Source of the DNA: Stappia sp. TSB10P1A
Lineage (GTDB): Bacteria; Pseudomonadota; Alphaproteobacteria; Rhizobiales; Stappiaceae
DNA length: 64,000 nucleotides
Reading direction: 5' to 3'
NCBI RefSeq assembly: GCF_900185725.1
Contig: NZ_FYAU01000014.1
Location: forward strand, 1 to 64,000
A program made the translations under genes and the position numbers. Every line of letters starts with the position of its first letter. The stretch's first letter is position 1. Below are positions 1 to 64,000 of the stretch, in pieces. The notes beneath the pieces were generated by a model. That model was not told where the DNA came from and did no database searches. It was given only the letters and a program-made list of their open reading frames with translations.

Positions 1-13
1 GTGGACTTGCTTC

Positions 14-75
14 GGTGACGGCCGAGAGGATGCGAGACCGTGCTTCTTTCTCGGGGTGACGGCCGAGAGGATGCG
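14..75. repeat. Two copies of a 21-bp direct repeat, 41-bp period
   Basis: The identical 21-bp word that begins GGTGACGGCC lies at 14-34 and 55-75, 41 bp apart. A degenerate third start (GCTGACG) follows near 96. The sequence before position 14 resembles the tail of another unit, so an array may continue upstream of the window. No coding potential is supported here. Function unknown. Confidence 0.75.
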
Positions 76-158
76 GGGCTGTGCCTCCGTTTCAGGCTGA
101 CGCTCAAGCGTCCGCCCGACCTACTCCGCCCAACCGCTTCCCGACCTCCCGCCTAGCG

Positions 159-202
<44 letters not shown>

Positions 203-298
203 ACGGCCTCGCGCCCTTCTTCTTGCGCATGTTCACACCCGTATCGCGATCTCGGCCGCGGCGGGTTTGCCAGCAGGGGCAGGTGGTTGCGCGACTGA

Positions 299-326
299 TT
301 GACAGATTGTCTGATAATCTGCTAAT
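299..326 (+). promoter_or_regulatory. Predicted sigma70-type promoter with a palindromic operator in the spacer
   Basis: A perfect -35 TTGACA lies at 299-304 and a fair -10 GCTAAT at 321-326, with 16 bp between them. The spacer is filled by the inverted repeat AGATT-N7-AATCT at 304-320, whose core (TTGTCTGATAA) resembles FCD-type GntR operators. A repressor bound here would block RNA polymerase directly. The predicted start of transcription (about 333) gives roughly 90 nt of leader before the ATG at 423. No GntR gene is visible, so its source would be upstream of the window. Confidence 0.55.
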
Positions 327-422
327 GCCGTCCTGTCAGTTATGCAGAGGCCGCAAGCAGGGGCCGGAGAGGCCGCGCGGCGGCGTCCGGCGAAGCGTTG
401 CGGCAGGCGGGGAGTTGCGGAC

Positions 423-1349
423 ATGGTCGGGCAGTCGGGCGGAAAACCGGGCCAGAAATCAGGTGCGGGCACGAAGATCGCCTTCATCGGCCTCGGGCGG
501 ATGGGGCTGCCGATGGCGGTCAACCTGCTGAAGGCCGGCTACCAGGTCACCGGCTACGACCGCTCGAAGGAGGCCGGCGCCGCCTTCGCCGCCAAGGGCG
601 GGAGGTCAGCGGCGAGCGCCCGCGCGGCGGCAAACGGCGCCGACATCGTCATCACCATGCTGCCGACCTCGGCCATCGTCGCCGCCTGCCTCATTGGCGA
701 AGAGAACGCGCTGGCGGATGCGGCGCCGGGCGCGCTGGTGATCGACATGAGCTCGTCGGTGCCCGCCGACACGCTGAAGCTCGCCGAGGCGCTGACGGCG
801 CGCGGCCTGTCGCTGGTCGATGCGCCGGTCTCCGGCGGCGTCGGCAAGGCCATCGACGGCACGCTGGCGATCATGGTCGGCGGCGAGGCGGGCGATGCGG
901 CCCGCGCCGAGCCGGTGCTGAAGGCGATGGGCGAGCGGATCTTCCGCGCCGGCAAGCTGGGCGCCGGCCATGTGATCAAGGTGCTGAACAACTACGTCTC
1001 GGCGGCCGGTGCGCTGGCGGCGGTGGAGGCGCTGATCGTCGGCCGCGAGTTCGGCCTCGACGAGGGCGTGATCACCGACATTCTCAACGCCTCGACCGGG
1101 CGCAACAACACGACCGAGAACAAGGTCAGGAAGTTCATCCTGTCGGGCGCCTTCAACTCCGGCTTCGACCTGGCGCTGATGTCGAAGGATATCGGCATCG
1201 CGGCGGGGCTCGCAGGCGACCTCGGCCTCGACATGAAGCTGCTGGCGCGCACCTCGCAGGAGTGGACCGCGGCGACGGACGAGCTGCCGGCCGGCGCCGA
1301 CCACACCGAGATCTACCGCTATGTCGACGGCGGGGCGCGCCGTGGCTGA
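423..1349 (+). CDS. NAD(P)-dependent 3-hydroxyisobutyrate dehydrogenase-family oxidoreductase
   Basis: A 308-aa beta-hydroxyacid dehydrogenase, expected to oxidise a short-chain 3-hydroxy acid with NAD(P)+ in the cytoplasm. The Rossmann motif GLGRMG is at residues 23-28, the substrate-binding motif DAPVSGG starts near 133, and the catalytic lysine is K186 in IKVLNN. The ATG at 423 is preferred to the in-frame ATG at 342: it has a GGGGAG ribosome-binding site, and 342 lies almost at the predicted transcription start. It is the first gene of an operon running to 7742. Relatives include HIBADH, tartronate-semialdehyde reductase and L-threonate dehydrogenase; the real substrate is not readable from sequence. 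Confidence 0.88.
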   Translation: MVGQSGGKPGQKSGAGTKIAFIGLGRMGLPMAVNLLKAGYQVTGYDRSKEAGAAFAAKGGRSAASARAAANGADIVITMLPTSAIVAACLIGEENALADAAPGALVIDMSSSVPADTLKLAEALTARGLSLVDAPVSGGVGKAIDGTLAIMVGGEAGDAARAEPVLKAMGERIFRAGKLGAGHVIKVLNNYVSAAGALAAVEALIVGREFGLDEGVITDILNASTGRNNTTENKVRKFILSGAFNSGFDLALMSKDIGIAAGLAGDLGLDMKLLARTSQEWTAATDELPAGADHTEIYRYVDGGARRG

Positions 1350-2607
1350 CCTGCTCGCCGCCCTTGCCGGCCGCCTCGAGGCCGCCTCCGGCGACCCGGA
1401 GCTGACCCGGTTGTCGCCGGGCCTTGCCGTGGCGCTGGCGATCCGCGCGGGCGAGGCGCGCGCCGTGCTGCGGATCGCGGCGGGCAGGGTGGAGCCGGCG
1501 GGCGCGGACGCATCTGCCGAAATCGAGATGCACCTCGGCGAGGGCGTGCTGGAGAAGATGCTGCAGGTGCCCCCGCCGCCGCGCCACCAGGGCTTCACGG
1601 CGCTGCAGATCGCCAATCCGGGCGTGACGGTCGAGGGCGACGACCTCGTCATCGCGCGGGCGCGCGCCGCGCTGGAGCGGCTGTTCGAACTGGCGCTGGC
1701 CGCGCCCGAGCTCGCCGCGCCGAGGCGCATCCGGCCGAGCGAAGGGGTAACCGGGCGCAGGATCACGCTCGACTGCGCCGAAGGGCCGCTGGAGATCCAC
1801 ACCGACATTGCCGGGCGCAAGGGCGCGGTGCCGCTGGTCTTTTTGCATACGGCGGGGGCGGATGCGCGCCAGTTCGAGGCGCAGATGGCCGACAGCGCGC
1901 TGGGCGAGACTCATGAGCTGCACGCGCCGGACATGCCGTTCCACGGGCGCTCGCTGCCGCCGCTTGGCTGGGACGGCGCGCCCTACGCCCTGACGGCGGA
2001 GCGCTATCTCGACTGGGTGAAGGCCTATCTGGCGCAGGTCGTCGGCCGGCCGGCGATCCTTGCCGGCTGCTCGATGGGCGCGGCGGTGACGCTGGTCTGC
2101 GCGGCCCGCGCGCCGGAGCTGCTGCGCGGCGTGCTGGCGATCGAGCCGCCCTACCGCGCCAAGGGGCGGATCCACCGCGGCCAGAACGATGTCGGCGTCC
2201 ATGCCGGCCTGCACAACGGCGCCTTCGTGCGCGGGCTGATGGCGCCGACCTCGCCGGAAGGCTACCGCCGCCGCGCCGCCTGGATCTACTCGCAAGGGGC
2301 GCCGGGCGTCTATCAGGCGGATCTCGGCTTCTACTCGCTGGAATTCGACGGCGAGGAGACCGCCCCGATGGTGGATGCCGCCCGCCTGCCGGTGGTGCTG
2401 CTGTCGGGCGCCTACGACTATTCGGCAACGCCGGAGGACGGCGCGCGGCTCTGCGCCCTGATGCCGGGCGCCCGCCAGATCGTCATGCCCGATCTCGGCC
2501 ATTTCCCGATGACCGAACATCCCGACCTTTTCGCCGGCTACCTGGACCAGGCGCTGGCGCTCCTCGCCGCCGGACCCGGCGACCAACCCTCGAACGCGAG
2601 CAACTGA
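1321..2607 (+). CDS. Alpha/beta hydrolase with an SCP2-like N-terminal region
   Basis: A 428-aa protein. The C-terminal half is an alpha/beta hydrolase with nucleophile S251 in GCSMGA, a likely acid D366 (GAYDY) and H394 (DLGHF), so a complete catalytic triad. The first 130 or so residues are not hydrolase fold; they resemble an SCP2/sterol-carrier-like module (weak recognition). The gene overlaps the preceding one by 29 bp if it starts at ATG 1321, or by 8 bp from the in-frame GTG at 1342, which is also plausible. Family members cleave esters, lactones or C-C bonds of beta-diketones; next to a decarboxylase-like protein and a dehydrogenase it probably acts in degradation of a ring or dicarbonyl compound (inference). 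Confidence 0.82.
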   Translation: MSTAGRAVADLLAALAGRLEAASGDPELTRLSPGLAVALAIRAGEARAVLRIAAGRVEPAGADASAEIEMHLGEGVLEKMLQVPPPPRHQGFTALQIANPGVTVEGDDLVIARARAALERLFELALAAPELAAPRRIRPSEGVTGRRITLDCAEGPLEIHTDIAGRKGAVPLVFLHTAGADARQFEAQMADSALGETHELHAPDMPFHGRSLPPLGWDGAPYALTAERYLDWVKAYLAQVVGRPAILAGCSMGAAVTLVCAARAPELLRGVLAIEPPYRAKGRIHRGQNDVGVHAGLHNGAFVRGLMAPTSPEGYRRRAAWIYSQGAPGVYQADLGFYSLEFDGEETAPMVDAARLPVVLLSGAYDYSATPEDGARLCALMPGARQIVMPDLGHFPMTEHPDLFAGYLDQALALLAAGPGDQPSNASN

Positions 2608-2618
2608 AGGAAGTGAAC

Positions 2619-3029
2619 ATGAGCACGAAGACCATGCGCCCCGACGGCACGCCGGCCGGCGAACGGTTCGAAGCCGGCCTCAAGACCCGCCGCGAGGTGC
2701 TGGGCGACGACTACGTGAACGCCTCGGTCAACAAGGCGACGGACTACAACTGGCCGATGCAGCAGCTCGTCACCGAATATTGCTGGGGCGATGTGTGGAA
2801 TCGTCCCGGCCTCGGCCGCCGCGAACGCTCGATCCTCAATCTCGGCATGATCTCGGCGCTCGGCCGCAGCCACGAGCTGCGCCTGCATGTGCGCGGCGCG
2901 ATCAACAACGGCCTCACCAAGGAAGAGATCCGCGAAATCATGCTGCAGGTCGCGATCTATTGCGGCGTGCCGGCGGGGATCGACAGTTTCCGCACCGCCC
3001 AGGACGTCTTCGACGAAATGGGCATCTGA
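2619..3029 (+). CDS. Carboxymuconolactone decarboxylase-family protein
   Basis: A 136-aa PcaC-like protein with the characteristic stretch around residues 85-110 (HELRLHVRGAINNGLT, then EEIREIMLQ). The peroxidase-type CxxC of AhpD is absent, so decarboxylase/lyase chemistry is more likely than peroxidase activity. The ATG at 2619 has a GAAGGAAG ribosome-binding site; a GTG two codons earlier is less likely. It follows the hydrolase by 11 bp and precedes the binding protein. The gene set suggests an aromatic or cyclic acid substrate, but no ring-cleavage enzyme is in view. Confidence 0.85.
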   Translation: MSTKTMRPDGTPAGERFEAGLKTRREVLGDDYVNASVNKATDYNWPMQQLVTEYCWGDVWNRPGLGRRERSILNLGMISALGRSHELRLHVRGAINNGLTKEEIREIMLQVAIYCGVPAGIDSFRTAQDVFDEMGI

Positions 3030-3079
3030 TTGCGCCGTGCCCGGAGCGACATCCGGGCAATCATTCCAGGGAGGAAGCA

Positions 3080-4309
3080 ATGACCAAGACCACGACGAAA
3101 TCCCCGTTCAGCCTGTCGCGCCGCCAGGTGCTGGCGGCCGGTGCCGCAACGGCGCTGACCATGCCGTTCTACGCGCGCCGGGGCTTTGCCGCCGACACGA
3201 TCAATGTCGGCGTGATCCAGCCGCTGTCGGGCGCCAATGCCCAGTTCGGCATCAACTCGCGCAACGGCATCCAGCTCGTCGCCGACGAGATCAATGCCGC
3301 CGGCGGCATCCAGTCGATGGGCGGGGCGAAGATCAACCTGATCATCTCCGACGCCACCTCCAACCCGACCCAGGCCGCGACCGTGGCGCAGCGGATGATG
3401 TCGCAGGACGGCGTATGCGCGGTGCTCGGCGCCTTCGCCTCGTCGCTGACGCTGGCGATCTCCGAGGTGACCGAGCGGCGCGGCGTGCCGCTGCTCACCA
3501 TGTCCTTCTCGGACCAGGTGACGGGCCGCGGCTTCCGCAACATCTTCCAGGTGGTGTCCAAGGCCTCGCAGCTCGGCAGCGCGACGATCACCCACACGCT
3601 CGACCTTGCCCGCAAGGCCGGCGACGAGATCACCAAGATCGCCATCATGTATGAGGACACCGCCTACGGCACATCGCAGGCCGGCGGCCTGCGCGCCGCG
3701 GCGGAGGCCAACGGCATCGAGGTGGTGATGGACGAGGCCTATCCGCTCGGCATCACCGACGTGTCGCCGCTGATCAACCAGCTTCGCCGCACCCAGGCCC
3801 AGGCGGTGTTCCCGGTCTCCTACCTGAACGACAGCCTGCTGATCATCCGCAACATGCGCCAGCAGGGCATCAACCTGCCGACCATCGGCGGCGCGGCGGG
3901 CTATATCATCCCCGACTTCCGCAACGGCCTCGGCGAGCTTGCCGACGACGTGCTGTCGATCTCGCCGGCGGCCTACGATCAGGCGCCGGAGTTCACCGAG
4001 CGGTTCCGCGAGCGCTTCGGCTATTTCATGGTGCACGAGGCGCAGGAGCACGCCGCCTGCATGGGCGTGCTGGCCTCGGCGCTGGAGAAGGCCGGCAATG
4101 CCGACCCGCGCCAGCTCCGCGAGGTCATCGCCGCCGAGACCTTCGACGAGGGCTGGGCCACCGTCATGTCGGGCGGCAAGATCAAGTTCGACGAGACCGG
4201 CCTCAACATCCACGCGGTGCCGATGATGGTGCAGTGGCGCGGCGACGAGCTGGTGACCGTCGCCCCGGCGGAATACGCCAAGGCCGAGGCCGTCTGGCAC
4301 CGCCTCTGA
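3080..4309 (+). CDS. ABC transporter substrate-binding protein, Leu/Ile/Val (Peripla_BP_6) family
   Basis: A 409-aa periplasmic binding protein. The N-terminus carries a twin-arginine-type signal (SRRQVLAAG at residues 13-21), with cleavage expected near residues 36-38, followed by the family opening NVGVIQPLSGANAQFG. It starts at ATG 3080 behind GGGAGGAAGC. It is followed by four genes for a full HAAT importer, so it supplies the substrate specificity. Given the linked catabolic genes the ligand is probably an organic or aromatic acid rather than leucine (inference). Confidence 0.92.
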   Translation: MTKTTTKSPFSLSRRQVLAAGAATALTMPFYARRGFAADTINVGVIQPLSGANAQFGINSRNGIQLVADEINAAGGIQSMGGAKINLIISDATSNPTQAATVAQRMMSQDGVCAVLGAFASSLTLAISEVTERRGVPLLTMSFSDQVTGRGFRNIFQVVSKASQLGSATITHTLDLARKAGDEITKIAIMYEDTAYGTSQAGGLRAAAEANGIEVVMDEAYPLGITDVSPLINQLRRTQAQAVFPVSYLNDSLLIIRNMRQQGINLPTIGGAAGYIIPDFRNGLGELADDVLSISPAAYDQAPEFTERFRERFGYFMVHEAQEHAACMGVLASALEKAGNADPRQLREVIAAETFDEGWATVMSGGKIKFDETGLNIHAVPMMVQWRGDELVTVAPAEYAKAEAVWHRL

Positions 4310-4347
4310 TCCCGACCTCAAGCCCCCGCTGAGGGGCTGCCAGGCGA

Positions 4348-4375
4348 CCGGGAGGGTCCTCAAGCGCCCTCCCGG
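4348..4375 (+). promoter_or_regulatory. Stem-loop between binding-protein and permease genes
   Basis: A perfect 9-bp stem, CCGGGAGGG (4348-4356) pairing with CCCTCCCGG (4367-4375), with a 10-nt loop and no following T-run. It sits 38 bp after the binding-protein stop. It probably protects the upstream mRNA from 3' exonucleases or attenuates transcription, so that binding protein outnumbers permease. Confidence 0.6.
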
Positions 4376-4394
4376 CGAACCTTGTGAGGGGACC

Positions 4395-5285
4395 ATGGAA
4401 TACCTCATCATCCTGCTTCAGACCCTGCTCGACGGGATCATGATCGGCGGCGTCTACGCGGTGCTGGCGATCGGTCTCAGCCTCGTCTTCGGCGTCATGC
4501 ACATCGTCAACTTCGCCCATGCGGAGTTCATGATGATCGGCATGTTCATCGGCTGGGCGTGCTGGCACTTTCTCGGCCTCGACCCGATGCTCGGCGCCTT
4601 CATCGCGCTCGCCGTGACCTTCGGCTTCGGCATGGTGCTGCAGCGCGTGCTGATCCGCCCGGTGCTCGGCGCGCCGCAGGTCGCGCAGATCTTCCTGACC
4701 GTCGGCATGCTGTTCGCGCTGGAAAACGCCGCCCTGATGATCATGGGCGCCGAATACCGCTCGGTGACGACGCCCTACCAGACCCAGTCGCTGACGCTGT
4801 TCTCCCATGGCGCGGAGCGGGTGCTGGTCGGCATGGACAAGCTCTATGCCTTCCTGATGGCCCTGCTGTCGGGCAGCGCGGTGTGGCTGTTCCTCAACAA
4901 GACCCGCTTCGGCGCGGCCATGCGTGCGACCTCGCAGGACCCGATGGCGGCCAAGCTGATGGGCGTCAACACCGACCTGATGTACGCGGTCGCCTTCGGC
5001 CTCGGCGTCGGCACCACCGCCTTCGGCGGCTCGGTCGTGCTGCCCTATATCACCGCCTCGCCGGCGGTCGGCTCGGGCTATGCGGTGCTGATGTTCACGG
5101 TGGTGGTGCTCGGCGGCCTCGGCTCGGTGACCGGCGCGATCATCGGCGGCATCGCCGTCGGCATCATCCAGTCCTTCTCCGCCCTGTTCATGCCGATCCA
5201 GCTCCAGAACCTCGCGCTGTTCGTGGTGTTCATCCTGGTGCTGGCGCTGCGGCCGGAAGGCATCGTCGCCCGGAGGCGCTCATGA
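4395..5285 (+). CDS. Branched-chain-type ABC transporter permease, LivH-like
   Basis: A 296-aa inner-membrane protein with about eight hydrophobic segments and the family signature around residues 30-50 (GLSLVFGVMHIVNFAHAEF). It ends in the typical ALRPEGIVARR tail. The ATG at 4395 has a GAGGGGAC ribosome-binding site. It overlaps the next permease by ATGA. With the LivM-like partner it forms the channel of the importer fed by the protein at 3080. Confidence 0.93.
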   Translation: MEYLIILLQTLLDGIMIGGVYAVLAIGLSLVFGVMHIVNFAHAEFMMIGMFIGWACWHFLGLDPMLGAFIALAVTFGFGMVLQRVLIRPVLGAPQVAQIFLTVGMLFALENAALMIMGAEYRSVTTPYQTQSLTLFSHGAERVLVGMDKLYAFLMALLSGSAVWLFLNKTRFGAAMRATSQDPMAAKLMGVNTDLMYAVAFGLGVGTTAFGGSVVLPYITASPAVGSGYAVLMFTVVVLGGLGSVTGAIIGGIAVGIIQSFSALFMPIQLQNLALFVVFILVLALRPEGIVARRRS

Positions 5286-6271
5286 CCCGCGCCGAGACCC
5301 TGTCCATCGCGCTGCCCGCGCTGGTCGTGCTGGCGCTGATCATCGCCCCGCTCGGCCTCGATCCCTATGGCTACACGCTGCGCATCCTGTGCCTGATGCT
5401 GCTGTTCTGCGCCATGGGCCAGGCCTGGAACATCGTCGGCGGCCTCGCCAACCAGATCTCGCTCGGCCACGCGGCCTATTTCGGCATCGGCGCCTACAGT
5501 TCGACGATCCTGTTCGGCTCGTTCGGCCTCTCGCCGCTGATCGGCGTGTTCGTCGGCATGGCGCTGGCGGCGCTCTTCGCGCTGGTGCTGTCGCTGCCGA
5601 CGCTCAGGCTCAAGGGCCACTATTTCGCGCTGGCGACGCTTGCCGCCGGCGAGGTGGCCCGCGTCGTCGCCAATTCCTGGACCAGCCTGACCGGCGGGCC
5701 GGTCGGCATCTCCGTGCCCTATCGGCCCGATGCCGGCTTCTGGGCGCTGCAGTTCCAGACCGTGCTGCCGAACTACTACCTGTTCCTCGGCGCCATGGTC
5801 CTGGTGTCGCTGGTGTTCTGGCGGGTCCAGACCTCGGCCTTCGGCTATCGGCTGCGGGCGATCAAGGAGAACGAGACGGCGGCCGAGGTGATCGGCGTCA
5901 ACACCTACCGGGTGAAGCTGCATGCCTCGCTGCTGTCGGCGGTGCTGACCGCGATGCTCGGCACGCTCTATGCCCAGTTCCAGTTCTTCTTCGATCCCGA
6001 CACGATCTTCGGCGTGGCGACGATCTCGGTGAAGATGGCGCTGATCGTCATCCTGGGCGGTGCCGGCCGGCTCTATGGCCCGTGGATCGGCGCGGCGGTG
6101 ATCATTCCGCTGGAAGAGATGGCCAATTCCTATCTCGGCAACTCCATCGCCGGCCTGTCGCAATTCGCCTATGGCGTGCTGCTGATCGTGGTGATCCTGC
6201 TCAACCCGCGCGGCCTGATCTCGCTGTTCGAGTCGCTGCGCGACCGGCTCAAGCGGAGGCAGCGCGCATGA
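5282..6271 (+). CDS. Branched-chain-type ABC transporter permease, LivM-like
   Basis: A 329-aa polytopic membrane protein with the LivM signature GGLANQISLGHAAYFGIGAY near residues 52-71 and the EAA-like loop around RLRAIKENETAAEVIGVN. It starts inside the stop codon of the LivH-like gene (ATGA) and overlaps the ATPase gene the same way, so expression of the set is translationally coupled. It is the second half of the membrane channel. Confidence 0.93.
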   Translation: MTRAETLSIALPALVVLALIIAPLGLDPYGYTLRILCLMLLFCAMGQAWNIVGGLANQISLGHAAYFGIGAYSSTILFGSFGLSPLIGVFVGMALAALFALVLSLPTLRLKGHYFALATLAAGEVARVVANSWTSLTGGPVGISVPYRPDAGFWALQFQTVLPNYYLFLGAMVLVSLVFWRVQTSAFGYRLRAIKENETAAEVIGVNTYRVKLHASLLSAVLTAMLGTLYAQFQFFFDPDTIFGVATISVKMALIVILGGAGRLYGPWIGAAVIIPLEEMANSYLGNSIAGLSQFAYGVLLIVVILLNPRGLISLFESLRDRLKRRQRA

Positions 6272-7008
6272 GCGGCCAGCTTCTCGAGGTGCGCAACGTC
6301 ACCCGCCGCTTCGGCGGCCTGGTGGCCAATTCCAACGTCGCCTTCACCGTCGCGCCGGGCGAGATCGTCGGCCTGATCGGCCCGAACGGCGCCGGCAAGA
6401 CGACGCTGTTCAACGTGCTGGTCGGCATCTATCCGCCGAGCTCGGGCGAGGTGATCTTCGACGGCAAGAGCATCGGCGGGATGAAGCCGCACCAGATCGC
6501 CAAGGCCGGCCTGACCAAGACGTTCCAGAACGTCGCGCTGTTCGCCGAAACCTCCGTGCTCGACAATGTCGTGACCGGCGGGCTGGTCAACCGCAGCCTC
6601 ACGGACGCGCGCCGCTTCGCCGCCGAGTGCCTGGAGCGGGTCGGCATCGGCGCCATTGCCGGCAAGAAGGCGGGCGACCTGTCCTTCCCCGAGCGCGCCC
6701 GCGTCGAGGTGGCCCGTGCCCTGTGCACCTCGCCGAAGCTCCTGCTGCTGGACGAGGTGATGGCGGCGCTGACGCCGGCGGAGATGGAGGAGATCATCGA
6801 ACTGGTGCGCTCGCTGCGCGACGAGGGCATGACCTTCATCGTCGTCGAGCACCACATGAAGGCGGTGATGAAACTGTGCGAGCGGCTGATCGTGCTGAAT
6901 TTCGGCGAGATGATCGCCGACGGCACGCCGCAGGAGATCGCCAGCAACCGCAAGGTGCTGGACGCCTATCTCGGCGCCAATTTCACGACGCAAGGGGAGG
7001 GCCACTGA
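6268..7008 (+). CDS. Branched-chain-type ABC transporter ATPase, LivG-like, with a divergent signature motif
   Basis: A 246-aa ATPase with Walker A GPNGAGKT at residues 38-45, Walker B LLLLDE ending at E163, and the H-loop VVEHHM. The ABC signature is not LSGGQ or the usual LSYGQ but LSFPERARVE from L138, and the D-loop segment reads EVMAALTP instead of EPxAGL. The frame is open and the rest is well conserved, so it is probably functional as a heterodimer with the LivF-like subunit. An EVMAGLTP-like variant occurs in a LivG subgroup (from general family knowledge). Confidence 0.9.
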   Translation: MSGQLLEVRNVTRRFGGLVANSNVAFTVAPGEIVGLIGPNGAGKTTLFNVLVGIYPPSSGEVIFDGKSIGGMKPHQIAKAGLTKTFQNVALFAETSVLDNVVTGGLVNRSLTDARRFAAECLERVGIGAIAGKKAGDLSFPERARVEVARALCTSPKLLLLDEVMAALTPAEMEEIIELVRSLRDEGMTFIVVEHHMKAVMKLCERLIVLNFGEMIADGTPQEIASNRKVLDAYLGANFTTQGEGH

Positions 7009-7742
7009 TGCAGGCCACGGCCAGTCACACGGACGTCCTGCTGGAGATCGGCGAACTGACCGCCGGCTATGGCGCCCAGCCGGTGCTGCACGGCATCTCG
7101 CTGCATGTGGCGCGCCACGAGTTCGTTGCCGTGATCGGCGCCAACACCGCCGGCAAGAGCACGCTTTTGCGCGCGATCTCCGGCCTTCTGCCGCAGTGCC
7201 GGGGCCGCATCGCCTTCGAGGGGCGCGACCTGACGCGGATGAAGGCGCATCAGATCGCCGGCCTCGGCATCGCCCATGTTCCGGAAGGGCGCCATGTCTT
7301 CCCCGAGATGACGGTGGAGGAAAACCTCAGGATGGGCGCCTTTTCGCATGCCGACCGGGGAGCGGTGCAGCAGGCGCTGGAGCGGGTGTTCGAGCTGTTC
7401 CCGCGGCTGAAGGAGCGGCGGGCGCAATATGCCGGCTCGATGTCCGGCGGCGAGCAGCAGATGGTGGCGGTCGGCCGCGGCATGATGCTGGAGCCCAAGC
7501 TCCTCATCCTCGACGAGCCGAGCCTCGGCCTTGCGCCGATGGTGGTGGAGGAGATGCACCAGCGCTTCCTCGACATCCACCGCTCCGGCGTCACGGTGCT
7601 GCTGGTCGAGCAGAACGTGTCGCTGGCCCTGCACAGCGCGGAACGGGCCTATGTGATGGCCTCGGGCGCGATCGAGATCGAGGGCTCGGCGCGCGAACTG
7701 CTGCATGACGACCGCATCCGCAAGGCCTATCTGGGCATCTGA
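7008..7742 (+). CDS. Branched-chain-type ABC transporter ATPase, LivF-like
   Basis: A 244-aa ATPase. Walker A is GANTAGKS at residues 44-51 (Thr where most LivF have Gly, still within GxxxxGKS). The signature MSGGEQQ and Walker B LLILDEP are canonical. The start codon overlaps the preceding stop (TGATG). It is the last gene of the first operon and is followed by a strong terminator. It pairs with the LivG-like subunit, supplying one canonical signature motif where the partner's is degenerate. Confidence 0.92.
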   Translation: MQATASHTDVLLEIGELTAGYGAQPVLHGISLHVARHEFVAVIGANTAGKSTLLRAISGLLPQCRGRIAFEGRDLTRMKAHQIAGLGIAHVPEGRHVFPEMTVEENLRMGAFSHADRGAVQQALERVFELFPRLKERRAQYAGSMSGGEQQMVAVGRGMMLEPKLLILDEPSLGLAPMVVEEMHQRFLDIHRSGVTVLLVEQNVSLALHSAERAYVMASGAIEIEGSARELLHDDRIRKAYLGI

Positions 7743-7759
7743 GCGCGGATAGAAAAACG

Positions 7760-7790
7760 GGCGGCCCGGCAGATGTCGGGCCGCCTTTTT
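7760..7790 (+). terminator. Rho-independent terminator of the first operon
   Basis: A 9-bp G+C-rich stem, GGCGGCCCG at 7760-7768 pairing with CGGGCCGCC at 7777-7785, with an 8-nt loop and then five T (7786-7790). It lies 18 bp after the last ABC gene and ends 16 bp before the 3' end of the convergent dadA. Confidence 0.85.
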
Positions 7791-7805
7791 CAGGTTCGTT
7801 CGCCC

Positions 7806-9053
7806 TCAGCGCGAGGGCGACAGGGCGGCGATGTCGATCTCCGGCGCGCGGCCGTCGACGAGATCGGCGATCACCCGGCCGGAGCCGCAGGCCATGGTCC
7901 AGCCGAGCGTGCCGTGGCCGGTGTTGAGGAACAGCCGGCCGATGCCGGAGGGGCCGACATAGGGCGGGCCGTCCGGCGTCATCGGCCGGTGGCCGCACCA
8001 GAACGTCGCCTGCGCCGGATCGGCGCTGCCGCCGAACAGATCGCCGAAGGAATGTTCGAGCGCTGCCCGCCGCGCGGCGCGCAGCGCCGTGTCGAAGCCG
8101 CCGAGCTCCGCCGTGCCGCCGACGCGGATGCGCGCGCCCAGCCGGGTGATCGCGGTCTTGTAGGTCTCGTCCATGACGGTGGAGACCGGCGCCAGCGCCT
8201 CGTCGCGGATCGGGAGGGTGAGCGAATAGCCCTTCACCGGATAGATCGGCAGCTTGATCCCGAGCGGGGCGAGGGCCGCCGGCGAATGGGCGGCGAGCGC
8301 CAGCACATAGGCATCGGCCTTGCGGGTGCCCCTTGAGGTCAGCACCTCGACGATCTCGCCGCCCTCGTGCGAAAAGCCGATGAACTGCGTGCCGAAGGAA
8401 AAGCGCACGCCGAGCTCCGCCGCCATCCCGGCAAGGCGGGTGGTGAACATCTGGCAGTCGCCGGTCTCGTCGTCCGGCAGCCGCAGGCCGCCGGCGAACT
8501 CGGCCCTGGCATGGGCGAGCGCCGGCTCTGCGGCAATGCAGCCGTCGCGGTCGAGCACTTCGCAGGGCACGCCGAACCGGCGCAGCACGTCGACATCCTT
8601 GGCGACGCCGTCGAGCTGTTTCGCGGAGCGGAAGAGCTGCAGCGTGCCGAGGCTGCGCCCGTCATAGGCGATGCCGGTCTCCTCCCGCAGGGCGCGCAGC
8701 AGGTCGCGGCTGTACTCGGCGATCGGCACCATGCGCGCCTTGTTCACCGCATAGCGCGCCGAGGTGCAGTTGCGCAGCATCCTCAGCATCCAGCCCCACA
8801 TGGCCGGATCTGCCCTGGGGCGCACCACCAGCGGGCCGTGCTTCATGGTCAGCCAGCCGAGCGCCTTGAGCGGCACGCCGGGTCCGGCCCAGGGGGCGGA
8901 ATAGCCGGGCGAGACCTGGCCGGCATTGGCGAAGCTCGTTTCCATGGCGGCCGCCTCGCGCCGCTCGATCACCTCGACCTCGTGACCGGCACGGGCAAGA
9001 TACCAGGCGGTGGTGACACCGATGACGCCGCCGCCGAGAACCAGAACTTTCAT
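7806..9053 (-). CDS. dadA: D-amino acid dehydrogenase, small-subunit/DadA family
   Basis: A 415-aa FAD-dependent dehydrogenase that deaminates D-amino acids to 2-oxo acids, passing electrons to the respiratory chain. The N-terminal dinucleotide-binding motif [10 protein letters not shown] is at once followed by the DadA-type [14 protein letters not shown]. The conserved active-site segment GFSHEG and the C-terminal [14 protein letters not shown] are present, and the length matches DadA (about 416-432). ATG 9053 is chosen because the upstream in-frame extension has no similarity. No alanine racemase lies next to it; the neighbour upstream is a TauE/SafE permease. Confidence 0.88.
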
Positions 9054-9081
9054 GTTGGAACTGCCTGATGTTGCGGCGCCG

Positions 9082-9825
9082 TCAGAAGACCAGGCGCCAG
9101 AAGAAGATGACACTCATGAGCCCGCCGACGGCGATGACGATGGCCCGCACCGCCTGTCGCGGCAGCGCGCGGGCGACCGGCGCGCCGGCATAGCCGCCGA
9201 TGGTGGCGGCGACCATCATCAGGATGGCCTGCGGCCAACTGACGAGGCCGGCCGCGGCGAAGGTCGCGACCGAGATGGCGGAGAGGACGAAGGAAAGGCC
9301 GGTCTTCAGCCCGTTCATCGTGTTGAGGTCGCGCAGGCCCCACAGCGAGAACAGCGCCAGCAGCACGATGCCGAGGCCGCCGTTGAAATAGCCGCCATAG
9401 ATCGACACGAGCACGGTACCGAGCGGCCCGCCGGGCGCAAGGCGCTGCCGCTGCGCCCAGATCTGCAGCCGGTCGGCGAAGGCGAAGGTGAGGGTGGCGG
9501 CAAGCAGCAGGAAGGGGACGACGGCCGAGAACGCCTCGTTGGAGGAGACCAGCAGCAGCAAGGAGCCGAGGAACCCGCCGAGCGCCGTGACGAGGACGAC
9601 GCGCAGCAGCAGGCCGCGATCGATGGCGGCAATCTCCTTGCGGAAGCCGACGGCGCCGCCGAGATAGCCGGGAAACACGGCAACCGCGCTCGTCGCATTG
9701 GCCGCCACCACCGGCACGCCGGTATAGACGAGCGCGGGGAAGGTGAGGAAGGTGCCGCCTCCCGCGACCGTGTTGAGCATGCCGGCGGCGAAGGCCGCCG
9801 CCGCCAGCACCAGGTAATCGAGCAT
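9082..9825 (-). CDS. TauE/SafE-family (DUF81) membrane permease
   Basis: A 247-aa polytopic membrane protein of the sulfite-exporter TauE/SafE family. The two family repeats are visible: [23 protein letters not shown] at the N-terminus and [19 protein letters not shown] in the middle. About eight membrane segments are predicted. Members export sulfite, sulfoacetate or other small anions; the substrate here is unknown. It lies 28 bp upstream of dadA on the same strand, so the two are probably cotranscribed. Confidence 0.85.
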
Positions 9826-9854
9826 GGCTGTCGTCTCCAGATCGGACGCGGGCG

Positions 9855-10406
9855 TCAGGCCGCCGAGGGGCCGGGGTCTTCCGGCCCCTTATAGCCGCCG
9901 GCCGGCGGGCCGTCCGCGCCGGGCAGGGCGCCATGCACCAGTTTCAGCACGGGCCGGCGCCGCGCCGGCTCGGGAATCGCCTGCGGCAGGCCCTCCGGCG
10001 TCGTGCCGCCGCGCCGGGCGGCCTCCGGCTGGAAGTGGACCTTCTGCAGCAGGACCCGCTCGGGGTGTCCGGCCGCATCCGTCAGAACGAATTCCTCGCC
10101 CTCCGACAGGCCGAGCAGGGCCAGCCCGCGCCGGGTGGTGATCGGCAGGAACATCCCCATCGGCATGGACAGGTGGTCGTGCGAGATCACCCGCGTGTCG
10201 GGCGGGCGGCCGTCGACGCTGTAGGTGACGCGGCTGCTCAGGGTCGCGACCGTCTCCGGCACGTCCTCGCGGAAGACGATGGTCGCCGTCTCGAGCTTGC
10301 GCTTGAGGATCGGCACGAGAGGATCCTCGCGGCCGCGGCGGCGGTCGCGCATCACCTCGAGAATGGTGAAGTCCTTGGTGGTCAGGATGCAGGTCTCGGT
10401 GGACAT
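9855..10406 (-). CDS. Rnk-like protein with a GreA/GreB C-terminal domain
   Basis: A 183-aa protein. Residues 35-140 resemble the FKBP-like C-terminal domain of GreA/GreB and Rnk, with the element PITTRRGLALLGLSEGEEF matching the family's SPxGxALLG..GD segment. It lacks the GreA coiled coil, so it should bind RNA polymerase without inducing transcript cleavage. The Pro/Gly-rich tail (about 40 residues) is not conserved. It is a divergent paralogue of the gene at 10572-11003, with 165 bp between them. Confidence 0.7.
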   Translation of the reverse strand: MSTETCILTTKDFTILEVMRDRRRGREDPLVPILKRKLETATIVFREDVPETVATLSSRVTYSVDGRPPDTRVISHDHLSMPMGMFLPITTRRGLALLGLSEGEEFVLTDAAGHPERVLLQKVHFQPEAARRGGTTPEGLPQAIPEPARRRPVLKLVHGALPGADGPPAGGYKGPEDPGPSAA

Positions 10407-10460
10407 CGCAGGTCTCCAGCGCTCCGTCCGCGGAGCGGCAAAGGTGAAACGGATCGGAGT

Positions 10461-10491
10461 CCCCTGGCCGCTTGCGGTAGCGGCACAGGGG
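10461..10491. other. Inverted repeat between the two Rnk-like genes
   Basis: CCCCTG (10461-10466) and CAGGGG (10486-10491) enclose a second arm pair GCCGCT/AGCGGC. The structure is strong but has no T-run on either strand, so it is not a classical terminator. A shorter hairpin (CGCTCCG/CGGAGCG) lies nearer the start of the downstream gene. Confidence 0.45.
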
Positions 10492-10571
10492 TTAGGATCC
10501 TGCGATGAGACAGCCTCCGAAGATGGCCAGCCGGTCGCGTGGCTTCGGCTCTTTCGTCGACGCGGTGGCGC

Positions 10572-11003
10572 TCATGCCGGCCGCGCCTCGGCCTCGGCCA
10601 CGGCGGGGGGCTCGACGCTCTCCACGGTCAGCCGGTGGGTGCGCCCGTCGAGAGCCGTCCAGTCGATGGACTGGCCGGCGGACAGGCCGACCAAGGCGGC
10701 GCCGATCGGGGTGAGGACGGAAATCTTGCCCTCGGCGATATTGGCCTCGCCCGGGAAGACCAGCGTCACGGAGCGGTCCTCGCCGGCATCGGTGGTGAAG
10801 CGCAGCCGCGATCCCATGCGCACGACGTCGGCGGCAATGCGCCGGTCGTCGACGATGCGGGCGCGGTCGAGCTCGCTCGCCAACTGCTCGGCGACAGCGG
10901 GATTGCGGGTGGAAATGGACTCGGCAAGCCCGGACAGCCGCTCGTGGTCGGAGCGGGTCACGGTGATGGCGGGCTTGCGCCGCTTGCGGGTATCTGGAGC
11001 CAT
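10572..11003 (-). CDS. rnk: Rnk-type nucleoside diphosphate kinase regulator
   Basis: A 143-aa protein with the typical Rnk layout: a short N-terminal helical part (ITVTRSDHERLSGLAESI, then LASELDRARIV) followed by a GreA/GreB C-terminal domain (GSRLRF, PGEANIAEGKISVLTPIGAALVGLSAGQSI). Rnk binds RNA polymerase and competes with Gre factors. ATG 11003 is chosen because it has AAGGA eight bases upstream; the longer open frame from 11042 adds an unconserved stretch. It is the most upstream gene of the minus-strand set that continues to dadA. Confidence 0.85.
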   Translation of the reverse strand: MAPDTRKRRKPAITVTRSDHERLSGLAESISTRNPAVAEQLASELDRARIVDDRRIAADVVRMGSRLRFTTDAGEDRSVTLVFPGEANIAEGKISVLTPIGAALVGLSAGQSIDWTALDGRTHRLTVESVEPPAVAEAEARPA

Positions 11004-11440
11004 TCTCGGCGTCCTTGCAATGTTGTAAGGCCGCCGACGCACAAAGGCGCGCGTCGGGCGGTCTGGATCTCGTGAGGGGAAGTGTTCGCCGCCGTTATGG
11101 CCTGCTGTGTGCCCGCGAGGGGACGAGCCGGCCTATGCCCCGCGGCCGGGGCGCGACGCGACCTAGCCGGGGGTCAGTGTCCCGCGATGGGGCACACCCT
11201 GAAAACGCAAATCTGGCGCGGTGCGGTCGTGTTCATGCCCCGAAGGTCGGTGCTTGGCCGGCGAAAGTCAAGTGGTGGCTTTTGCGACCGGGCGACAGCG
11301 GGAACGGATTCGCCCGCTGGAGGGAGCGCGCCCCCCGCCCCGCCACGCCCGAAGATCACCTGACGCAGCGTCCGGTTGCAGCGGCGAACGGGACGGCGAC
11401 AGACGATTGACTCGGGCGCGCGAAACCGCTCTCTTTGACG
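11004..11440. other. Gene-free stretch upstream of the cobalamin riboswitch
   Basis: About 440 bp between divergent units. I see no supportable gene; the short open frames are overlapping high-G+C chance frames. It must hold the promoter for the Rnk gene on the minus strand and the one for btuB on the plus strand. A TTGACT at 11407-11412 is a candidate -35 for the latter, with only a weak -10 about 17 bp on. Confidence 0.5.
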
Positions 11441-11637
11441 CCGACAGAGGTTCCGGACATGTCCGGATGAAAAGGGAACACGGTGAGGCGTACCCAACAG
11501 GGACCGAAACCGTGGCTGCCCCCGCAACTGTGAACGGAGAGTGGACGTTCGAAGGCCACTGACCCCGCCGCCAAAGGCAGGGTTGGGAAGGTGAATGTCC
11601 GCGATGACCCGTGAGCCAGGAGACCTGCCCCTGTCGG
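11441..11637 (+). promoter_or_regulatory. Cobalamin (adenosylcobalamin-type) riboswitch
   Basis: Canonical conserved elements occur in order: GATGAAAAGGGAA (about 11466), the core TGGCTGCCCCCGCAACTGTG (B12 box region, about 11513-11532), GGGAAGGTG (11585-11593), GATGACCCGTGAGCCAGGAG and AGACCTGCC. The closing stem is visible: CCGACAG (11441-11447) pairs with CTGTCGG (11631-11637), continued by AGGT/ACCT. It lies about 190 nt before btuB. In proteobacteria this element represses B12 uptake genes when cobalamin is plentiful, by masking the ribosome-binding site or by termination; no clear terminator is seen in 11638-11826, so translational control is likelier. Confidence 0.96.
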
Positions 11638-11826
11638 TCACCCGATCTTCGACGCGGGGTGTGTCGAGGCGCGGCTTTCCGTTGAGGTGACACCCGAAAC
11701 CGCCTGCGCCCGCAGGCCGCCGCCTTGCGCCGTCGCGCTTGGGGGGCGTGCCTGCGTCCGCCGGCTCGTGCCGTATCGCGACGGAGCGCCGAGGGGCGTT
11801 CCGGCGCACGTCAGGGGTGTGTCTGG

Positions 11827-13815
11827 ATGAGGTTCATTTTGAGGGGCGCCTTGCGCGCCCGGCCGTTGGCTGCCGTGCTGGGGGCCGGAATGGGGGCGGC
11901 GATGATTGCCGCGCCGGGCGATGCCCGCGGTCAGGATTTTGAAGAGGAGGCGACGCAGCTCGACCGGATCGTCGTCTCGGCCGGGCGCACGCCGGTCGCC
12001 GCCGAGGCGGTGGGCCGGGCGCATACGGTGATCACGGGCGAGGAGCTGGAGACGACGCAGACGCGCTATGTCGCCGATGCGCTGCGCAAGGTGCCGGGCA
12101 TCGCCGTCTCGCGCACCGGCGGCAATGGCGGCATGACGCAGATCCGCATCCGCGGCTCGGAGGCCAACCACGTTCTGGTGCTGATCGACGGCATCGAGGT
12201 GGCGGCGACCTCCAGCGGCGAGTTCGACTTCGGCGGATTGCAGGTCGCCGATATCGAGCGGATCGAGGTGCTGCGCGGCCCGCAAAGCGCCATCTACGGC
12301 TCCAATGCCAGCTCCGGCGTCATCGCCATCACCACCAAGGGCGGCCTGCGCAACGACCTGAAGATCACCGGCCGGGCGGAAACCGGCACCGACAAGACGG
12401 TGGCCGGCCATGTCGGCGTGCGCGGCGGCGGCGAGAGATACGACATCGCCGTCTCCGGCGCCTGGCGCCAGAACGAGGGCTTCAACATCTCGCAATTCGG
12501 CTCCGAGAAGGACGGCGACCGCAACGCCACGCTGAACGGCCGCTTCAACTGGGACATCACCGACGCGCTGAGCCTCGATCTCAGCGCCCGCTATGTCGAC
12601 CGCAAGTCGGACACGGACGACCAGGACTCCGCCTGGCCGCCGACGCCGACGCCGACGGAGGGCCTCGTCATCGACACGCCCGGATACAACGCGACGAAGG
12701 AGTTCTACACCGGCGTCGGCCTGTCCTGGTCGCTGTTCGACGACCGGCTGGTGCAGAAGGCGCGGGCCAAATACACCGGGCTGGAGCGGCGCGGCTTCAA
12801 TACCGGCAGCCTGAACGGCAATGACGACCGCCGGCTGCACCTCAGCTATCAGGCGACGGTAACGGCGGCGACGCCGGACTTTCTCGATGCCGAGCACAGT
12901 CTGACCGGCGCCGTCGAATGGGAGCGCGAGCACTACAAGAACGCCTTTCCCGCCTTCGATCCCTCGCAGATCCCCGGCAAACAGCGCGACCTGACCAGCT
13001 ATGTCGCCGAGTATCGCGGCGCCTTCCTCGACACGGTGTTTCTCGGCGCGGGCCTGCGCTACGACCGCAACGACCAGTTCAAGGACACGCTGACCTACAG
13101 CGCCAGCGCCGCCTATCTGCTGCGCGAGACCGGCACGCGCTTCCATGCCTCGATCGGCACCGGCGTCACCAATCCGACCTTCTTCGAGCAGTTCGGCTTC
13201 ATCCCGGCGAGCTTCACCGGCAATCCGAACCTCAGGCCGGAGAAGAACTTCGCCTGGGACATCGGCATCGAGCAGCGGTTCTGGGACGGGCGCGCCGTCG
13301 CCGACGTGACCTATTTCAACGAGCGGCTGGAGGACGAGATCTGGACGCCCTGGGTGCCGGGTGTCGGCTCCTCGCCGGCCAATATGGCGGGCACCAGCAA
13401 GCGCCAGGGCATCGAGGTGTCGCTCGGTGTCGAACTGCTCGCCGATCTCTCCGTCAAGGGCACCTATACCTATCTCGATGCGACCGAGCCGAGCGGGCTG
13501 GAGGAGGTGCGCCGGCCCAAGCACTCGGCCTCGCTCAGCCTGGTGCGCGGCTTCGACGAGGGACGGGGAACCGTCTTTCTCGATGCGATCTTCAACGGCC
13601 GGATGAAGGACAGCGAGTTCATCAGTGCGACGCCACAGACCCGGGTGACGCTCTCCGAGTATTTCCTCGTCAATGTCGGTGCCGACTACAGGATCTCGGA
13701 GAATTTCACGGTCTATGGACGGGTCGAGAACCTGCTCGATCAGCGCTACCAGGAAGTCTACAGCTATCGGGCACAAGGATTGACCGCCTATGCGGGCATC
13801 AAGGCAAGCTTCTGA
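11827..13815 (+). CDS. btuB: TonB-dependent outer-membrane cobalamin receptor BtuB
   Basis: A 662-aa TonB-dependent receptor. A signal peptide (RPLAAVLGAGMGAAMIAAPGDA) precedes a TonB-box-like LDRIVVSAGRT. The plug domain shows IRIRGSEANHVLVLIDGIEV and VEVLRGPQSAIYGSNASSGVI-like segments (residues about 95-170), and the 22-strand barrel ends in an aromatic residue (ASF). The length matches BtuB. ATG 11827 is preferred because a signal peptide follows directly; the open frame extends back to 11725 without similarity. It is controlled by the riboswitch upstream and overlaps btuF by 26 bp. Confidence 0.92.
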   Translation: MRFILRGALRARPLAAVLGAGMGAAMIAAPGDARGQDFEEEATQLDRIVVSAGRTPVAAEAVGRAHTVITGEELETTQTRYVADALRKVPGIAVSRTGGNGGMTQIRIRGSEANHVLVLIDGIEVAATSSGEFDFGGLQVADIERIEVLRGPQSAIYGSNASSGVIAITTKGGLRNDLKITGRAETGTDKTVAGHVGVRGGGERYDIAVSGAWRQNEGFNISQFGSEKDGDRNATLNGRFNWDITDALSLDLSARYVDRKSDTDDQDSAWPPTPTPTEGLVIDTPGYNATKEFYTGVGLSWSLFDDRLVQKARAKYTGLERRGFNTGSLNGNDDRRLHLSYQATVTAATPDFLDAEHSLTGAVEWEREHYKNAFPAFDPSQIPGKQRDLTSYVAEYRGAFLDTVFLGAGLRYDRNDQFKDTLTYSASAAYLLRETGTRFHASIGTGVTNPTFFEQFGFIPASFTGNPNLRPEKNFAWDIGIEQRFWDGRAVADVTYFNERLEDEIWTPWVPGVGSSPANMAGTSKRQGIEVSLGVELLADLSVKGTYTYLDATEPSGLEEVRRPKHSASLSLVRGFDEGRGTVFLDAIFNGRMKDSEFISATPQTRVTLSEYFLVNVGADYRISENFTVYGRVENLLDQRYQEVYSYRAQGLTAYAGIKASF

Positions 13816-14713
13816 CGCAAGGCGCGGGGCGGCGGGGCGTGTCCTCGCCGTCCTGCTGGCGCTGGCGCTGGCGGTTCCGGCCCCTGCGGCTCTGGCGGCG
13901 GGCGAGGCGCCCCGGCGCGTCGTCTCGATGAACCTGTGCACCGACCAGATCGCCATGCTGGTGGCCGCGCCCGGCCAGCTCGTCTCGGTCTCGCATCTGG
14001 CGGCGAGGCCGGACGTCTCGTTGATGAGCGCTGAGGCGGCGGGGCTCGCGATCAATCACGGGCTGGCGGAGGAGATCTTCCGCCTCGACCCCGACCTGGT
14101 GGTGGCCGGCACCTATACGACGCGGGCGACGGTCAACCTGTTGCGGCGCCTGGGGCGCCGGGTGGAGGAATTCCGCCCCGAGGCGAGCTTCGCCGACATT
14201 CGCGAAAACGTCCGCCGGATGGGCGAGCTGCTGGGGCGCGAGGCTGAGGCCGCGCGGCTGATCGCCGCCTTCGATGCCGAGGCGGCGGCGCTGGCCGCCG
14301 CGCCGCCGGGCGAAGATGCGCCGGGAAAGGGGGCACCGGTGCTCGGCTCCTTCGGCGCCAACAGCTACACGTCGGGTGCCGGCACGCTGGAAAACGCCAT
14401 CGTCGGCGCGGCGGGCCTGCGCCATCTCGGCGAGGATCTGGCGATCACCGGCACGACGCGGCTGCCGCTGGAGGCCTTGGTGCTGGCCGATCCGGACTAT
14501 GTGCTGCTGTGGGAGCGTTCGCTCGGCGATCCTTCGCGGGCGGCGGACATCCTGCGCCATCCGGTGCTGGATGCGCGGTTTTCGAGCGAGCGGCGGCTTT
14601 CCGCCGACAGCCGCGCCTGGATCTGCGGCACGCCGCTGACGCTGGAGGCGGTCAAGCGGCTGCGCGCCGAGGCCAGCGGCGGGACCTCCAGGCACAGGGA
14701 GGAGGGCCGATGA
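13790..14713 (+). CDS. btuF: Cobalamin ABC transporter periplasmic binding protein, BtuF-like
   Basis: A 307-aa class III (helical-backbone) binding protein. A signal peptide with a long Ala/Leu core ends near residue 36 (ALAAGEA), followed by RVVSMNLCTDQIAMLVA, typical of BtuF and related siderophore/B12 binding proteins. It starts within the last codons of btuB and overlaps btuC by 4 bp. It delivers cobalamin to BtuC2D2 in the inner membrane. Confidence 0.87.
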   Translation: MRASRQASDARRGAAGRVLAVLLALALAVPAPAALAAGEAPRRVVSMNLCTDQIAMLVAAPGQLVSVSHLAARPDVSLMSAEAAGLAINHGLAEEIFRLDPDLVVAGTYTTRATVNLLRRLGRRVEEFRPEASFADIRENVRRMGELLGREAEAARLIAAFDAEAAALAAAPPGEDAPGKGAPVLGSFGANSYTSGAGTLENAIVGAAGLRHLGEDLAITGTTRLPLEALVLADPDYVLLWERSLGDPSRAADILRHPVLDARFSSERRLSADSRAWICGTPLTLEAVKRLRAEASGGTSRHREEGR

Positions 14714-15708
14714 GCGCGGACCGCCGCTATCCGCTGCTGCTGGCCGGCCTTGGGCTGCTGGCCGCGCTGCTGTTCCTCGCCTCGCTCGGGATCGGCCAGG
14801 TGTGGATCGATCCGATGACGCTGACGGCAGCGTTCAACGACACGGACAGCGCCGAGGCGCTGATCCTCGCCGAAATCCGCCTGCCGCGCGCGCTGCTGGG
14901 CGCGGGTATCGGCGCGATCCTCGGCCTGTCGGGGGCGGTGCTGCAGGGCTTCCTGCGCAATCCGCTGGCCGAGCCGGGCCTGCTCGGCATTTCCGCGAGT
15001 GCCTCGCTCGGCGCGGTGATCGCGATCTATGCCGGGCTGACGGCGCTGCACCCTTATGCGCTGCCGCTTTGCGCGCTGGCCGGGGCGCTGGTCGCGGTGA
15101 CCCTGGTGCAGATGCTGGTGGGGCGCTCGGGCGATATCCTGGTGATCATCCTCGCCGGTGTCGCGCTGTCCTCGCTGGCCGGGGCGCTGACCTCGCTGGC
15201 GCTGAACCTGTCGCCGAGCCCCTTTGCGGCGCTGGAAATCGTCTTCTGGATGCTCGGCTCGCTGACCGACCGCAGCCTCGTCCATGTCGGGCTGGCGCTG
15301 CCGTTCATCGCGGTCGGCGGCGTCATGCTGGCGCTGACGGGGCGGGCGCTCGATGCGCTGGCGCTGGGCTCGGATGTTGCCCGCAGCCTCGGCGTCAATC
15401 TCGACCGCACGCGGGTGCTGGCGGTGGTGGGCACCGCCATCGGCGTCGGCGGGGCGACGGCGGTGAGCGGGGCCATCGGCTTCGTCGGGCTGATCGTGCC
15501 GCATCTGCTGCGCCCGCTGGTCGGCCATCGGCCCTCGCGCCTGCTGCCGGCCAGCGCGCTGGGCGGGGCGGCCTTCCTGCTGGCCGCCGATATCGCCGTG
15601 CGGGTGGTGATGCCCGAGCGGGACCTGAAGCTCGGCGTCGTCACCGCCCTTCTCGGCGCGCCGTTCTTCCTCTGGCTGCTCATCAGCCTGCGCGGGAGGT
15701 CGGCATGA
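14710..15708 (+). CDS. btuC: Cobalamin ABC transporter permease, FecCD/BtuC family
   Basis: A 332-aa FecCD-type permease with about ten membrane segments. It contains the family motifs IRLPRALLGAGIGAILGLSGA and FLRNPLAEPGLLG near residues 55-95, and GAIGFVGLIVPHLLRPLVGH with PERDLKLGVVTALLGAPFF near the C-terminus. ATG at 14710 overlaps the btuF stop and the end overlaps btuD by ATGA. It forms the membrane channel for cobalamin. Confidence 0.93.
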   Translation: MSADRRYPLLLAGLGLLAALLFLASLGIGQVWIDPMTLTAAFNDTDSAEALILAEIRLPRALLGAGIGAILGLSGAVLQGFLRNPLAEPGLLGISASASLGAVIAIYAGLTALHPYALPLCALAGALVAVTLVQMLVGRSGDILVIILAGVALSSLAGALTSLALNLSPSPFAALEIVFWMLGSLTDRSLVHVGLALPFIAVGGVMLALTGRALDALALGSDVARSLGVNLDRTRVLAVVGTAIGVGGATAVSGAIGFVGLIVPHLLRPLVGHRPSRLLPASALGGAAFLLAADIAVRVVMPERDLKLGVVTALLGAPFFLWLLISLRGRSA

Positions 15709-16493
15709 TCCGTCTCGACTGCGACAGCGTCACCGTGCGCCGGGGCGCGCGCGAGACCTTGCGGGGGATCTCGTTTTCCTGCGACCGGCCGCAGCTCGTC
15801 GGCGTGATCGGCCCGAACGGGGCGGGCAAGTCGACCCTGATGCGGGCGATGACCGGATTGCAGGCCCATGCGGGCAGCATCCGCTGGCAGGGCTGCGAGC
15901 TGGCCGCGATGCCGGCAAGCGAGCGCGCCCGGCTGATCGGCTACATGCCGCAGGAGCGGACGGTGCACTGGCCGATGGAGTGCATCGAAGTGGTGCTGCT
16001 GGGACGGTTGCCGCATCGAGGCGGGGTCGGCGGGGCCTCGGCCGAAGACCTGCGCCAGGCCCGCGAGGCGATGGAGCGGATGGATGTGGCGGGCTTTGCC
16101 CGCCGGCCCTTCGACACGCTGTCGGGCGGCGAGCAGGCGCGGGTGCTGATCGCCCGGATGCTGGCGCAGGCCCCGCATGCCTGCATCGCCGACGAGCCGG
16201 TGAACGGCCTCGACCCGGCGCACCAGATCGCCCTGATGCAGGTGCTGGCCGACCTTGTCGCGGAAGGGCGGCCGGTCTTCGTGTCGCTGCACGACCTGAC
16301 GCTGGCGAGCCGCTGGTGCGACCGGCTGCTGCTGCTCGACGGCGGACGGCTCGTCGCCGACGGGACGCCGGGCGAGGTGCTGGACGAGAACCGCCTTGCC
16401 GGCGTCTACGGCATCCGCGCCGAACATATCGACATCGGGGGGCGGCCCTCCGTCGTCCCCAGCCACCTGATTGCCAGGGAGGGACCACGTTGA
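15705..16493 (+). CDS. btuD: Cobalamin ABC transporter ATP-binding protein, BtuD-like
   Basis: A 262-aa ATPase with Walker A GPNGAGKS at residues 36-43, signature LSGGEQARVLIARML from L139, Walker B CIADEPVNGLD with D163, and the H-loop SLHD. It belongs to the FepC/BtuD branch. It overlaps btuC by 4 bp, and its stop codon overlaps the TTG start of the following uncharacterised gene. Confidence 0.9.
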   Translation: MIRLDCDSVTVRRGARETLRGISFSCDRPQLVGVIGPNGAGKSTLMRAMTGLQAHAGSIRWQGCELAAMPASERARLIGYMPQERTVHWPMECIEVVLLGRLPHRGGVGGASAEDLRQAREAMERMDVAGFARRPFDTLSGGEQARVLIARMLAQAPHACIADEPVNGLDPAHQIALMQVLADLVAEGRPVFVSLHDLTLASRWCDRLLLLDGGRLVADGTPGEVLDENRLAGVYGIRAEHIDIGGRPSVVPSHLIAREGPR

Positions 16494-17518
16494 GCCTCAT
16501 CGACATTCTCGCGGAACGGCTGGCCGACCGCGGGGCCGGCTGGAGCATCGGCTCCTTCGGCGCCATCGCCGAATTCCACCAGCGCGCCGACGACGAACTG
16601 CGCCTCGACCGGCCGCAGGAGCTGTGCCGGGTGACCGGCAAGGGCGGCATCCGCCTCGATCCGCAGGCGGTGAGTGAGGCGGCGGCCATCGCCTTCGAGA
16701 CGCTGAGCCCGCGCGCGCATCGCTGGGGCCAGGGGCTGGCGCTGTGCCTGCCCGAGGAGCAGGCCGCGGTGACGCAAAGGGCGGTGCTGAGCGAGCTGGG
16801 GCCGGACGCGGACGCCCTGCGCGAGGAGGACCGGGAGGCGGTGCTCTTCGACATGGGGCTGGCGCAGCCGCAGGTCGAATTCTGCATCCGCACCAGCGAT
16901 CCCGATCTGCTGGCGATCCTGCGGGGGAATGCCGGCCGCTCGGTGATGGATCCGCAGAACCCGGCGATGGCGGCGATCCTGCGGGCGCATCCGCACCGGG
17001 TGGTGCGGTCCAAACTGGGGCGGGTCGAGGTCTATCAGAAGATCGGCGGGCCGGACACCGGCGGCGTCTCGCCGGACGGGCCGCACACCCATGTGCTGCC
17101 GAAGCTCCTGCGCTCGCGGCGCACGCACTCGGCCAACACCCCGATCCCGCAAGGGCTGGTGCCCTGCGCCATGCTGCATCCGGCAAGCGCGGTGGCGGGC
17201 GCGCAAGGAGAGGACATCGCCTTCGACGCCGCCCGCCACGAGGCGTTCCAGGAGCTGCTGCGCCGCTATGGCCTGCCGGACTATGTGGCGATCAAGGACA
17301 AGGTGCTCGACGCGCTGGAAGAGGGGATGGAGGACGCGCTCACCGAGCCGGACAGCCGGCTGACCCGCACGGGCTTGCGCATCGCGCTGCGCCAGCTCGG
17401 GCGGCAGGCGGAGGCGGTCGGCCGGCCGAACCTTGCCCGCCGCATCGAGCGGCTGCGCCGGCGCTTCGACCGGGCGGAGGAGCCCGGCGAGACGGACGAG
17501 GACCGGCCGGGCCATTGA
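16490..17518 (+). CDS. Uncharacterised protein coupled to the cobalamin uptake operon
   Basis: A 342-aa soluble protein that I cannot assign to a characterised family. It starts with TTG at 16490, inside the btuD stop (TTGA), 6 bp after an AGGGAGGGA stretch, so translation is coupled to btuD. No signal peptide or membrane segment is seen. Visible features are the short motif GPHTHVLPKLL with H199-x-H201, a conserved-looking RSRRTHSANTPIPQG stretch, and a highly charged, probably helical Arg-rich C-terminus (LARRIERLRRRF) with an acidic tail. Position in a riboswitch-controlled btuBFCD operon suggests a role in cobalamin uptake, reduction or salvage (inference). Confidence 0.75.
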   Translation: MSLIDILAERLADRGAGWSIGSFGAIAEFHQRADDELRLDRPQELCRVTGKGGIRLDPQAVSEAAAIAFETLSPRAHRWGQGLALCLPEEQAAVTQRAVLSELGPDADALREEDREAVLFDMGLAQPQVEFCIRTSDPDLLAILRGNAGRSVMDPQNPAMAAILRAHPHRVVRSKLGRVEVYQKIGGPDTGGVSPDGPHTHVLPKLLRSRRTHSANTPIPQGLVPCAMLHPASAVAGAQGEDIAFDAARHEAFQELLRRYGLPDYVAIKDKVLDALEEGMEDALTEPDSRLTRTGLRIALRQLGRQAEAVGRPNLARRIERLRRRFDRAEEPGETDEDRPGH

Positions 17519-17546
17519 GGCGGCCGGTCCCCGTTCGGTCAATTTT
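17500..17546. terminator. Possible convergent terminator stem
   Basis: GGACCGGCC (17500-17508) pairs with GGCCGGTCC (17522-17530); the TGA stop of the plus-strand gene lies in the loop. A TTTT run (17543-17546) follows only after 12 bases, so termination on the plus strand is plausible but weak. Confidence 0.4.
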
Positions 17547-19342
17547 CAGAACTCCCGCACCATGTGGCCCTCGCCGACCGGATACATGCGCGAGGGCGGG
17601 CGGGCCCAGTCGAGGGCGCGCACCGGGCTCTTCAACTCGTCGGTGAGCAGCCCGCCGCGCTGGCGCTTGTCGGCGGGATCGGGCACCGGCACCGCCTCGA
17701 TCAGCTTCTTGGTGTAGGGGTGCTGCGGGTTGCGCAGCACCGCGTCGCGCGGGCCGATCTCGACGATCTCGCCGAGCAGCATCACGGCGATGCGGTGGCT
17801 GACCCGCTCGACCACGGCGATGTCGTGGCTGATGAAGAGGTAGGCAAGGCCGAGCTCCCGCTGCAGGTCGAGCATCAGGTTGACCACCTGCGCCTTGATC
17901 GAGGCGTCGAGCGCGGAGACGGATTCGTCGGCGACGATCATCTTCGGCGACAGCGCCAGGCTGCGGGCGATGCAGATGCGCTGGCGCTGGCCACCGGAGA
18001 ACTCGTGCGGGAAGCGCAGCGCGTGCTCCTCCTTCAGCCCGACGAGGCGCAGCAGCTCGTTGACCCGGTCGGGGATCGCCTCGTCCGGCAGGAGCCCGTG
18101 CACGCGGATCGGTTCGGCAATCGCCGAGCCGACCGCCTGGCGCGGGTTGAGCGAGCCGTAGGGGTCCTGGAAGATCATCTGCAGCCGCTGGCGGGCAAGG
18201 CGCAGTTCGGCATGGCTCGCGGCCATCAGGTCCTTGCCCTCGAACAGGATCTCGCCGCCGGCCGGCTGCACCAGCCGCAGGATCGAGCGGCCCGTCGTCG
18301 ACTTGCCGCAGCCCGATTCCCCGACCAGCGCCAGCGTCTCGCCGGCGGCAAGCGTCAGCGACACGTCTTCGACCGCATGGACATTGCCGACCGGCCGGTT
18401 GAGCAGCCCGCCGCGCACGGAGAACCGCGTCGTCAGGTTGCGCACCTCCAGGAGCGGCGCGCCGCGCAGGTCCGGCTCGTTGTCGGGCTCGGGGCCGGCG
18501 CCGGTGTCGTCGAGCCTGGGGAAGCGGCGCGGCGTCTTGGTGTCGCCGAGCCCGCCGAGACGGGGCACGGCGCCGAGCAGCATCTTGGTATAGGGGTGCT
18601 CGGGCGCGGCGAACAGCCGGCCGACGGGGGCTTCCTCCACCTTGTCGCCGCGCAGCATGACGACGACCCGGTCGGAGATCTCGGCGACGACGCCCATGTC
18701 ATGGGTGATGAACATCACCGCCATGCCGATCTCGCCCTGCAAGTCGCGGATGAGCTGGAGGATCTGCGCCTGGATGGTGACGTCGAGCGCGGTGGTCGGC
18801 TCGTCGGCGATCAAGAGCTTCGGCTGGCAGGCGAGCGCCATGGCGATCATCGCCCGCTGGCGCATGCCGCCGGAGAAGGAATGCGGGTACTCGCCGATCC
18901 GCCGTTTCGCGTCGGGAATGCGCACCAGGTCGAACAGCCGCAGCACCTCCGCCTCGGCCTGCGCCTGGCTCATGTCGCGATGCCGGCGCAGCACCTCGGC
19001 GATCTGGAAGCCGATCTTCAGCACCGGATTGAGGCTGGTCATCGGCTCCTGGAAGATCATGCCGATGTCGCCGCCGCGCACGTCGCGCATCGCCGCCTCG
19101 TCGAGCGCGAGGAGATCGCGTCCGGACAGGCGCACCGAACCCTCGATGCGGCTCGAGCCTTCCTGCAGCAGCCGCATGATCGACAGCGCGGTGACCGACT
19201 TGCCGGAGCCGGATTCGCCGACGATGGCGACGGTCTCGCCGGTGTCGATGGTGAAGTCGAGATTGCGCACCACCGGCACGAAGGCGCCGTCGATGCGGAA
19301 GGAGGTGGTGAGGCCTTCGACCTTGAGAACGGGCTCGGTCAT
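17546..19342 (-). CDS. Dipeptide/oligopeptide-type ABC transporter ATPase, fused DppD-DppF
   Basis: A 598-aa protein with two full ABC domains. Domain 1 (residues 1-270) has Walker A GESGSGKS at 42-49, signature FSGGMRQR and Walker B LLIADEP. Domain 2 (from about 310) has GESGCGKS ending with K347, signature FSGGQRQR and Walker B MIVADES, where Ser replaces the usual Pro. Both carry the C-terminal oligopeptide-transport extension (HPYTKMLLGAVP and HPYTKKLIEAVP). Single-chain DppDF fusions are common in Alphaproteobacteria. It overlaps the DppC-like gene by ATGA and ends the operon that begins at 26173. Confidence 0.93.
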   Translation of the reverse strand: MTEPVLKVEGLTTSFRIDGAFVPVVRNLDFTIDTGETVAIVGESGSGKSVTALSIMRLLQEGSSRIEGSVRLSGRDLLALDEAAMRDVRGGDIGMIFQEPMTSLNPVLKIGFQIAEVLRRHRDMSQAQAEAEVLRLFDLVRIPDAKRRIGEYPHSFSGGMRQRAMIAMALACQPKLLIADEPTTALDVTIQAQILQLIRDLQGEIGMAVMFITHDMGVVAEISDRVVVMLRGDKVEEAPVGRLFAAPEHPYTKMLLGAVPRLGGLGDTKTPRRFPRLDDTGAGPEPDNEPDLRGAPLLEVRNLTTRFSVRGGLLNRPVGNVHAVEDVSLTLAAGETLALVGESGCGKSTTGRSILRLVQPAGGEILFEGKDLMAASHAELRLARQRLQMIFQDPYGSLNPRQAVGSAIAEPIRVHGLLPDEAIPDRVNELLRLVGLKEEHALRFPHEFSGGQRQRICIARSLALSPKMIVADESVSALDASIKAQVVNLMLDLQRELGLAYLFISHDIAVVERVSHRIAVMLLGEIVEIGPRDAVLRNPQHPYTKKLIEAVPVPDPADKRQRGGLLTDELKSPVRALDWARPPSRMYPVGEGHMVREF

Positions 19343-20253
19343 TGTTCCCCCTTCAGTCGCGGGTCGACCGCATCGCGCAGGCCGTCGCCCAGAAGGTTGA
19401 GAGAGAAGACGACGACGAGGATCGCCAGCGAGGGGAAGAGGGCCAGCCAGAAACTGTCGAGAATGTTCTCGAAGCCCTCGCGGATCATGCCGCCCCAGGT
19501 GGCCGTCGGCGGATTGACGCCAAGGCCGATGAAGGCGAGCGAGGCCTCGACGCGGATGGCGGTGGCGAGCCACAGCGAGCCCATCACCAGCACTTCCGGC
19601 GCGATGTTCGGCAGGATGTGGCGGAACATCAGCCGCAGATGCGAATAGCCGAGCGCGTGGCCGGCCTCGATGAACTCGCGGTTCTTGACCGCGATGGTCG
19701 GCGCCCGGGCGATGCGCGCAAACGGCGGGATCGCGGTGAGCGAGATGGCGATGACGAGATTGGCGACCGACGGGCCGAGCATGGCGACGACGATCAGGCC
19801 GAGGATCAGCGAGGGGAAGGCCAGCAGCACGTCCATCACCTGCATGATGAGAAGGTCCGTGCGGCCGCCGAAATAGCCGGCGATCAGGCCGATCAGCGTG
19901 CCGATGATCATCGCCGAGCCGATGGCGAGCAACCCGATGGTCAGCGAGATGCGGGCGCCCCACAGGATGCGCGAGAGCGTGTCGCGGCCATAGTAGTCGG
20001 TGCCGAACCAATGCGCGTCCGTCGGCGGCCTGAGGCGGTAGAGGATGTTCTGCTGCAGGGGATCGTAAGGGGCGATCACCGGCGCCAGGATCGCCAGCAG
20101 CGCGACGATCAGGAACACGGCAAGGCCGACCCACGAGGTCTTGTTGGCGTTGAAGGCGTTGAACAGACCCGAAAGCACCGTCGCGATCGCGAGGCGGTAA
20201 TAGGTCATGCGCGACGGGCGTTGGCCGGTCGCGGCGCTCGGCTGGGTCGTCAT
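19339..20253 (-). CDS. Dipeptide-type ABC transporter permease, DppC-like
   Basis: A 304-aa inner-membrane protein with the N-terminal OppC-type region (ILYRLRPPTDAHWFGTDYYGRD) and the binding-protein-dependent transport signature near LGYSHLRLMFRHILPN. Six membrane segments are expected. It is coupled by 4-bp overlaps to both neighbours and forms the channel together with the DppB-like subunit. Confidence 0.93.
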   Translation of the reverse strand: MTTQPSAATGQRPSRMTYYRLAIATVLSGLFNAFNANKTSWVGLAVFLIVALLAILAPVIAPYDPLQQNILYRLRPPTDAHWFGTDYYGRDTLSRILWGARISLTIGLLAIGSAMIIGTLIGLIAGYFGGRTDLLIMQVMDVLLAFPSLILGLIVVAMLGPSVANLVIAISLTAIPPFARIARAPTIAVKNREFIEAGHALGYSHLRLMFRHILPNIAPEVLVMGSLWLATAIRVEASLAFIGLGVNPPTATWGGMIREGFENILDSFWLALFPSLAILVVVFSLNLLGDGLRDAVDPRLKGEQ

Positions 20254-21191
20254 GAGTATTTGATCCTCGGGTCGATCAGGCCATAGGTCAGGTCGGTGAT
20301 CAGGTTCACCAGCACGACGATCAGCGTGTAGATGACCATCATGCCCTGCAGCATCGTGTAGTCGCGCTGGTTGAGCGCGCCGACGATCAGCTTGCCGAGA
20401 CCGGGGCGGTTGAAGACGATCTCGGTCAGCACCGAATTGCCGATCAGGATGCCGAGATAGAGGCCGACGACGGTGACCACCGGGATCAGGGCGTTGCGCA
20501 GGCAATGCCGCCAGACGATGATCGCGAAGGCGAGGCCCTTGGCCCTGGCCGTGCGCACATAGTCCTGGTTCAGCACCTCCAGCATCGCCGAGCGGGTGAC
20601 GCGGGTGATGTAGGCGGCCATGATCAGGCCGAGATTGATCGCCGGCAGGGCGAGATCGCGCAGCCGGTCGGCAAGGCCGCTGCCCTGGCCCGAGCTGATC
20701 ACCGGGAACCAGCGCAGGTGGATCGAGAAGAACAGGAGCAGCAGCACCGCCGAGACGAAGGCCGGGAACGACAGGCCGAGCAGCGAGCCGATGCGGGCGA
20801 GATAGTCCGGCAGCTTGTTGCGCCGCACCGCCGACCACACGCCGATGGGCACGCCGACGACGATGCCGAGGATCAGCGAGGCGACGGTGAGTTCGATGGT
20901 GGCGGGGAGGACCTTGAGGATCTCCTCGATCACCGGCCGGCCGGAAACCATGGAGACGCCCCAGTCGCCGACCACGACGCCGCCGAGAAAGACGAAATAC
21001 TGCTGGTAGAGCGGCACGTCGAGGCCGAGGCGCACGCGCAAGGCCTCCAGCGCCGACTGGCTGGCCTGGTCGCCAAGGATCGCCATGGCGGGATCGCCCG
21101 GCAGCACGCGGACGATGAAGAAGACGATGGTCAGCACGGCGAACAGCGTGATCGCCGCGAAGCCAAGTCGCTTGAGAACGAATGCGGTCAT
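20250..21191 (-). CDS. Dipeptide-type ABC transporter permease, DppB-like
   Basis: A 313-aa permease with the typical opening FVLKRLGFAAITLFAVLTIVFF, the LPGDPAMAILGD periplasmic stretch, the EAA-type loop DYVRTARAKGL and the terminal DPRIKYS. ATG 21191 has GGAGG nine bases upstream; the longer open frame to 21281 is not supported. It is separated from the binding-protein gene by 171 bp containing a long stem-loop. Confidence 0.93.
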   Translation of the reverse strand: MTAFVLKRLGFAAITLFAVLTIVFFIVRVLPGDPAMAILGDQASQSALEALRVRLGLDVPLYQQYFVFLGGVVVGDWGVSMVSGRPVIEEILKVLPATIELTVASLILGIVVGVPIGVWSAVRRNKLPDYLARIGSLLGLSFPAFVSAVLLLLFFSIHLRWFPVISSGQGSGLADRLRDLALPAINLGLIMAAYITRVTRSAMLEVLNQDYVRTARAKGLAFAIIVWRHCLRNALIPVVTVVGLYLGILIGNSVLTEIVFNRPGLGKLIVGALNQRDYTMLQGMMVIYTLIVVLVNLITDLTYGLIDPRIKYS

Positions 21192-21283
21192 GTAGGCGAG
21201 CCTCCGTCGCCGATGGGCGGGACGGCCCGCTTGCACGGGTCTCCTGCCATGGCGGATGAGATCGCTGCCCCCGCCGGGCACGC

Positions 21284-21341
21284 CGGGCGGCCGGCGGAAG
21301 CAGCGTCGTCACTTGCCGGAGCGGCCTTGCGGCCGCCCGGT
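21284..21341 (-). promoter_or_regulatory. Stem-loop between dipeptide binding-protein and permease genes
   Basis: CCGGGCGGCC (21284-21293) and GGCCGCCCGG (21332-21341) form a perfect 10-bp outer stem around a 38-nt interior that can fold further. It begins about 20 bp after the binding-protein stop on the minus strand. No T-run follows. It is likely an mRNA stabiliser or attenuator favouring binding-protein expression. Confidence 0.6.
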
Positions 21342-21362
21342 GCGGAGCTTACGCGTCGCTTC

Positions 21363-22904
21363 TCACTGCGAGAAGGACGCGGCTTCGGTGACGGGCGGGC
21401 TGAGGTTCAGCGAGCCGTTCACCTCGACGCCGAGGTCGAGCGTGTCCTTCCACGCCCACAGCTGCATGCTCTGCACGATCGGCACGACGCAGACCTCTGC
21501 CATGATCTTGCGCTGGGCCTCGGCCCAGTACTCGAGCTGCTTCTGCAGGTCGCCCTCGACCCGTGCCGCCTCGATCTCCGCATCGGCGACCGCGCAATGC
21601 GAGAAGTTGGCGACGGCCGTCGGCGTGCCGACGATGGCGGCCGAATGGTAGAACTGCGAGAGGTAGACGTCGGCCACCGGGAAGCGCGCGGCGGCGTAAT
21701 GCGTCACCTGGCTCATGTCCTTGCGGATCTGCTCGTGGAACGTCGCGTGCTCGACGGTCTCGATCTCCAGGTTGATGCTCGCCTCGCGCAGCAGGGCCTG
21801 GATCGCCTCCATGGTGGTGAGCATGCCCGGCAGCGTGGTGTGGATCGCCTTGATCGTCACCCCGTCCGGATGGCCGGCCTCGGCGAGCAGGGCCTTGGCC
21901 TTCTCCACCGAATACTCGTAGATCGGCACATCGTCGGTGAAGCCGAGATTGCCTTCCGGCACCGGCGAGAGCGCCGCCAGCGTGACGTCCGGTCCCTTGA
22001 ACTGGACCATGGCATCGCGGCTGATCGCATGGGCGACGGCCTGGCGCACGCGCAGATCGTCGAGCGGCGGCATCTTCATGTTGAGGTGGATGACCGACAT
22101 TTCGCCCGGCGTCATCACCGAGACGACGGCGCCCGGCACCTGCTTGATGCGCTCGACCCAGGTCTGCTCCTGCTTGCCGTAGATCATGTCGACTTCGCCG
22201 GCCTGGAAGGCCAGGTCACGCGAGGAGTCGGAGGGGATGTAGCGGTAGAAGATCTCCTTGATCTTCGGCTCGCCGCGGAAGTAGTCCGGATTGGCGACCA
22301 GCTTCACATATTGCTGCGGCTGGTATTCGGCGAACATGAAGGGGCCGGTGCCGATCGGGGTGCGCTGGAACTCGTCGCCGAGCGCCTCGACCGCGTCCTT
22401 GCAGACGATGTTGCCGCCATGATACGGCACCAGGAGGCCGAGCAGGCTCGGGATCTTGTTCTTGAGCTTGATGGTGACTTCCAGCGGGCCGGTGGCCTCG
22501 ACGCTCTCGAACGCCGCATAGTCCTTGGCGAAGGCGGAAATGTCGGCATTGGCCGAGCGGTTCAGCGAATAGACGACGGCCTCCGCGTCGATCGTGCCGT
22601 AGTCGCCGTGGCATTTCACGTCGTCGCGCAGGGAGAAGACCCAGGTCAGGCCATCCTCGGAGGTGGTCCAGCTCGTGGCGATGTCCGGCTCGATGAACTC
22701 CGGATTGGCCTCGCCCGGCTTGATCCGCACCAGGCCGTTGAACATCCAGTGAAGGAGGCCCTTGTCGGGGGTCGAGGTCGCCACATGCGGGTCGAGCTTG
22801 CCGGCATCGGCGCTCGCCATGCCGACATTCAGCGTCGTTCCGGCGGCATAGGCCTGTCCTGTCGCCAGCAAGGCTGCGAGTGCAATTCCCAGTCCGGTTT
22901 TCAT
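21363..22904 (-). CDS. Dipeptide/oligopeptide-type ABC transporter substrate-binding protein
   Basis: A 513-aa periplasmic protein of SBP family 5 (DppA/OppA). A signal peptide ends at AYAAGT near residue 21. The family motifs are present: LDPHVATSTPDKGLLHWMFNGLV, the ATSWTTSEDGLTWVFSLRDDVKCHG region, and GTGPFMFAEYQP. Linked flavoenzymes suggest that the ligand is a modified amino acid, opine or N-substituted compound rather than a peptide (inference). Confidence 0.93.
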   Translation of the reverse strand: MKTGLGIALAALLATGQAYAAGTTLNVGMASADAGKLDPHVATSTPDKGLLHWMFNGLVRIKPGEANPEFIEPDIATSWTTSEDGLTWVFSLRDDVKCHGDYGTIDAEAVVYSLNRSANADISAFAKDYAAFESVEATGPLEVTIKLKNKIPSLLGLLVPYHGGNIVCKDAVEALGDEFQRTPIGTGPFMFAEYQPQQYVKLVANPDYFRGEPKIKEIFYRYIPSDSSRDLAFQAGEVDMIYGKQEQTWVERIKQVPGAVVSVMTPGEMSVIHLNMKMPPLDDLRVRQAVAHAISRDAMVQFKGPDVTLAALSPVPEGNLGFTDDVPIYEYSVEKAKALLAEAGHPDGVTIKAIHTTLPGMLTTMEAIQALLREASINLEIETVEHATFHEQIRKDMSQVTHYAAARFPVADVYLSQFYHSAAIVGTPTAVANFSHCAVADAEIEAARVEGDLQKQLEYWAEAQRKIMAEVCVVPIVQSMQLWAWKDTLDLGVEVNGSLNLSPPVTEAASFSQ

Positions 22905-22971
22905 GGTCCTGTCCTCTGGTCGTTGTTGGTCTTGTTTTGTCTATGGGGCCCTGTTGTTGTGACGCTGCTCC

Positions 22972-23685
22972 TCACAGCGTGTCTTCGAGCCGGCAGTTTA
23001 CCAGCATTTCCGCCATGGCTGCCGTATTCGGCAGGGCCAGCGCCAGGGCGGCAATCTCGGCGAAGTCGTCGGGATGGATCATCTCCTCCCGCGCGATCTT
23101 GGTGATCCCGTCGGTCAGATCCGTTGCGACGAAACTCGGGCAGATGGCGGTGGCGCGCACGCCGTGGTCCCAGCCGATGCGGCGGGTGCCATGGGTCAGC
23201 GCCATCAAGGCGTGTTTGGTCATGTTATAGGCAACGTTCTCGTTGCGCACGCGCTTGCCCGACAGCGAGGCGACATTGATCACCCGGCCGCTGCCGGCGG
23301 CCTTCAGATGCGGCAGGCAGGCCCGCGTCAGGAACAGCGGCCCCTTGACGTTGATGGTCCACAGCGCGTCGAGGTCTTCCTCCTCGCCGCTCTCGATGGA
23401 GAAACTGTTGGAGGTGCCGGCATTGTTGACCAGCCCGTCGAGCCGGCCGAAGCGGGCGAGCGTCGCGGCGAGCCAGGCCTCGTGCGAGGCGCGGTCGGCG
23501 GCGTCATAGCGGGCGCAGAGCAACCGGTCGCCCGGCGCATCGGCCAAGAGTTCGGCGAGCGCATCCGGGTTCCGCGCGCCGGCGCTGACGCTGTAGCCGG
23601 TGTCGAGCAGCTTGCGGGTGATCGCCAGCCCGATCCCCCGGCTGGCGCCGGACACCATCACCACGCGGCCTTCGGGATCGAGCAT
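22972..23685 (-). CDS. Short-chain dehydrogenase/reductase
   Basis: A 237-aa classical SDR with the cofactor motif SGASRGIG near residues 12-19, NNAG at about 89-92, and catalytic Y153-x-x-x-K157 (YNMTK). ATG 23685 lies 11 bp downstream of the DAO-type flavoenzyme gene. Oxidation or reduction of an intermediate from the flavoenzymes is expected. The 67-bp gap to the binding-protein gene contains no terminator, so catabolic and transport genes probably share one transcript. Confidence 0.88.
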   Translation of the reverse strand: MLDPEGRVVMVSGASRGIGLAITRKLLDTGYSVSAGARNPDALAELLADAPGDRLLCARYDAADRASHEAWLAATLARFGRLDGLVNNAGTSNSFSIESGEEEDLDALWTINVKGPLFLTRACLPHLKAAGSGRVINVASLSGKRVRNENVAYNMTKHALMALTHGTRRIGWDHGVRATAICPSFVATDLTDGITKIAREEMIHPDDFAEIAALALALPNTAAMAEMLVNCRLEDTL

Positions 23686-23696
23686 TGACGTCTCCT

Positions 23697-24875
23697 CTAT
23701 CCGTGCAGGGTGAGCGGCGCGTCCGGGCCGGACTGCGCGGCGAAGCGGCCATAGCGGAAGGCGGACACGTCGTGGCCGGGATCGCGGCCGAGCGCGATGC
23801 GGCCGGCAATGGCGCCGGTGACCGGGCCGATGCCGAAGCCATGGCCGGAAAAGCCGGCGGCGACGACGGCATTGTCGAGGCCGGGCAGCCGGTCGATGAC
23901 GGGCAGCGCGTCCGGCGTCAGGTCGAGCGCGCCGGCCCAGCACTCGGCCAGTTCCACCTCGGCGAAGCCCGGCAGCACCTCGGCGACCTTGGCAATGGTC
24001 TCCTGGATGGCGCGCATGCGCGGGCGGATGGTGGGGCGTCCGCCGGTCTCGACGATCTCGCCGGCCCAGTCCTCCATGCCGCTGGTCACCCGCATGCGCC
24101 CGTCGTTCTCCTGGCGGGCCGCCATGTTGGCATTGGCGACGCCGAGCACGGGGGTGAGCATCGGCCGGCAGGGGGTGCTGCGCAGCACCGTCACCATCGG
24201 CCGGCGCAGGGGAATGGGGTGGTCCAGCGGGACGAGCAACTCGTTGACGAGGACGCCGGCGGCGATCAGCACCGTGCCGGGGCTCAAGGTGCGGCGGTCG
24301 GTGACGACGCGCAGGACGCGCGTGCCGTCCGTCTCCAGCCGCAGGACGCGCTCGCCGAAGGCAAGGCGGGCGCCGAGGCTCTCGGCGCGGCTCGCATAGG
24401 CGGTGACGGTGGCTATCGGGTCGGCATGACCGTCGGACGGGCAGAAGGAGGCGGCGAGCACCCGGTCGGAGAGCGCCGGGGCGATCTCGCGCACGCTGGA
24501 AAGGTCCGGCAGGAAGGAGAGCTGCAGGCCGGCCCGGGTCTGGTCCTCGACCAGCGCGCGGATCGTCGCGACTTCCGCATCCGTGCGGGCAAGGCGCAGG
24601 TTGCCGGAGCGGCGATAGCCGGTCGGCGCGCCGAGATGTTCGTGAAGATCCTGCCAGAGCTCGACGGCGGCCAGCGCCAGCGGCAGCTCCGCCGGATGGC
24701 GGCCCGACTGGCGCACGCCGGCCAGCGTCCAGCCCGAGGCCATGGCGGCGGGGCCGTAGGCGTCGATCACCTCCACACTCGCGCCCGCCCCGGCGACCTC
24801 GAGCGCTGCCGCGGTGCCGGTGATACCGGCGCCGATGACGAGCACGTCGGGCGTGGCGAGGGCGGGTGAGGTCAT
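23697..24875 (-). CDS. FAD-dependent oxidoreductase, DAO family (second of a tandem pair)
   Basis: A 392-aa flavoenzyme of the D-amino acid oxidase/glycine oxidase/sarcosine oxidase superfamily. The ADP-binding motif VLVIGAGITGTAAALEVAGAG is at residues 10-30, and the C-terminal FAD motif reads GFSGHGFGIGPVTG. It overlaps the upstream flavoenzyme gene by ATGA. Together with its neighbour it likely oxidises a C-N bond of the imported substrate, giving an oxo acid. The precise substrate cannot be told from sequence. Confidence 0.88.
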   Translation of the reverse strand: MTSPALATPDVLVIGAGITGTAAALEVAGAGASVEVIDAYGPAAMASGWTLAGVRQSGRHPAELPLALAAVELWQDLHEHLGAPTGYRRSGNLRLARTDAEVATIRALVEDQTRAGLQLSFLPDLSSVREIAPALSDRVLAASFCPSDGHADPIATVTAYASRAESLGARLAFGERVLRLETDGTRVLRVVTDRRTLSPGTVLIAAGVLVNELLVPLDHPIPLRRPMVTVLRSTPCRPMLTPVLGVANANMAARQENDGRMRVTSGMEDWAGEIVETGGRPTIRPRMRAIQETIAKVAEVLPGFAEVELAECWAGALDLTPDALPVIDRLPGLDNAVVAAGFSGHGFGIGPVTGAIAGRIALGRDPGHDVSAFRYGRFAAQSGPDAPLTLHG

Positions 24876-26173
24876 GCGGCCGCCTTCGATTTTCTGCCGA
24901 AACGGGTGTAGGCGAAGGGCTTCGTGTCGACCAGCGGCGCCTCGCCCTCGATCCGCTGGACCACCAGGCGGGCAACGCCGGGGCCGATGCCGAAGCCGTG
25001 GCCGGAGAGGCCGGTGGCGATGACGAGGCCGGACCAGCCGGCGGGCTCGTCGACGACGGGGATCTCGTCCGGCAGGACGTCGATCAACCCGCCCCAGGTC
25101 TCGGCGATCTCGACCCCGTCGAGGCGCGGATGCAGGGTCTTGGCCGAGGCCAGCACGTCGCGCAGCAGGCGGGCGTCCGGCGCCGGGTCCATCACCCGCA
25201 CCTCTTCGAACGGGGTGACCTCGTCGGCCTGCCAGCGATGGCGGCCGAGCGGGCCGAAGAAGTCGCCGCTGAGGCGGACCTTCATGATGCGCCAGCGGTC
25301 GGCGAGGATCGGCAGGAAGTCGACGAAATGGCGGAAGGCGGCCGGCACGAGCTGGAACTCCGCCGCGCCCGCACGGGCGATGGTGTAGCCGCCGTCGGCG
25401 CGCCGGCGCAGCGAGGCCCTGGTGGCGCCGATGGTGCCGGCAATCACCTCGGGGCCGGCCGTGGTGCGCAGGACCGAGGATTTCACCGCGAGCTGCGGCA
25501 GCGACAGGCCGAGATTTTCCAGGAAGGTGCGCGACCACACGCCGCCGGCCAGCACCACGCTCTGGCAGGCGATCTCGCCATGCTCGGTGACGACGGAGCG
25601 GACCTTGCCGCCGGCGCGCTCGACCGAGCGCACCGCGCAGCCCTCGATGATCGTCGCGCCGAGGCGGGCGGCGTAGCGCGCCATCGCCGGCACGGCGAGG
25701 GTGGGTTCGGCGGTGGCGTCGGACGGCGTGTGCAGGGCGCCGACGAACTGCCGGTCGTTGCGCTTGAGAAGGTCGTCGGTCTCCTGCGGGCTCAGCAGGC
25801 GCGCGCCGTGGTCGAAGCCGGCATTGTCGCGCAGCCAGTCCTCGTGCTTTGCCAGTTCCGCCTCGTCGGCGGCGACATAGGTGGTGCCGCGAATGCCGTA
25901 GCCGATGTCCTCGCCAAGGCGCGGGGCGAGATCGCGCCACATGGCGGCGCTCTCGATCATCAACTGCAATTCGCGGCTGTCGCGGCCGGCCTTGCGGATC
26001 CAGCCCCAGTTGCGCGAGGACTGTTCGCCGGCGATGCGGCCCTTCTCGCACAGGACGACGGGAATGCCCTTTTCGGCGAGGAAGAGGGCGGTGCAGACAC
26101 CGACGATGCCTCCGCCGATGACAACGACCTGCGTGCTTGCCGGCACCTGCCGGCGATCGTCTGCCGTGCTCAC
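24872..26173 (-). CDS. FAD-dependent oxidoreductase, DAO family (first of a tandem pair)
   Basis: A 433-aa flavoenzyme with the dinucleotide-binding motif VVVIGGGIVGVCTALFLAEKG near residue 15, then SSRNWGWIRKAGRD, and the C-terminal GLSGHGFGIGPG motif. It is a divergent paralogue of the next gene (shared xxSGHGFGIGP element). It is the promoter-proximal gene of an 8.6-kb minus-strand operon transcribed away from the LysR gene at 26266. Possible substrates are D-amino acids, N-methyl amino acids or opines (inference). Confidence 0.88.
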   Translation of the reverse strand: MSTADDRRQVPASTQVVVIGGGIVGVCTALFLAEKGIPVVLCEKGRIAGEQSSRNWGWIRKAGRDSRELQLMIESAAMWRDLAPRLGEDIGYGIRGTTYVAADEAELAKHEDWLRDNAGFDHGARLLSPQETDDLLKRNDRQFVGALHTPSDATAEPTLAVPAMARYAARLGATIIEGCAVRSVERAGGKVRSVVTEHGEIACQSVVLAGGVWSRTFLENLGLSLPQLAVKSSVLRTTAGPEVIAGTIGATRASLRRRADGGYTIARAGAAEFQLVPAAFRHFVDFLPILADRWRIMKVRLSGDFFGPLGRHRWQADEVTPFEEVRVMDPAPDARLLRDVLASAKTLHPRLDGVEIAETWGGLIDVLPDEIPVVDEPAGWSGLVIATGLSGHGFGIGPGVARLVVQRIEGEAPLVDTKPFAYTRFGRKSKAAA

Positions 26174-26187
26174 CTTGCCCCTCCAGA

Positions 26188-26236
26188 CTGTGGCCTGTTG
26201 TCACAGTGCGAAGGCGCCGGGTATAAGGCAAATACC
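26188..26236. promoter_or_regulatory. Two LysR-type operator palindromes in a divergent intergenic region
   Basis: CTGTG-N9-CACAG at 26188-26206 and GGTAT-N7-ATACC at 26220-26236 are perfect inverted repeats, and each contains a T-N11-A. They are three helical turns apart (centres 31 bp) in the 92-bp gap between the flavoenzyme operon and the divergent lysR gene. This matches the usual recognition-plus-activation site pair of LysR regulators. Confidence 0.6.
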
Positions 26237-26265
26237 GTTTTCTTCCACGCTTATGCGGAAATGTT

Positions 26266-27171
26266 ATGAGCTCCCCCCTGTCGCAACGCTCCCTGGAAGC
26301 CTTCCGCTGCGTGATGCGGGCGGGCACCGTCTCCGCCGCCGCCGACGAGATGGCGATCTCGCAGCCCGCCGTCAGCCGGCTGATCCGCGACCTGGAGGAG
26401 CGGCTGCAACTGCCGCTGTTCAGCCGCAGGGGCGGGCGCGTCGTCGCCACCCGCGAGGCGCACGAACTGTGGACGGAAGTCGAGCGCAGCTTCGTCGGCC
26501 TGGGGCAGATCGAGCGGGCGGCGACGCAGATCCGCCAGGGCTACCGGGCGACGCTGACCATCGCCGCCGCCCCGGCGATCGCCCAGTCGGCGCTGCCCGG
26601 CGTGATCGCGCTGCTGTCGCAGGAGCGGCCCGAGTTTCGCGGCGAGTTCCTGGCGATGACGACGCTGCCGGTGGTGCGGCAGGTGGCGCTGCGCCAGTGC
26701 CAGGTCGGCTTCGGCATCCCCACGCGCCACAAGCACGAGGTCGATGTGATCGGCACCGGCTCGGTGCCGTTCCGCTTCATCGCCCCGCCCGGCCACCCGC
26801 TCGGCGCGCGGGACGTCATCCGCGAGGAGGACCTTGCCGGCGTCGACTTCGTCGGCTTCGTGGACTCCACCATGTCGGGCCGTGCCTTCGACCGGCTGTT
26901 CGCCAAGATGCGCCGGCCGCCGGTGCAGAAGCTGAAATCCTACCTGTCGCATATCGTCTCGGCCCTGGTGATGCGCGGGCTCGGCGTCGGCATCGTCGAT
27001 GCCTTCACCGCCCGCGATCACATGCGCATGGGCGGGGTGATGCGCCCGGTCGAGATCGTCGACCGCTTCGAATATTCGATCATCAAGCCGCATGGCGACA
27101 AGCTCGGCCCCGAGGCGCTGGCGCTGGTCGACGGGTTCGAGCGTTACGTGCGCGATTATCAGGATGATTGA
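26266..27171 (+). CDS. LysR-family transcriptional regulator of the flavoenzyme/dipeptide operon
   Basis: A 301-aa LysR regulator. The N-terminal winged helix-turn-helix (residues 5-65) includes AGTVSAAADEMAISQPAVSRLIRDLEE-type sequence, and the C-terminal part is a periplasmic-binding-like effector domain. It is divergent from the operon starting at 26173, with two T-N11-A palindromes between them. By family habit it activates that operon upon binding the substrate and represses itself. Confidence 0.9.
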   Translation: MSSPLSQRSLEAFRCVMRAGTVSAAADEMAISQPAVSRLIRDLEERLQLPLFSRRGGRVVATREAHELWTEVERSFVGLGQIERAATQIRQGYRATLTIAAAPAIAQSALPGVIALLSQERPEFRGEFLAMTTLPVVRQVALRQCQVGFGIPTRHKHEVDVIGTGSVPFRFIAPPGHPLGARDVIREEDLAGVDFVGFVDSTMSGRAFDRLFAKMRRPPVQKLKSYLSHIVSALVMRGLGVGIVDAFTARDHMRMGGVMRPVEIVDRFEYSIIKPHGDKLGPEALALVDGFERYVRDYQDD

Positions 27172-27177
27172 CGAGTG

Positions 27178-27196
27178 ACGCGGCTTCACGCCGCGT
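27178..27196. other. Hairpin in a convergent intergenic gap
   Basis: ACGCGGC (27178-27184) pairs with GCCGCGT (27190-27196) around a 5-nt loop, between the 3' ends of the lysR gene and dabA. No T-run follows on either strand. TCACGCCGCGT recurs at 27218-27228 across the dabA stop. It may be a weak bidirectional terminator. Confidence 0.35.
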
Positions 27197-27217
27197 AGGC
27201 AAGGGGAGTGACGGGCC

Positions 27218-29626
27218 TCACGCCGCGTCGCGCCGCTCGCCCGCGACCTCCTGCCAGGCAAGGCCGGGCCGGTAGCGCGTCGCGACCTTGCCGTCTTCCA
27301 GCAGCAGCAGGTGCATCCAGCCCCTGTCGAACAGGGCGCGCAAATCCTCGTGCCGGGCAAGGACGTCGTGCACCGCCGCGCGCGGGGCCTCGACCAGCAC
27401 CGACAGCCGCAGCGGCTCGTGCATCAGCCGGGCACCGTCGCTGACCGCCTGCCAGGGCAGGCCGGCGCGCAGCCGCCCGCCATTGCCCTCGACGACGCCG
27501 ATGCCGCCGACGACATTGTGCAGCAGCTTGTTGCCGCTGCCGAACAGGTCGGGCGCCACGGTCGAGCCGTAATATTGCAGCGAGATCCAGCTCGCCACGA
27601 CCACCGGCGCGGTGAGGATCAACTCCAGCACCTGCATGCCCTCGTCCGCCCGCCAGTCATAGGAATGCAGGAAGGCGCGCCCGCCAAGGTCGACGCCGGC
27701 GGTGACGCCGCGCGGCGCGGCGATGAAGGCGGAGCAGCCGGCAAGCCCCCATTCGGGCCGGGTCTCGGCCCAGTTGCGCGCCCGCAAGGCCAGCCGGTCG
27801 TGGCTGGCGCCCGGCAGCCGGGCGGCCCGCTCGATCCGCGCAAGCCGCCCCGCCTCGGCGAGTTTTTCCCGCGCGAAGGCGAGATCGTCGGCGTGCTCGC
27901 CGGACGGTGCGTCCTCGGCAAAGAGCGTCACCTGGTCGGTGGTGGTGTCGTGCAGGCCGGCGACGAACAGCGTGTCGTCGGCGATCGCAAGGCCCCTCTC
28001 GGCAAGGCCGGTGCGGGTCTCAGTATCGTTGAGAAGCTGCGCCAGCAGCCGCGCCGAGACTTCGCCGGTGTGGCCGCCGCAGGCACCGCAATGATAGGCG
28101 CTCTCCTGCGGGTTGTTGGTGGTGCTGGCACCATGGCCGAGCAGCAGCACCAGCCGGGCGTGGCCCTGCGTCATCGACATCGCCTTCAGCACGGTCGCCG
28201 CCGTCTCGGCCTTTTGCCGGGCGGTGAGCGCCGGGTCGAGCCGCGGCGCGCAGCCGTGATGGTCATGATGGTCATGGTGATGGGTGGGCGCCAGCGCCAG
28301 CGCGTCGCGCACGAGCTTTGCCGCATAGAGCGGGCCGGCGGCCTCCACAAAGGCGAAGGAGGAGACGGCGGCCTGCCGGAACCGGTTCCACGCCCGCCGC
28401 GCCCGAGCCTTGATCCGCCCTTCCGTTTCCGCCTGCGGCGGAAGCTGGGCGGTGGAGGTCATGCCGGGCGTCAGCAGCACGGGAAGATGCGCCTCGCTCT
28501 CCACCGAGCCATGCGGATGGTGGGCGACCGGCAGGCCGAAGAAGCCGGCAAAGCCGAGCGTGTCGATGCCGGCATCGAGGCTTTCCAAGGCCCGCCGGAA
28601 CACTTCCGAGCGCACGTCGATGCAGAACGCCGCCTGAAGGGCCGGGCGACCGTCGGTCGTCGCTATCGCAGGCGCCTGGAGACGGACGGAAAGCCGCCGC
28701 TGGAACGAGCGCTCGGCCGCCTCCTGCAGGATGGCGTCGGCGATCTGGTCGGCGGTGGGTTCGGGCACCTCGGCATGGGCGGCGAGCACGCCCTGCCAGT
28801 CCTGCGCCACGGCCTCGCCGAAACTGAGGAACAGCGCCTCCTCGAAGACCAGCCGGATGGCGAGAAGGTCGGTGAGCGTGGCGTCGCTGGCGCCCGCAAG
28901 CTCCGCCTGCCACAGCAGGTAGCGGGCATGCTGGGCCCAGCCGCCGAGATCGACCAGCAGCCGGTGGAACAGGGTTTCGGCCGCGGCACCCGTCACACCG
29001 AGCGTCGTTGCCGCGCGCAGGATCGCCCGCTCCGGCGTGTCGGGACAGGCGGCGACATGCCGGCAGAAGCCGGCAAGGCCGGCAAGCTCCGGCGTCAGAT
29101 CATGCTGCGCCCACTCCCGCCAGGCGGCGAAGGCGGAGCGGCCCGGCGCCGGCGTCCACAGCGCCTGGCCCCGGTCGAAATGGCCGGCCGCCCATAGCCC
29201 GGTGGTGCGGGCGACGATCTCCGGCCAGTCGGTGCCGGCCGCGCGCGCGGCAAGATCGGCGAGCGTCGGCAGCGGCGCGGGGGCGGCAGCGGGTTGCGCA
29301 AGCTGCGCCCGCAACGCCTCGACATCCGCCGGCTTGCCGGAAAAGGGCGCGGCGTCGAGCGCGTCCTTGAGGTCCTGATCGGAAATCTCGCCAGAGGCCA
29401 GCGCATCGGCATGCAGACTGCGCGCGGGCACGATGTCGCTGCCGGCGACCCGGGCAAGGCGCGCGGCGGCGGTGGCCATGTCCTCGCCGGTCTGGCCGAG
29501 GAACGGGTTGACGGCGACGGTCGCCTGCAGCGGGAAGGCCGGCGGCACCCGCTGGGCGGCGCGGTTGGCGGCCGCGAGCAGGGCGGTGACCTGCGGGATG
29601 GCAAGGGAAGTCGGAGGCGTGAGCAT
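27218..29626 (-). CDS. dabA: DabA, DUF2309 (UPF0753) subunit of a DAB inorganic-carbon transporter
   Basis: An 802-aa cytoplasmic, carbonic-anhydrase-like subunit that with DabB drives bicarbonate accumulation using a cation gradient. The zinc-site residues can be placed: C335 and D337 (FCIDVRSE), H498 (LLLGHGAS) and C513 (YHCGACGG). The 2- and 15-residue spacings equal those of C351/D353/H524/C539 in Halothiobacillus neapolitanus DabA. A His/Asp-rich insert (HHHDHHDHHGC) lies near residue 455. It is 39 bp downstream of dabB. Confidence 0.95.
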   Translation of the reverse strand: MLTPPTSLAIPQVTALLAAANRAAQRVPPAFPLQATVAVNPFLGQTGEDMATAAARLARVAGSDIVPARSLHADALASGEISDQDLKDALDAAPFSGKPADVEALRAQLAQPAAAPAPLPTLADLAARAAGTDWPEIVARTTGLWAAGHFDRGQALWTPAPGRSAFAAWREWAQHDLTPELAGLAGFCRHVAACPDTPERAILRAATTLGVTGAAAETLFHRLLVDLGGWAQHARYLLWQAELAGASDATLTDLLAIRLVFEEALFLSFGEAVAQDWQGVLAAHAEVPEPTADQIADAILQEAAERSFQRRLSVRLQAPAIATTDGRPALQAAFCIDVRSEVFRRALESLDAGIDTLGFAGFFGLPVAHHPHGSVESEAHLPVLLTPGMTSTAQLPPQAETEGRIKARARRAWNRFRQAAVSSFAFVEAAGPLYAAKLVRDALALAPTHHHDHHDHHGCAPRLDPALTARQKAETAATVLKAMSMTQGHARLVLLLGHGASTTNNPQESAYHCGACGGHTGEVSARLLAQLLNDTETRTGLAERGLAIADDTLFVAGLHDTTTDQVTLFAEDAPSGEHADDLAFAREKLAEAGRLARIERAARLPGASHDRLALRARNWAETRPEWGLAGCSAFIAAPRGVTAGVDLGGRAFLHSYDWRADEGMQVLELILTAPVVVASWISLQYYGSTVAPDLFGSGNKLLHNVVGGIGVVEGNGGRLRAGLPWQAVSDGARLMHEPLRLSVLVEAPRAAVHDVLARHEDLRALFDRGWMHLLLLEDGKVATRYRPGLAWQEVAGERRDAA

Positions 29627-29665
29627 CGGGGTGGTCCTGCGGATTGCTGGGCTGATTGGGGCGGA

Positions 29666-31219
29666 TCAGGTCGAGGAGGGCGTCCGGAAGCCGCCGATCA
29701 GGCGGTCGACCGTTGCATTGACATAGAAGCCGTTGGCGAAGTGGACCCGCAGGCCCGCCGTCGCCGGGTGGTGCGCCCAATGCGGGAACAGCGCCTGGGC
29801 GATGGCGACGCCGCCGAAGGAGGCGAGCGCCAGGACGATCAGCGCCCATTCCAGCGGGCCGGCCTGCGGCGGGGCGGGCAACTCGCTGCCCACGACCAGC
29901 CCGGCCAGCACATGGAAGCCGAAATAGCCGATGGCGGCCGCGACCGAGGCTGTCGCCGTCTTGCGGGTGAGGGCGGCGGGGGCGGCATCGGCCAGTCCCT
30001 GCGCCACCAGATAGGCGACGCCGAAGATCAGGATCGCGCCGAGCGCCAGCGCCTGGGTCGACTTCTCCAGCGGCAGCAGCGAGAAGGCACCGGCGACGGT
30101 TGCATAAAGAGCGAGCGCGAGCAGGAAGGCCCGCGCCACCGCGGCAAGGCCGGGCGCGGCGACCGGCCCCGGCCGCCGCGTCGCCGCTACGGCGCGCACG
30201 GCAGTGCCCGAGGAGAGGAAGGCATGCGCCTTGTAGAGCGAGTGGGCGACGATGTGCAGCAGGGCGAGCGGCCACAGGCCGAGGCCGCATTGCAGCAGCA
30301 TGAAACCCATCTGCGCGACCGTCGACCAGGCGAGCGCCGTCTTCACCGCGCTCTGGGTCAGCATGACCAGCGCGCCGAACAGGGCCGAGAAGCCGCCGAG
30401 CATGACCAGCAGCGTCATCGCCGCGGGGCTTGCCTGCACCGGCTCGGCAAGGCGGATCAGCAGCAGGCCGCCGGCATTGATGATGCCCGCATGCAGCAGC
30501 GCCGAGACCGGGGTCGGGGCCTCCATCACCTCCGTCAGCCAGCCGTGCAGGGGAAAGGCCGCCGTCTTCAGCAGCGCGGCAAGGACGACCAGCAGCACGG
30601 CGATGTCGGCGGCAGGCGGCATGTCGCCGCCCCGGGCGGCCTCACTGATGCCGGCGAGCGACAGCGTGCCGAAGGCGGCCCAGAAGCCGAGCGCGGCAAG
30701 GAGGAGCGCGATGTCGCCGGCGGTCCAGGCGAGGGTGAACTTGGCCGCGGCCCGCCGGGCCTGCGGCCGCTCGCGGTAGAACAGCAGCAGGTGCCGCAGC
30801 AAGGCGCCGACAAGGGTAAAGCTGAGGATCAGCACCGGCAGGGTGGCGGCCTGCACCAGCACCAGAACGGCGGCGATGGCGGCGAGCAGCAGGCCGTGGA
30901 AGGCGCCTTCCCGCGCCTCGCCGTCGAGATAGCTGCGCGAGAAGCGCAAGACCACCCAGCCGACGAAGGCGACCAGCACCGACATCACCGCCGACACCGT
31001 GTCGAGGCCAAGCGCCGGGGCGAGAGGACCGCTACCGATGCCGAGCGTCGCCGGGCCGCTGAGCGCCAGCCAGACGCCGCCGGCAAGGGCAAGGGCGAGG
31101 GCGACGAGCGCCGCGCCCTCCGCCAGTGCCGGAAACGCGCCGGGGCGACGGCCGGGACGGGCGAGAGCGAAGGCGGCAAGGATCAGCAGCGGCAGGGGCG
31201 CGAGCGCGGTGGGGAACAT
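29666..31219 (-). CDS. dabB: DabB, NuoL/NDH-5-like membrane subunit of a DAB inorganic-carbon transporter
   Basis: A 517-aa polytopic membrane protein of the proton-conducting NADH-quinone oxidoreductase L/antiporter family. Core motifs include FSRSYLDGEAREGAFHGLL, KTAAFPLHGWLTEVMEAPTPVSALLHAG near the middle, and HIVAHSLYKAHAFLSSG. ATG 31219 has a CGGAG ribosome-binding site and is followed by a membrane segment; the extension to 31267 is not supported. It partners DabA. The adjacency dabB-dabA with a divergent LysR gene is typical of DAB operons. Confidence 0.93.
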   Translation of the reverse strand: MFPTALAPLPLLILAAFALARPGRRPGAFPALAEGAALVALALALAGGVWLALSGPATLGIGSGPLAPALGLDTVSAVMSVLVAFVGWVVLRFSRSYLDGEAREGAFHGLLLAAIAAVLVLVQAATLPVLILSFTLVGALLRHLLLFYRERPQARRAAAKFTLAWTAGDIALLLAALGFWAAFGTLSLAGISEAARGGDMPPAADIAVLLVVLAALLKTAAFPLHGWLTEVMEAPTPVSALLHAGIINAGGLLLIRLAEPVQASPAAMTLLVMLGGFSALFGALVMLTQSAVKTALAWSTVAQMGFMLLQCGLGLWPLALLHIVAHSLYKAHAFLSSGTAVRAVAATRRPGPVAAPGLAAVARAFLLALALYATVAGAFSLLPLEKSTQALALGAILIFGVAYLVAQGLADAAPAALTRKTATASVAAAIGYFGFHVLAGLVVGSELPAPPQAGPLEWALIVLALASFGGVAIAQALFPHWAHHPATAGLRVHFANGFYVNATVDRLIGGFRTPSST

Positions 31220-31335
31220 CGGGGATCTCCGGACAGCAAGGACGGGGCCGGAGATAGCGCTTGCCAATGTTCAAGAAAATTACATATTTAAGCGGATATC
31301 ATTCTGTTTGATAGAACGATCCGTGGGAGAGGACG
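31220..31335. promoter_or_regulatory. Divergent dabB/lysR control region
   Basis: A distinctly AT-rich 116-bp gap. It contains the inverted repeat TTCT-N7-AGAA at 31302-31316, which includes T-N11-A, adjacent to GATATC (31295-31300). This is the likely binding site of the LysR protein encoded at 31336. Promoters for both directions must lie here; no strong consensus boxes are seen. Confidence 0.5.
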
Positions 31336-32250
31336 ATGCCGGCGCTCAACCTCCATCACCTGCGCCTGTTCAGCGCGGTGGCCGAGGACGGGACGCTGAC
31401 CGGCGCCGCGCGCCGGCTCAACCTGTCGGCCTCGGCGCTGTCGGCGCAGGTCAAGGCGCTGGAGGGGGCGCTGGGGCACGATCTCTTCGAGCGGCGCGGC
31501 CGCGGGCTGGTGCTGACCGAGGCCGGGCGCATCGCGCTCGACCATGCGCAGGCGATCTTTCGCACCGCCGAGGACCTGTCGGCGACGCTGAAGGGCGGCG
31601 GGCAGAAGCCGCGCGCCCTGCGGGTCGGCGCGCTCAGCACCCTGTCGCGCAACCTGCAGATCGCGTTTCTGATGCCGGTCATCGGCAAGCCGGATGTCGA
31701 CGTGGTGGTGCGCTCGGGCAGCCAGACGGAACTGCTGGCCGGGCTGGAAACGCTGGCGCTGGACGTGGTGCTGACCAATGTCGCGCCGGCGCGCGACGAG
31801 GCCCGCCGCTATCTCGTCCACCGCATCGCCGAGCAGGCGGCGAGCCTGATCGGCACGCCGGCACGGGCCGGGCGCGACCGGCCGCTGGTCGACCTGCTGG
31901 CGCACGAACCTTTGGTGCTGCCGACGCGCGAGACGGCGATCCGCGCCGCTTTCGACGTGCTGGCCGCGCGGCTCGGCGTCGTCCCGCGCATCGCCGCGGA
32001 GGTCGACGACATGACGATGATCCGCCTGCTGGCCCGCGAGGACGCGGGGCTCGCCGTCATTCCGCCGATCGTGGTGCGGGACGAACTGGCGAACGGCGTG
32101 CTGGTCGAGGCCGGCCCGCTGCCGGGCATCACCGAGGTGTTCCTGGCGGTGACGGTGGAGCGCCGCTTTCCCAATCCGCTGCTGGCGGGCCTTTTGTTCC
32201 GCACGCCCGAGGGGGTGCCGGCAAGGTCCGCGGAGGGAGCAGCGACATGA
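31336..32250 (+). CDS. LysR-family transcriptional regulator, divergent from dabBA
   Basis: A 304-aa LysR regulator. The N-terminal HTH opens LNLHHLRLFSAVAEDGTLTGAARRLNLSASALSAQVKALE (residues 4-42), and the effector domain contains DDMTMIRLLAREDAGLAVIPP. ATG 31336 has GGGAGAGGA upstream. The N-terminus resembles the NhaR branch. By position it is expected to control the bicarbonate transporter, perhaps in response to CO2 limitation or pH (inference). Confidence 0.88.
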   Translation: MPALNLHHLRLFSAVAEDGTLTGAARRLNLSASALSAQVKALEGALGHDLFERRGRGLVLTEAGRIALDHAQAIFRTAEDLSATLKGGGQKPRALRVGALSTLSRNLQIAFLMPVIGKPDVDVVVRSGSQTELLAGLETLALDVVLTNVAPARDEARRYLVHRIAEQAASLIGTPARAGRDRPLVDLLAHEPLVLPTRETAIRAAFDVLAARLGVVPRIAAEVDDMTMIRLLAREDAGLAVIPPIVVRDELANGVLVEAGPLPGITEVFLAVTVERRFPNPLLAGLLFRTPEGVPARSAEGAAT

Positions 32251-32408
32251 TCGGCATGCAAACGCGCTAAACGCGAAAGACAATCCCGCCGAACGCGCAA
32301 GAGTTGAAATGGTTGCACTCAATTTGTGCAGGCACTGCCTACCCGCTTTTTTCGACGGCTTCGGAGTTTAGAAAGCTCATTCTCTGGTGGACTTCGAGAA
32401 CGGATTTC

Positions 32409-32426
32409 TTAGGATGAATATCCTAA
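32409..32426 (+). promoter_or_regulatory. Perfect palindrome upstream of the Lrp-type gene
   Basis: TTAGGAT-N4-ATCCTAA is a perfect 7-4-7 inverted repeat ending 26 bp before the ATG at 32453. Its position and A+T-rich palindromic form suit an autoregulatory Lrp/AsnC operator. It also argues against starts at 32387 or 32414, which would place the site inside the reading frame. Confidence 0.6.
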
Positions 32427-32452
32427 CAAAAACTCCAGAGGTAGAACGAAAG

Positions 32453-32929
32453 ATGCAAATTGATGAGTTTGACAGAAAAATACTTTCTGTAATTCAAGAT
32501 GATGCTAGCCTATCTATAGCTCAGGTTTCTGAGAGGGTAGGTCTCTCGACAACGCCATGTTGGCGCCGCCTCCAGAAGCTCGAGCGAGAGGGGTATATCG
32601 ACGGTCGCGTAACGCTTTTGAATCAAAGCAAAATCGGCCTCGAGCTCACGGTTTTCGTGATGATACGGACCAGCCAGCATAACACAGCCTGGCTGGAGAA
32701 GTTCAATAGCGTCGTGAGTTTATTCCCGGAAATCGTGGAAGTGAACCGATTGGCGGGCGAGTATGACTATCTCTTGAAGGTTATCACCAAGAGCAATTCG
32801 TCCTACGACGCCTTCTACAAGAAGTTCATCAATCTCATCGAGCTCAATGATGTCACATCCTGTTTCTCAATGGAACAAATCAAGCGAAGTACAAGGCTGC
32901 CACTCGACGCTGCCGGCGGCGGACGCTGA
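32453..32929 (+). CDS. Lrp/AsnC-family transcriptional regulator
   Basis: A 158-aa regulator. The N-terminal HTH begins canonically (MQIDEFDRKILSVIQDDAS, then IAQVSERVGLSTTPCWRRLQKLEREGYI), followed by the AsnC ligand-binding ferredoxin-like domain (VNRLAGEYDYLLKVI). Base use is unlike its neighbours: the first 60 bases of line 32461 are about one-third G+C, compared with over 75% in parts of the following gene. The last codons (LDAAGGGR) are read from sequence typical of the next gene, so the 3' end looks like a recombination junction. It overlaps the next open frame by 83 bp. Confidence 0.85.
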   Translation: MQIDEFDRKILSVIQDDASLSIAQVSERVGLSTTPCWRRLQKLEREGYIDGRVTLLNQSKIGLELTVFVMIRTSQHNTAWLEKFNSVVSLFPEIVEVNRLAGEYDYLLKVITKSNSSYDAFYKKFINLIELNDVTSCFSMEQIKRSTRLPLDAAGGGR

Positions 32930-34604
32930 CGCGCTGATCGCGCGGATCCGCGCCAGCGTCATCGGTGAGGGACGGCCGATCGAAACCCCCTTCGGCCTGC
33001 GCCCGCTGGTCTATGCGGACTATGTCGCCTCCGGGCGCGGACTGTCCTTCCTCGAGGACCTGATCCGCGACCAGGTGCTGCCCGACTACGGCAACACCCA
33101 TACGGAGACCTCGCACACCGGGCGGCGGACGACGGTGCTGCGCGAGACCGCCCGCGAGACCATCCGCAAGGCGCTCGGCGCCGATGAGCGCCATGCGGTG
33201 ATCTTCACCGGTTCGGGCGCGACCTCGGCCGTCAACAAGCTGGTGCGGGCGATGCAGTTGCAGGGACGGCTGCCGCGGCGGGCGAGCCTTGCCGAGATGA
33301 CCGAGGCCGAGCGGCCGGTGGTCTTCGTCGGTCCCTACGAGCACCATTCCAACGACCTGCCCTGGCGCGAGACCGGCGCCCGCATCCGCCGCATTCCGCT
33401 GAACGCGGCCGGCGGCATCTGCCTCGACACGCTGGCGCGCGAGCTCGCCGCCGTGCCGGCCGGGGTGCCGCGCCTCGGCGTCTTCTCCGCCGCCTCCAAC
33501 GTCACCGGCATCAAGACCGACGTGCGGGCGATCGCGAAGCTGCTGCATGCCCATGACGCCATGGTCTTCTGCGACTACGCGGCCGGCGCCCCCTACATGC
33601 CGATCGCCATCGGCGAGACGGCGCCGGGCGCGAACGACCATATCGACGCGCTGGTCCTGTCGCCGCACAAGTTCGTCGGCGGGCCGGGCGCCTCGGGCCT
33701 GCTGGTCTGCGACAAGGCGATCTTCGAGGGCATCGAGCCGACCACCACCGGCGGCGGCACGGTCAGCTACGTGACAGCCGAGGGCCATTGCTACGTGACC
33801 AGCGTCGAGCGGCGCGAGGAGGCGGGCACGCCCAACATCGTCGGCGACATCAAGACCGGCCTGGTGCTGGAGCTGCAGGCGCGGGTCGGCGCCCGCGAGA
33901 TCGAGCGCCGCGAGACGGAGATGGTGGCGCGCGCCATGCGCGCCTGGGCGCAGGAGCCGAATATCGAGCTGCTGGGTCCGCTCAACGCCGAACGCATCGG
34001 CGTCTTCGCGCTCAACATCCGCTGCGGCGCCAAGAAGCTGCATTACGGCCTCGTCGTCGCCCTGCTCAACGACCTGTTCGGCATCCAGGCGCGCGGCGGC
34101 TGTTCCTGCGCCGGCCCCTATGGCCACGACCTGCTCGGCATCGACGGGGCGGACGCCCTGCGCCACCAGCAGGAGGTGCACAGCGGCCGCAGCGTGCTGC
34201 GGCCGGGCTGGGTGCGGCTCGGCTTCAACTATTTCTTCGACGAGCGGACGACGGACTACCTCATCGAGGCGGTGCGCTTCGTCGCCGCCCATGGCGCCGC
34301 CTTCATGTCGCTCTACAAGGTCAATCCGAGCACCGGCGTGTGGTCGGTGGCGAGCGGCGCGGCGCCGGCGGCGCGGCCCGCCTCGCTGTTCGAGGCGCTT
34401 GACGGTGCGACGCCGCCGGCCGGCACCGAGGTGCCCGACTTCGCCGAGTGCCTTGCGATCGCGCAAGACATCGCGCAGAAGGCCAGCGCCACATACCCGT
34501 GCAATCCAGCGATATCGATGCCCGAACAGGAGGATATTCGCTGGTTCTGGTTGCCCCACGAGGCAGCCGAGGCCGCACGTTCCGAGAATGAGGATCGCCT
34601 ATGA
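32847..34604 (+). CDS. Class V aminotransferase-fold PLP enzyme, cysteine desulfurase/selenocysteine lyase-like
   Basis: A 585-aa fold-type I PLP enzyme. The Schiff-base lysine is K275 in LSPHKFVGGPG, and a SufS-like cysteine motif RGGC419SC421AGPYGH is present, consistent with attack on a Cys/Sec sulfur. NTHTETSHTGRRTT near residue 90 is typical of the branch. No start codon lies in its own high-G+C stretch: the only candidates (32847, 32850) are inside the Lrp gene, so the native 5' end may have been replaced. The last 120 bases revert to the lower-G+C style of the following gene, which it overlaps by ATGA. Role inferred: C-S cleavage of a cysteine-like compound. Confidence 0.78.
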   Translation: MMSHPVSQWNKSSEVQGCHSTLPAADADALIARIRASVIGEGRPIETPFGLRPLVYADYVASGRGLSFLEDLIRDQVLPDYGNTHTETSHTGRRTTVLRETARETIRKALGADERHAVIFTGSGATSAVNKLVRAMQLQGRLPRRASLAEMTEAERPVVFVGPYEHHSNDLPWRETGARIRRIPLNAAGGICLDTLARELAAVPAGVPRLGVFSAASNVTGIKTDVRAIAKLLHAHDAMVFCDYAAGAPYMPIAIGETAPGANDHIDALVLSPHKFVGGPGASGLLVCDKAIFEGIEPTTTGGGTVSYVTAEGHCYVTSVERREEAGTPNIVGDIKTGLVLELQARVGAREIERRETEMVARAMRAWAQEPNIELLGPLNAERIGVFALNIRCGAKKLHYGLVVALLNDLFGIQARGGCSCAGPYGHDLLGIDGADALRHQQEVHSGRSVLRPGWVRLGFNYFFDERTTDYLIEAVRFVAAHGAAFMSLYKVNPSTGVWSVASGAAPAARPASLFEALDGATPPAGTEVPDFAECLAIAQDIAQKASATYPCNPAISMPEQEDIRWFWLPHEAAEAARSENEDRL

Positions 34605-36070
34605 TTGACGCATCGCCATCCGCGCAGGGGCTTGAGCAGCTTGAGGCTCGCATCAAGTTCGAGCTTAGCTGCCTGAACCTGCCCGCAGCCAACTGGGTGC
34701 CCGAACAGGTCGCTCCGGACGGCGAGCAGGTCCATGATGTCGTGATCATCGGCGGTGGCATGTGCGGGCTTGTCGCGGCCTTCGCTCTGAGGTCGGGCGG
34801 CATCCGCAATCTCCGCATCCTTGACCGCAACCCTGCCGGTTACGAAGGCCCTTGGCTTACCTATGCCCGCATGGAGACCCTGCGCTCGCCCAAGACGCTG
34901 CCTGGCCCGGCTTTTGGCATGGGGTCCTTGACCTTCCGGGCGTGGTTCCAGGCCCAGTTTGGGTTCAGTGCCTGGGAAGATCTGGACAAGATCCCTCGCC
35001 CCATGTGGATGGACTACCTGAAGTGGTATCGGGAGGTTCTCGACATCCCTGTCGAAAACGGGATCGAGGTCACTCGGATCGCACCCGAAGGCCGCTATCT
35101 GCGGCTTGCGCTTCGGGGCGCGGGGCAGCCGTCGATCCTGACCCGCAGGGTGGTGATGGCAACCGGGCGCGATGGGACCGGCGGGCCGAATATTCCCGCA
35201 TTTGTCGAGGGCCTGCCGCGCAGTCTCTGGGCGCATTCGGCCGACCACATTGATTTCGCGGCGCTCAAGGGCAAGCGCGTGGCTGTTGTCGGAATCGGGG
35301 CATCCGCTGTCGACAACGCGGCCGAGGCGCTCGAGCACGGGGCGGCCGAAGTCCGCCATCTGATCCGGCGATCGCAAATGCCGGTTGTGAACAAGATGAT
35401 GGGCATTGGCTCCTATGGCTTCACGCAGGGCTACTGCCAAATGTCGGACGACTGGCGCTGGCAGTTCATGCGCTACTCCTTCGTCACCCAGACGCCGTCT
35501 CCGCGCGGCTCGACACTGCGCGTCAGCCGCCACCCGAACGCCTTTTTCCATTTTGGTGCCGGCGTTGAGAGCGCCCGCGTCGAACAGGGGCAATTGCTGG
35601 TCGAGACCGCCAAGGGAACGCTGGAAACCGATTTCCTGATCCTCGGGACGGGATTCCGGATCGAGCCCGATGCTCGGCCCGAACTGGCCGAACACAGCGA
35701 CCAGATCCTGCTGTGGAGGGACTGCTATACCCCTCCGCCAGGTCTGGAACATGCCGAACTGGGGAATTTCCCCTATGTCGGGCGTGACTTCGCGTTTCGC
35801 CCCAAGGACCCGGTCAAGTCGTCATGGCTGCGGCAGGTCCATTGCTTCAACTACGGCGCGACGCTGAGTCTGGGCAAGGTGAGCGGCGATATTCCCGGCA
35901 TCAGCGAAGGGGCGCGATGGCTCGCGGAAGCGATCGCGGCAGCGCTTTATACCGAGGATGTCGATCACCACTGGTCGGCGCTGGAGGCTTATGACCAACC
36001 CGAGTTGCTGGGCGACGAATGGCGTCAGTCCCCATGGCCGGAAAACCGTCAGGTGGAGGTGGAGGTATGA
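34601..36070 (+). CDS. FAD/NAD(P)-binding oxidoreductase, monooxygenase-like
   Basis: A 489-aa flavoprotein with an N-terminal FAD motif VVIIGGGMCGLVAAFALRSGG (about residues 48-68), a second nucleotide-binding motif VAVVGIGASAVDNAAEALEHG (about 227-247), and the ILGTGFRIEPD segment typical of flavin monooxygenases. It resembles the SidA/PvdA or YpdA-like groups of NAD(P)/FAD proteins. It is coupled by ATGA overlaps on both sides. Substrate unknown; it may oxygenate the imported compound (inference). Confidence 0.8.
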   Translation: MIDASPSAQGLEQLEARIKFELSCLNLPAANWVPEQVAPDGEQVHDVVIIGGGMCGLVAAFALRSGGIRNLRILDRNPAGYEGPWLTYARMETLRSPKTLPGPAFGMGSLTFRAWFQAQFGFSAWEDLDKIPRPMWMDYLKWYREVLDIPVENGIEVTRIAPEGRYLRLALRGAGQPSILTRRVVMATGRDGTGGPNIPAFVEGLPRSLWAHSADHIDFAALKGKRVAVVGIGASAVDNAAEALEHGAAEVRHLIRRSQMPVVNKMMGIGSYGFTQGYCQMSDDWRWQFMRYSFVTQTPSPRGSTLRVSRHPNAFFHFGAGVESARVEQGQLLVETAKGTLETDFLILGTGFRIEPDARPELAEHSDQILLWRDCYTPPPGLEHAELGNFPYVGRDFAFRPKDPVKSSWLRQVHCFNYGATLSLGKVSGDIPGISEGARWLAEAIAAALYTEDVDHHWSALEAYDQPELLGDEWRQSPWPENRQVEVEV

Positions 36071-36552
36071 GCGATCATATCCTGGAGCGCGCCGCGGGAG
36101 TGGCGCAGGCTGGAGGAGAGCTTGGGGCCGCGTTGGCCACCCGGGCGCGGCTGATGGACCTGACTCAAGGGTCGCATGATGCGGCGCTGCTGCCGAAGAC
36201 CCCCGGCGGACTTGCGCACGGGCTTCGCGCCCATCTGGCCGCGCGCATGTCGCGCATCTGCTCGGACGATGCGCTGGCGCATCACTATGATCGGCTTGGC
36301 GAGGTTTCGCCTGATCTGGCCGACCTGGCGCGGCCGGGCCATCAGCCGGAAGCCCCGCGCCTGGCCGCACTGGTGGCATATGTGGACAAGATGACCCTTC
36401 ATCCCAAGGAAGCCACGGCTCAAGACATCGATATCCTGCGCGATGCAGGTGTTGCAGAGGATGACATCGTTCGTCTGGCCGGCCTGGTGGCTTTCGTGAA
36501 CTATCAGATCCGGGTGGCAAAGGTCTTGCGCGTCATGGAGGGGCAGTCATGA
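36067..36552 (+). CDS. CMD-domain protein, Avi_7170-like
   Basis: A 161-aa protein of the AhpD/carboxymuconolactone decarboxylase-like fold without a CxxC pair. Its distinctive N-terminus (LTQGSHDAALLPKTPGGL) and LVAYVDKMTLHPKEATAQDI match the CMD subfamily usually found paired with an alkylhydroperoxidase-domain protein, as here. ATG 36067 overlaps the stop of the flavoprotein gene, and the 3' end overlaps the next gene by ATGA. The family has no established reaction. Confidence 0.75.
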   Translation: MSDHILERAAGVAQAGGELGAALATRARLMDLTQGSHDAALLPKTPGGLAHGLRAHLAARMSRICSDDALAHHYDRLGEVSPDLADLARPGHQPEAPRLAALVAYVDKMTLHPKEATAQDIDILRDAGVAEDDIVRLAGLVAFVNYQIRVAKVLRVMEGQS

Positions 36553-37127
36553 GCCGGGTAATCACGAAATTCACGACCCGTGTTCCTCATTGGCGTCCCC
36601 ATGTCACACCGGTCGATCTGGATCACGCGAGCGACGAACAGCGCGAGGCGCTGAGGGAAACGCCGTCGAACACCAAGATTTCCGAGTATGTCCTGGTTCT
36701 GGCCCATGATCCCCAGGCGCTGACCCTGCGCACGCCGCTGTTCAACGGCATCATGTATGACCCGGGCGGTCTGTCCCGTGCCGAGCGGGAACTGGGCGCG
36801 GTGGCGGCGTCCTTCGTCAATCGCTGCATCTATTGTGCGGCGGTTCATGCCAGTCGCTACAATCAGATCACCAAAGACAGCAGCGTCATGCAAAAGGTGT
36901 TCCTGGATGGCGAGAAGGCAGACATCGACCCCCGTGCCAAGGCCATTCTGAGCTTCGGGGTCAAACTGTCGCTATGTCCGCCCGAGATCACAGCCGAGGA
37001 TGTGGACGCCCTGCGCGCGGTCGGACTGGACAGCCAGGAGATTCTGGACCTGACGCTTTCGACGGCGCTTTTTGGCTGGGCCAATCGCCTCATGCATACT
37101 TTGGGTGAGCCTGTAGAGAAGTCCTGA
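36549..37127 (+). CDS. Alkylhydroperoxidase-domain protein, Avi_7169-like
   Basis: A 192-aa AhpD-type protein. The active-site motif is C93-I-Y-C96 followed by H100 (AAVH), the arrangement used for thiol-dependent peroxidase or disulfide chemistry. PGGLSRAERELGAVAASFVNRC precedes it as in the family. It forms a pair with the preceding CMD protein; such pairs co-occur with flavin-dependent oxidoreductases (family knowledge). It is followed by a hairpin and the TRAP transporter. Confidence 0.8.
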   Translation: MSRVITKFTTRVPHWRPHVTPVDLDHASDEQREALRETPSNTKISEYVLVLAHDPQALTLRTPLFNGIMYDPGGLSRAERELGAVAASFVNRCIYCAAVHASRYNQITKDSSVMQKVFLDGEKADIDPRAKAILSFGVKLSLCPPEITAEDVDALRAVGLDSQEILDLTLSTALFGWANRLMHTLGEPVEKS

Positions 37128-37141
37128 CGGTCAGGACCAAT

Positions 37142-37161
37142 CCGGGGGAGGAGACCCCCGG
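37142..37161 (+). other. Hairpin upstream of dctP
   Basis: CCGGGGG (37142-37148) pairs with CCCCCGG (37155-37161); the loop AGGAGA is purine-rich. No T-run follows. It lies between the AhpD-like gene and dctP, whose own ribosome-binding site (GAGGAGAC, near 37169) is just downstream. Confidence 0.5.
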
Positions 37162-37182
37162 CGCTTAAGAGGAGACGGTTAT

Positions 37183-38160
37183 ATGACTCGCACATTCAGG
37201 ATATTGGCGGTGGCAGCAGTGACGGGCCTGGCCTCCGCAATGCCTGCGGCAGCCCAGACGCTGCGTCTGGCCACAGTTGTGTCTGCGCCGCATCCCTGGG
37301 TGGATGCTGCCGAGGTGTTCAAGACCGAGGTCGAGGCGAAAACGGGTCTGACCGTCGAGATTTTCCCCGGTGGCCAGCTCGGGAACGACCAGACCGTGGT
37401 CGATGAGATGCGCATCGGAACGGTCGATGTGATGATCGGCGGCGTCCAGAATATCTCGCCCTTCGTCAAGAAATTCGAGTTCTTCAGCCTCAACTATCTT
37501 TTTGGCGGAATGGACAGTTTCCGCGCGGCGACGGATCCGCAAGGCGAGATCTTCGCCCATTTCAAGCAGGAAGTGGCCGATGCCGGAGTGGGGCTGAACT
37601 TGCTGGCGCTGACCGGCGGCGGCACGCGCAATCTGTCGACGTCGTCGGGACCCGTCACCAAACCGGAGGACCTGCAAGGCACGCGCATGCGCGTGACGGG
37701 CTCGGCCCTGGACGGCGAGACCTGGCAGACCTTCGGGGCCCTGACCACCTCGCTGCCCTGGACCGAGGTCTATACGGGGGTGCAGACCGGCGTTGTCGGT
37801 GCGTTTGAAAGCACGATCAGCGGGTTTTACGGCGCGCGTCTGTATGAAGTGGCGAAATACCACAACAAGACCGAGCACCAGATCATGATGAGCCATATTT
37901 CCATCAGCGAGCTGACATGGGGCAAGCTCTCGGAAGAAGAGCGGGCGGTCATCGAAAGTGCAGCCATCGCGGCAGCGGCCCATGGGACCGACATGGGCGA
38001 GAAATATGACGCCGAGCTCATCAACCGGCTGGCCGAACAGGGTGTGACGGTCTCCGAGGTCGACAAGGATGCCTTCATCGCAAAGATCATCCCCTTGCAC
38101 GAGACCTATGCCGACCGCCTTGGGGCGAGGGACTTGTTGGAGATTATCCGCGGGCTGTAG
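37183..38160 (+). CDS. dctP: TRAP transporter substrate-binding protein, DctP family
   Basis: A 325-aa periplasmic binding protein. A signal peptide ends at AAAQTLRLA (residue about 25). Family hallmarks are the FPGGQLGNDQTVVDEMRIGTVD region and the conserved arginine in QGTRMRVTGS, which usually binds a carboxylate. The ligand is therefore probably an organic anion. Base composition is lower in G+C than the flanking liv and dab genes. It is first of a dctPQM set, with a terminator-like hairpin after it. Confidence 0.93.
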   Translation: MTRTFRILAVAAVTGLASAMPAAAQTLRLATVVSAPHPWVDAAEVFKTEVEAKTGLTVEIFPGGQLGNDQTVVDEMRIGTVDVMIGGVQNISPFVKKFEFFSLNYLFGGMDSFRAATDPQGEIFAHFKQEVADAGVGLNLLALTGGGTRNLSTSSGPVTKPEDLQGTRMRVTGSALDGETWQTFGALTTSLPWTEVYTGVQTGVVGAFESTISGFYGARLYEVAKYHNKTEHQIMMSHISISELTWGKLSEEERAVIESAAIAAAAHGTDMGEKYDAELINRLAEQGVTVSEVDKDAFIAKIIPLHETYADRLGARDLLEIIRGL

Positions 38161-38169
38161 TCGGCAACC

Positions 38170-38198
38170 GGCCACGGACCTTGTCCGTGGCCATTTTT
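38170..38198 (+). terminator. Attenuator-like terminator between dctP and dctQ
   Basis: A 9-bp stem, GGCCACGGA (38170-38178) pairing with TCCGTGGCC (38184-38192), with a 5-nt loop, then ATTTTT. It is a textbook intrinsic terminator just before dctQ, with no new promoter obvious after it. It would terminate most transcripts after dctP and let a fraction continue into dctQM, matching the need for excess binding protein. Confidence 0.8.
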
Positions 38199-38208
38199 CA
38201 ATGAGGGG

Positions 38209-38712
38209 ATGATGCGTACTCTAAATACCCTTCTTGAAAGGGTGATGATCTTTGTTGCCAACTGCCTGTTCGCGATTTTCATATCCGCGATCCTGTATCA
38301 GGTTGTGGCCCGCAACTATCTGATGATCTCGGTCAACTGGACGGATGAAGTCGCGCTGTTCTGTTTTGTCTGGTCGGTGTTCTTCGGTGCGGCCGTGGCG
38401 TTTCGTCGTGGGGTGCATTATGTGGTCGAAATTCTTCCGCACCGGTTCATTACGCTGAACAACATCCTGCGCCTGTTCGGGTCGCTGGCTTGCCTTCCGG
38501 TGATTTACGTCCTCGTCGTCCATGGGCAGATTTTCGCCGAGATGGGCTGGCGGAGAAGCTCTGTCGCGCTGCAAATGCCGATGGTCTACGCCTTTGCCGC
38601 CATCCCGATTTCGGGCGTAGCCATGGCGCTGTTTGCGATCGAGGTCATTCGTGACGACTTTCGTCGTCTGCGAACCCGCACGCCCGTCGGACGACAGCCT
38701 GAGGATTACTGA
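38209..38712 (+). CDS. dctQ: TRAP transporter small permease, DctQ family
   Basis: A 167-aa membrane protein with four hydrophobic segments and the DctQ-type sequence NWTDEVALFCFVWSVFFGAAVAFRRG (the conserved W-x-E-E/D region). Two adjacent ATG codons (38209, 38212) follow GAGGGG; the second has better spacing. It ends 1 bp before the DctM start. Confidence 0.9.
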   Translation: MMRTLNTLLERVMIFVANCLFAIFISAILYQVVARNYLMISVNWTDEVALFCFVWSVFFGAAVAFRRGVHYVVEILPHRFITLNNILRLFGSLACLPVIYVLVVHGQIFAEMGWRRSSVALQMPMVYAFAAIPISGVAMALFAIEVIRDDFRRLRTRTPVGRQPEDY

Positions 38713-38713
38713 C

Positions 38714-40009
38714 ATGCCCCCCTTTCTCACGCTGATTCTCAGCTTCCTGGGTCTGATCGCGTTGCGCGTGCCGATTGCCTTCGCCATTGGCCTGGCGTCG
38801 ATCATCACGATCTGGCAGCTCGGTATCCCGCTGACCTCCGTCATCAACCAGATGTTCGCCAGTATCAATTCGTTTCCGCTGCTGGCGGTTCCGTTCTTCC
38901 TCCTGCTTGGACGTTTGATGAACGACGGAGGAATTACCGATCGCTTGCTGAATTTCGCGGACGCGACTGTCGGACACATCCGGGGTGGGCTGGGGCATAT
39001 AAACGTCATGGTATCGATGATGTTTGCCAGCCTGTCGGGGTCGGCCGCGGCCGATACAGCCAGTGTGGGAGGGGTGCTGATCCCGGCGATGAAGAAGGCG
39101 GGGTATCCGGCGCCGTTTTCCGTCGCGTTGACGGCGGCGTCCTCTGTATTGGGAGGGATAATACCGCCGTCCATCCTTATGGTGATCTATGGCGCGTTCG
39201 GGAACGTCTCCGTCGGCGCCCTCTTTCTGGGCGGTATTGTACCGGGAATTCTGGTGGGCCTGTCCCAAATGGGCTACACTTACGTTGTTGCAGGTAAGTT
39301 CGACGTAAAGCCAAAAGAAAAAGCCTCGTTCAAACGTGTTGTCGAGACCGGTCTGCATGCTGCGCCGCCGATGATCCTGCCGATCGTCGTCCTCGGTGGG
39401 ATTATCATGGGCGTCTTCACCGCTACCGAAGCGGCGGCCATTGCCGTGGCGGTCGGGTTTTTGCTGTCAATGGGCTTTTATCGCGCCATCCGGATCAGAG
39501 ACCTGCCCAAGATATTCTCGGATTCGGTCATCTCGTATTCGCTGCCCATGTTTGCGGTCGCGTCGGCGGGGATCATGGGGTGGTTGATTTCCTATCTGGG
39601 CATTGCGACCGATGCGGCCACGTTCATCCTCTCGGTGACGGATACGCGCATCGGGTTGATGCTGATGATCATGGGGTTCATGCTGATCATCGGGACGGTC
39701 CTGAGCCCGGTCACCGCCGCCATCATCTTTCTGCCCATCATCCAGAGCATCGGCAATGTCGGCGGAATAGATCAGGTGCATCTGGGTCTTATTGTCATCC
39801 TGTCGCTGACCCTCGGACTGATTACGCCGCCATACGGGATTTGCCTCCTGATTGCGACGCAGATCGGGAATGTCTCCAGCCTGCGCGCGTTCGTGGCAAT
39901 CATGCCCTTGATAGGACTGGTCATGGCGATCATCGTATTGGGGATCGTGTTTCCAGGACTGTTCATGTATCTGCCTTGGACTTTCTTGCCCGATGCATTC
40001 CCCAAATAG
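38714..40009 (+). CDS. dctM: TRAP transporter large permease, DctM family
   Basis: A 431-aa membrane protein with about 12 membrane segments and the family stretch GLGHINVMVSMMFASLSGSAAADTASVGGVLIP around residues 98-130. It forms the Na+-driven transport unit with DctQ. Its TAG stop (40007-40009) lies within a block that is homologous to the end of an ATC-hydrolase gene, so the gene's extreme 3' end may have been set by a recombination junction. A+T content is higher than in the downstream genes. Confidence 0.92.
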   Translation: MPPFLTLILSFLGLIALRVPIAFAIGLASIITIWQLGIPLTSVINQMFASINSFPLLAVPFFLLLGRLMNDGGITDRLLNFADATVGHIRGGLGHINVMVSMMFASLSGSAAADTASVGGVLIPAMKKAGYPAPFSVALTAASSVLGGIIPPSILMVIYGAFGNVSVGALFLGGIVPGILVGLSQMGYTYVVAGKFDVKPKEKASFKRVVETGLHAAPPMILPIVVLGGIIMGVFTATEAAAIAVAVGFLLSMGFYRAIRIRDLPKIFSDSVISYSLPMFAVASAGIMGWLISYLGIATDAATFILSVTDTRIGLMLMIMGFMLIIGTVLSPVTAAIIFLPIIQSIGNVGGIDQVHLGLIVILSLTLGLITPPYGICLLIATQIGNVSSLRAFVAIMPLIGLVMAIIVLGIVFPGLFMYLPWTFLPDAFPK

Positions 40010-40074
40010 GCCATCTGCTGTCCTGCAACCGCGATGGCGGCTCCTGCAGCGGCGACAATCCGGGGCAGGAGCTT
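40006..40074 (+). pseudogene. 3' remnant of an ATC-hydrolase-family gene
   Basis: Read from 40006, the frame gives IGHLLSCNRDG, then SCSGDNPGQEL. This matches IGHLLSCNRDG, then FCIGYNPRMEL, in the intact ATC-hydrolase-family protein at 46755-47225 (nucleotides 47082-47150); 58 of 69 bases are identical by my alignment. Nothing upstream matches: that space is dctM. The fragment includes the family's Cys-Asn-Arg-Asp-Gly motif but no start, so it is a decayed 3' end. It marks the right edge of the lower-G+C segment. Confidence 0.75.
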
Positions 40075-40121
40075 CCATCCACGAACCTCCCTCCCGGGTC
40101 TCTTGAGAACGGACCAACCCC

Positions 40122-41420
40122 ATGTTTTCCAGCAAGCAGATCTCGGCATCCCTGTGGGCGGACACGGCGCCGCCCAGGCCGCCGGCGCCCCCGGTCTCCG
40201 GCCGCATCGAGACCGATGTGGCGGTCATCGGCGGCGGCTTCTCGGGGCTTTCCACGGCCCTGCACCTGGCCCGCGCCGGGCACCGGGTCACGGTGCTGGA
40301 AGGCATGGAGGTCGGCTTCGGCGGATCGGGCCGCAACAACGGCCAGGTGATCCCGACGATGACGGCGGCCGAGCCGGATGCGATCGAGACGCGGTTCGGC
40401 GAGACCGGCGAGCGCTTCACCGCCCTGGTGCGCGACAGCGCCGCCTATCTGTTCGACACCGTCCGCGAGGAAGGCATCGACTGCGAGGCGGAGCAGACCG
40501 GCTGGTTCCAGCCGGCGCACCGGGAAAGCCGGCTGAAGCTGAGCCGTGCCCGTGTCGAGGCCTGGGCGAAGCGCGGCGCGCCGACCCGGCTGGTCGATGC
40601 GGCCGAATGCGCCAGCCTGCTCGGCTCGGGTCGCTGGTTCGGCGGCATGTACAACCCGACCGGCGGCCATATCAACCCGCTGGCGCTGGCCCGCGGCCTG
40701 GCGAGCGCCTGCGAGGCGAAGGGCGTCGCGATCCACGAGAAAAGCCCGGTCGAGGCGGTGGAGCGGCGCGACGGCCGCTGGCACCTGCGCACGCCCGCCG
40801 GCGAGGTCGTCGCCCGCGCGGTGATGCTGGCGAGCAATGCCTATACCGGCGTCCTGTCGTCGCGGCTGGCGCCGAGGGTCGCCCGCTCCGTCGTGCCGGT
40901 GCTGTCCTGGCAGATGGCGACGCGCCCGCTCACGGAGGCGCAGCGCCAGGTGGTGGTGCCGGGCCGCCAAGCGGTCTCCGACACCCACGGCGACCTGCAT
41001 TTCTTCCGCTACGACAAGCGGAACCGCCTGGTGACCGGCGGCGCGCTGGCGCTCGGTCACAACGGCCCGGACCGGCTGCGCGAGCTCGTCGGCCGCCGGC
41101 TGCAGACGGCCTTCCCGGTGCTCGGCAAGCCGGAGTTCGACTTCGTCTGGAACGGCTATATCGGCATGACCGAGGACCGCTTCCCCTTCATCTGCCAGCT
41201 CGGTCCCGATTTCTGGTGCTGGGCCGGCTGCAACGGCCGCGGCGTCGCCCTGTCGATCTCGCTCGGCCGCGAATTCGCCGCGGCGATCGCCGGCACCCCG
41301 GTTGCCGATCTCGCCCTGCCGATGTCCGATCCCAAGCCAATCCCCCTGCACGGTCTGGTCACGACCTTCGCCCCGCCGGTGATGCTCCCGCTCTACCGGT
41401 GGCGCGACGGCCGCGACTGA
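40122..41420 (+). CDS. FAD-dependent oxidoreductase, DAO/PuuB-like
   Basis: A 432-aa flavoenzyme of the DAO superfamily. The FAD motif DVAVIGGGFSGLSTALHLARAG is at about residues 31-52, followed by the GSGRNNGQVIPT segment seen in gamma-glutamylputrescine oxidase-like and opine oxidase-like enzymes, and the C-terminal WAGCNGRGVALSISLGRE. It probably oxidises an amine or amino acid C-N bond. It is the first intact gene of a unit with two ATC-hydrolase-family genes and an ABC importer, and its style is that of the native high-G+C genes. Confidence 0.87.
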   Translation: MFSSKQISASLWADTAPPRPPAPPVSGRIETDVAVIGGGFSGLSTALHLARAGHRVTVLEGMEVGFGGSGRNNGQVIPTMTAAEPDAIETRFGETGERFTALVRDSAAYLFDTVREEGIDCEAEQTGWFQPAHRESRLKLSRARVEAWAKRGAPTRLVDAAECASLLGSGRWFGGMYNPTGGHINPLALARGLASACEAKGVAIHEKSPVEAVERRDGRWHLRTPAGEVVARAVMLASNAYTGVLSSRLAPRVARSVVPVLSWQMATRPLTEAQRQVVVPGRQAVSDTHGDLHFFRYDKRNRLVTGGALALGHNGPDRLRELVGRRLQTAFPVLGKPEFDFVWNGYIGMTEDRFPFICQLGPDFWCWAGCNGRGVALSISLGREFAAAIAGTPVADLALPMSDPKPIPLHGLVTTFAPPVMLPLYRWRDGRD

Positions 41421-41445
41421 CCCAAGCAGGACAGCCAAGAGGACG

Positions 41446-41964
41446 ATGCCCCACATGACCCAGCACACCACCAGCGAGCCGGTCGTCACGCTCGACATGC
41501 TGAAGGCCGCCTTCGCCATGCGCGCCAAGGCCTATGCGCATATGTTCGATGTCCTGCGCGAGGCCTATGGTGCCGAGCGCGCCGTCGAGCTGATCGCCGA
41601 ATCCACCCGCCGCCTCGGCAAGGACATGGGCAAGAAATTCGCGCATCTGGGCCCGGGCGACCTGCCGGGCCTGAAGGACGCCTTCATCGGCGGCATCCCG
41701 TGCTCGGCCGAAATGTTCGCGCCCGAGATCAAGGCGTGCGACGACGAACGTCTGGAAATCCAGTTCCACCGCTGTCCGCTGAAGGACACGTGGACGGAGC
41801 AGGGCCGCAGCGAGGAAGACCTCGAGCTGCTCTGCAAGGCCGCCGGAGCCATCGACGGCGGCCTGTTCACCGAGGCCGGCTTTACCTTCAAGGGGGAAAC
41901 CTGGACAAAGGGCAAGACCGGATGTTGCCTGCTGCGGGTCGAGCCCGGCGTCGGTGCAGGCTGA
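41446..41964 (+). CDS. ATC-hydrolase-family protein (first copy)
   Basis: A 172-aa protein of the L-2-amino-thiazoline-4-carboxylate hydrolase family. The helical N-terminal half (MLKAAFAMRAKAYAHMFDVLREAYG) precedes a Cys-containing core (IPCSAEMF, then FHRCPLKDTW) and a LCKAAGAIDGGLF segment. The family's founder opens the 2-aminothiazoline ring on the way to L-cysteine. An in-frame ATG at 41455 has better ribosome-binding-site spacing than 41446. It is paired with a second member at 46755, with the importer genes between them. Confidence 0.75.
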   Translation: MPHMTQHTTSEPVVTLDMLKAAFAMRAKAYAHMFDVLREAYGAERAVELIAESTRRLGKDMGKKFAHLGPGDLPGLKDAFIGGIPCSAEMFAPEIKACDDERLEIQFHRCPLKDTWTEQGRSEEDLELLCKAAGAIDGGLFTEAGFTFKGETWTKGKTGCCLLRVEPGVGAG

Positions 41965-42041
41965 AACGACCGTCATCCCGGCCGCGGGGTGACCCCAACA
42001 AACAACAAGACAAGCTCTTCCAGATACAGGAGTAGATCACT

Positions 42042-43166
42042 ATGACCATGTCTCGCAGGACCACTCTCGGACTGTTTGCCGGCGTTGCCGGCATGCTCGC
42101 CGTTCCGGCCGCCGCGCTCGCCGACGGCCCGGTCTATCTCGGCTACCAGTTGCCGCTGACCGGCAACACGGCGCAGTACGGCCAGGACTTCAAGACCGCC
42201 GCCGAGATCGCCCTCAAGGACTTCAACGCCTCCGGCAAGCTGAAGGTGCCGGTGGAGATCATCTTCGAGGACTCGCGCTCCGACGCGAAGGAAGGCGTCG
42301 CCATCGCCCGCAAGTTCGTCGACGACAAGCGCATCGTCGCCGCGCTCGGCGACTTCACCTCGACCGTGTCGATGGCCGCCGCCCAGGTCTACCAACGCGC
42401 CGGCATGGCCCAGCTCAGCCAGACCGCCTCGCACCCGGACTATGCCAAGATCTCCGAATGGCAGTTCCGCAACATCACCACCCAGGCCCAGGAAGGCGTC
42501 TACAACGCCGACTGGATGACCCAGAACGGCCTGAAGAAGATCGCGGTGATCGCCGAGCAGACCGACTGGGGCCAGTCGGTGGTCAAGGACTTCGCCGAGC
42601 AGGTCAAGGCGAATGGCGGCGAGGTGGTCTTCACCGAGTTCTTCAACCGCGGCCTGCCGGACTTCCGCTCGATCATCACCAAGATCGAGCGCGCCAAGCC
42701 GGACGCGATCTACACGGGCTTCTTCTATGAGGACGGCGCCCAGTTCCTCAAGCAGATGAAGCAGCTCAACGTCGAGACCCCGGTCTATTCGACCTCCGCC
42801 GCCTACAACCAGAAGCTCGTCGAGCTCGCCGGCCCGGCGGCCGAAGGCCTGTTCCTGACGGTCACCTTCCTGCCCAACAGCGAGAGCGAGAACGTCAAGA
42901 CCTTCGTCGACGAGTGGAAGGCGGCGCGCGGCGGTGCCGAGCCCGGCCAGTTCCCGGCCCAGGCCTATGACGCGGTCAACATCATGCTGGAAGCGGTCGC
43001 CCGCGCCTATCCGGACGTCTCGCGCCAGAACGTCCGCGACGAGCTCGCCAAGACGACGGACTTCCCCGGCGTCACCGGCGTCACGTCCTTCGACGAGAAC
43101 GGCGAGGCGCTGAAGCAGCTCACCAAGGCAACGGTGACCGACGGCCAGTTCGTCCCGGTCAAGTAA
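42042..43166 (+). CDS. ABC transporter substrate-binding protein, Leu/Ile/Val family (second system)
   Basis: A 374-aa periplasmic binding protein. A Tat-like/Sec signal (MSRRTTLGLFAGVAGMLAVPAAALA) is followed by VYLGYQLPLTGNTAQYGQDFKTAAEIALKDFN, the family opening. It is only distantly like the binding protein at 3080, so the two importers have separate specificities. Flanking ATC-hydrolase-family genes suggest an amino-acid-like heterocycle or cysteine derivative as ligand (inference). Confidence 0.92.
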   Translation: MTMSRRTTLGLFAGVAGMLAVPAAALADGPVYLGYQLPLTGNTAQYGQDFKTAAEIALKDFNASGKLKVPVEIIFEDSRSDAKEGVAIARKFVDDKRIVAALGDFTSTVSMAAAQVYQRAGMAQLSQTASHPDYAKISEWQFRNITTQAQEGVYNADWMTQNGLKKIAVIAEQTDWGQSVVKDFAEQVKANGGEVVFTEFFNRGLPDFRSIITKIERAKPDAIYTGFFYEDGAQFLKQMKQLNVETPVYSTSAAYNQKLVELAGPAAEGLFLTVTFLPNSESENVKTFVDEWKAARGGAEPGQFPAQAYDAVNIMLEAVARAYPDVSRQNVRDELAKTTDFPGVTGVTSFDENGEALKQLTKATVTDGQFVPVK

Positions 43167-43175
43167 CGCCGCGTT

Positions 43176-43210
43176 CCCCGCTCTCCGGCCGTAAGGCGCG
43201 GGGAGCGGGG
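43176..43210 (+). promoter_or_regulatory. Stem-loop between binding-protein and permease genes (second Liv-type system)
   Basis: CCCCGCTC (43176-43183) pairs with GAGCGGGG (43203-43210) and the stem can be extended inward by about three pairs. It begins 9 bp after the binding-protein stop. No T-run follows. The remaining gap to the permease (to 43337) holds no supportable gene. Confidence 0.6.
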
Positions 43211-43337
43211 CCGCAGCCGGGCTCCGCAGACCTGGCGCATGCCGAGGACCTGCCGCCGCCACGACCCGGTCTCCGGGCGGCGGGGACGGCTCCCCCTTGC
43301 GCCTGGTCCCCGTGTTCCCAGGTCAGGACAGGTTCCC

Positions 43338-44252
43338 GTGATAGATCCCTATTACCTGCAACAATTCACGATCGGCATATCGCTGGGCATGGTCTATGCC
43401 CTGATGGCCATCGGCTTCACGCTGATCTTCGGCGTCCTCAACGTCGTCAACTTCGCCCATGGCGAGGTCTACACGATCGGCGCCTTCGCCGGCATCATGG
43501 CGATCGCCGCCTTCGGCCCGCCCTTCCTCGTCATCGTCTTCATCGTCCTGGCGGTCGGCGCGCTGTCCGGCTTCAGCCTGGAGCGGGTGGCGTTCCGACC
43601 GTTCCGACGGTTCTCGGACGAGGCTTCGCTGAAATCGCGGGCGATGCGCGAGGCGACGCTGATGTCTTCGCTCGCCATGTCGATCATCGCCCGCGAGGCG
43701 ATGGAGCTGCTGTTCGGCTCCGAGTTCCAGACCATCGACATCAGCTACCTGATCAACAAGCCGATCTCCCTCGGCCCGGTGACCATCGTCAACGGCGACA
43801 TCATCATCTTCCTGGTCTCGGTGCTGATGCTGGGCGGGTTGCAATGGCTGCTGAAATACAGCGCCATCGGCCTGTCGATCCGGGCGGTGTCGAACAATCC
43901 CTTGGGCGCGAAATATGTCGGCATCAACACCGACCGCACCATCGTGCTGACCTTCGTCATCGGCTCGATGATGGGCGCGCTCGCCGGCATTCTCGTCGGC
44001 CTCTATTACGGCGCGGTGTTCCCCTCGATGGGCTTCATTCCGGGGGTAAAGGCCTTCGTCGCCATGGTGATGGGCGGGTTGAGCTCGATCCCGGGTGCGG
44101 TGATCGCGGCGCTGGTGCTGGGGGTGGCGGAGAGCCTGTCGACGACCTTCATGTCGTCGGTCTGGGCCGACATGGTCGCCTACCTGTTCCTGATCGTCAC
44201 CCTGGTGTTCTTCCCGCAGGGGCTCTTCGGAGCGAGGAGGGAACGTGTCTAA
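43338..44252 (+). CDS. Branched-chain-type ABC transporter permease, LivH-like (second system)
   Basis: A 304-aa membrane protein with the signature MAIGFTLIFGVLNVVNFAHGEVYTIGAF near residues 20-47. The start is GTG 43338 after AGGACAGG; the open frame reaching back to 43239 has no similarity and crosses the leader. It overlaps the LivM-like gene by 8 bp. It is unusual only in a cytoplasmic Arg-rich loop (FRPFRRFSDEASLKSRAMRE). Confidence 0.92.
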   Translation: MIDPYYLQQFTIGISLGMVYALMAIGFTLIFGVLNVVNFAHGEVYTIGAFAGIMAIAAFGPPFLVIVFIVLAVGALSGFSLERVAFRPFRRFSDEASLKSRAMREATLMSSLAMSIIAREAMELLFGSEFQTIDISYLINKPISLGPVTIVNGDIIIFLVSVLMLGGLQWLLKYSAIGLSIRAVSNNPLGAKYVGINTDRTIVLTFVIGSMMGALAGILVGLYYGAVFPSMGFIPGVKAFVAMVMGGLSSIPGAVIAALVLGVAESLSTTFMSSVWADMVAYLFLIVTLVFFPQGLFGARRERV

Positions 44253-45255
44253 GGATCTGATCACATCGGCGGTCCTCAAGATCGCCATCCTGGCGGTGCT
44301 GTTCGCCGCCCTTCCGGCCCTGCTGGCCTATCTCGGCCAAGGCTATCTCTACCAGGTCGTCATGCTGGCGCTGATCTTCTCGCTGCTGGCGGTGTCGCTG
44401 CAACTGGTCACCGGCATCGCCGGCCTGCTGCATCTGGGCCATGCCGCCTTCTACGGCGTCGGCGCCTATATCGCGGCGCTGGCCGGGGCCGATTACGGCA
44501 TCGGCTTCACCCTCGGCCTGCCGCTGGCGGGCCTCGGCGCGGCGGCGATCGCCTTCGTCGTCGCCCTGCCGACCATGCGGCTCGTCAGCATCTATTTCGC
44601 CGTCGCCACGCTCGGCATCGGCCAGATGATCTTCCTCGTGCTGCAGAACTGGGTCGAGGTCACCAAGGGCCCGAACGGGGTGATGCTGTTCACCGGCATC
44701 GACCTGTTCGGCTACACGGTCGACAGCGAGCTCGGCACCTATTTCGTGGTGGCGACGATCGTCTGCGCCTCGATCTGGGTCATCCACCGGCTGAGCCATT
44801 CCTACTACGGCAATGCGCTGCGCAGCCTGCGCGAGGACGACCAGTGCGCGGATGCGATGGGCATCGACACGGTGCGGCTGAAGATCGAGGCCTTCATGAT
44901 CTCGTCCTTCTTCGCCGGGATCGCCGGGGCCTTGTGGGCCTATACCACCGGCTACATCTCGCCGATGGACTTCGATTTCTCGGAATCGATCCTGATCCTC
45001 GCCATGGTCGTGGTCGGCGGGCTGGGCAGCATTCCCGGCGCCGTCATCGGCGCCCTGCTCCTGATCCTGCTGCCCGAGGCGCTGCGCGGCGTCGGCGACA
45101 TCCGCAACATCATCGTCGGCTTCGTGCTGTTCTTCTCGATCCTGTTCCTGCCCAAGGGACTGTTCGGCGAGGTGCCGGCGCTGAACTTCATCCGCCGGCA
45201 GTTCGGCTCCGCCTGGCAGGACAATCCCGACAAGCAGAAGGTGGGCTGGAAATGA
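44245..45255 (+). CDS. Branched-chain-type ABC transporter permease, LivM-like (second system)
   Basis: A 336-aa membrane protein with the LivM stretch GIAGLLHLGHAAFYGVGAYIAAL and the loop LRSLREDDQCADAMGIDTVRLKI. GTG 44245 is preceded by GAGGAGGGAAC and overlaps the previous stop by 8 bp. Its stop overlaps the ATPase start by ATGA. Confidence 0.93.
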   Translation: MSKDLITSAVLKIAILAVLFAALPALLAYLGQGYLYQVVMLALIFSLLAVSLQLVTGIAGLLHLGHAAFYGVGAYIAALAGADYGIGFTLGLPLAGLGAAAIAFVVALPTMRLVSIYFAVATLGIGQMIFLVLQNWVEVTKGPNGVMLFTGIDLFGYTVDSELGTYFVVATIVCASIWVIHRLSHSYYGNALRSLREDDQCADAMGIDTVRLKIEAFMISSFFAGIAGALWAYTTGYISPMDFDFSESILILAMVVVGGLGSIPGAVIGALLLILLPEALRGVGDIRNIIVGFVLFFSILFLPKGLFGEVPALNFIRRQFGSAWQDNPDKQKVGWK

Positions 45256-46007
45256 GCGCCATGCTTGAGGTGGACAATGTGTCCCGGCGCTTCGGCGGCC
45301 TGATGGCGGTCGACAGCGTCACCACCACGGTCGGGGAAGGGGAACTCGTCGGGCTGATCGGCCCGAACGGCGCCGGCAAGACGACGCTGTTCAACCTGAT
45401 CTCCGGCTTCACCCCGGTCTCCTCCGGCGAGATCCGCTATCGCGGCGAGACGATCAGCGGCCTCAAGCCGTCGGTGATCGCCTCGAAAGGGGTCTCGCGC
45501 ACGTTCCAGAACCTGCGCGTCTTCCCCAACATGACCGTGTTCGACAATGTCTCGGTCGGCGCGGTCGGGGCCATCGGCCAGAGCCCGTGGCAGGCGATCA
45601 CCGGCGGCTCGAAGCGGGCGCAGCAGATCTCCGAGCGAAGCTGGGAGGCGCTGGAGAAGGTCCGGCTGACCCAATACGCCAACGATCTTGCGGCCAACCT
45701 TGCCTATGGCAAGCGCAAGTATCTGGAGATCGCCCGCGCGCTGGCGATGAACCCGGACCTGCTGATCCTTGACGAACCGGCGGCGGGACTGAACGATTCC
45801 GAGACGGCGGAGCTTGCCGCCTTCATCAAGGAACTGCATTCAAGCGGGATCACCGTCATGCTCGTCGAGCACGACATGGGTCTCGTGATGAGCATCTGCG
45901 AGCGGATCGTCGTGCTGGCGTCGGGCCGCAAGATCGCCGATGCGGAACCGGCGGTCGTCCGGCAGAACCGCGAGGTCCTGGAAGCCTATCTGGGGGTGGA
46001 CGAGTGA
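45252..46007 (+). CDS. Branched-chain-type ABC transporter ATPase, LivG-like (second system)
   Basis: A 251-aa ATPase with Walker A GPNGAGKT near residue 35, the LivG-type signature LAYGKRKYLEIARAL, Walker B LLILDEPAAGLN and H-loop LVEHDM. Unlike the LivG-like protein at 6268 its D-loop is canonical. It is coupled by 4-bp overlaps to both neighbours. Confidence 0.93.
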   Translation: MSAMLEVDNVSRRFGGLMAVDSVTTTVGEGELVGLIGPNGAGKTTLFNLISGFTPVSSGEIRYRGETISGLKPSVIASKGVSRTFQNLRVFPNMTVFDNVSVGAVGAIGQSPWQAITGGSKRAQQISERSWEALEKVRLTQYANDLAANLAYGKRKYLEIARALAMNPDLLILDEPAAGLNDSETAELAAFIKELHSSGITVMLVEHDMGLVMSICERIVVLASGRKIADAEPAVVRQNREVLEAYLGVDE

Positions 46008-46714
46008 ACGTTCTCGAAATCGCAAACCTGTCCCTGCGGATCGGCGTCCAGGACATCCTGCACGACATCAGCCTGGACCTGCCCGAAAAGGGCATCTACG
46101 CCATTCTCGGCGCCAATGGTGTCGGCAAGACCAGCCTGATGCGCTGCATCTCCGGCATCTACCACCCGACCGGCGGCGAGATCCGCTACGAGGGCAAGAA
46201 CATCGTCGGCCTGAAGAGCCACCAGATCGTCGATCTCGGCATTCTGCAGGCCCCCGAGGGGCGGCAGATCTTCTCCAACATGAGCGTGCTGGAGAACCTG
46301 ACCATCGGCGGCGGGCCGCTGAAGACCGCAGAACTCGACCGGGTGCTCGGGCTGTTCCCCAAGCTCAAGGAACGGCTCAAGCAGGGCGCCGGCTCCCTGT
46401 CCGGCGGCGAGCAGCAGATGCTGTGCATCGGCCGCGCCCTGATGCGCCGGCCCAAGGTGCTGCTGCTCGACGAGCCTTCGCTCGGCCTTGCGCCGATGCT
46501 GGTGCGCTTCATCTTCGACCTGGTCGAGGAGATCCGGGCGCAGGGCTACTCGATCCTGATCGTCGAGCAGAACGCCAAGGCGGCGCTGCGCATCGCCGAC
46601 CGGGCCGCGGTGATCGAGGGCGGCAAGATCGTAATGGAAGGCGCGGCCAAGGATCTCGCCAATGACAGCCGCGTCGCCGATGCCTATCTGGGAGGGCATG
46701 TCGCGGCGCATTGA
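46004..46714 (+). CDS. Branched-chain-type ABC transporter ATPase, LivF-like (second system)
   Basis: A 236-aa ATPase with Walker A GANGVGKT at about residues 36-43, the signature LSGGEQQMLCIGRAL, Walker B LLLLDEPSLGLAP and H-loop IVEQNA. It starts with GTG inside the preceding stop (GTGA). It is followed after 40 bp by the second ATC-hydrolase-family gene. Confidence 0.93.
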   Translation: MNVLEIANLSLRIGVQDILHDISLDLPEKGIYAILGANGVGKTSLMRCISGIYHPTGGEIRYEGKNIVGLKSHQIVDLGILQAPEGRQIFSNMSVLENLTIGGGPLKTAELDRVLGLFPKLKERLKQGAGSLSGGEQQMLCIGRALMRRPKVLLLDEPSLGLAPMLVRFIFDLVEEIRAQGYSILIVEQNAKAALRIADRAAVIEGGKIVMEGAAKDLANDSRVADAYLGGHVAAH

Positions 46715-46754
46715 GCTGCGACAACGGGCACGACATACGAAAGAGGGAACGACG

Positions 46755-47225
46755 ATGACGCTGCCGATGATCGAGAAACGCCGCATCGAGGCCGCGGTGC
46801 TCAAGCATGTCTTCGACGTGCTGGTGGAGCGGCACGGGCGCGAGGAGGCGGAAAAGGTGATCGGCGAGGCCGTCTCCAACTCCGCCATCGCGCAAGGCAA
46901 GGAGTTCCGGGAGAAGGAGCCGAGCGAGCCTGACCTTGAGAACTTCGCCGACCTGCTGCCGCTGTGGCAGATGGACGACGCGCTGCAGATCGAGGTGCTG
47001 GAGAAGGGGCCGGACCGGCTCGACTTCAACGTCAAGCGCTGCCGCTACTCAGAGGTCTACAAGGAGATGGGGCTCGGCGATATCGGCCACCTGCTGTCTT
47101 GCAACCGCGATGGCGACTTCTGCATCGGCTACAATCCGAGGATGGAGCTGACGCGCACCCAGACGATCATGAAGGGCGCGTCCCATTGCGACTTCCGCTA
47201 TCGGCTGAAGCCGGCGGCCGAATAG
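46755..47225 (+). CDS. ATC-hydrolase-family protein (second copy)
   Basis: A 156-aa protein of the L-2-amino-thiazoline-4-carboxylate hydrolase family. The helical N-terminus (RRIEAAVLKHVFDVLVERHGREEAEKVI) is followed by FNVKRCRYSEVYKEMGL and the Cys motif HLLSCNRDGDFCIGYNP, with a C-terminal MKGASHCDFRYRLK; the conserved Cys residues are probably functional. ATG 46755 follows AAGAGGGAAC; the longer frame is not supported. A truncated homologue of its 3' part lies at 40006. It is the last gene before a strong terminator. Confidence 0.8.
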   Translation: MTLPMIEKRRIEAAVLKHVFDVLVERHGREEAEKVIGEAVSNSAIAQGKEFREKEPSEPDLENFADLLPLWQMDDALQIEVLEKGPDRLDFNVKRCRYSEVYKEMGLGDIGHLLSCNRDGDFCIGYNPRMELTRTQTIMKGASHCDFRYRLKPAAE

Positions 47226-47251
47226 GCTCCTCGCTTTCCCGTTTCAAAATG

Positions 47252-47282
47252 ACGGCGCGGTCCTCACGGTCCGCGCCGTTTT
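47252..47282. terminator. Bidirectional terminator enclosing a stop codon
   Basis: ACGGCGCGG (47252-47260) pairs with CCGCGCCGT (47271-47279), followed by TTTT on the plus strand. The 10-nt loop contains the TGA stop (47264-47266) of the convergent DMT gene. It ends the plus-strand operon and probably also the minus-strand one. Confidence 0.8.
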
Positions 47283-48199
47283 CTTTCGGTGAAGACGAGG
47301 CCGATGCCGCAGGCGGCGATCAGCGCGGCGCCGACCAGCGTCAGCGGGCGCGGCGCGAGGTCGAACAGCACGAGATCGAAGAGGGCGGCCCAGATCACCG
47401 CCGAGTAGCGGGTGGCGGCGACCATGGTCGAATGGCGCGCCCGCGTCGCCGAGGCGATCAGCAGGTTGCTGAGGATATAGAAGACGATCATCGCCGCGAT
47501 GATGCCCGTCTCGCCCGCGACCAGCGGCCGCCAGTCACCGACGACACCCATGGCGAATGCCAGCATCAGCGTCGCGATGCTGGCCGTGAAGGAGAGTTCA
47601 AGGCTCGGCACGCTCGAGGCGCGCCGGCTGGTCAGCAGGTCGCGGGCGACATAGAAGCCGGCCGAGAAGATGGCCGAGAGGGCGCCCTCCATGCTCCCCG
47701 CAAGCGCCGGGCCGGTGGCGATCAGCGCACCGGAAAACGCCAGCAGCAGCAGGATGCGCCCGCGCGGCGACAGGGGCTCGCCAGCCAGCAGCCAGTTCAT
47801 CGCCATCACGCCAAGGGGGATCGTCATCATCACCGTGGCGACGAAGCTGAGCGGGGCGAGGGTGAGCGCGTGCATCAACCCGGCGGTGGCGATGGCCTCC
47901 AGCGCGGCGCGCGCCAGCACCACGCGCGGCGGCCAGCGCAGGCCGCGCCGGATCATCAGCGGCAGCAGCAGGAAGATCGTGCCGACCGCCCGCAGCAGGA
48001 TCAACTGGCTGGTCGGCATCACCGCCAGCAGCTTGACGCAGGCATTGTTGATGGTGCCGGCCCCCGTCGCCAGCAGGCCCTCGATCAGCGGCCGCCGGTC
48101 GCCGGGGGCGGGCGACGGGCCGTGATCGGGTGCGGGCTGGCCGGATGTGGGGTGCCCGGATGTGGGGTGATCGCGCAATCGGCCGGCATCTGACGGCAT
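47264..48199 (-). CDS. EamA/DMT-superfamily permease
   Basis: A 311-aa protein with two EamA repeats (about ten membrane segments). The hydrophobic part starts near residue 38 (LIEGLLATGAGTINNACVKLLA). The first 37 residues are Pro/Gly/His-rich and contain a perfect 15-bp tandem duplication encoding HPTSG twice. It follows dgoA by 33 bp on the same strand, so it may export or import an intermediate of the sugar-acid pathway (inference). Confidence 0.87.
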   Translation of the reverse strand: MPSDAGRLRDHPTSGHPTSGQPAPDHGPSPAPGDRRPLIEGLLATGAGTINNACVKLLAVMPTSQLILLRAVGTIFLLLPLMIRRGLRWPPRVVLARAALEAIATAGLMHALTLAPLSFVATVMMTIPLGVMAMNWLLAGEPLSPRGRILLLLAFSGALIATGPALAGSMEGALSAIFSAGFYVARDLLTSRRASSVPSLELSFTASIATLMLAFAMGVVGDWRPLVAGETGIIAAMIVFYILSNLLIASATRARHSTMVAATRYSAVIWAALFDLVLFDLAPRPLTLVGAALIAACGIGLVFTERKRRGP

Positions 48200-48232
48200 G
48201 GCGGTGGGGCTCCCGAAGGGAGGAAGAGGGAA

Positions 48233-48865
48233 TCAGGTGCCGGGGAAGGCCTTGCGGGCGGCAGCAACGAGGCTGAGTGCCTTGTCCGCAAGCTGGTCGA
48301 GGGGGATGCCGGGCCGGTAGAGCGAGGAGCCGAGGCCGAAGCCGCTGGCGCCGGCCTCGCACCAGGGCGCCATCGTCGTGGTGTCGATGCCGCCGACGGG
48401 AAGCAGCAGCGCGTCCTTCGGCATGACGCTGCGCCAGGCCTTCAGCGCGCGCGGCGCCATCGCCTCGGCCGGGAAGATCTTCAGCGCGTCCGCCCCCTGA
48501 CGCAGCGCGGCGAAGGCCTCCGACGGGGTGGCGACGCCCGGCAGCGTCACCAGTCCGCGCGCCTGCGCTTCCGCGACCACGTCGGGAGCATAGTTCGGCG
48601 CAACCATCAACCGGCCGCCGACATCGGCGAGCCGGCGGCACTGGTCGGGCTCGAGCACCGTGCCGGCACCGATCAGGGTGCGCTCGCCGTGGGACGTCGC
48701 CAGCCTGCCGATGCTGGCGAAGGGATCGGGCGAGTTGAGCGGCACCTCGATGATGCGGAAGCCGGCCTCGAACAGGACGTCGGCGACATCGGTGATTTCC
48801 GCAGGGGTGACGCCGCGCAGGATGGCAACGAGCGGGCAGGCGGCAAGCGCTTCGCGCAAGGTCAT
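48233..48865 (-). CDS. dgoA: 2-dehydro-3-deoxy-6-phosphogalactonate aldolase
   Basis: A 210-aa class I aldolase of the KDPG/KDPGal family that splits 2-dehydro-3-deoxy-6-phosphogalactonate into pyruvate and glyceraldehyde 3-phosphate. Hallmarks are AILRGVTPAE, catalytic E40 in IEVPLNSPDP, GAGTVL, Schiff-base K129 in ALKIFPAEAMAP, and PVGGID. The EVPLNSPDP form is typical of DgoA rather than Eda. It overlaps dgoK by ATGA. Confidence 0.94.
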   Translation of the reverse strand: MTLREALAACPLVAILRGVTPAEITDVADVLFEAGFRIIEVPLNSPDPFASIGRLATSHGERTLIGAGTVLEPDQCRRLADVGGRLMVAPNYAPDVVAEAQARGLVTLPGVATPSEAFAALRQGADALKIFPAEAMAPRALKAWRSVMPKDALLLPVGGIDTTTMAPWCEAGASGFGLGSSLYRPGIPLDQLADKALSLVAAARKAFPGT

Positions 48866-49812
48866 GTCAGGTCTCCCTTGGCCGCGGCGAGGATCTGCCG
48901 GGCACCGTCGATCGCGGCATGGTCGCTGCCGTCCATGACATCCAGGCCGAAATGGCGGGCGACGATGGCATAGCGGCGGTTGAGCCCGTCATTGCCGACG
49001 ATGCCGATGCGCTCGCCCCTGGCGAAGAAGCCGCAATTGCGGGCCTGGCGGAACTCCTGCGCGATCAGCAGCCCGGAGACGTAGTCGCGAATGTCGCCTG
49101 GGGCAAGCTTGCCGGCGAGCATGCCGGTGCGCGCGGCAAAGACCAGCGAGAGCATGGCATCGCCCTCCGCGCCCTCCGGCGCGCCGTCGACGATGCCGCG
49201 CTCGAAGGCGCCCATATCCTCGCCCGCGCTTTCCGAGCCGGCAGCGGCGCGGGCAATGAACGAATGCTGCGTCAACAGGGCGAAAAACTCGCCGGTGACG
49301 AAGGTGCGAAAGCCCGAGATCCGCCCGCCGGCAACGCGCGCCCATTTGCTGTGGGTGCCGGGCAGGACGAGCGTTGCGTCCCTGTCGAGGCCGAAGCCGA
49401 CGATCTGGGTCTCCTCGCCGCGCATCACATCGGGGAAGGGCGCGCGGGCCGGATCGGTGATGCCGGGAAGCAGGATGGCACGCGAGCCGTTGGCGAGAGT
49501 GCGGGTGATCGTGCCTTTCGCGAGGTCTTCGACCGCGCAGGGGCAGGGGACATAGGGCACCTCGATCCAGCCGTTGCGGCTGGTGACCATGCCGACCAGC
49601 ACGATGTCGAGCGCCCCTTCCGCCGAAAGCCACGGCGCGAGCAGGGTAAGCAGCCGGGTTTCGAATGAGCCCTTTTCCACAAACTGGATGCCGTCGCCCG
49701 TCTCGATGCGGTCGCGCTGCGTGCCGTCGGCGGCGAGCAGCACCGCGCGGAAGGAGGTGGTGCCCCAGTCGACCACGACATGCGGCGCGTTAAGGGCGGA
49801 GAGGGAGGGCAT
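48862..49812 (-). CDS. dgoK: 2-dehydro-3-deoxygalactonokinase
   Basis: A 316-aa sugar-acid kinase that phosphorylates 2-dehydro-3-deoxygalactonate at O6 with ATP. Family motifs are VVDWGTTSFRAVLL at the N-terminus, GMVTSRNGWIEVPY, MRGEETQIVG and LPGTHSKWARV. ATG 49812 has AAAGGA seven bases upstream. It is transcribed divergently from the lyase/dehydratase/importer operon and coupled to dgoA. Confidence 0.94.
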   Translation of the reverse strand: MPSLSALNAPHVVVDWGTTSFRAVLLAADGTQRDRIETGDGIQFVEKGSFETRLLTLLAPWLSAEGALDIVLVGMVTSRNGWIEVPYVPCPCAVEDLAKGTITRTLANGSRAILLPGITDPARAPFPDVMRGEETQIVGFGLDRDATLVLPGTHSKWARVAGGRISGFRTFVTGEFFALLTQHSFIARAAAGSESAGEDMGAFERGIVDGAPEGAEGDAMLSLVFAARTGMLAGKLAPGDIRDYVSGLLIAQEFRQARNCGFFARGERIGIVGNDGLNRRYAIVARHFGLDVMDGSDHAAIDGARQILAAAKGDLT

Positions 49813-49889
49813 GAATCGGTCCTTTCGGGGGCGGCGATGGGTCGAGCATTGATGCTTGTCTTAGCCGCAGAAACAAGATAGTGTCAATT

Positions 49890-49919
49890 TATGAAACATA
49901 GTCTCACATATTGGACATA
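49890..49919. promoter_or_regulatory. Candidate operator with phased ACATA repeats
   Basis: The divergent dgoK/lyase gap is AT-rich from 49860. It contains the inverted repeat TATG-AAA-CATA (49890-49900) and three ACATA words at 49896, 49906 and 49915, about one helical turn apart. This arrangement suits cooperative binding of a dimeric regulator such as the IclR-type protein encoded at 57230. The site also abuts the start of the lyase gene, so bound protein would block it. Confidence 0.45.
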
Positions 49920-49925
49920 GACGAC

Positions 49926-50849
49926 ATGACTGACCTCGCCGGCATCCTTCCGGTTCTCCCGACGCCCTTCACGCAAGACGGAAAGGTCGATCTCCCGGCG
50001 ATGCGCCGGCTGGTGCGCTTCGCGCTCGATTGCGGCGTCGACGGCGTCGTCTTCCCCGGCTTCGCCAGCGAGGTGGAGCAGTTGGAGGCGGGCGAGCGGG
50101 CCGAACTGCTGGCCTTGGTGGCGCAGGAGGTCGGCGGCAAGGTGCCGGTGGTGGCCGGCGCCAGTGCACCGACCGCCGCGGACGTGATCGCCCATGGCCG
50201 CGTCGCGGCCGCCGTCGGCGTCACCTGGCTGATGATCCAGCCGCCGGTCTCCATCGGCCGCGAGGCCGGCGCGGTGACGGCGTTCTTCAGCGAGGTGGCG
50301 GCCGGCCTGCCGGAGGCGCGTATCGTGCTGCAGAACGCGCCGGCGCCGCGCGGCTCCGACATCGCGCCGCAGACCCTGGTCGAGGTGGCGCGCGCCGTGC
50401 CGCAGATCGTCTATGTCAAGGAAGAGACCCTGCCGGCGGGGCCGGCGATCAGTCATCTGCTGGCGCATCGGCCGCAGACGCTGGCCGGCGTGATCGGCGG
50501 CGGCGGGGCGCGCTATATACTCGACGAATATGCGCGCGGCGCCTGCGCGGCAATGCCGGCGATCGAGATCGCCGACGAGCATGTTGCGCTCGACCGGGCC
50601 TGGCGGGCCGGGCGCATCGCCGAGGCGCGGGAGATCTATGTGCGGACCCTGCCGCTGCTGACGCTGCAGGCGGTCTATCGTATGCGCCTGACCAAGCATG
50701 TGATGGTCCGCCGCGGCGTGCTGGACAACACCGTGGTGCGTGCGCCGACGCCGGAGCTCGACGGGCCGGCCTGCGCCGACATCGATGCCAATCTTGCCGC
50801 GCTCGGCATCGGCGTGCCGCAGGCGGCTGTCGCCGGGGGCGCCCGATGA
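49926..50849 (+). CDS. DapA/NanA-family lyase (dihydrodipicolinate synthase superfamily)
   Basis: A 307-aa class I lyase or dehydratase. It opens with the family segment GILPVLPTPFTQDGKVD and has the Schiff-base K165 in YVKEE. The usual active-site Tyr position reads LQNAPAP instead of YNxP, so the activity is not ordinary DHDPS chemistry. ATG 49926 is preferred to a TTG at 49911. It overlaps the dehydratase gene by ATGA. It probably cleaves or dehydrates a 2-oxo-3-deoxy sugar acid (inference). Confidence 0.85.
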   Translation: MTDLAGILPVLPTPFTQDGKVDLPAMRRLVRFALDCGVDGVVFPGFASEVEQLEAGERAELLALVAQEVGGKVPVVAGASAPTAADVIAHGRVAAAVGVTWLMIQPPVSIGREAGAVTAFFSEVAAGLPEARIVLQNAPAPRGSDIAPQTLVEVARAVPQIVYVKEETLPAGPAISHLLAHRPQTLAGVIGGGGARYILDEYARGACAAMPAIEIADEHVALDRAWRAGRIAEAREIYVRTLPLLTLQAVYRMRLTKHVMVRRGVLDNTVVRAPTPELDGPACADIDANLAALGIGVPQAAVAGGAR

Positions 50850-52015
50850 GCGATAGCGTCCGCAGCATCGAGGTCTTCACGCTGACGCAGACGCGGGACA
50901 CGCCCTATCTCGGCTCGGCCCGCAAGGGCGAGGAGCCGAACGCGCGCGGCTATCTGGTGCGCAAGGGCAACCGCACCGTCTATCCGACCTTCGACCGCAG
51001 CGTGCTGCTGCGCATCGAGACCCGCGACGGCGTTGTCGGCTGGGGCGAGACCTATGGCCTCGTCGCGCCCGGCGCCGTTGCCGAGATCGTCAAGGACCTG
51101 CTGGCCGACTTCACCAAGGGCCGCGATCCGACAGGCCCCTCGGCGATCTACGACGACCTCTACGACCTGATGCGGGTGCGCGGCTATACGGGGGGCTTCT
51201 ATGTCGACGCGCTCGCCGCCATCGACATCGCCCTGTGGGACATTGCCGGGCAGATCGCCGGCAAGCCGGTGGCGGAGCTGCTGGGCGGCGACCGCTCGAA
51301 GACCATCCCCGCCTATGTCTCGGGCCTGCCCGAGGCGACGCGCGAGGCCCGCGCCGAACTCGCCTTGTCCTGGCAGGCGCGCGGGTTCGAGGCGTTCAAG
51401 TTTGCAACGCCGGTCGCCGACGACGGGCCGGCGGCGGAGATGGCAACCTTGCGCGCGGCGCTCGGCCCCAATGCGCGGATCGCCGCCGACATGCACTGGA
51501 ACCAGACGGCCGACGAGGCGCTGGCCCTGATCGAGGCGATGAAGCCGCACGGGCTGTGGTTCGCCGAGGCGCCGGTCTACACCGAGGACATTGCCGGTCT
51601 GGAGCGGGTCACGAAGGGCACGGACGTAGCCATCGCCGTCGGCGAGGAATGGCGCACGGTCTGGGACATGCGCCACCGGGTGGAGCGCTGCCGCATCGCC
51701 ATCGTCCAGCCGGAGATGGGGCACAAGGGCATCACCAACTTCACCCGCATCGGCGCGCTGGCGGCGGAGCGGGGGATCGAGGTGATCCCGCATGCGACCA
51801 TCGGCGCCGGCATCTTCCTGGCCGCCAGCCTGCAGGCGAGCGCCTCGCTGCCGACGCTGACCGGCCACGAGTTCCAGCATTCGATCTTCGAACCCAATCG
51901 GCGCCTCCTTGCAGGTGACATGGACTGCGCGGGGGGCGTCTACCGCCTCCCGACCGGTCCGGGTCTTGGGGTGCGTCCGTCGGAGGAAGCGCTGCGGCTG
52001 ATGCAGCGGATATAA
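50846..52015 (+). CDS. Mandelate racemase/enolase-superfamily acid-sugar dehydratase
   Basis: A 389-aa TIM-barrel enzyme. Metal ligands D215, E241 and E267 are spaced 26 and 26 residues apart as in mandelate racemase (195/221/247). The general-base His is H316 (IPHATIG), with E290 where the partner Asp is usual. The second lysine of the KxK motif is replaced: K185-F-A187. Loss of that lysine and retention of the His side indicate a dehydratase rather than a racemase (inference from the family mechanism). Galactonate or a related aldonate is plausible given dgoK and dgoA. Confidence 0.85.
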   Translation: MSDSVRSIEVFTLTQTRDTPYLGSARKGEEPNARGYLVRKGNRTVYPTFDRSVLLRIETRDGVVGWGETYGLVAPGAVAEIVKDLLADFTKGRDPTGPSAIYDDLYDLMRVRGYTGGFYVDALAAIDIALWDIAGQIAGKPVAELLGGDRSKTIPAYVSGLPEATREARAELALSWQARGFEAFKFATPVADDGPAAEMATLRAALGPNARIAADMHWNQTADEALALIEAMKPHGLWFAEAPVYTEDIAGLERVTKGTDVAIAVGEEWRTVWDMRHRVERCRIAIVQPEMGHKGITNFTRIGALAAERGIEVIPHATIGAGIFLAASLQASASLPTLTGHEFQHSIFEPNRRLLAGDMDCAGGVYRLPTGPGLGVRPSEEALRLMQRI

Positions 52016-52035
52016 AACCAAGTGGAGGAAACGCG

Positions 52036-53313
52036 ATGACCACGACTTTCGGGCGGTTCGTCAGGACCGCAACTGCCGCTGCCCTGCTCTCGGCGACGAT
52101 GCTGTCGCCGGCGCTGGCCGATACGACGCTGAAATTCGTCTCCTGGCAGGTGGACGATGCCGGCACCGGCGACTGGTGGAAGGCCGCCATCGCCGCCTTC
52201 GAGGAGGCCAATCCGGGCGTCAAGGTGGAGTTCACCAAGGTCGAGCGGGCGGCCTATGCCGACACGATGACGACGCTGTTCGCCGGCGGCCAGCCGCCGC
52301 ATATCGTCCATCTCGCCTCGTTCGAGTTCCAGTCCTTTGCCGAGAACGGCTGGATGGAGAATCTCGGCCCCTGGCTCGACAAGGACGGCATCGACATGAC
52401 CGGCTGGGCCGGCCAGGGCAAGTGCATGTGGAACGGCGAGACCGCCTGCATCATGATGAACTACTTCGGCTTCATCATGGCCTACAACAAGGCGCTCCTG
52501 GAGCAGGAGGGCCTGTCGGTTCCCACCACCTATGCCGAGTTCCTCGAGGTCGCCCGCAAGACCACCAAGGACTTCAACGGCGACGGCATCACCGACCAGT
52601 ACGGCACCGGCCACGAGACCAAGGGCGGCGCCGGCCAGTACCTGACCGAGATGCTGAGCTATATTCTCGATGCCGGCGCCTACTGGACCGACGCGGACGG
52701 CAACGTCACCATCGACACGCCGCAGATGGTCGAGGGCCTGACCCGCTGGAAGACCATCGTCAAGGAAGGCCTCACCCCCATCGATCTGTCCGCCGGCGAC
52801 ATCCGCAAGCTCTTTGCCGACGGCAAGATCGCCCTGCGCCTCGACGGGCCGTGGCTCTACGGCATCATGCAGAACGGCGCCGCCGCCGCCGACACGGTCG
52901 TCGCCGAGCCGGCCTTCACCCCGCCGGTCGGCGGCTCGTCCAACGTGCTCGGCATGGCGAGCGAGATCCCGGACGGGGAAAAGGCGCTGGTCTGGGACTT
53001 CATCAAGCTGGTGATGTCGCCGGAATGGCAGCGCAAATACGCCACCATCGGCAAGAACACCCCGCCGAGCCCGGTCGCCGACGTCTCCGGCGTCGAGCAG
53101 GACGTGCCGCACTTCCCCTTGCTCATCAAGACGATGATGGCGGCCTCCGATGCCGGCGTCGACCGCATCCCGACCGGCCTTGAGATCCAGTACAACGAGT
53201 TCGGCAAGATGGTGCAGGAAGAGGTCCAGCGCATGCTGATCCAGGATCTCGACCCGGCCGAGGTGGTCAAGGTCATGCAGGAGCGGGCCGAGGCCATCAA
53301 GAACGGCGGCTGA
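52036..53313 (+). CDS. CUT1-type sugar ABC transporter substrate-binding protein
   Basis: A 425-aa SBP family 1 protein. A signal peptide ends at SPALADTTLKF (residue about 29). The segments VEFTKVERAAYADTMTTLFAGGQPPHIVHL and FADGKIALRLDGPWLYG are typical of sugar-binding members. RBS GGAGGAA precedes ATG 52036. The ligand is expected to be the mono- or oligosaccharide, or sugar acid, degraded by the linked enzymes. Confidence 0.92.
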   Translation: MTTTFGRFVRTATAAALLSATMLSPALADTTLKFVSWQVDDAGTGDWWKAAIAAFEEANPGVKVEFTKVERAAYADTMTTLFAGGQPPHIVHLASFEFQSFAENGWMENLGPWLDKDGIDMTGWAGQGKCMWNGETACIMMNYFGFIMAYNKALLEQEGLSVPTTYAEFLEVARKTTKDFNGDGITDQYGTGHETKGGAGQYLTEMLSYILDAGAYWTDADGNVTIDTPQMVEGLTRWKTIVKEGLTPIDLSAGDIRKLFADGKIALRLDGPWLYGIMQNGAAAADTVVAEPAFTPPVGGSSNVLGMASEIPDGEKALVWDFIKLVMSPEWQRKYATIGKNTPPSPVADVSGVEQDVPHFPLLIKTMMAASDAGVDRIPTGLEIQYNEFGKMVQEEVQRMLIQDLDPAEVVKVMQERAEAIKNGG

Positions 53314-53326
53314 CCGTCTCTCCGCG

Positions 53327-53352
53327 GCCGGCTCCCGCCGATGGGAGCCGGC
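53327..53352 (+). promoter_or_regulatory. Stem-loop between sugar-binding-protein and permease genes
   Basis: A perfect 10-bp stem, GCCGGCTCCC (53327-53336) pairing with GGGAGCCGGC (53343-53352), with a 6-nt loop and then TTGTCCCTT. It starts 13 bp after the binding-protein stop. It is a likely mRNA stabiliser or partial terminator. Confidence 0.65.
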
Positions 53353-53402
53353 TTGTCCCTTCGATCCTGCGCCGCGGCGCTGTGCCCGCGGCAGGAGGTT
53401 GC

Positions 53403-54311
53403 ATGTCCCGAGTCCGGCTCTTCGATCTGGCCAGGCCGAGCCGTCAGCATCTCATGGGCTATATTCTGCTCGCCCCCGCGGTGCTCTTGGTCGGCCTGAT
53501 CATCGTCTATCCCCTGATCATCTCGATCGACCTGTCGCTGCAGGCGGTCAAGCTGCCGCGCATCGGCGCCCCGCGCGCGCCCTTCACCACGGCCAATTAC
53601 GAGCGGCTGTTTGCCTCCAGCGAGTTCTGGATGGCCTGCTGGGTGACGCTGAAGCTCGTCGTCGTGGTCACCGCCGGCAGCCTGATCACCGGTGTCTCGA
53701 CCGCGCTGCTGGTCAACAACCGCTTCCGCGGGCGCACGCTCGCGCGCCTTGCCATGGCGCTGCCCTGGGCGGTGCCGGAGGTGATCGCGGTGGTGATCTT
53801 CGCCTGGATCTTCGACAGTTCCTTCGGTTTGATGAGCTGGCTGCTGGTCAAGCTCGGCCTCTCCAACGGCATGGTCGCCTGGGTGTCGACGCCGGGCGCC
53901 GCCTTCTGGGCGGTGGCGATCACCATGATCTGGAAGGGCTTTCCCTTCGTCTCGATCATGACGCTGGCCGGCCTGCAGTCGATCCCGACGGATTTCTACA
54001 ATGCCGCCAAGGTCGACGGCGCCAACGTCTTCCAGCGCTTCCGCTGGATCACGCTGCCGCTCCTGATGCCGGTGCTCGGCGTCACCCTGGTTCTGGTCAT
54101 CCTGTGGGTGTTCCGCGACTTCTCGATCATCAAGGTGCTGACCGAGGGCGGGCCGCTGAAGTCGACCCAGACCCTGTCGATCATGACCTACGACCAGGCC
54201 TTCGGCTTCTTCAACTTCGGCTATGCCTCGGCGGTGGGCGTCGTCACGCTGGTCATCTGCGTCGTCGCGAGCCTGCTGATGCTCGGCCGCCAGACCCGCG
54301 CCATGTATTGA
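53403..54311 (+). CDS. CUT1 sugar ABC transporter permease (MalF/UgpA type)
   Basis: A 302-aa membrane protein with six segments and the EAA loop DFYNAAKVDGANVFQRFRWITLPLLMP around residues 197-223. ATG 53403 has AGGAGG five bases upstream; the open frame from 53382 is not used. It forms the channel with the following permease. Confidence 0.92.
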   Translation: MSRVRLFDLARPSRQHLMGYILLAPAVLLVGLIIVYPLIISIDLSLQAVKLPRIGAPRAPFTTANYERLFASSEFWMACWVTLKLVVVVTAGSLITGVSTALLVNNRFRGRTLARLAMALPWAVPEVIAVVIFAWIFDSSFGLMSWLLVKLGLSNGMVAWVSTPGAAFWAVAITMIWKGFPFVSIMTLAGLQSIPTDFYNAAKVDGANVFQRFRWITLPLLMPVLGVTLVLVILWVFRDFSIIKVLTEGGPLKSTQTLSIMTYDQAFGFFNFGYASAVGVVTLVICVVASLLMLGRQTRAMY

Positions 54312-54324
54312 GGAAGGGGACGAC

Positions 54325-55155
54325 ATGAACCGCACACCTCTGCAAAGCCTGGCGCTTTACGGCACCGTCATCCTGCTCGCCGCGCTGATCCTGTTTCCGG
54401 TCTACTGGCTGCTGGTGACGGCGATTTCCACCTCGGCGGAGCTGTCGCAACTGCCGCCCAGCTTCTGGCCGGACGATGCCCAGTGGAGCACCTTCGCCAA
54501 GGTCTGGGAGGAGCGGCCGATCCCGCTCTGGCTGCTCAACTCGATGCTGGCGGCGATCGGCTCGGTCGCCCTGTCGATGGTGGTCTCGGTGCTGGCGGGC
54601 TATGCCCTGTCGCGCTTCTCGATCCGCGGCGGCCATTCGCTCGGCCTGTTCATCCTGACGGCGAAGATGCTGCCGGCGACGCTGCTGGTGATCCCGCTGT
54701 TCTCGATCTTCCGCAACTTCGGGATGATCGGCAGCCTGTGGACGCTGGTGCTCGCCCATTCGACGCTGATCATTCCCTTCACCACCTGGATGCTGAAGGG
54801 CTATTTCGACACGATCCCGCGCGAGCTGGAACAGGCGGCGATGGTCGACGGCTGCTCGCCGATGGGGGCGATGGTGCGGGTCGTGCTCCCCGTTGCCACC
54901 CCCGGACTGGCGGCGACCTCGCTCTATGCCTTCGTGCTGAGCTGGGCCGACTACGCCTATGCGCGGACCTTCCTCGTCAACGCGCCCGGCAGTTGGACCG
55001 CCAATCTCGGTATCACGACGATGCGCGGCGAATACACCACCGACTGGAACGAGATTTCGGCCGCGGCCGTCTTCGTCGCCGTTCCGATCATCGTCATCTA
55101 CCTGTTCCTTGAGCGCTACCTGGTCGGCGGACTGACGGCGGGCGCGGAGAAGTAA
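54325..55155 (+). CDS. CUT1 sugar ABC transporter permease (MalG/UgpE type)
   Basis: A 276-aa membrane protein with six segments and the EAA loop PRELEQAAMVDGCSPMGAMVRVVLP near residues 165-190. AGGAAGGGGAC precedes ATG 54325. It is separated by 3 bp from the ATPase gene. Confidence 0.92.
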   Translation: MNRTPLQSLALYGTVILLAALILFPVYWLLVTAISTSAELSQLPPSFWPDDAQWSTFAKVWEERPIPLWLLNSMLAAIGSVALSMVVSVLAGYALSRFSIRGGHSLGLFILTAKMLPATLLVIPLFSIFRNFGMIGSLWTLVLAHSTLIIPFTTWMLKGYFDTIPRELEQAAMVDGCSPMGAMVRVVLPVATPGLAATSLYAFVLSWADYAYARTFLVNAPGSWTANLGITTMRGEYTTDWNEISAAAVFVAVPIIVIYLFLERYLVGGLTAGAEK

Positions 55156-55158
55156 TCC

Positions 55159-56265
55159 ATGGCCAATATCTCCATTCGAAACGTCCACAAGAGCTACGGC
55201 GCGCACGAGGTGCTGAAGCCGTTCTCGCTCGAGATCGCGGACGGCGAGTTCATCGTGCTGGTCGGCCCGTCCGGCTGCGGCAAGTCGACGATGCTGAAGA
55301 TCCTCGCGGGCCTCGAGCCGGCGAGTGGCGGCGCCATCCATCTCGGCGAGCGGGAGGTCACCGACCTTGCCCCCGGCGACCGCGACATCGCCATGGTGTT
55401 CCAGAACTACGCGCTCTATCCGCATCTGACCGTGCGCGAGAACATCGGCTTCGGGCTGAAGATGCGCGGCACACCCAAGGCCGAGATCGAGCGCCGGGTG
55501 CTGGAGGCCGCGCGCATCCTGGAGGTGGAGAAATATCTCGACCGCCGGCCGAAGGACCTGTCCGGCGGCCAGCGCCAGCGTGTCGCGCTGGGCCGGGCCA
55601 TCGTGCGCCAGCCGCTCGCCTTCCTGATGGACGAGCCGTTGTCCAATCTCGACGCCAAGCTGCGCGTCCACATGCGCGCCGAGATCGGTGCCCTGCACCA
55701 GCGCCTCGGCGTCACCACGGTCTATGTCACCCACGACCAGATCGAGGCGATGACCATGGCCGACCGGGTGGTGATCATGCGCGACGGCGTGATCCAGCAG
55801 ATCGCCGATCCCGATACGCTGTTCCAGCGGCCCGACAATCTCTTCGTCGCCGGCTTCATCGGCTCGCCGGGCATGAACTTCCTCTCCGCCGATGTGGAGC
55901 GGTCGGCCGGCGGTGCCTCCATCACCCTGTTCGGCAATCGGATCGCCGTCGACGAGGCGCGCCTTAGCGGCGCCTCGACCGTCATCGCCGGCATCCGGCC
56001 GGAGCATTTCCGCCTCGGCGAGGGGCTTGCGACCTTCGCCATCCGTCCGAGCCTCGTCGAAAGCCTCGGCTCGGAGAAATACGTCTATTTCGACGGAGGC
56101 GAGCACATGGTCGCGGCCGGCGAGAGCGAGGACGACAAATCGAAGGGCCTGATCGCCCGGCTCGCCCATTCCGGCCCGATGGCGGAAGGCGAGGGCCTCG
56201 TCCTGTCCTTCGATCCGGCCGAACTGCATCTCTTCGATGCGGTGAGCGAAAAGGCGCTGCGCTGA
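55159..56265 (+). CDS. ugpC: CUT1 sugar ABC transporter ATPase (UgpC/MsmX/MalK family)
   Basis: A 368-aa ATPase with Walker A GPSGCGKS at residues 36-43, the signature LSGGQRQRVALGRAI from L134, Walker B AFLMDEPLSNLD and the C-terminal regulatory TOBE/OB-like domain (AGIRPEHFRLGEG). The symbol reflects the family; glycerol-3-phosphate is not implied. The stop overlaps the next start by one base (TGATG). Confidence 0.92.
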   Translation: MANISIRNVHKSYGAHEVLKPFSLEIADGEFIVLVGPSGCGKSTMLKILAGLEPASGGAIHLGEREVTDLAPGDRDIAMVFQNYALYPHLTVRENIGFGLKMRGTPKAEIERRVLEAARILEVEKYLDRRPKDLSGGQRQRVALGRAIVRQPLAFLMDEPLSNLDAKLRVHMRAEIGALHQRLGVTTVYVTHDQIEAMTMADRVVIMRDGVIQQIADPDTLFQRPDNLFVAGFIGSPGMNFLSADVERSAGGASITLFGNRIAVDEARLSGASTVIAGIRPEHFRLGEGLATFAIRPSLVESLGSEKYVYFDGGEHMVAAGESEDDKSKGLIARLAHSGPMAEGEGLVLSFDPAELHLFDAVSEKALR

Positions 56266-57254
56266 TGCTGATTCTCGTCACGGGAAGCTCCGGCCGCGTC
56301 GGCCGGGCAACGGTCGCGGCCCTGCGCGCCGCCGGGCACGAGGTGCGCGGCTTCGACCTGCGTGCCTCCAATCCGAACCAATCAGGCTCCGATCTCGACG
56401 AGGTGGTCGGCAGCTTCGAGGATGCCGAGGCCTGTGCCCGCGCGGTCGCTGGCACGGATGCGGTGCTGCATCTGGGCGCCTTCATGTCCTGGGTGCCGGC
56501 CGAGCGCACGGCGATGTTCCGCGCCAATGTCGAGGGAACGCGGGTGCTGCTCGACGCGGCGGCCGACGCCGGCGTGCGCCGCTTCGTCTTCGCCAGCTCC
56601 GGCGAGGTCTATCCGGAGAACACGCCGCTGGTCCTCCCCGTCACCGAGGAGCATCCGCTGCGGGCGAACAGCCCCTATGGCCTGACCAAGCTGCTCGGCG
56701 AGGACCTCGTCTCCTTCCACCAGCGCATCGGCAGTTTCGAGACGGTGATCCTGCGCTTTTCCCATACGCAGGATGCGAGCGAGTTGCTCGACCCGGACAG
56801 TTTCTTCTCCGGCCCGCGCTTCTTCCTGCAACCGCGCATCCGCCAGCAGGAGCGCATGGGCAACACCGCGGTGGCCGAACTGCTGCGCGCGGCCGATCCC
56901 GGCCGGCCCGCCCATGTGCTCGCCCGCAATGCCGCCGGCAAACCGTTCCGGATGCACATCACCGACACCAGGGATATGGTGACGGGCGTGCTGCTGGCGC
57001 TGGAATCGGACCGGGCGGCCGGGGGGATCTTCAATCTGGGGGCGAGCGAGCCCGTCGATTTTGGGCGGCTGCTGCCGGCGATGGCCGAAATCACGGGATT
57101 GCCGGTCGTCACCGTTGACCTGCCCGGCGCCGGCGTCGATTACCAGACCTCGAACGCAAGGATACGCGAGACGCTGGGGTTCGAGCCGGAATGGACGATC
57201 GATCGGATGTTGCAGGAGGCGGCGCGGACATGGCGGACGCGAGCACAGGCCTGA
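56265..57254 (+). CDS. NAD(P)-dependent epimerase/dehydratase-family protein (extended SDR)
   Basis: A 329-aa extended SDR with cofactor motif GSSGRVG at residues 7-13 and catalytic Y138-x-x-x-K142 (YGLTK). The FVFASSGEVYPENTPL segment is typical of sugar-nucleotide epimerases and uronate dehydrogenases. Uronate dehydrogenases are shorter (about 265 aa), so oxidation of a free sugar or uronate is possible but unproven. Its 3' end overlaps the following fusion gene by 25 bp. Confidence 0.85.
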   Translation: MLILVTGSSGRVGRATVAALRAAGHEVRGFDLRASNPNQSGSDLDEVVGSFEDAEACARAVAGTDAVLHLGAFMSWVPAERTAMFRANVEGTRVLLDAAADAGVRRFVFASSGEVYPENTPLVLPVTEEHPLRANSPYGLTKLLGEDLVSFHQRIGSFETVILRFSHTQDASELLDPDSFFSGPRFFLQPRIRQQERMGNTAVAELLRAADPGRPAHVLARNAAGKPFRMHITDTRDMVTGVLLALESDRAAGGIFNLGASEPVDFGRLLPAMAEITGLPVVTVDLPGAGVDYQTSNARIRETLGFEPEWTIDRMLQEAARTWRTRAQA

Positions 57255-58960
57255 GCCCGTCCCGCAAGGACGTTCCCTCCGGCACGGCGGCGCTCGCCAA
57301 GGGCCTGACGCTGCTCGACATGGTGGCCGATGCGGAAACGCCGCTGCGCTTCGCCGACCTGCTGCGCCAGTCCGGCCTGCCCAAGCCCACCTTCGCGCGC
57401 ATTCTGCGCACGCTGATCGCCTTCGGCCTGGTGCGTCAGAACGAGGAACGCGGCACCTATGTCATCGGCCCGCGCTTCCTGGAACTGTCGCACCGGGTGT
57501 GGGACACGTTCGATCTGCCGACCGCGGCCGCGCCCGAGCTGGAGCGCCTGTCGGCCGAGCTCGGCGAGACGGTGGCGCTGTGCCGGCTCGACGGCGATCA
57601 GGTGCAGTATCTCGACGAGCGCTCGGGCGACGGGCTCGGCGTCCGGGTCGACACCGGCCGCCGCGTGCCGCTGCATTGCACCGCCGCCGGCAAGGTGCTG
57701 GTCGCCTTCCAGGAGCCGGGGTTCGCCCGCGCGCTGCTGGAGCGGCTCAGCCTCGACCGCTACACGCCGCGCACCATCACCACGCTGGAGGCCTTGCAGG
57801 CCGACCTGACGCTGACCCGCGCGCGCGGCTATTCCGTGTCCTACGAGGAGCACCTCAACGGCGTCAACTCCGTCGCCGTCGCCATCGCCGGCAAGGACGG
57901 CACGCCCATCGGCGCGCTGGTCGCGCTGGGTCCCTCGTCCCGGCTCGACACGTCGCATATCCACCCGGTCGGGCGCGAGCTGATCGCCGCCGCCCGCAGG
58001 ATCACCGGCGCGGCCGGTGCCATCGCCATCAGTTCCCGCCCGCGCCCGCGCACCAGCCAGTCGCAGACGCCGGCCGACCTTACCTGCGTCCTGCCCTGGG
58101 GCGCGCAGCTCGGCGAGGCGCCGGTCTGGGACCCGGCCACGCGCAGCCTCTATTGGGTCGATATCCTGCACCCGGCGGTCTACCGCTTCGATCCGTTGAG
58201 CGGCCTCAACGAGACCTGCGAGACCGGCAAGCTGGTGAGCTCGGTGATGCCCTGCGCCGACGGTTCGCTGGCGGTGGCAACGCAGGACGGCATCGAGTTC
58301 CTGGATTTTGCCTCCGGCGCCTTGCTGCCGCTGGTCGACCCGGAAGCCGGCATCCCCGAGAACCGGCTGAACGACGCCAAGGTCGGCCCCGGCGGGGCGA
58401 TCTGGGTCGGCTCCATGCGGCTCGACGCCAGCAAGCCAAGCGGCGCGCTCTATCGGGTCGCCGCCGACGGCACGGTGACGCGCAAGGAAAGCGGCATCTC
58501 GGTCAGCAACGGCATGGCCTGGAGCCCGGACAACCGGATCTTCTACTTCGTCGATACGGTGCCGGGCCTGATCTACGCCTATGATTTCGAGCCCGGCAAG
58601 GGGACGCTCGGCAACCGCCGGGTGCTTGCCCGCATCCCGGAAAGCGAGGGCCGCCCGGACGGCATCGCCGTCGACAGCGAGGGCGGCGTGTGGTGCGCGA
58701 TCTGGGACGGCTGGCGGGTCAACCGCTACCTGCCCGACGGCCGGCACGAGCGCAGCATCGAGCTTCCCGTTCCGCGCCCGACCAGCGTCGCCTTCGGCGG
58801 CGAGGGGCTGGCGACGCTCTACATCACCAGCGCCCGCACCCGCCTGCCGGCCTCGACCCTGTCCGAGGCGCCGCTGTCCGGCGGCCTCTTCGCCTGTACG
58901 CCCGGCCTTGCCGGCGTGCCGATCACCCTGTTCGACCGCAAGGGTCAGAGCGCTGCATGA
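57230..58960 (+). CDS. IclR-family regulator fused to an SMP-30/gluconolactonase domain
   Basis: A 576-aa two-part protein in one uninterrupted frame. Residues 15-80 are an IclR winged HTH (GLTLLDMVADAETPLRFADLLRQSGLPKPTFARIL) and 85-255 an IclR effector domain (HCTAAGKVLVAF). A Pro/Ser/Arg-rich linker near 262-280 leads to an SMP-30/lactonase beta-propeller at about 284-576. Propeller metal ligands are conserved: E296 (GEAPVW), N427 (SNGM) and D477 (PDGIA); the last two are 50 residues apart as in human SMP-30. ATG 57230 is chosen over 57191 because AGGAGG precedes it. It may sense or hydrolyse a sugar lactone and control this cluster. Confidence 0.9.
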   Translation: MADASTGLSPSRKDVPSGTAALAKGLTLLDMVADAETPLRFADLLRQSGLPKPTFARILRTLIAFGLVRQNEERGTYVIGPRFLELSHRVWDTFDLPTAAAPELERLSAELGETVALCRLDGDQVQYLDERSGDGLGVRVDTGRRVPLHCTAAGKVLVAFQEPGFARALLERLSLDRYTPRTITTLEALQADLTLTRARGYSVSYEEHLNGVNSVAVAIAGKDGTPIGALVALGPSSRLDTSHIHPVGRELIAAARRITGAAGAIAISSRPRPRTSQSQTPADLTCVLPWGAQLGEAPVWDPATRSLYWVDILHPAVYRFDPLSGLNETCETGKLVSSVMPCADGSLAVATQDGIEFLDFASGALLPLVDPEAGIPENRLNDAKVGPGGAIWVGSMRLDASKPSGALYRVAADGTVTRKESGISVSNGMAWSPDNRIFYFVDTVPGLIYAYDFEPGKGTLGNRRVLARIPESEGRPDGIAVDSEGGVWCAIWDGWRVNRYLPDGRHERSIELPVPRPTSVAFGGEGLATLYITSARTRLPASTLSEAPLSGGLFACTPGLAGVPITLFDRKGQSAA

Positions 58961-59724
58961 ACACGCTCGAGACGATTTTCGGCCTTCACGGCCGCGTCGC
59001 GCTGGTCACCGGCTCGAGCCGGGGCATTGGCGCGGCCATCGCCATTGGGCTTTCAGGCGCCGGCGCCACGGTGGTGGTGCACGGCCAGAGCATTGATGCG
59101 ACCGCGACGACCGTCGCGGCCATCGAGGCGGGCGGCGGCACGGCGCTCGCCCTTGCCGCCGACCTTGCCGAGCGCGGCGCCGGGCGCCGTCTGGTGGAGG
59201 AGGCGGAGGCCCGGCTCGGGCATCTCGACATCCTCGTCGTCAATGCCTCGGCGCAGGTCAATGCGGAGCTTGCCGATCTCACCGAGGCGGATTTCGACCT
59301 GCAGGTGGCGGTCAACCTGCGCTCCACCGTGGAAATGCTGCAGGCCGGCCTGCCGCGCATGGCGGCGCGCGGCTGGGGCCGGGTCGTCAGCATCGGCTCG
59401 ATCAACCAGCTCCGGCCCAAGGCCATCGTCACCGCCTATGCGGCGACCAAGGCCGCCCAGCACAACCTGATCCAGAGCCAGGCGCGCGACTATGCCCGCC
59501 ATGGCGTGCTGCTCAACACGCTGGCGCCCGGCCTCGTCGATACCGACCGCAATGCGGCGCGCAAGGCCGCCGACCCGCAAGGCTGGGACGACTATGTGCG
59601 CAAGCTCAACTGGATGGGCCGGGCCGGGCAGGCCGAGGAGATGGTCGGCGCGGCGATCTTCCTTGCCTCCAACGCCTGCAGCTTCATGACCGGCGAGAGC
59701 ATCGTCCTGTCCGGCGGCTATTGA
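58957..59724 (+). CDS. Short-chain dehydrogenase/reductase, sugar dehydrogenase-like
   Basis: A 255-aa classical SDR with cofactor motif TGSSRGIG, NASA in place of the common NNAG, and catalytic Y161-x-x-x-K165 (YAATK). Its start overlaps the fusion gene by ATGA, so it is the last gene of the plus-strand sugar operon. Oxidising the imported sugar to a lactone, the substrate type of the SMP-30 domain, would fit (inference). Confidence 0.88.
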   Translation: MNTLETIFGLHGRVALVTGSSRGIGAAIAIGLSGAGATVVVHGQSIDATATTVAAIEAGGGTALALAADLAERGAGRRLVEEAEARLGHLDILVVNASAQVNAELADLTEADFDLQVAVNLRSTVEMLQAGLPRMAARGWGRVVSIGSINQLRPKAIVTAYAATKAAQHNLIQSQARDYARHGVLLNTLAPGLVDTDRNAARKAADPQGWDDYVRKLNWMGRAGQAEEMVGAAIFLASNACSFMTGESIVLSGGY

Positions 59725-59728
59725 GCCC

Positions 59729-60088
59729 TCACGGCTTGTAGAAGATCAGCCCGGCACCGGCGACGATCAGCGTGAAGCCGGCCAGATGCGTCCAGCGCAG
59801 CGGCTCGCCCAGAAACCAGATCGAGAACACGGCGAAGACGCTGAGCGTGATGACCTCCTGGATGGTCTTCAGCTCTGCGGCGCTGAAATGCCCGTGGCCG
59901 ATGCGGTTGGCCGGGACCTGCAGCACATATTCGAAGAAGGCGATGCCCCAGCTCACCAGGATGACGACGACGAGCGGCGAGCTCTTGAACTTCAGGTGCC
60001 CGTACCAGGCGAAGGTCATGAAGATGTTGGAGGCGAGCAGCAGGCCGATCGTGACGAAGGGCACGTAGGAGAGATTGGCAAACGGCAT
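59729..60088 (-). CDS. DUF486-family small membrane protein
   Basis: A 119-aa protein with four membrane segments, of the DUF486 (DMT-like) family: LLLASNIFMTFAWYGHLKFK at the N-terminus, WGIAFFEYVLQVPANRIGHG in the middle, and LKTIQEVITLSVFAVFSIWFLGEPLRW. The length equals the family norm, which supports ATG 60088; the open frame running to 60307 is not conserved. Convergent with the SDR gene, only 4 bp apart. Function unknown. Confidence 0.85.
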   Translation of the reverse strand: MPFANLSYVPFVTIGLLLASNIFMTFAWYGHLKFKSSPLVVVILVSWGIAFFEYVLQVPANRIGHGHFSAAELKTIQEVITLSVFAVFSIWFLGEPLRWTHLAGFTLIVAGAGLIFYKP

Positions 60089-60388
60089 CGGGGAGATCCA
60101 CCGCCAGCGCAGGGACACGCCTGCCGGGCGGCGCGGTCGCCCGGTGCGGCATCGACCCGGACATCCGGTTTCCCTCGCGCCCCCGGCACGGCGGAGGGGG
60201 CGGAGCGATTCGACGGCAGGAAGATAGCGCCGTTCGCGGATTGCAAAAGAGGCAAGACGGGCCCTCGCGACGGGAAATCCCGCAAGGGCGCGGCGTGCGG
60301 GCGACATTCTCGACCGGCGATGGAATTGCCGCTAAGAGTGAGTCGCATCGGTTGTTTCGTTTCCGCAAGACTATTGAGGGAGTTGCGT
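60089..60388. other. Divergent intergenic region, DUF486 gene / IclR gene
   Basis: About 300 bp. The left part is high-G+C and without visible signals. The right part (from 60320) is A+T-richer and ends with GAGGGAG (60376-60382), the ribosome-binding site for the GTG at 60389. In-frame extension of the IclR gene across this region exists but has no similarity. No RNA gene is seen. Confidence 0.5.
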
Positions 60389-61192
60389 GTGGGTGCTGAC
60401 GCAACGTCGAAGCCGCGAGCGCCGCGCGGCGTCCAGTCCGTCGAGACCGGCGGCGCCATCCTGATGGCGCTGGCCCAGGCCGGCGGCCCGCTGAAGCTGA
60501 AGGACCTTGCCGAGGCGCTCGGCATGGCGCCTGCGCAGTTGCACCCCTACCTGGTCAGCTTCCGCAATATCAACATGGTCGAGCAGACCGAGACCGGCCA
60601 GTACCAGCTCGGCCCTTTCGCCCTGTGGCTCGGCCTCACGCGGCTGCGCAACCAGAACGCCTATCGCGAGACGCTGCGCCGGGTGCCGGCGCTGGCCGAG
60701 GAACTGGGGCTGATGGTGGCGATCAGCGTCTGGGGCCTGCACGGGCCGACCATCGTCTATATCGAGGAGACGGCGGCGCGCATCCACTCCAACGTCGCCG
60801 TCGGCGGCACCTTCATGGTGACGATGACGGCGACCGGCAAGATCTTCGCCGCCTTTCTGCCGAAGTCGACGACCGAGCCGCTGGTCCGCGCCGAGCTGCA
60901 GGGCATCGAGCCCTCGCTCTACGGCATCCCGATGGTCGACGAGGCGACGTTCCGCAAGGAGGTCGCCTCGGCTTGCAAGAAGGGCTACTCGATCACCCGC
61001 GACGCGCCGATCCCCGGCGTCAGCGCCATCGCCGCGCCGGTCTTCGACCATACCGGCATCATCCAGCTTTCGGTCACGGTGATCGGCCCGACCAACTATA
61101 TCGATCTCGCCGAGGACGGGCCGTGCCTCAAGCGGCTGATCGAGTTCACGAGCGACCTGTCCCGCGATCTCGGCCATATCCCGCCCGCCTGA
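60389..61192 (+). CDS. IclR-family transcriptional regulator
   Basis: A 267-aa regulator. The N-terminal winged HTH comprises VETGGAILMALAQAGGPLKLKDLAEALGMAPAQLHPYLVSF (from about residue 18); the effector domain includes TMTATGKIFAAF and the terminal LSRDLGHIP. The GTG start has GAGGGAG seven bases upstream. It lies next to the minus-strand cluster of permease, flavin dehydrogenase and SDR, which it probably controls. Its last 47 bp overlap the 3' end of the convergent permease gene. Confidence 0.87.
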   Translation: MGADATSKPRAPRGVQSVETGGAILMALAQAGGPLKLKDLAEALGMAPAQLHPYLVSFRNINMVEQTETGQYQLGPFALWLGLTRLRNQNAYRETLRRVPALAEELGLMVAISVWGLHGPTIVYIEETAARIHSNVAVGGTFMVTMTATGKIFAAFLPKSTTEPLVRAELQGIEPSLYGIPMVDEATFRKEVASACKKGYSITRDAPIPGVSAIAAPVFDHTGIIQLSVTVIGPTNYIDLAEDGPCLKRLIEFTSDLSRDLGHIPPA

Positions 61193-62108
61193 TGAGCGCG
61201 CCGGCAAGGTCGAGCGACAGGATCAGGCCGCTCGCGGCGATGGCGACGCCGGCAAGCTGCATGGCGCTTGGCCACTGACCGGCGATCGGGATGGCCAGCA
61301 GCACCGCCAGCGGCGGGATCATCGCCGGGAAGAGGCCGGCAAGGCCCGAGCCCAGCCGGCTGATCGCCGCCGCGTAGAGGACGATCGCCAGGCTCCCGCC
61401 GAGCGCACCCTGATAGAAGGCCTGTTCGAGCCACATGCCGGCCGGCAGGCGCGCCGGTTCGAGAAACACCAGATAGACCGGCAACAGCACGACGGTGGTG
61501 GTCGCCGAGGCCGCACCGATCGCCTCTACGGCGGGAAGCCGCCAGCGGCCGAGAAGATAGGTGAAAACACCCCACAACGTGCCCGAGCCGACGAAGCACA
61601 GGTCGCCGATCAGCGTCGACGTGTCGGCCATCTTCGAGGGCGCGTTGTCGGCGGCAATGGCCAGCAGTCCGCAGATCAGCACGAGCATGCCGATCTTGCG
61701 GTTCAGCGTCATCTTCTGACCGTCGAGCACCACCGGCAGCAGGTTGGCGACGATGATCGTCATGCCCGGCGAGATCACCACCGCATGCGCCAGCGGTGCG
61801 ATGCCGAAGCCGGTGTTGAACAGGAAGGCGAAGGGCGGACCCATGGTGATGGTCAGCAGCGCCAGCCGGGGCAGGGTGAGGCCGCTCATGCGCGAGCGGC
61901 GCAGCAGCATCAGCGGCGCCATCAGCAACGTCGCCCCGCCATAGCGGAGCAGGGCGAGGTCGGCGCTGGAAAAGCCGTCCGACCGGCCGATATCGACGCC
62001 GACATTGTAGAAGGCCCAGGCAATGGCGGCCGAAAGGCCGAACAGGACGCCCGGCAAAAGGCGGCCCGGATGCCCCAGGCCGCCGGAGTCCCTGGTCGCG
62101 CGGGACAT
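61146..62108 (-). CDS. EamA/DMT-superfamily permease
   Basis: A 320-aa membrane protein with ten predicted segments in two EamA repeats (LLPGVLFGLSAAIAWAFYNVGVD at the start, LPVYLVFLEPARLPAGMWLEQAFYQG in the second half). It starts 2 bp after the flavin dehydrogenase stop, so it is cotranscribed with it. The 3' end overlaps the convergent iclR gene by 47 bp. Substrate unknown. Confidence 0.86.
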   Translation of the reverse strand: MSRATRDSGGLGHPGRLLPGVLFGLSAAIAWAFYNVGVDIGRSDGFSSADLALLRYGGATLLMAPLMLLRRSRMSGLTLPRLALLTITMGPPFAFLFNTGFGIAPLAHAVVISPGMTIIVANLLPVVLDGQKMTLNRKIGMLVLICGLLAIAADNAPSKMADTSTLIGDLCFVGSGTLWGVFTYLLGRWRLPAVEAIGAASATTTVVLLPVYLVFLEPARLPAGMWLEQAFYQGALGGSLAIVLYAAAISRLGSGLAGLFPAMIPPLAVLLAIPIAGQWPSAMQLAGVAIAASGLILSLDLAGALIRRAGYGRDRGTGRS

Positions 62109-62110
62109 GG

Positions 62111-63811
62111 TCAGTCGTTGGCCCCGGCCATGTGGCGCGCGGCGATATAGCCGAAGGTGATCGCCGGGCCGAGGGTGATGCCGCCGCCGGGATAGTTGCC
62201 GCCCATGATGCTGAGCGCGTCGTTGCCGGCCGCATACAGCCCGGCGATCGGCCGGCCCGCCTCGTCCAGCACCCGGGCGTTCCCGTCGGTCTTGAGGCCG
62301 GCGAAGGTGCCGAGATCGCCGATCACCAGCTTGACCGCGTAGAACGGGCCCTTTTCGACCGGCGCGACGCAGGGGTTGGGCAGGTGCTCGGGATCGCCGA
62401 GCGAGCGGTTGTAGGAGGTCGAGCCCTTGTGGAACATCGGGTCCTCGCCCTTGCGGGCATGCTCGTTGAAGGCGTCGACGGTCTTCTCCAACTGAGTCGC
62501 GTCCGCGCCGATCTTCTGCGCCAGTTCACGCAGGCTCTTGCCCTCGAACAGGTAGCCGGAGCGGATATGGCCGCGATAGGGCACCGGCGCCGGCTTGACG
62601 AAGCCGAGGCCGTATTTGCGCAAGGTCTTGTGGTCGGCGATGAAGAAGGCGCAGATCTCGCCGCCCTCGGCCTCGCAGGCCTTGCGCATCGCCTGGCAGA
62701 AGTCGTGGTAGGAATCCGCCTCGTTGACGAAGCGCCGGCCCGAGCGCGTCACCGCGATGACGCCGGGCTTGGAGCGGTCGACGAAATGCGGGAAGACGCC
62801 GAGCGTGCCGTCGCGGCGCGGCGGCTGCGACACCGGCACCCAGGCCGCGGTGTTGGGCAGGTCGTCGCGGATCGCGCCGCCCACGGCCGCGCCAAGGCGC
62901 AGGCCGTCGCCGGTGTTGCCGGGAGGGGCCGGCGAGACGTGCTCATGGCCGGACGGGGAATGCGGGAACAGCTCCTTGCGCCGCACCGCGTCCTGCGGGA
63001 AGCCGCCGGCGGCCAGCACCACGCCCTTGCGCGCGGTGATCTCGACCGGGCCCTCGTCCGTGTCGACGATGGCGCCGGTGACGGTGCCGCGCTCGTCGCG
63101 CAGCAGCTCGCGCACCCCGGCGCGGGTCCAGATCGGCACGTTCATGTCGAAGCAGGACCTGGCGAGGCGCCCGACCAGCGCGTTGCCGTTGACGAGGCGC
63201 ATCGGCCGGCCGTGGAAGGCCATGTCCTTGAGGAACTTGATGAACAGCTTGGCGACATAGAAGGCCGAGATCGGCGACCTGGTGACGCGGAAGAAGTGCA
63301 GCAGTTCCTTGCCCGAGCCGATCATCATGCCGAGGAAGGTGATCTCGGCGAGCGGCGGGCGCAGGCGGCGGATCTCCTTGCCGAGTTCGCGCCCGTCGAA
63401 GGGGCGCGCGACGATGGACCGTCCGCCCGGCATGCCGCCCGGCGCGTCCGGGTGATAATCGGCGAAGGTCGGGCCGAGGTCGAACTGCAGCGCGGTCTTC
63501 TCCTCGAAGAACTCGACCGCCTTGGGGCCGGCCTCCAGGAAGGCGTCGACGCGGGCCGGATCGAAGAACGCCCCGGTCTCGTGCTCCAGATAGGTGCGCG
63601 CCTTCTCGGGCGTGTCCTCGACGCCGGCGCGCTTTGCCGGACCGCTGCAGGGGATCCACATCCAGCCGCCCGACCGGGCGGTGGTGCCGCCGAACACCGG
63701 CTCCTTCTCCACCACCAGGACATCGAGCCGGCGATGGGCGGCCGAGACGGCGCTGGCCAGACCGCCGGCGCCCGATCCGACGACGAGAACGTCGCAACTG
63801 TGCTTTTTCAT
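62111..63811 (-). CDS. FAD-dependent dehydrogenase, fumarate reductase/3-ketosteroid dehydrogenase superfamily
   Basis: A 566-aa flavoprotein. The N-terminal FAD motif VLVVGSGAGGLASAVSAAHR has GSGAGG at residues 12-17, followed by the GGTTARSGGWMWIP segment characteristic of 3-ketosteroid delta-1-dehydrogenase-like and FRD-like enzymes. The C-terminal GLYAAGNDALSIMGGNYPGGGITLGPAITFGYIAA binds FAD. It probably introduces a C=C bond next to a carbonyl. It has neither signal peptide nor haem motif. It sits between a truncated SDR gene and a permease. Confidence 0.87.
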   Translation of the reverse strand: MKKHSCDVLVVGSGAGGLASAVSAAHRRLDVLVVEKEPVFGGTTARSGGWMWIPCSGPAKRAGVEDTPEKARTYLEHETGAFFDPARVDAFLEAGPKAVEFFEEKTALQFDLGPTFADYHPDAPGGMPGGRSIVARPFDGRELGKEIRRLRPPLAEITFLGMMIGSGKELLHFFRVTRSPISAFYVAKLFIKFLKDMAFHGRPMRLVNGNALVGRLARSCFDMNVPIWTRAGVRELLRDERGTVTGAIVDTDEGPVEITARKGVVLAAGGFPQDAVRRKELFPHSPSGHEHVSPAPPGNTGDGLRLGAAVGGAIRDDLPNTAAWVPVSQPPRRDGTLGVFPHFVDRSKPGVIAVTRSGRRFVNEADSYHDFCQAMRKACEAEGGEICAFFIADHKTLRKYGLGFVKPAPVPYRGHIRSGYLFEGKSLRELAQKIGADATQLEKTVDAFNEHARKGEDPMFHKGSTSYNRSLGDPEHLPNPCVAPVEKGPFYAVKLVIGDLGTFAGLKTDGNARVLDEAGRPIAGLYAAGNDALSIMGGNYPGGGITLGPAITFGYIAARHMAGAND

Positions 63812-63840
63812 TGGTGCAATTCCTTGAGGGACGGGCCGGA

Positions 63841-64000
<160 letters not shown>

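Follow-up and report, generated by a model that had tools for sequence, protein, structure and literature searches.

A foreign six-gene cassette in an aminotransferase gene of Stappia and the gene scraps at its seams

At position 40006 of a 64,000-nucleotide stretch of the chromosome of Stappia sp. TSB10P1A (Hyphomicrobiales, Stappiaceae in the NCBI taxonomy; genome size 5.13 Mb), hereafter the window, a short block resembling an ATC hydrolase gene begins within the last codons of dctM, a transporter gene in a segment of lower G+C content. How did this block come to lie there, and what was the locus before the segment arrived? A sequence-only reading had proposed that the genes at 32.3-40.0 kb entered a resident ATC-hydrolase locus, and that the block fixes one junction of the insertion.

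The ATC-hydrolase scrap

The reference for comparison is the intact, resident ATC-hydrolase-family gene at 46755-47225 (+ strand; PF14196, 135.8 bits at a cut-off of 28.1), with 98-99% amino acid identity in the nearest named relatives, Stappia sp. WLB 29 (L024) and Stappia indica (L025). Between 40006-40074 and 47082-47150, 58 of 69 bases are identical, including the codons for Cys-Asn-Arg-Asp-Gly, in the ATC-hydrolase reading frame. This match is as originally described; the runner-up site for the 69-mer from 47082 reaches only 38/69 (+ strand; 36 for the - strand). A tblastn search of the whole genome with the 46755 product, which had been proposed for the window, recovers the block over 39997-40086 (E = 1.9e-5). 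The ATC core of the block, 40006-40059 (+ strand), agrees with 47082-47135 at 47 of 54 positions; 100 dinucleotide shuffles of the remaining window (both strands) never exceed 34, and the remaining real window (+ strand) reaches 32 at best. The shuffles rule out a chance match, and the block at 40006-40074 is homologous. Its assignment to an ATC hydrolase holds for the core but fails for the final 15 bp (40060-40074), which align to the 3' end of the relatives' resident aminotransferase gene and not to ATC sequence. The core corresponds to about codons 110-127 of a 156-codon gene and is cut at both ends. Upstream of 40006, comparison with the 46755 gene finds no ATC similarity; the missing part is taken up by dctM, as had been noted, with the stop codon at 40007-40009. 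If this stop is assigned to dctM, the ATC part spans about 40010-40059.

A search of the genome with the PF14196 model yields matches solely at 41515-41928 and 46779-47201, the scrap not being scored. It thus has homology to the family (tblastn E of 1.9e-5; 47/54) but lacks the domain match expected of a working gene. For a closer comparison, 83 rows matching the scrap at 36/54 or more were collected and the 6 without the CNRD motif dropped, leaving 77 copies, some of which are repeats of one gene. In these, the residue is constant at 10 of the 18 core codons, four of them (CNRD) because the motif was the selection criterion. At codons 13 and 17 of the stretch, all 77 copies carry F and Y; the scrap carries S and D. 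The loss of two such residues fits decay, and the scrap is probably without a role and decaying.

The core is very conserved, so that nearly every ATC gene of this type would yield a short fragment of similar appearance. Matches to the 40 best ATC loci range from 43 to 47 of 54 positions, and the scrap is too short and too conserved to be placed in a tree. Across all compared ATC genes its best value is 47/54; the window's own gene agrees with its orthologues in relatives at 48-52/54, which argues against a recent copy, and a recent duplicate of the 46755 gene was rejected on this comparison. Used as a DNA query in 397 genomes, the block finds matches in 64 at E = 0.01, and 23 of 24 loci examined besides its own contain a 46755-type ATC gene. 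A partial PF14196 match in G079:C2 was considered as another copy of the scrap but proved to be only distantly related within the family (best 33/69). With its flanks included, the block matches 29 records, covering at most 42% of the query among the 15 matches listed.

The inserted genes and the locus that received them

The segment from about 34.43 to 40.06 kb, about 5.6 kb long, is foreign and lies inside the resident gene of a class-V aminotransferase (AMT). It carries six genes, all on the + strand. The first encodes a flavin-dependent monooxygenase/oxidoreductase (FMO, 34601-36070; PF13738 and others; 78% amino acid identity in G825 and 71% in G1048), the second a small CMD-like protein (36067-36552, with an inferred start in the longest ORF from 36019; 61% in G825), and the third a peroxidase-related enzyme of the CMD family (PRX, 36549-37127; TIGR01926 above cut-off; 87% in G825). 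A TRAP transporter follows, consisting of the solute-binding protein DctP (37183-38160; PF03480; 80%), the small permease DctQ (38209-38712; PF04290; 72%) and the large permease DctM (38717-40009; 89%, each in G825). The small protein has no Pfam match; its G1048 copy weakly matches the PRX protein (29%, E = 1e-6), and its counterpart between FMO and PRX in plasmids is annotated as 'hypothetical protein'. DctM is full length with a natural end: TIGR00786 is matched to its last position, and DNA similarity to G825 reaches 40002, the G825 gene stopping 10 bases later. The unit from the FMO start to the dctM stop is common to the window, G825 and G1048. The cassette thus ends at the dctM stop in both other genomes, so dctM is complete in the window and the ATC scrap starts where the cassette stops.

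G825 and G1048, both from the order of Antarcticimicrobium (Rhodobacterales), are the only other genomes in which the complete cassette is found. The same six genes occur in the same order, in G825 with 74% DNA identity over 34670-40002 and 61-89% for the proteins, in G1048 in two pieces with 71-72% DNA identity. Neither AMT nor ATC lies within 27 kb of the G825 cassette, whose neighbours are unrelated to the Stappia locus; PF14196 has no match in the G825 genome, yet control genomes are equally silent. The G1048 contig also has neither gene beside the cassette, spanning just about 0.8 kb upstream and 0.4 kb downstream. DNA searches, which scored two candidate places per genome and may miss copies, find a whole cassette in one of 394 genomes of the family of Antarcticimicrobium G464 and in two of 390 of its order (the samples overlap). 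Among 397 genomes of the order of Stappia the only whole copy found is that of the window, and none of the other genomes among the 14 of its genus showed one. In plasmids 217 records match the cassette, none over 80% of it, with 65-72% DNA identity among the 15 matches listed. Protein searches give 61-68% identity for FMO (15 listed of 332 matches) and 39-63% for DctM (15 listed of 81).

The FMO-CMD-PRX part on its own is common. These three genes stand in the same order as in Stappia in modules from genomes and plasmids of Rhodobacterales, the Stappiaceae family and rhizobia. Of nine enlarged loci (L201-L209), eight have AMT before the module, as do L157, L158 and Stappia. What follows differs: an octopine/nopaline-dehydrogenase-like gene in all nine, located by searching with the PF02317-matching gene of L152, and DctPQM, then an oxidase gene, in Stappia. 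The nearest match to the octopine-dehydrogenase partner in the Stappia genome itself is one of 27%, on another contig.

On the left of the cassette lie an Lrp-type regulator gene (32387-32929, + strand; NCBIfam Lrp/AsnC matches below cut-offs; 93% amino acid identity at the same place in L024 and L025) and the resident part of AMT (32847-34430, + strand; PF00266; start codon possibly too far upstream). To its right are the gene of an FAD-dependent oxidase (DAO, 40122-41420, + strand; PF01266; 92-94% amino acid identity in L024 and L025), which resembles the L-pipecolate oxidase AmaA at 261 bits against a cut-off of 600, and a divergent, resident gene of the ATC-hydrolase family (41446-41964, + strand; PF14196, 51.3 bits, cut-off 28.1). 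G+C content is 60.8% in the cassette, 70.3% in the AMT body and 66.4% at 40.06-47.2 kb. The lower-G+C segment is hence real, but the dip at 32-33 kb that had been counted with it is the Lrp-type gene, which is common to Stappia relatives. The proposed insertion likewise stands for the low-G+C genes, but with the narrower extent given above: a left boundary at 32.3 kb was rejected, as the DNA at 32.3-34.4 kb matches relatives (82-90% identity to L024-L026, 79% to L027) and Lrp and most of AMT (32.4-34.4 kb) are resident.

The relatives lack the insert and are collinear in gene order on both flanks; the region at 37.0-48.3 kb aligns with L024 and L025 at 92% over 8251 bp (blastn). In L024, AMT (7179-8987) is followed by DAO from 9001 on, and L005-L009 and L025-L027 likewise have this AMT end before DAO. 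DNA upstream of DAO was available for ten loci (L005-L009 and L024-L028), which after removal of three genome repeats (L025, for instance, is identical over 1.5 kb to L007) represent seven genomes, six from the genus Stappia and one Hoeflea-labelled MAG (L026). The gene before DAO is AMT in six of the seven and an Lrp gene in one (L028). Upstream of DAO all seven are devoid of ATC-like sequence, with best values of 27-29/54 that amount to background (1.5 kb upstream covered for L005-L009); L010, which repeats L028, and L011 reach 26-27/54. In a wider set of 80 DAO loci, several of them short, one distant locus (L099) has an ATC-family match upstream of DAO: there AMT is followed by an ATC-family gene that is not adjacent to DAO. 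The order AMT-DAO with a 46755-type ATC gene behind it occurs in 20 of the 80, and in four further loci of Stappia type (L024-L027) a 41446-type gene follows. The resident locus was thus an AMT-DAO locus and not an ATC-hydrolase locus. The sequence-only reading had beforehand named the absence of an ATC hydrolase gene here from every relative as one of its refutations, and this absence is what the genomes seen have.

The two seams

On the left, the switch from resident to foreign sequence occurs inside AMT. Identity to L024 in 90-bp bins is 0.78-0.93 from 32849 to 34288; from the bin ending at 34288 it falls from 0.92 to 0.74 (to 34375), 0.63 (to 34456) and 0.39 (to 34536). Across the same four bins, L024 and L025 agree at 0.92, 0.87, 0.70 and 0.82. 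Their identity also dips, so part of the drop before 34456 reflects natural variability, and the clear break is at 34457, from where the window agrees with L024 at only 0.39-0.42 and the two relatives with each other at 0.82-0.98. At the protein level, AMT is Stappia-like through VPDFAECL at 34431. The crossover would lie somewhere in about 34431-34539, and 34431-34604 (+ strand) comprises the junction zone and the foreign 3' tail of AMT. The final residues (RWFWLPHEAAEA...) best match L039 (E = 3e-11) and L046 (7e-11), which are AMT ends of AMT-DAO-ATC loci; the best Stappia AMT copy is weaker (3e-7). The tail, which is short, thus resembles the AMT tails of AMT-DAO-ATC operons and is foreign; AMT genes near FMO in L157 and L158 do not have such a tail. 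Its best DNA match is L083, Antarcticimicrobium (83% over 52 bp, 34522-34573), and L039 belongs to Acuticoccus (Hyphomicrobiales), which counts against a firm assignment of the donor to one order. The hybrid AMT frame stays open and overlaps FMO by 4 bases. A switch inside AMT would be expected if AMT anchored a homologous recombination.

On the right, dctM similarity reaches 40002 and the stop codon follows at 40007-40009; the ATC scrap runs from 40006 (or 40010) to 40059, and from 40060 to 40106 (+ strand) lies the leftover 3' end of the resident AMT, whose alignment partner in L005-L008 and L024-L026 is the end of their AMT genes. Blastn alignments start at 40060 with L024, L025 and L005-L008, at 40070 with L026, at 40101 with L027 and at 40133 with L028. 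The block therefore does mark the right junction, as had been claimed, but the boundary is at 40060, where the resident AMT end begins. The bases CCG at 40060 may belong to both sides, as putative donor ATC 'AATCCG' or resident 'CCGGGG'. Both ends of the scrap are truncated, which requires a minimum of two joints, one between dctM and ATC and one between ATC and the AMT end. The resident AMT end is missing between about L024:8772 and L024:8941, a loss of at most ~170 bp.

The junction zones show no transposon-type direct or inverted end repeats, the longest word common to both having 7 bases, direct and inverted alike. No transposase or recombinase gene was found in a Pfam and NCBIfam scan of the insert genes (one small protein being without a match), and the ORF list holds no further likely gene.

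Origin of the scars and their meaning

Both scraps correspond to the outer genes of one operon type, given the AMT-DAO-ATC order in 20 of 80 loci. The history that we favour, and about which our belief is evenly balanced, is a donor-built AMT-cassette-ATC' piece that then entered Stappia by one homologous and one illegitimate joint. The donor would have carried an AMT-DAO-ATC-type operon and was most likely Rhodobacterales-like; there the cassette would have taken the place of DAO and of the 5'-terminal two thirds of ATC. Because the cassette has an AMT tail to its left and the 3' part of ATC to its right, insertion into an ATC locus may still hold for this donor. Entry into Stappia would have been anchored in AMT homology at the left end; at the right end an illegitimate joint would have formed at 40060, with CCG shareable, and no more than about 170 bp would have been lost from the end of the resident AMT. 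The intermediate AMT-cassette-ATC' occurs in no genome searched.

The main rival, which we consider unlikely while giving it real weight, dispenses with the donor operon: the cassette would have entered Stappia directly, and the 54-bp ATC sequence would be a filler picked up at the joint by template switch or as a ligated fragment, from the own ATC gene or from donor DNA, and then drifted. Short filler sequences at illegitimate joints are known, G825 and, within the limits of its short contig, G1048 carry the cassette without an ATC gene, and the scrap is as close to the own gene as to any other (47/54). Direct capture leaves unexplained, however, why the foreign AMT tail on the left is of the scrap's operon type, and the scrap departs from the own gene at 7 of 54 positions, more than the orthologues do, which makes a recent own copy unlikely unless drift was fast. 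The scrap itself, at 54 bp, cannot discriminate between this and the two-step history. Far less probable is that this Stappia lineage had an ATC hydrolase gene of its own between AMT and DAO and that the insertion destroyed it. L099 offers a precedent for the order AMT-ATC, and the scrap sits exactly at the junction; against this, the seven relatives are free of ATC-like sequence upstream of DAO, and in six of them the AMT end runs straight into DAO. The window keeps that end at 40060-40106, so a resident ATC gene would have to sit inside the AMT coding region, and this reading appears already largely refuted. An assembly artefact, with six chimeric or contaminant genes joined into a Stappia contig, is hardly credible: it would account for a G+C content unlike that of the flanks and for the absence of the whole cassette from the other genus genomes, but within a single contig the gene order of the relatives carries on at either flank, the genome has a completeness of 99.66% and a contamination of 0.38%, and the hybrid AMT frame is open and overlaps FMO.

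The favoured two-step history has counterparts in known systems. In homology-facilitated illegitimate recombination, DNA integrates through homology at one end and an illegitimate joint at the other, and resident sequence is deleted (Amarir-Bouhram et al. 2011, PMC3240628). In Stappia likewise, one end of the insert lies in homologous AMT, with the resident/foreign switch inside it, the other would join non-homologous DNA, and a little resident DNA is lost. The Stappia case differs in being read from a genome rather than observed and in the extra scrap at the illegitimate end. For immunity gene arrays of the Vibrio T6SS (PMC5361080, 2017), it has been proposed that a module recombines via one-sided homology and leaves a relic of the displaced gene on the other side, an arrangement that the Stappia insert shares. 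In the Vibrio arrays whole immunity genes are kept, whereas what Stappia retains is 47 bp of its resident AMT end and 54 bp of ATC that probably came from the donor.

All genes from Lrp to the SBP gene are on the + strand. Gaps inside the cassette range from -4 to 55 bp (the FMO/CMD overlap depends on the CMD start), followed by 112 bp before DAO and 25 after it. Six co-directional genes between AMT and DAO, with overlaps and short gaps, make co-transcription possible, and the inserted genes may be transcribed together with the resident operon. Between dctP and dctQ, at 38170-38192, 10 base pairs followed by a T run form a strong terminator-like hairpin, which speaks against one uniform transcript; the total number of hairpins is not above that in shuffles, and a promoter scan found none. 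If the genes are co-transcribed, a TRAP importer and a flavoprotein module would have been added to a resident catabolic operon.

The event is ordinary horizontal gene transfer with a legible scar, its seam readable almost letter by letter; for an acquired operon, both seams of the insertion and its probable history can be read closely. We further suggest, with somewhat more doubt than belief, that AMT serves as the common anchor of two interchangeable catabolic modules (DAO-ATC, and FMO-CMD-PRX plus transporter), that the second replaced the first in an unsampled donor operon, and that Stappia merged both behind one AMT. If this is true, the scars record a homology-driven exchange at a constant first gene, of the kind put forward for effector and immunity loci but here for a metabolic operon. 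The AMT-DAO-ATC and FMO-CMD-PRX-transporter modules are linked via the shared aminotransferase, which helps to guess the pathway.

Two ATC-hydrolase-family genes and an ABC transporter

The two resident ATC-hydrolase-family genes of the window (41446-41964 and 46755-47225) flank ABC transporter genes, and all are found in a single cluster. With only 28% identity to each other, the two genes may differ in their roles. A Stappia relative harbors an additional ATC-family gene (L178, G079:C2:22318-22515), close to a reading frame that we take to be transposase-like.

TRAP importer genes

Within the inserted cassette, a strong terminator-like hairpin is located between dctP and dctQ (38170-38192 of the window). 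A distinct TRAP set is found in four Stappia relatives (G074, G075, G079 and G081), whose DctM has 63% amino acid identity to that of the window. In G075 (L152, 5981-9881) this set is followed by an octopine-dehydrogenase gene (PF02317); in the three genomes with both on one contig, its distance to the locus of the FAD-dependent oxidase (DAO) is about 58-68 kb. The genome of strain TSB10P1A shows no second match at E 1e-20.

The aminotransferase and its recurrent neighbors

The class-V aminotransferase gene (AMT) is itself a variable component of the DAO locus, as it is missing in Stappia sp. SP245 (L028, 8431-9001), where DAO is immediately preceded by an Lrp-type regulator gene. The order Lrp, AMT, often another gene, flavin monooxygenase (FMO), CMD-like protein and peroxidase-related enzyme (PRX) is repeated in the enlarged FMO-CMD-PRX loci L201-L209 as well as in L157 and L158. 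In L201-L209 an octopine-dehydrogenase-like gene also belongs to this neighborhood, and AMT is part of it in eight of these nine loci. The recurrence suggests that the products of these genes act in one pathway.
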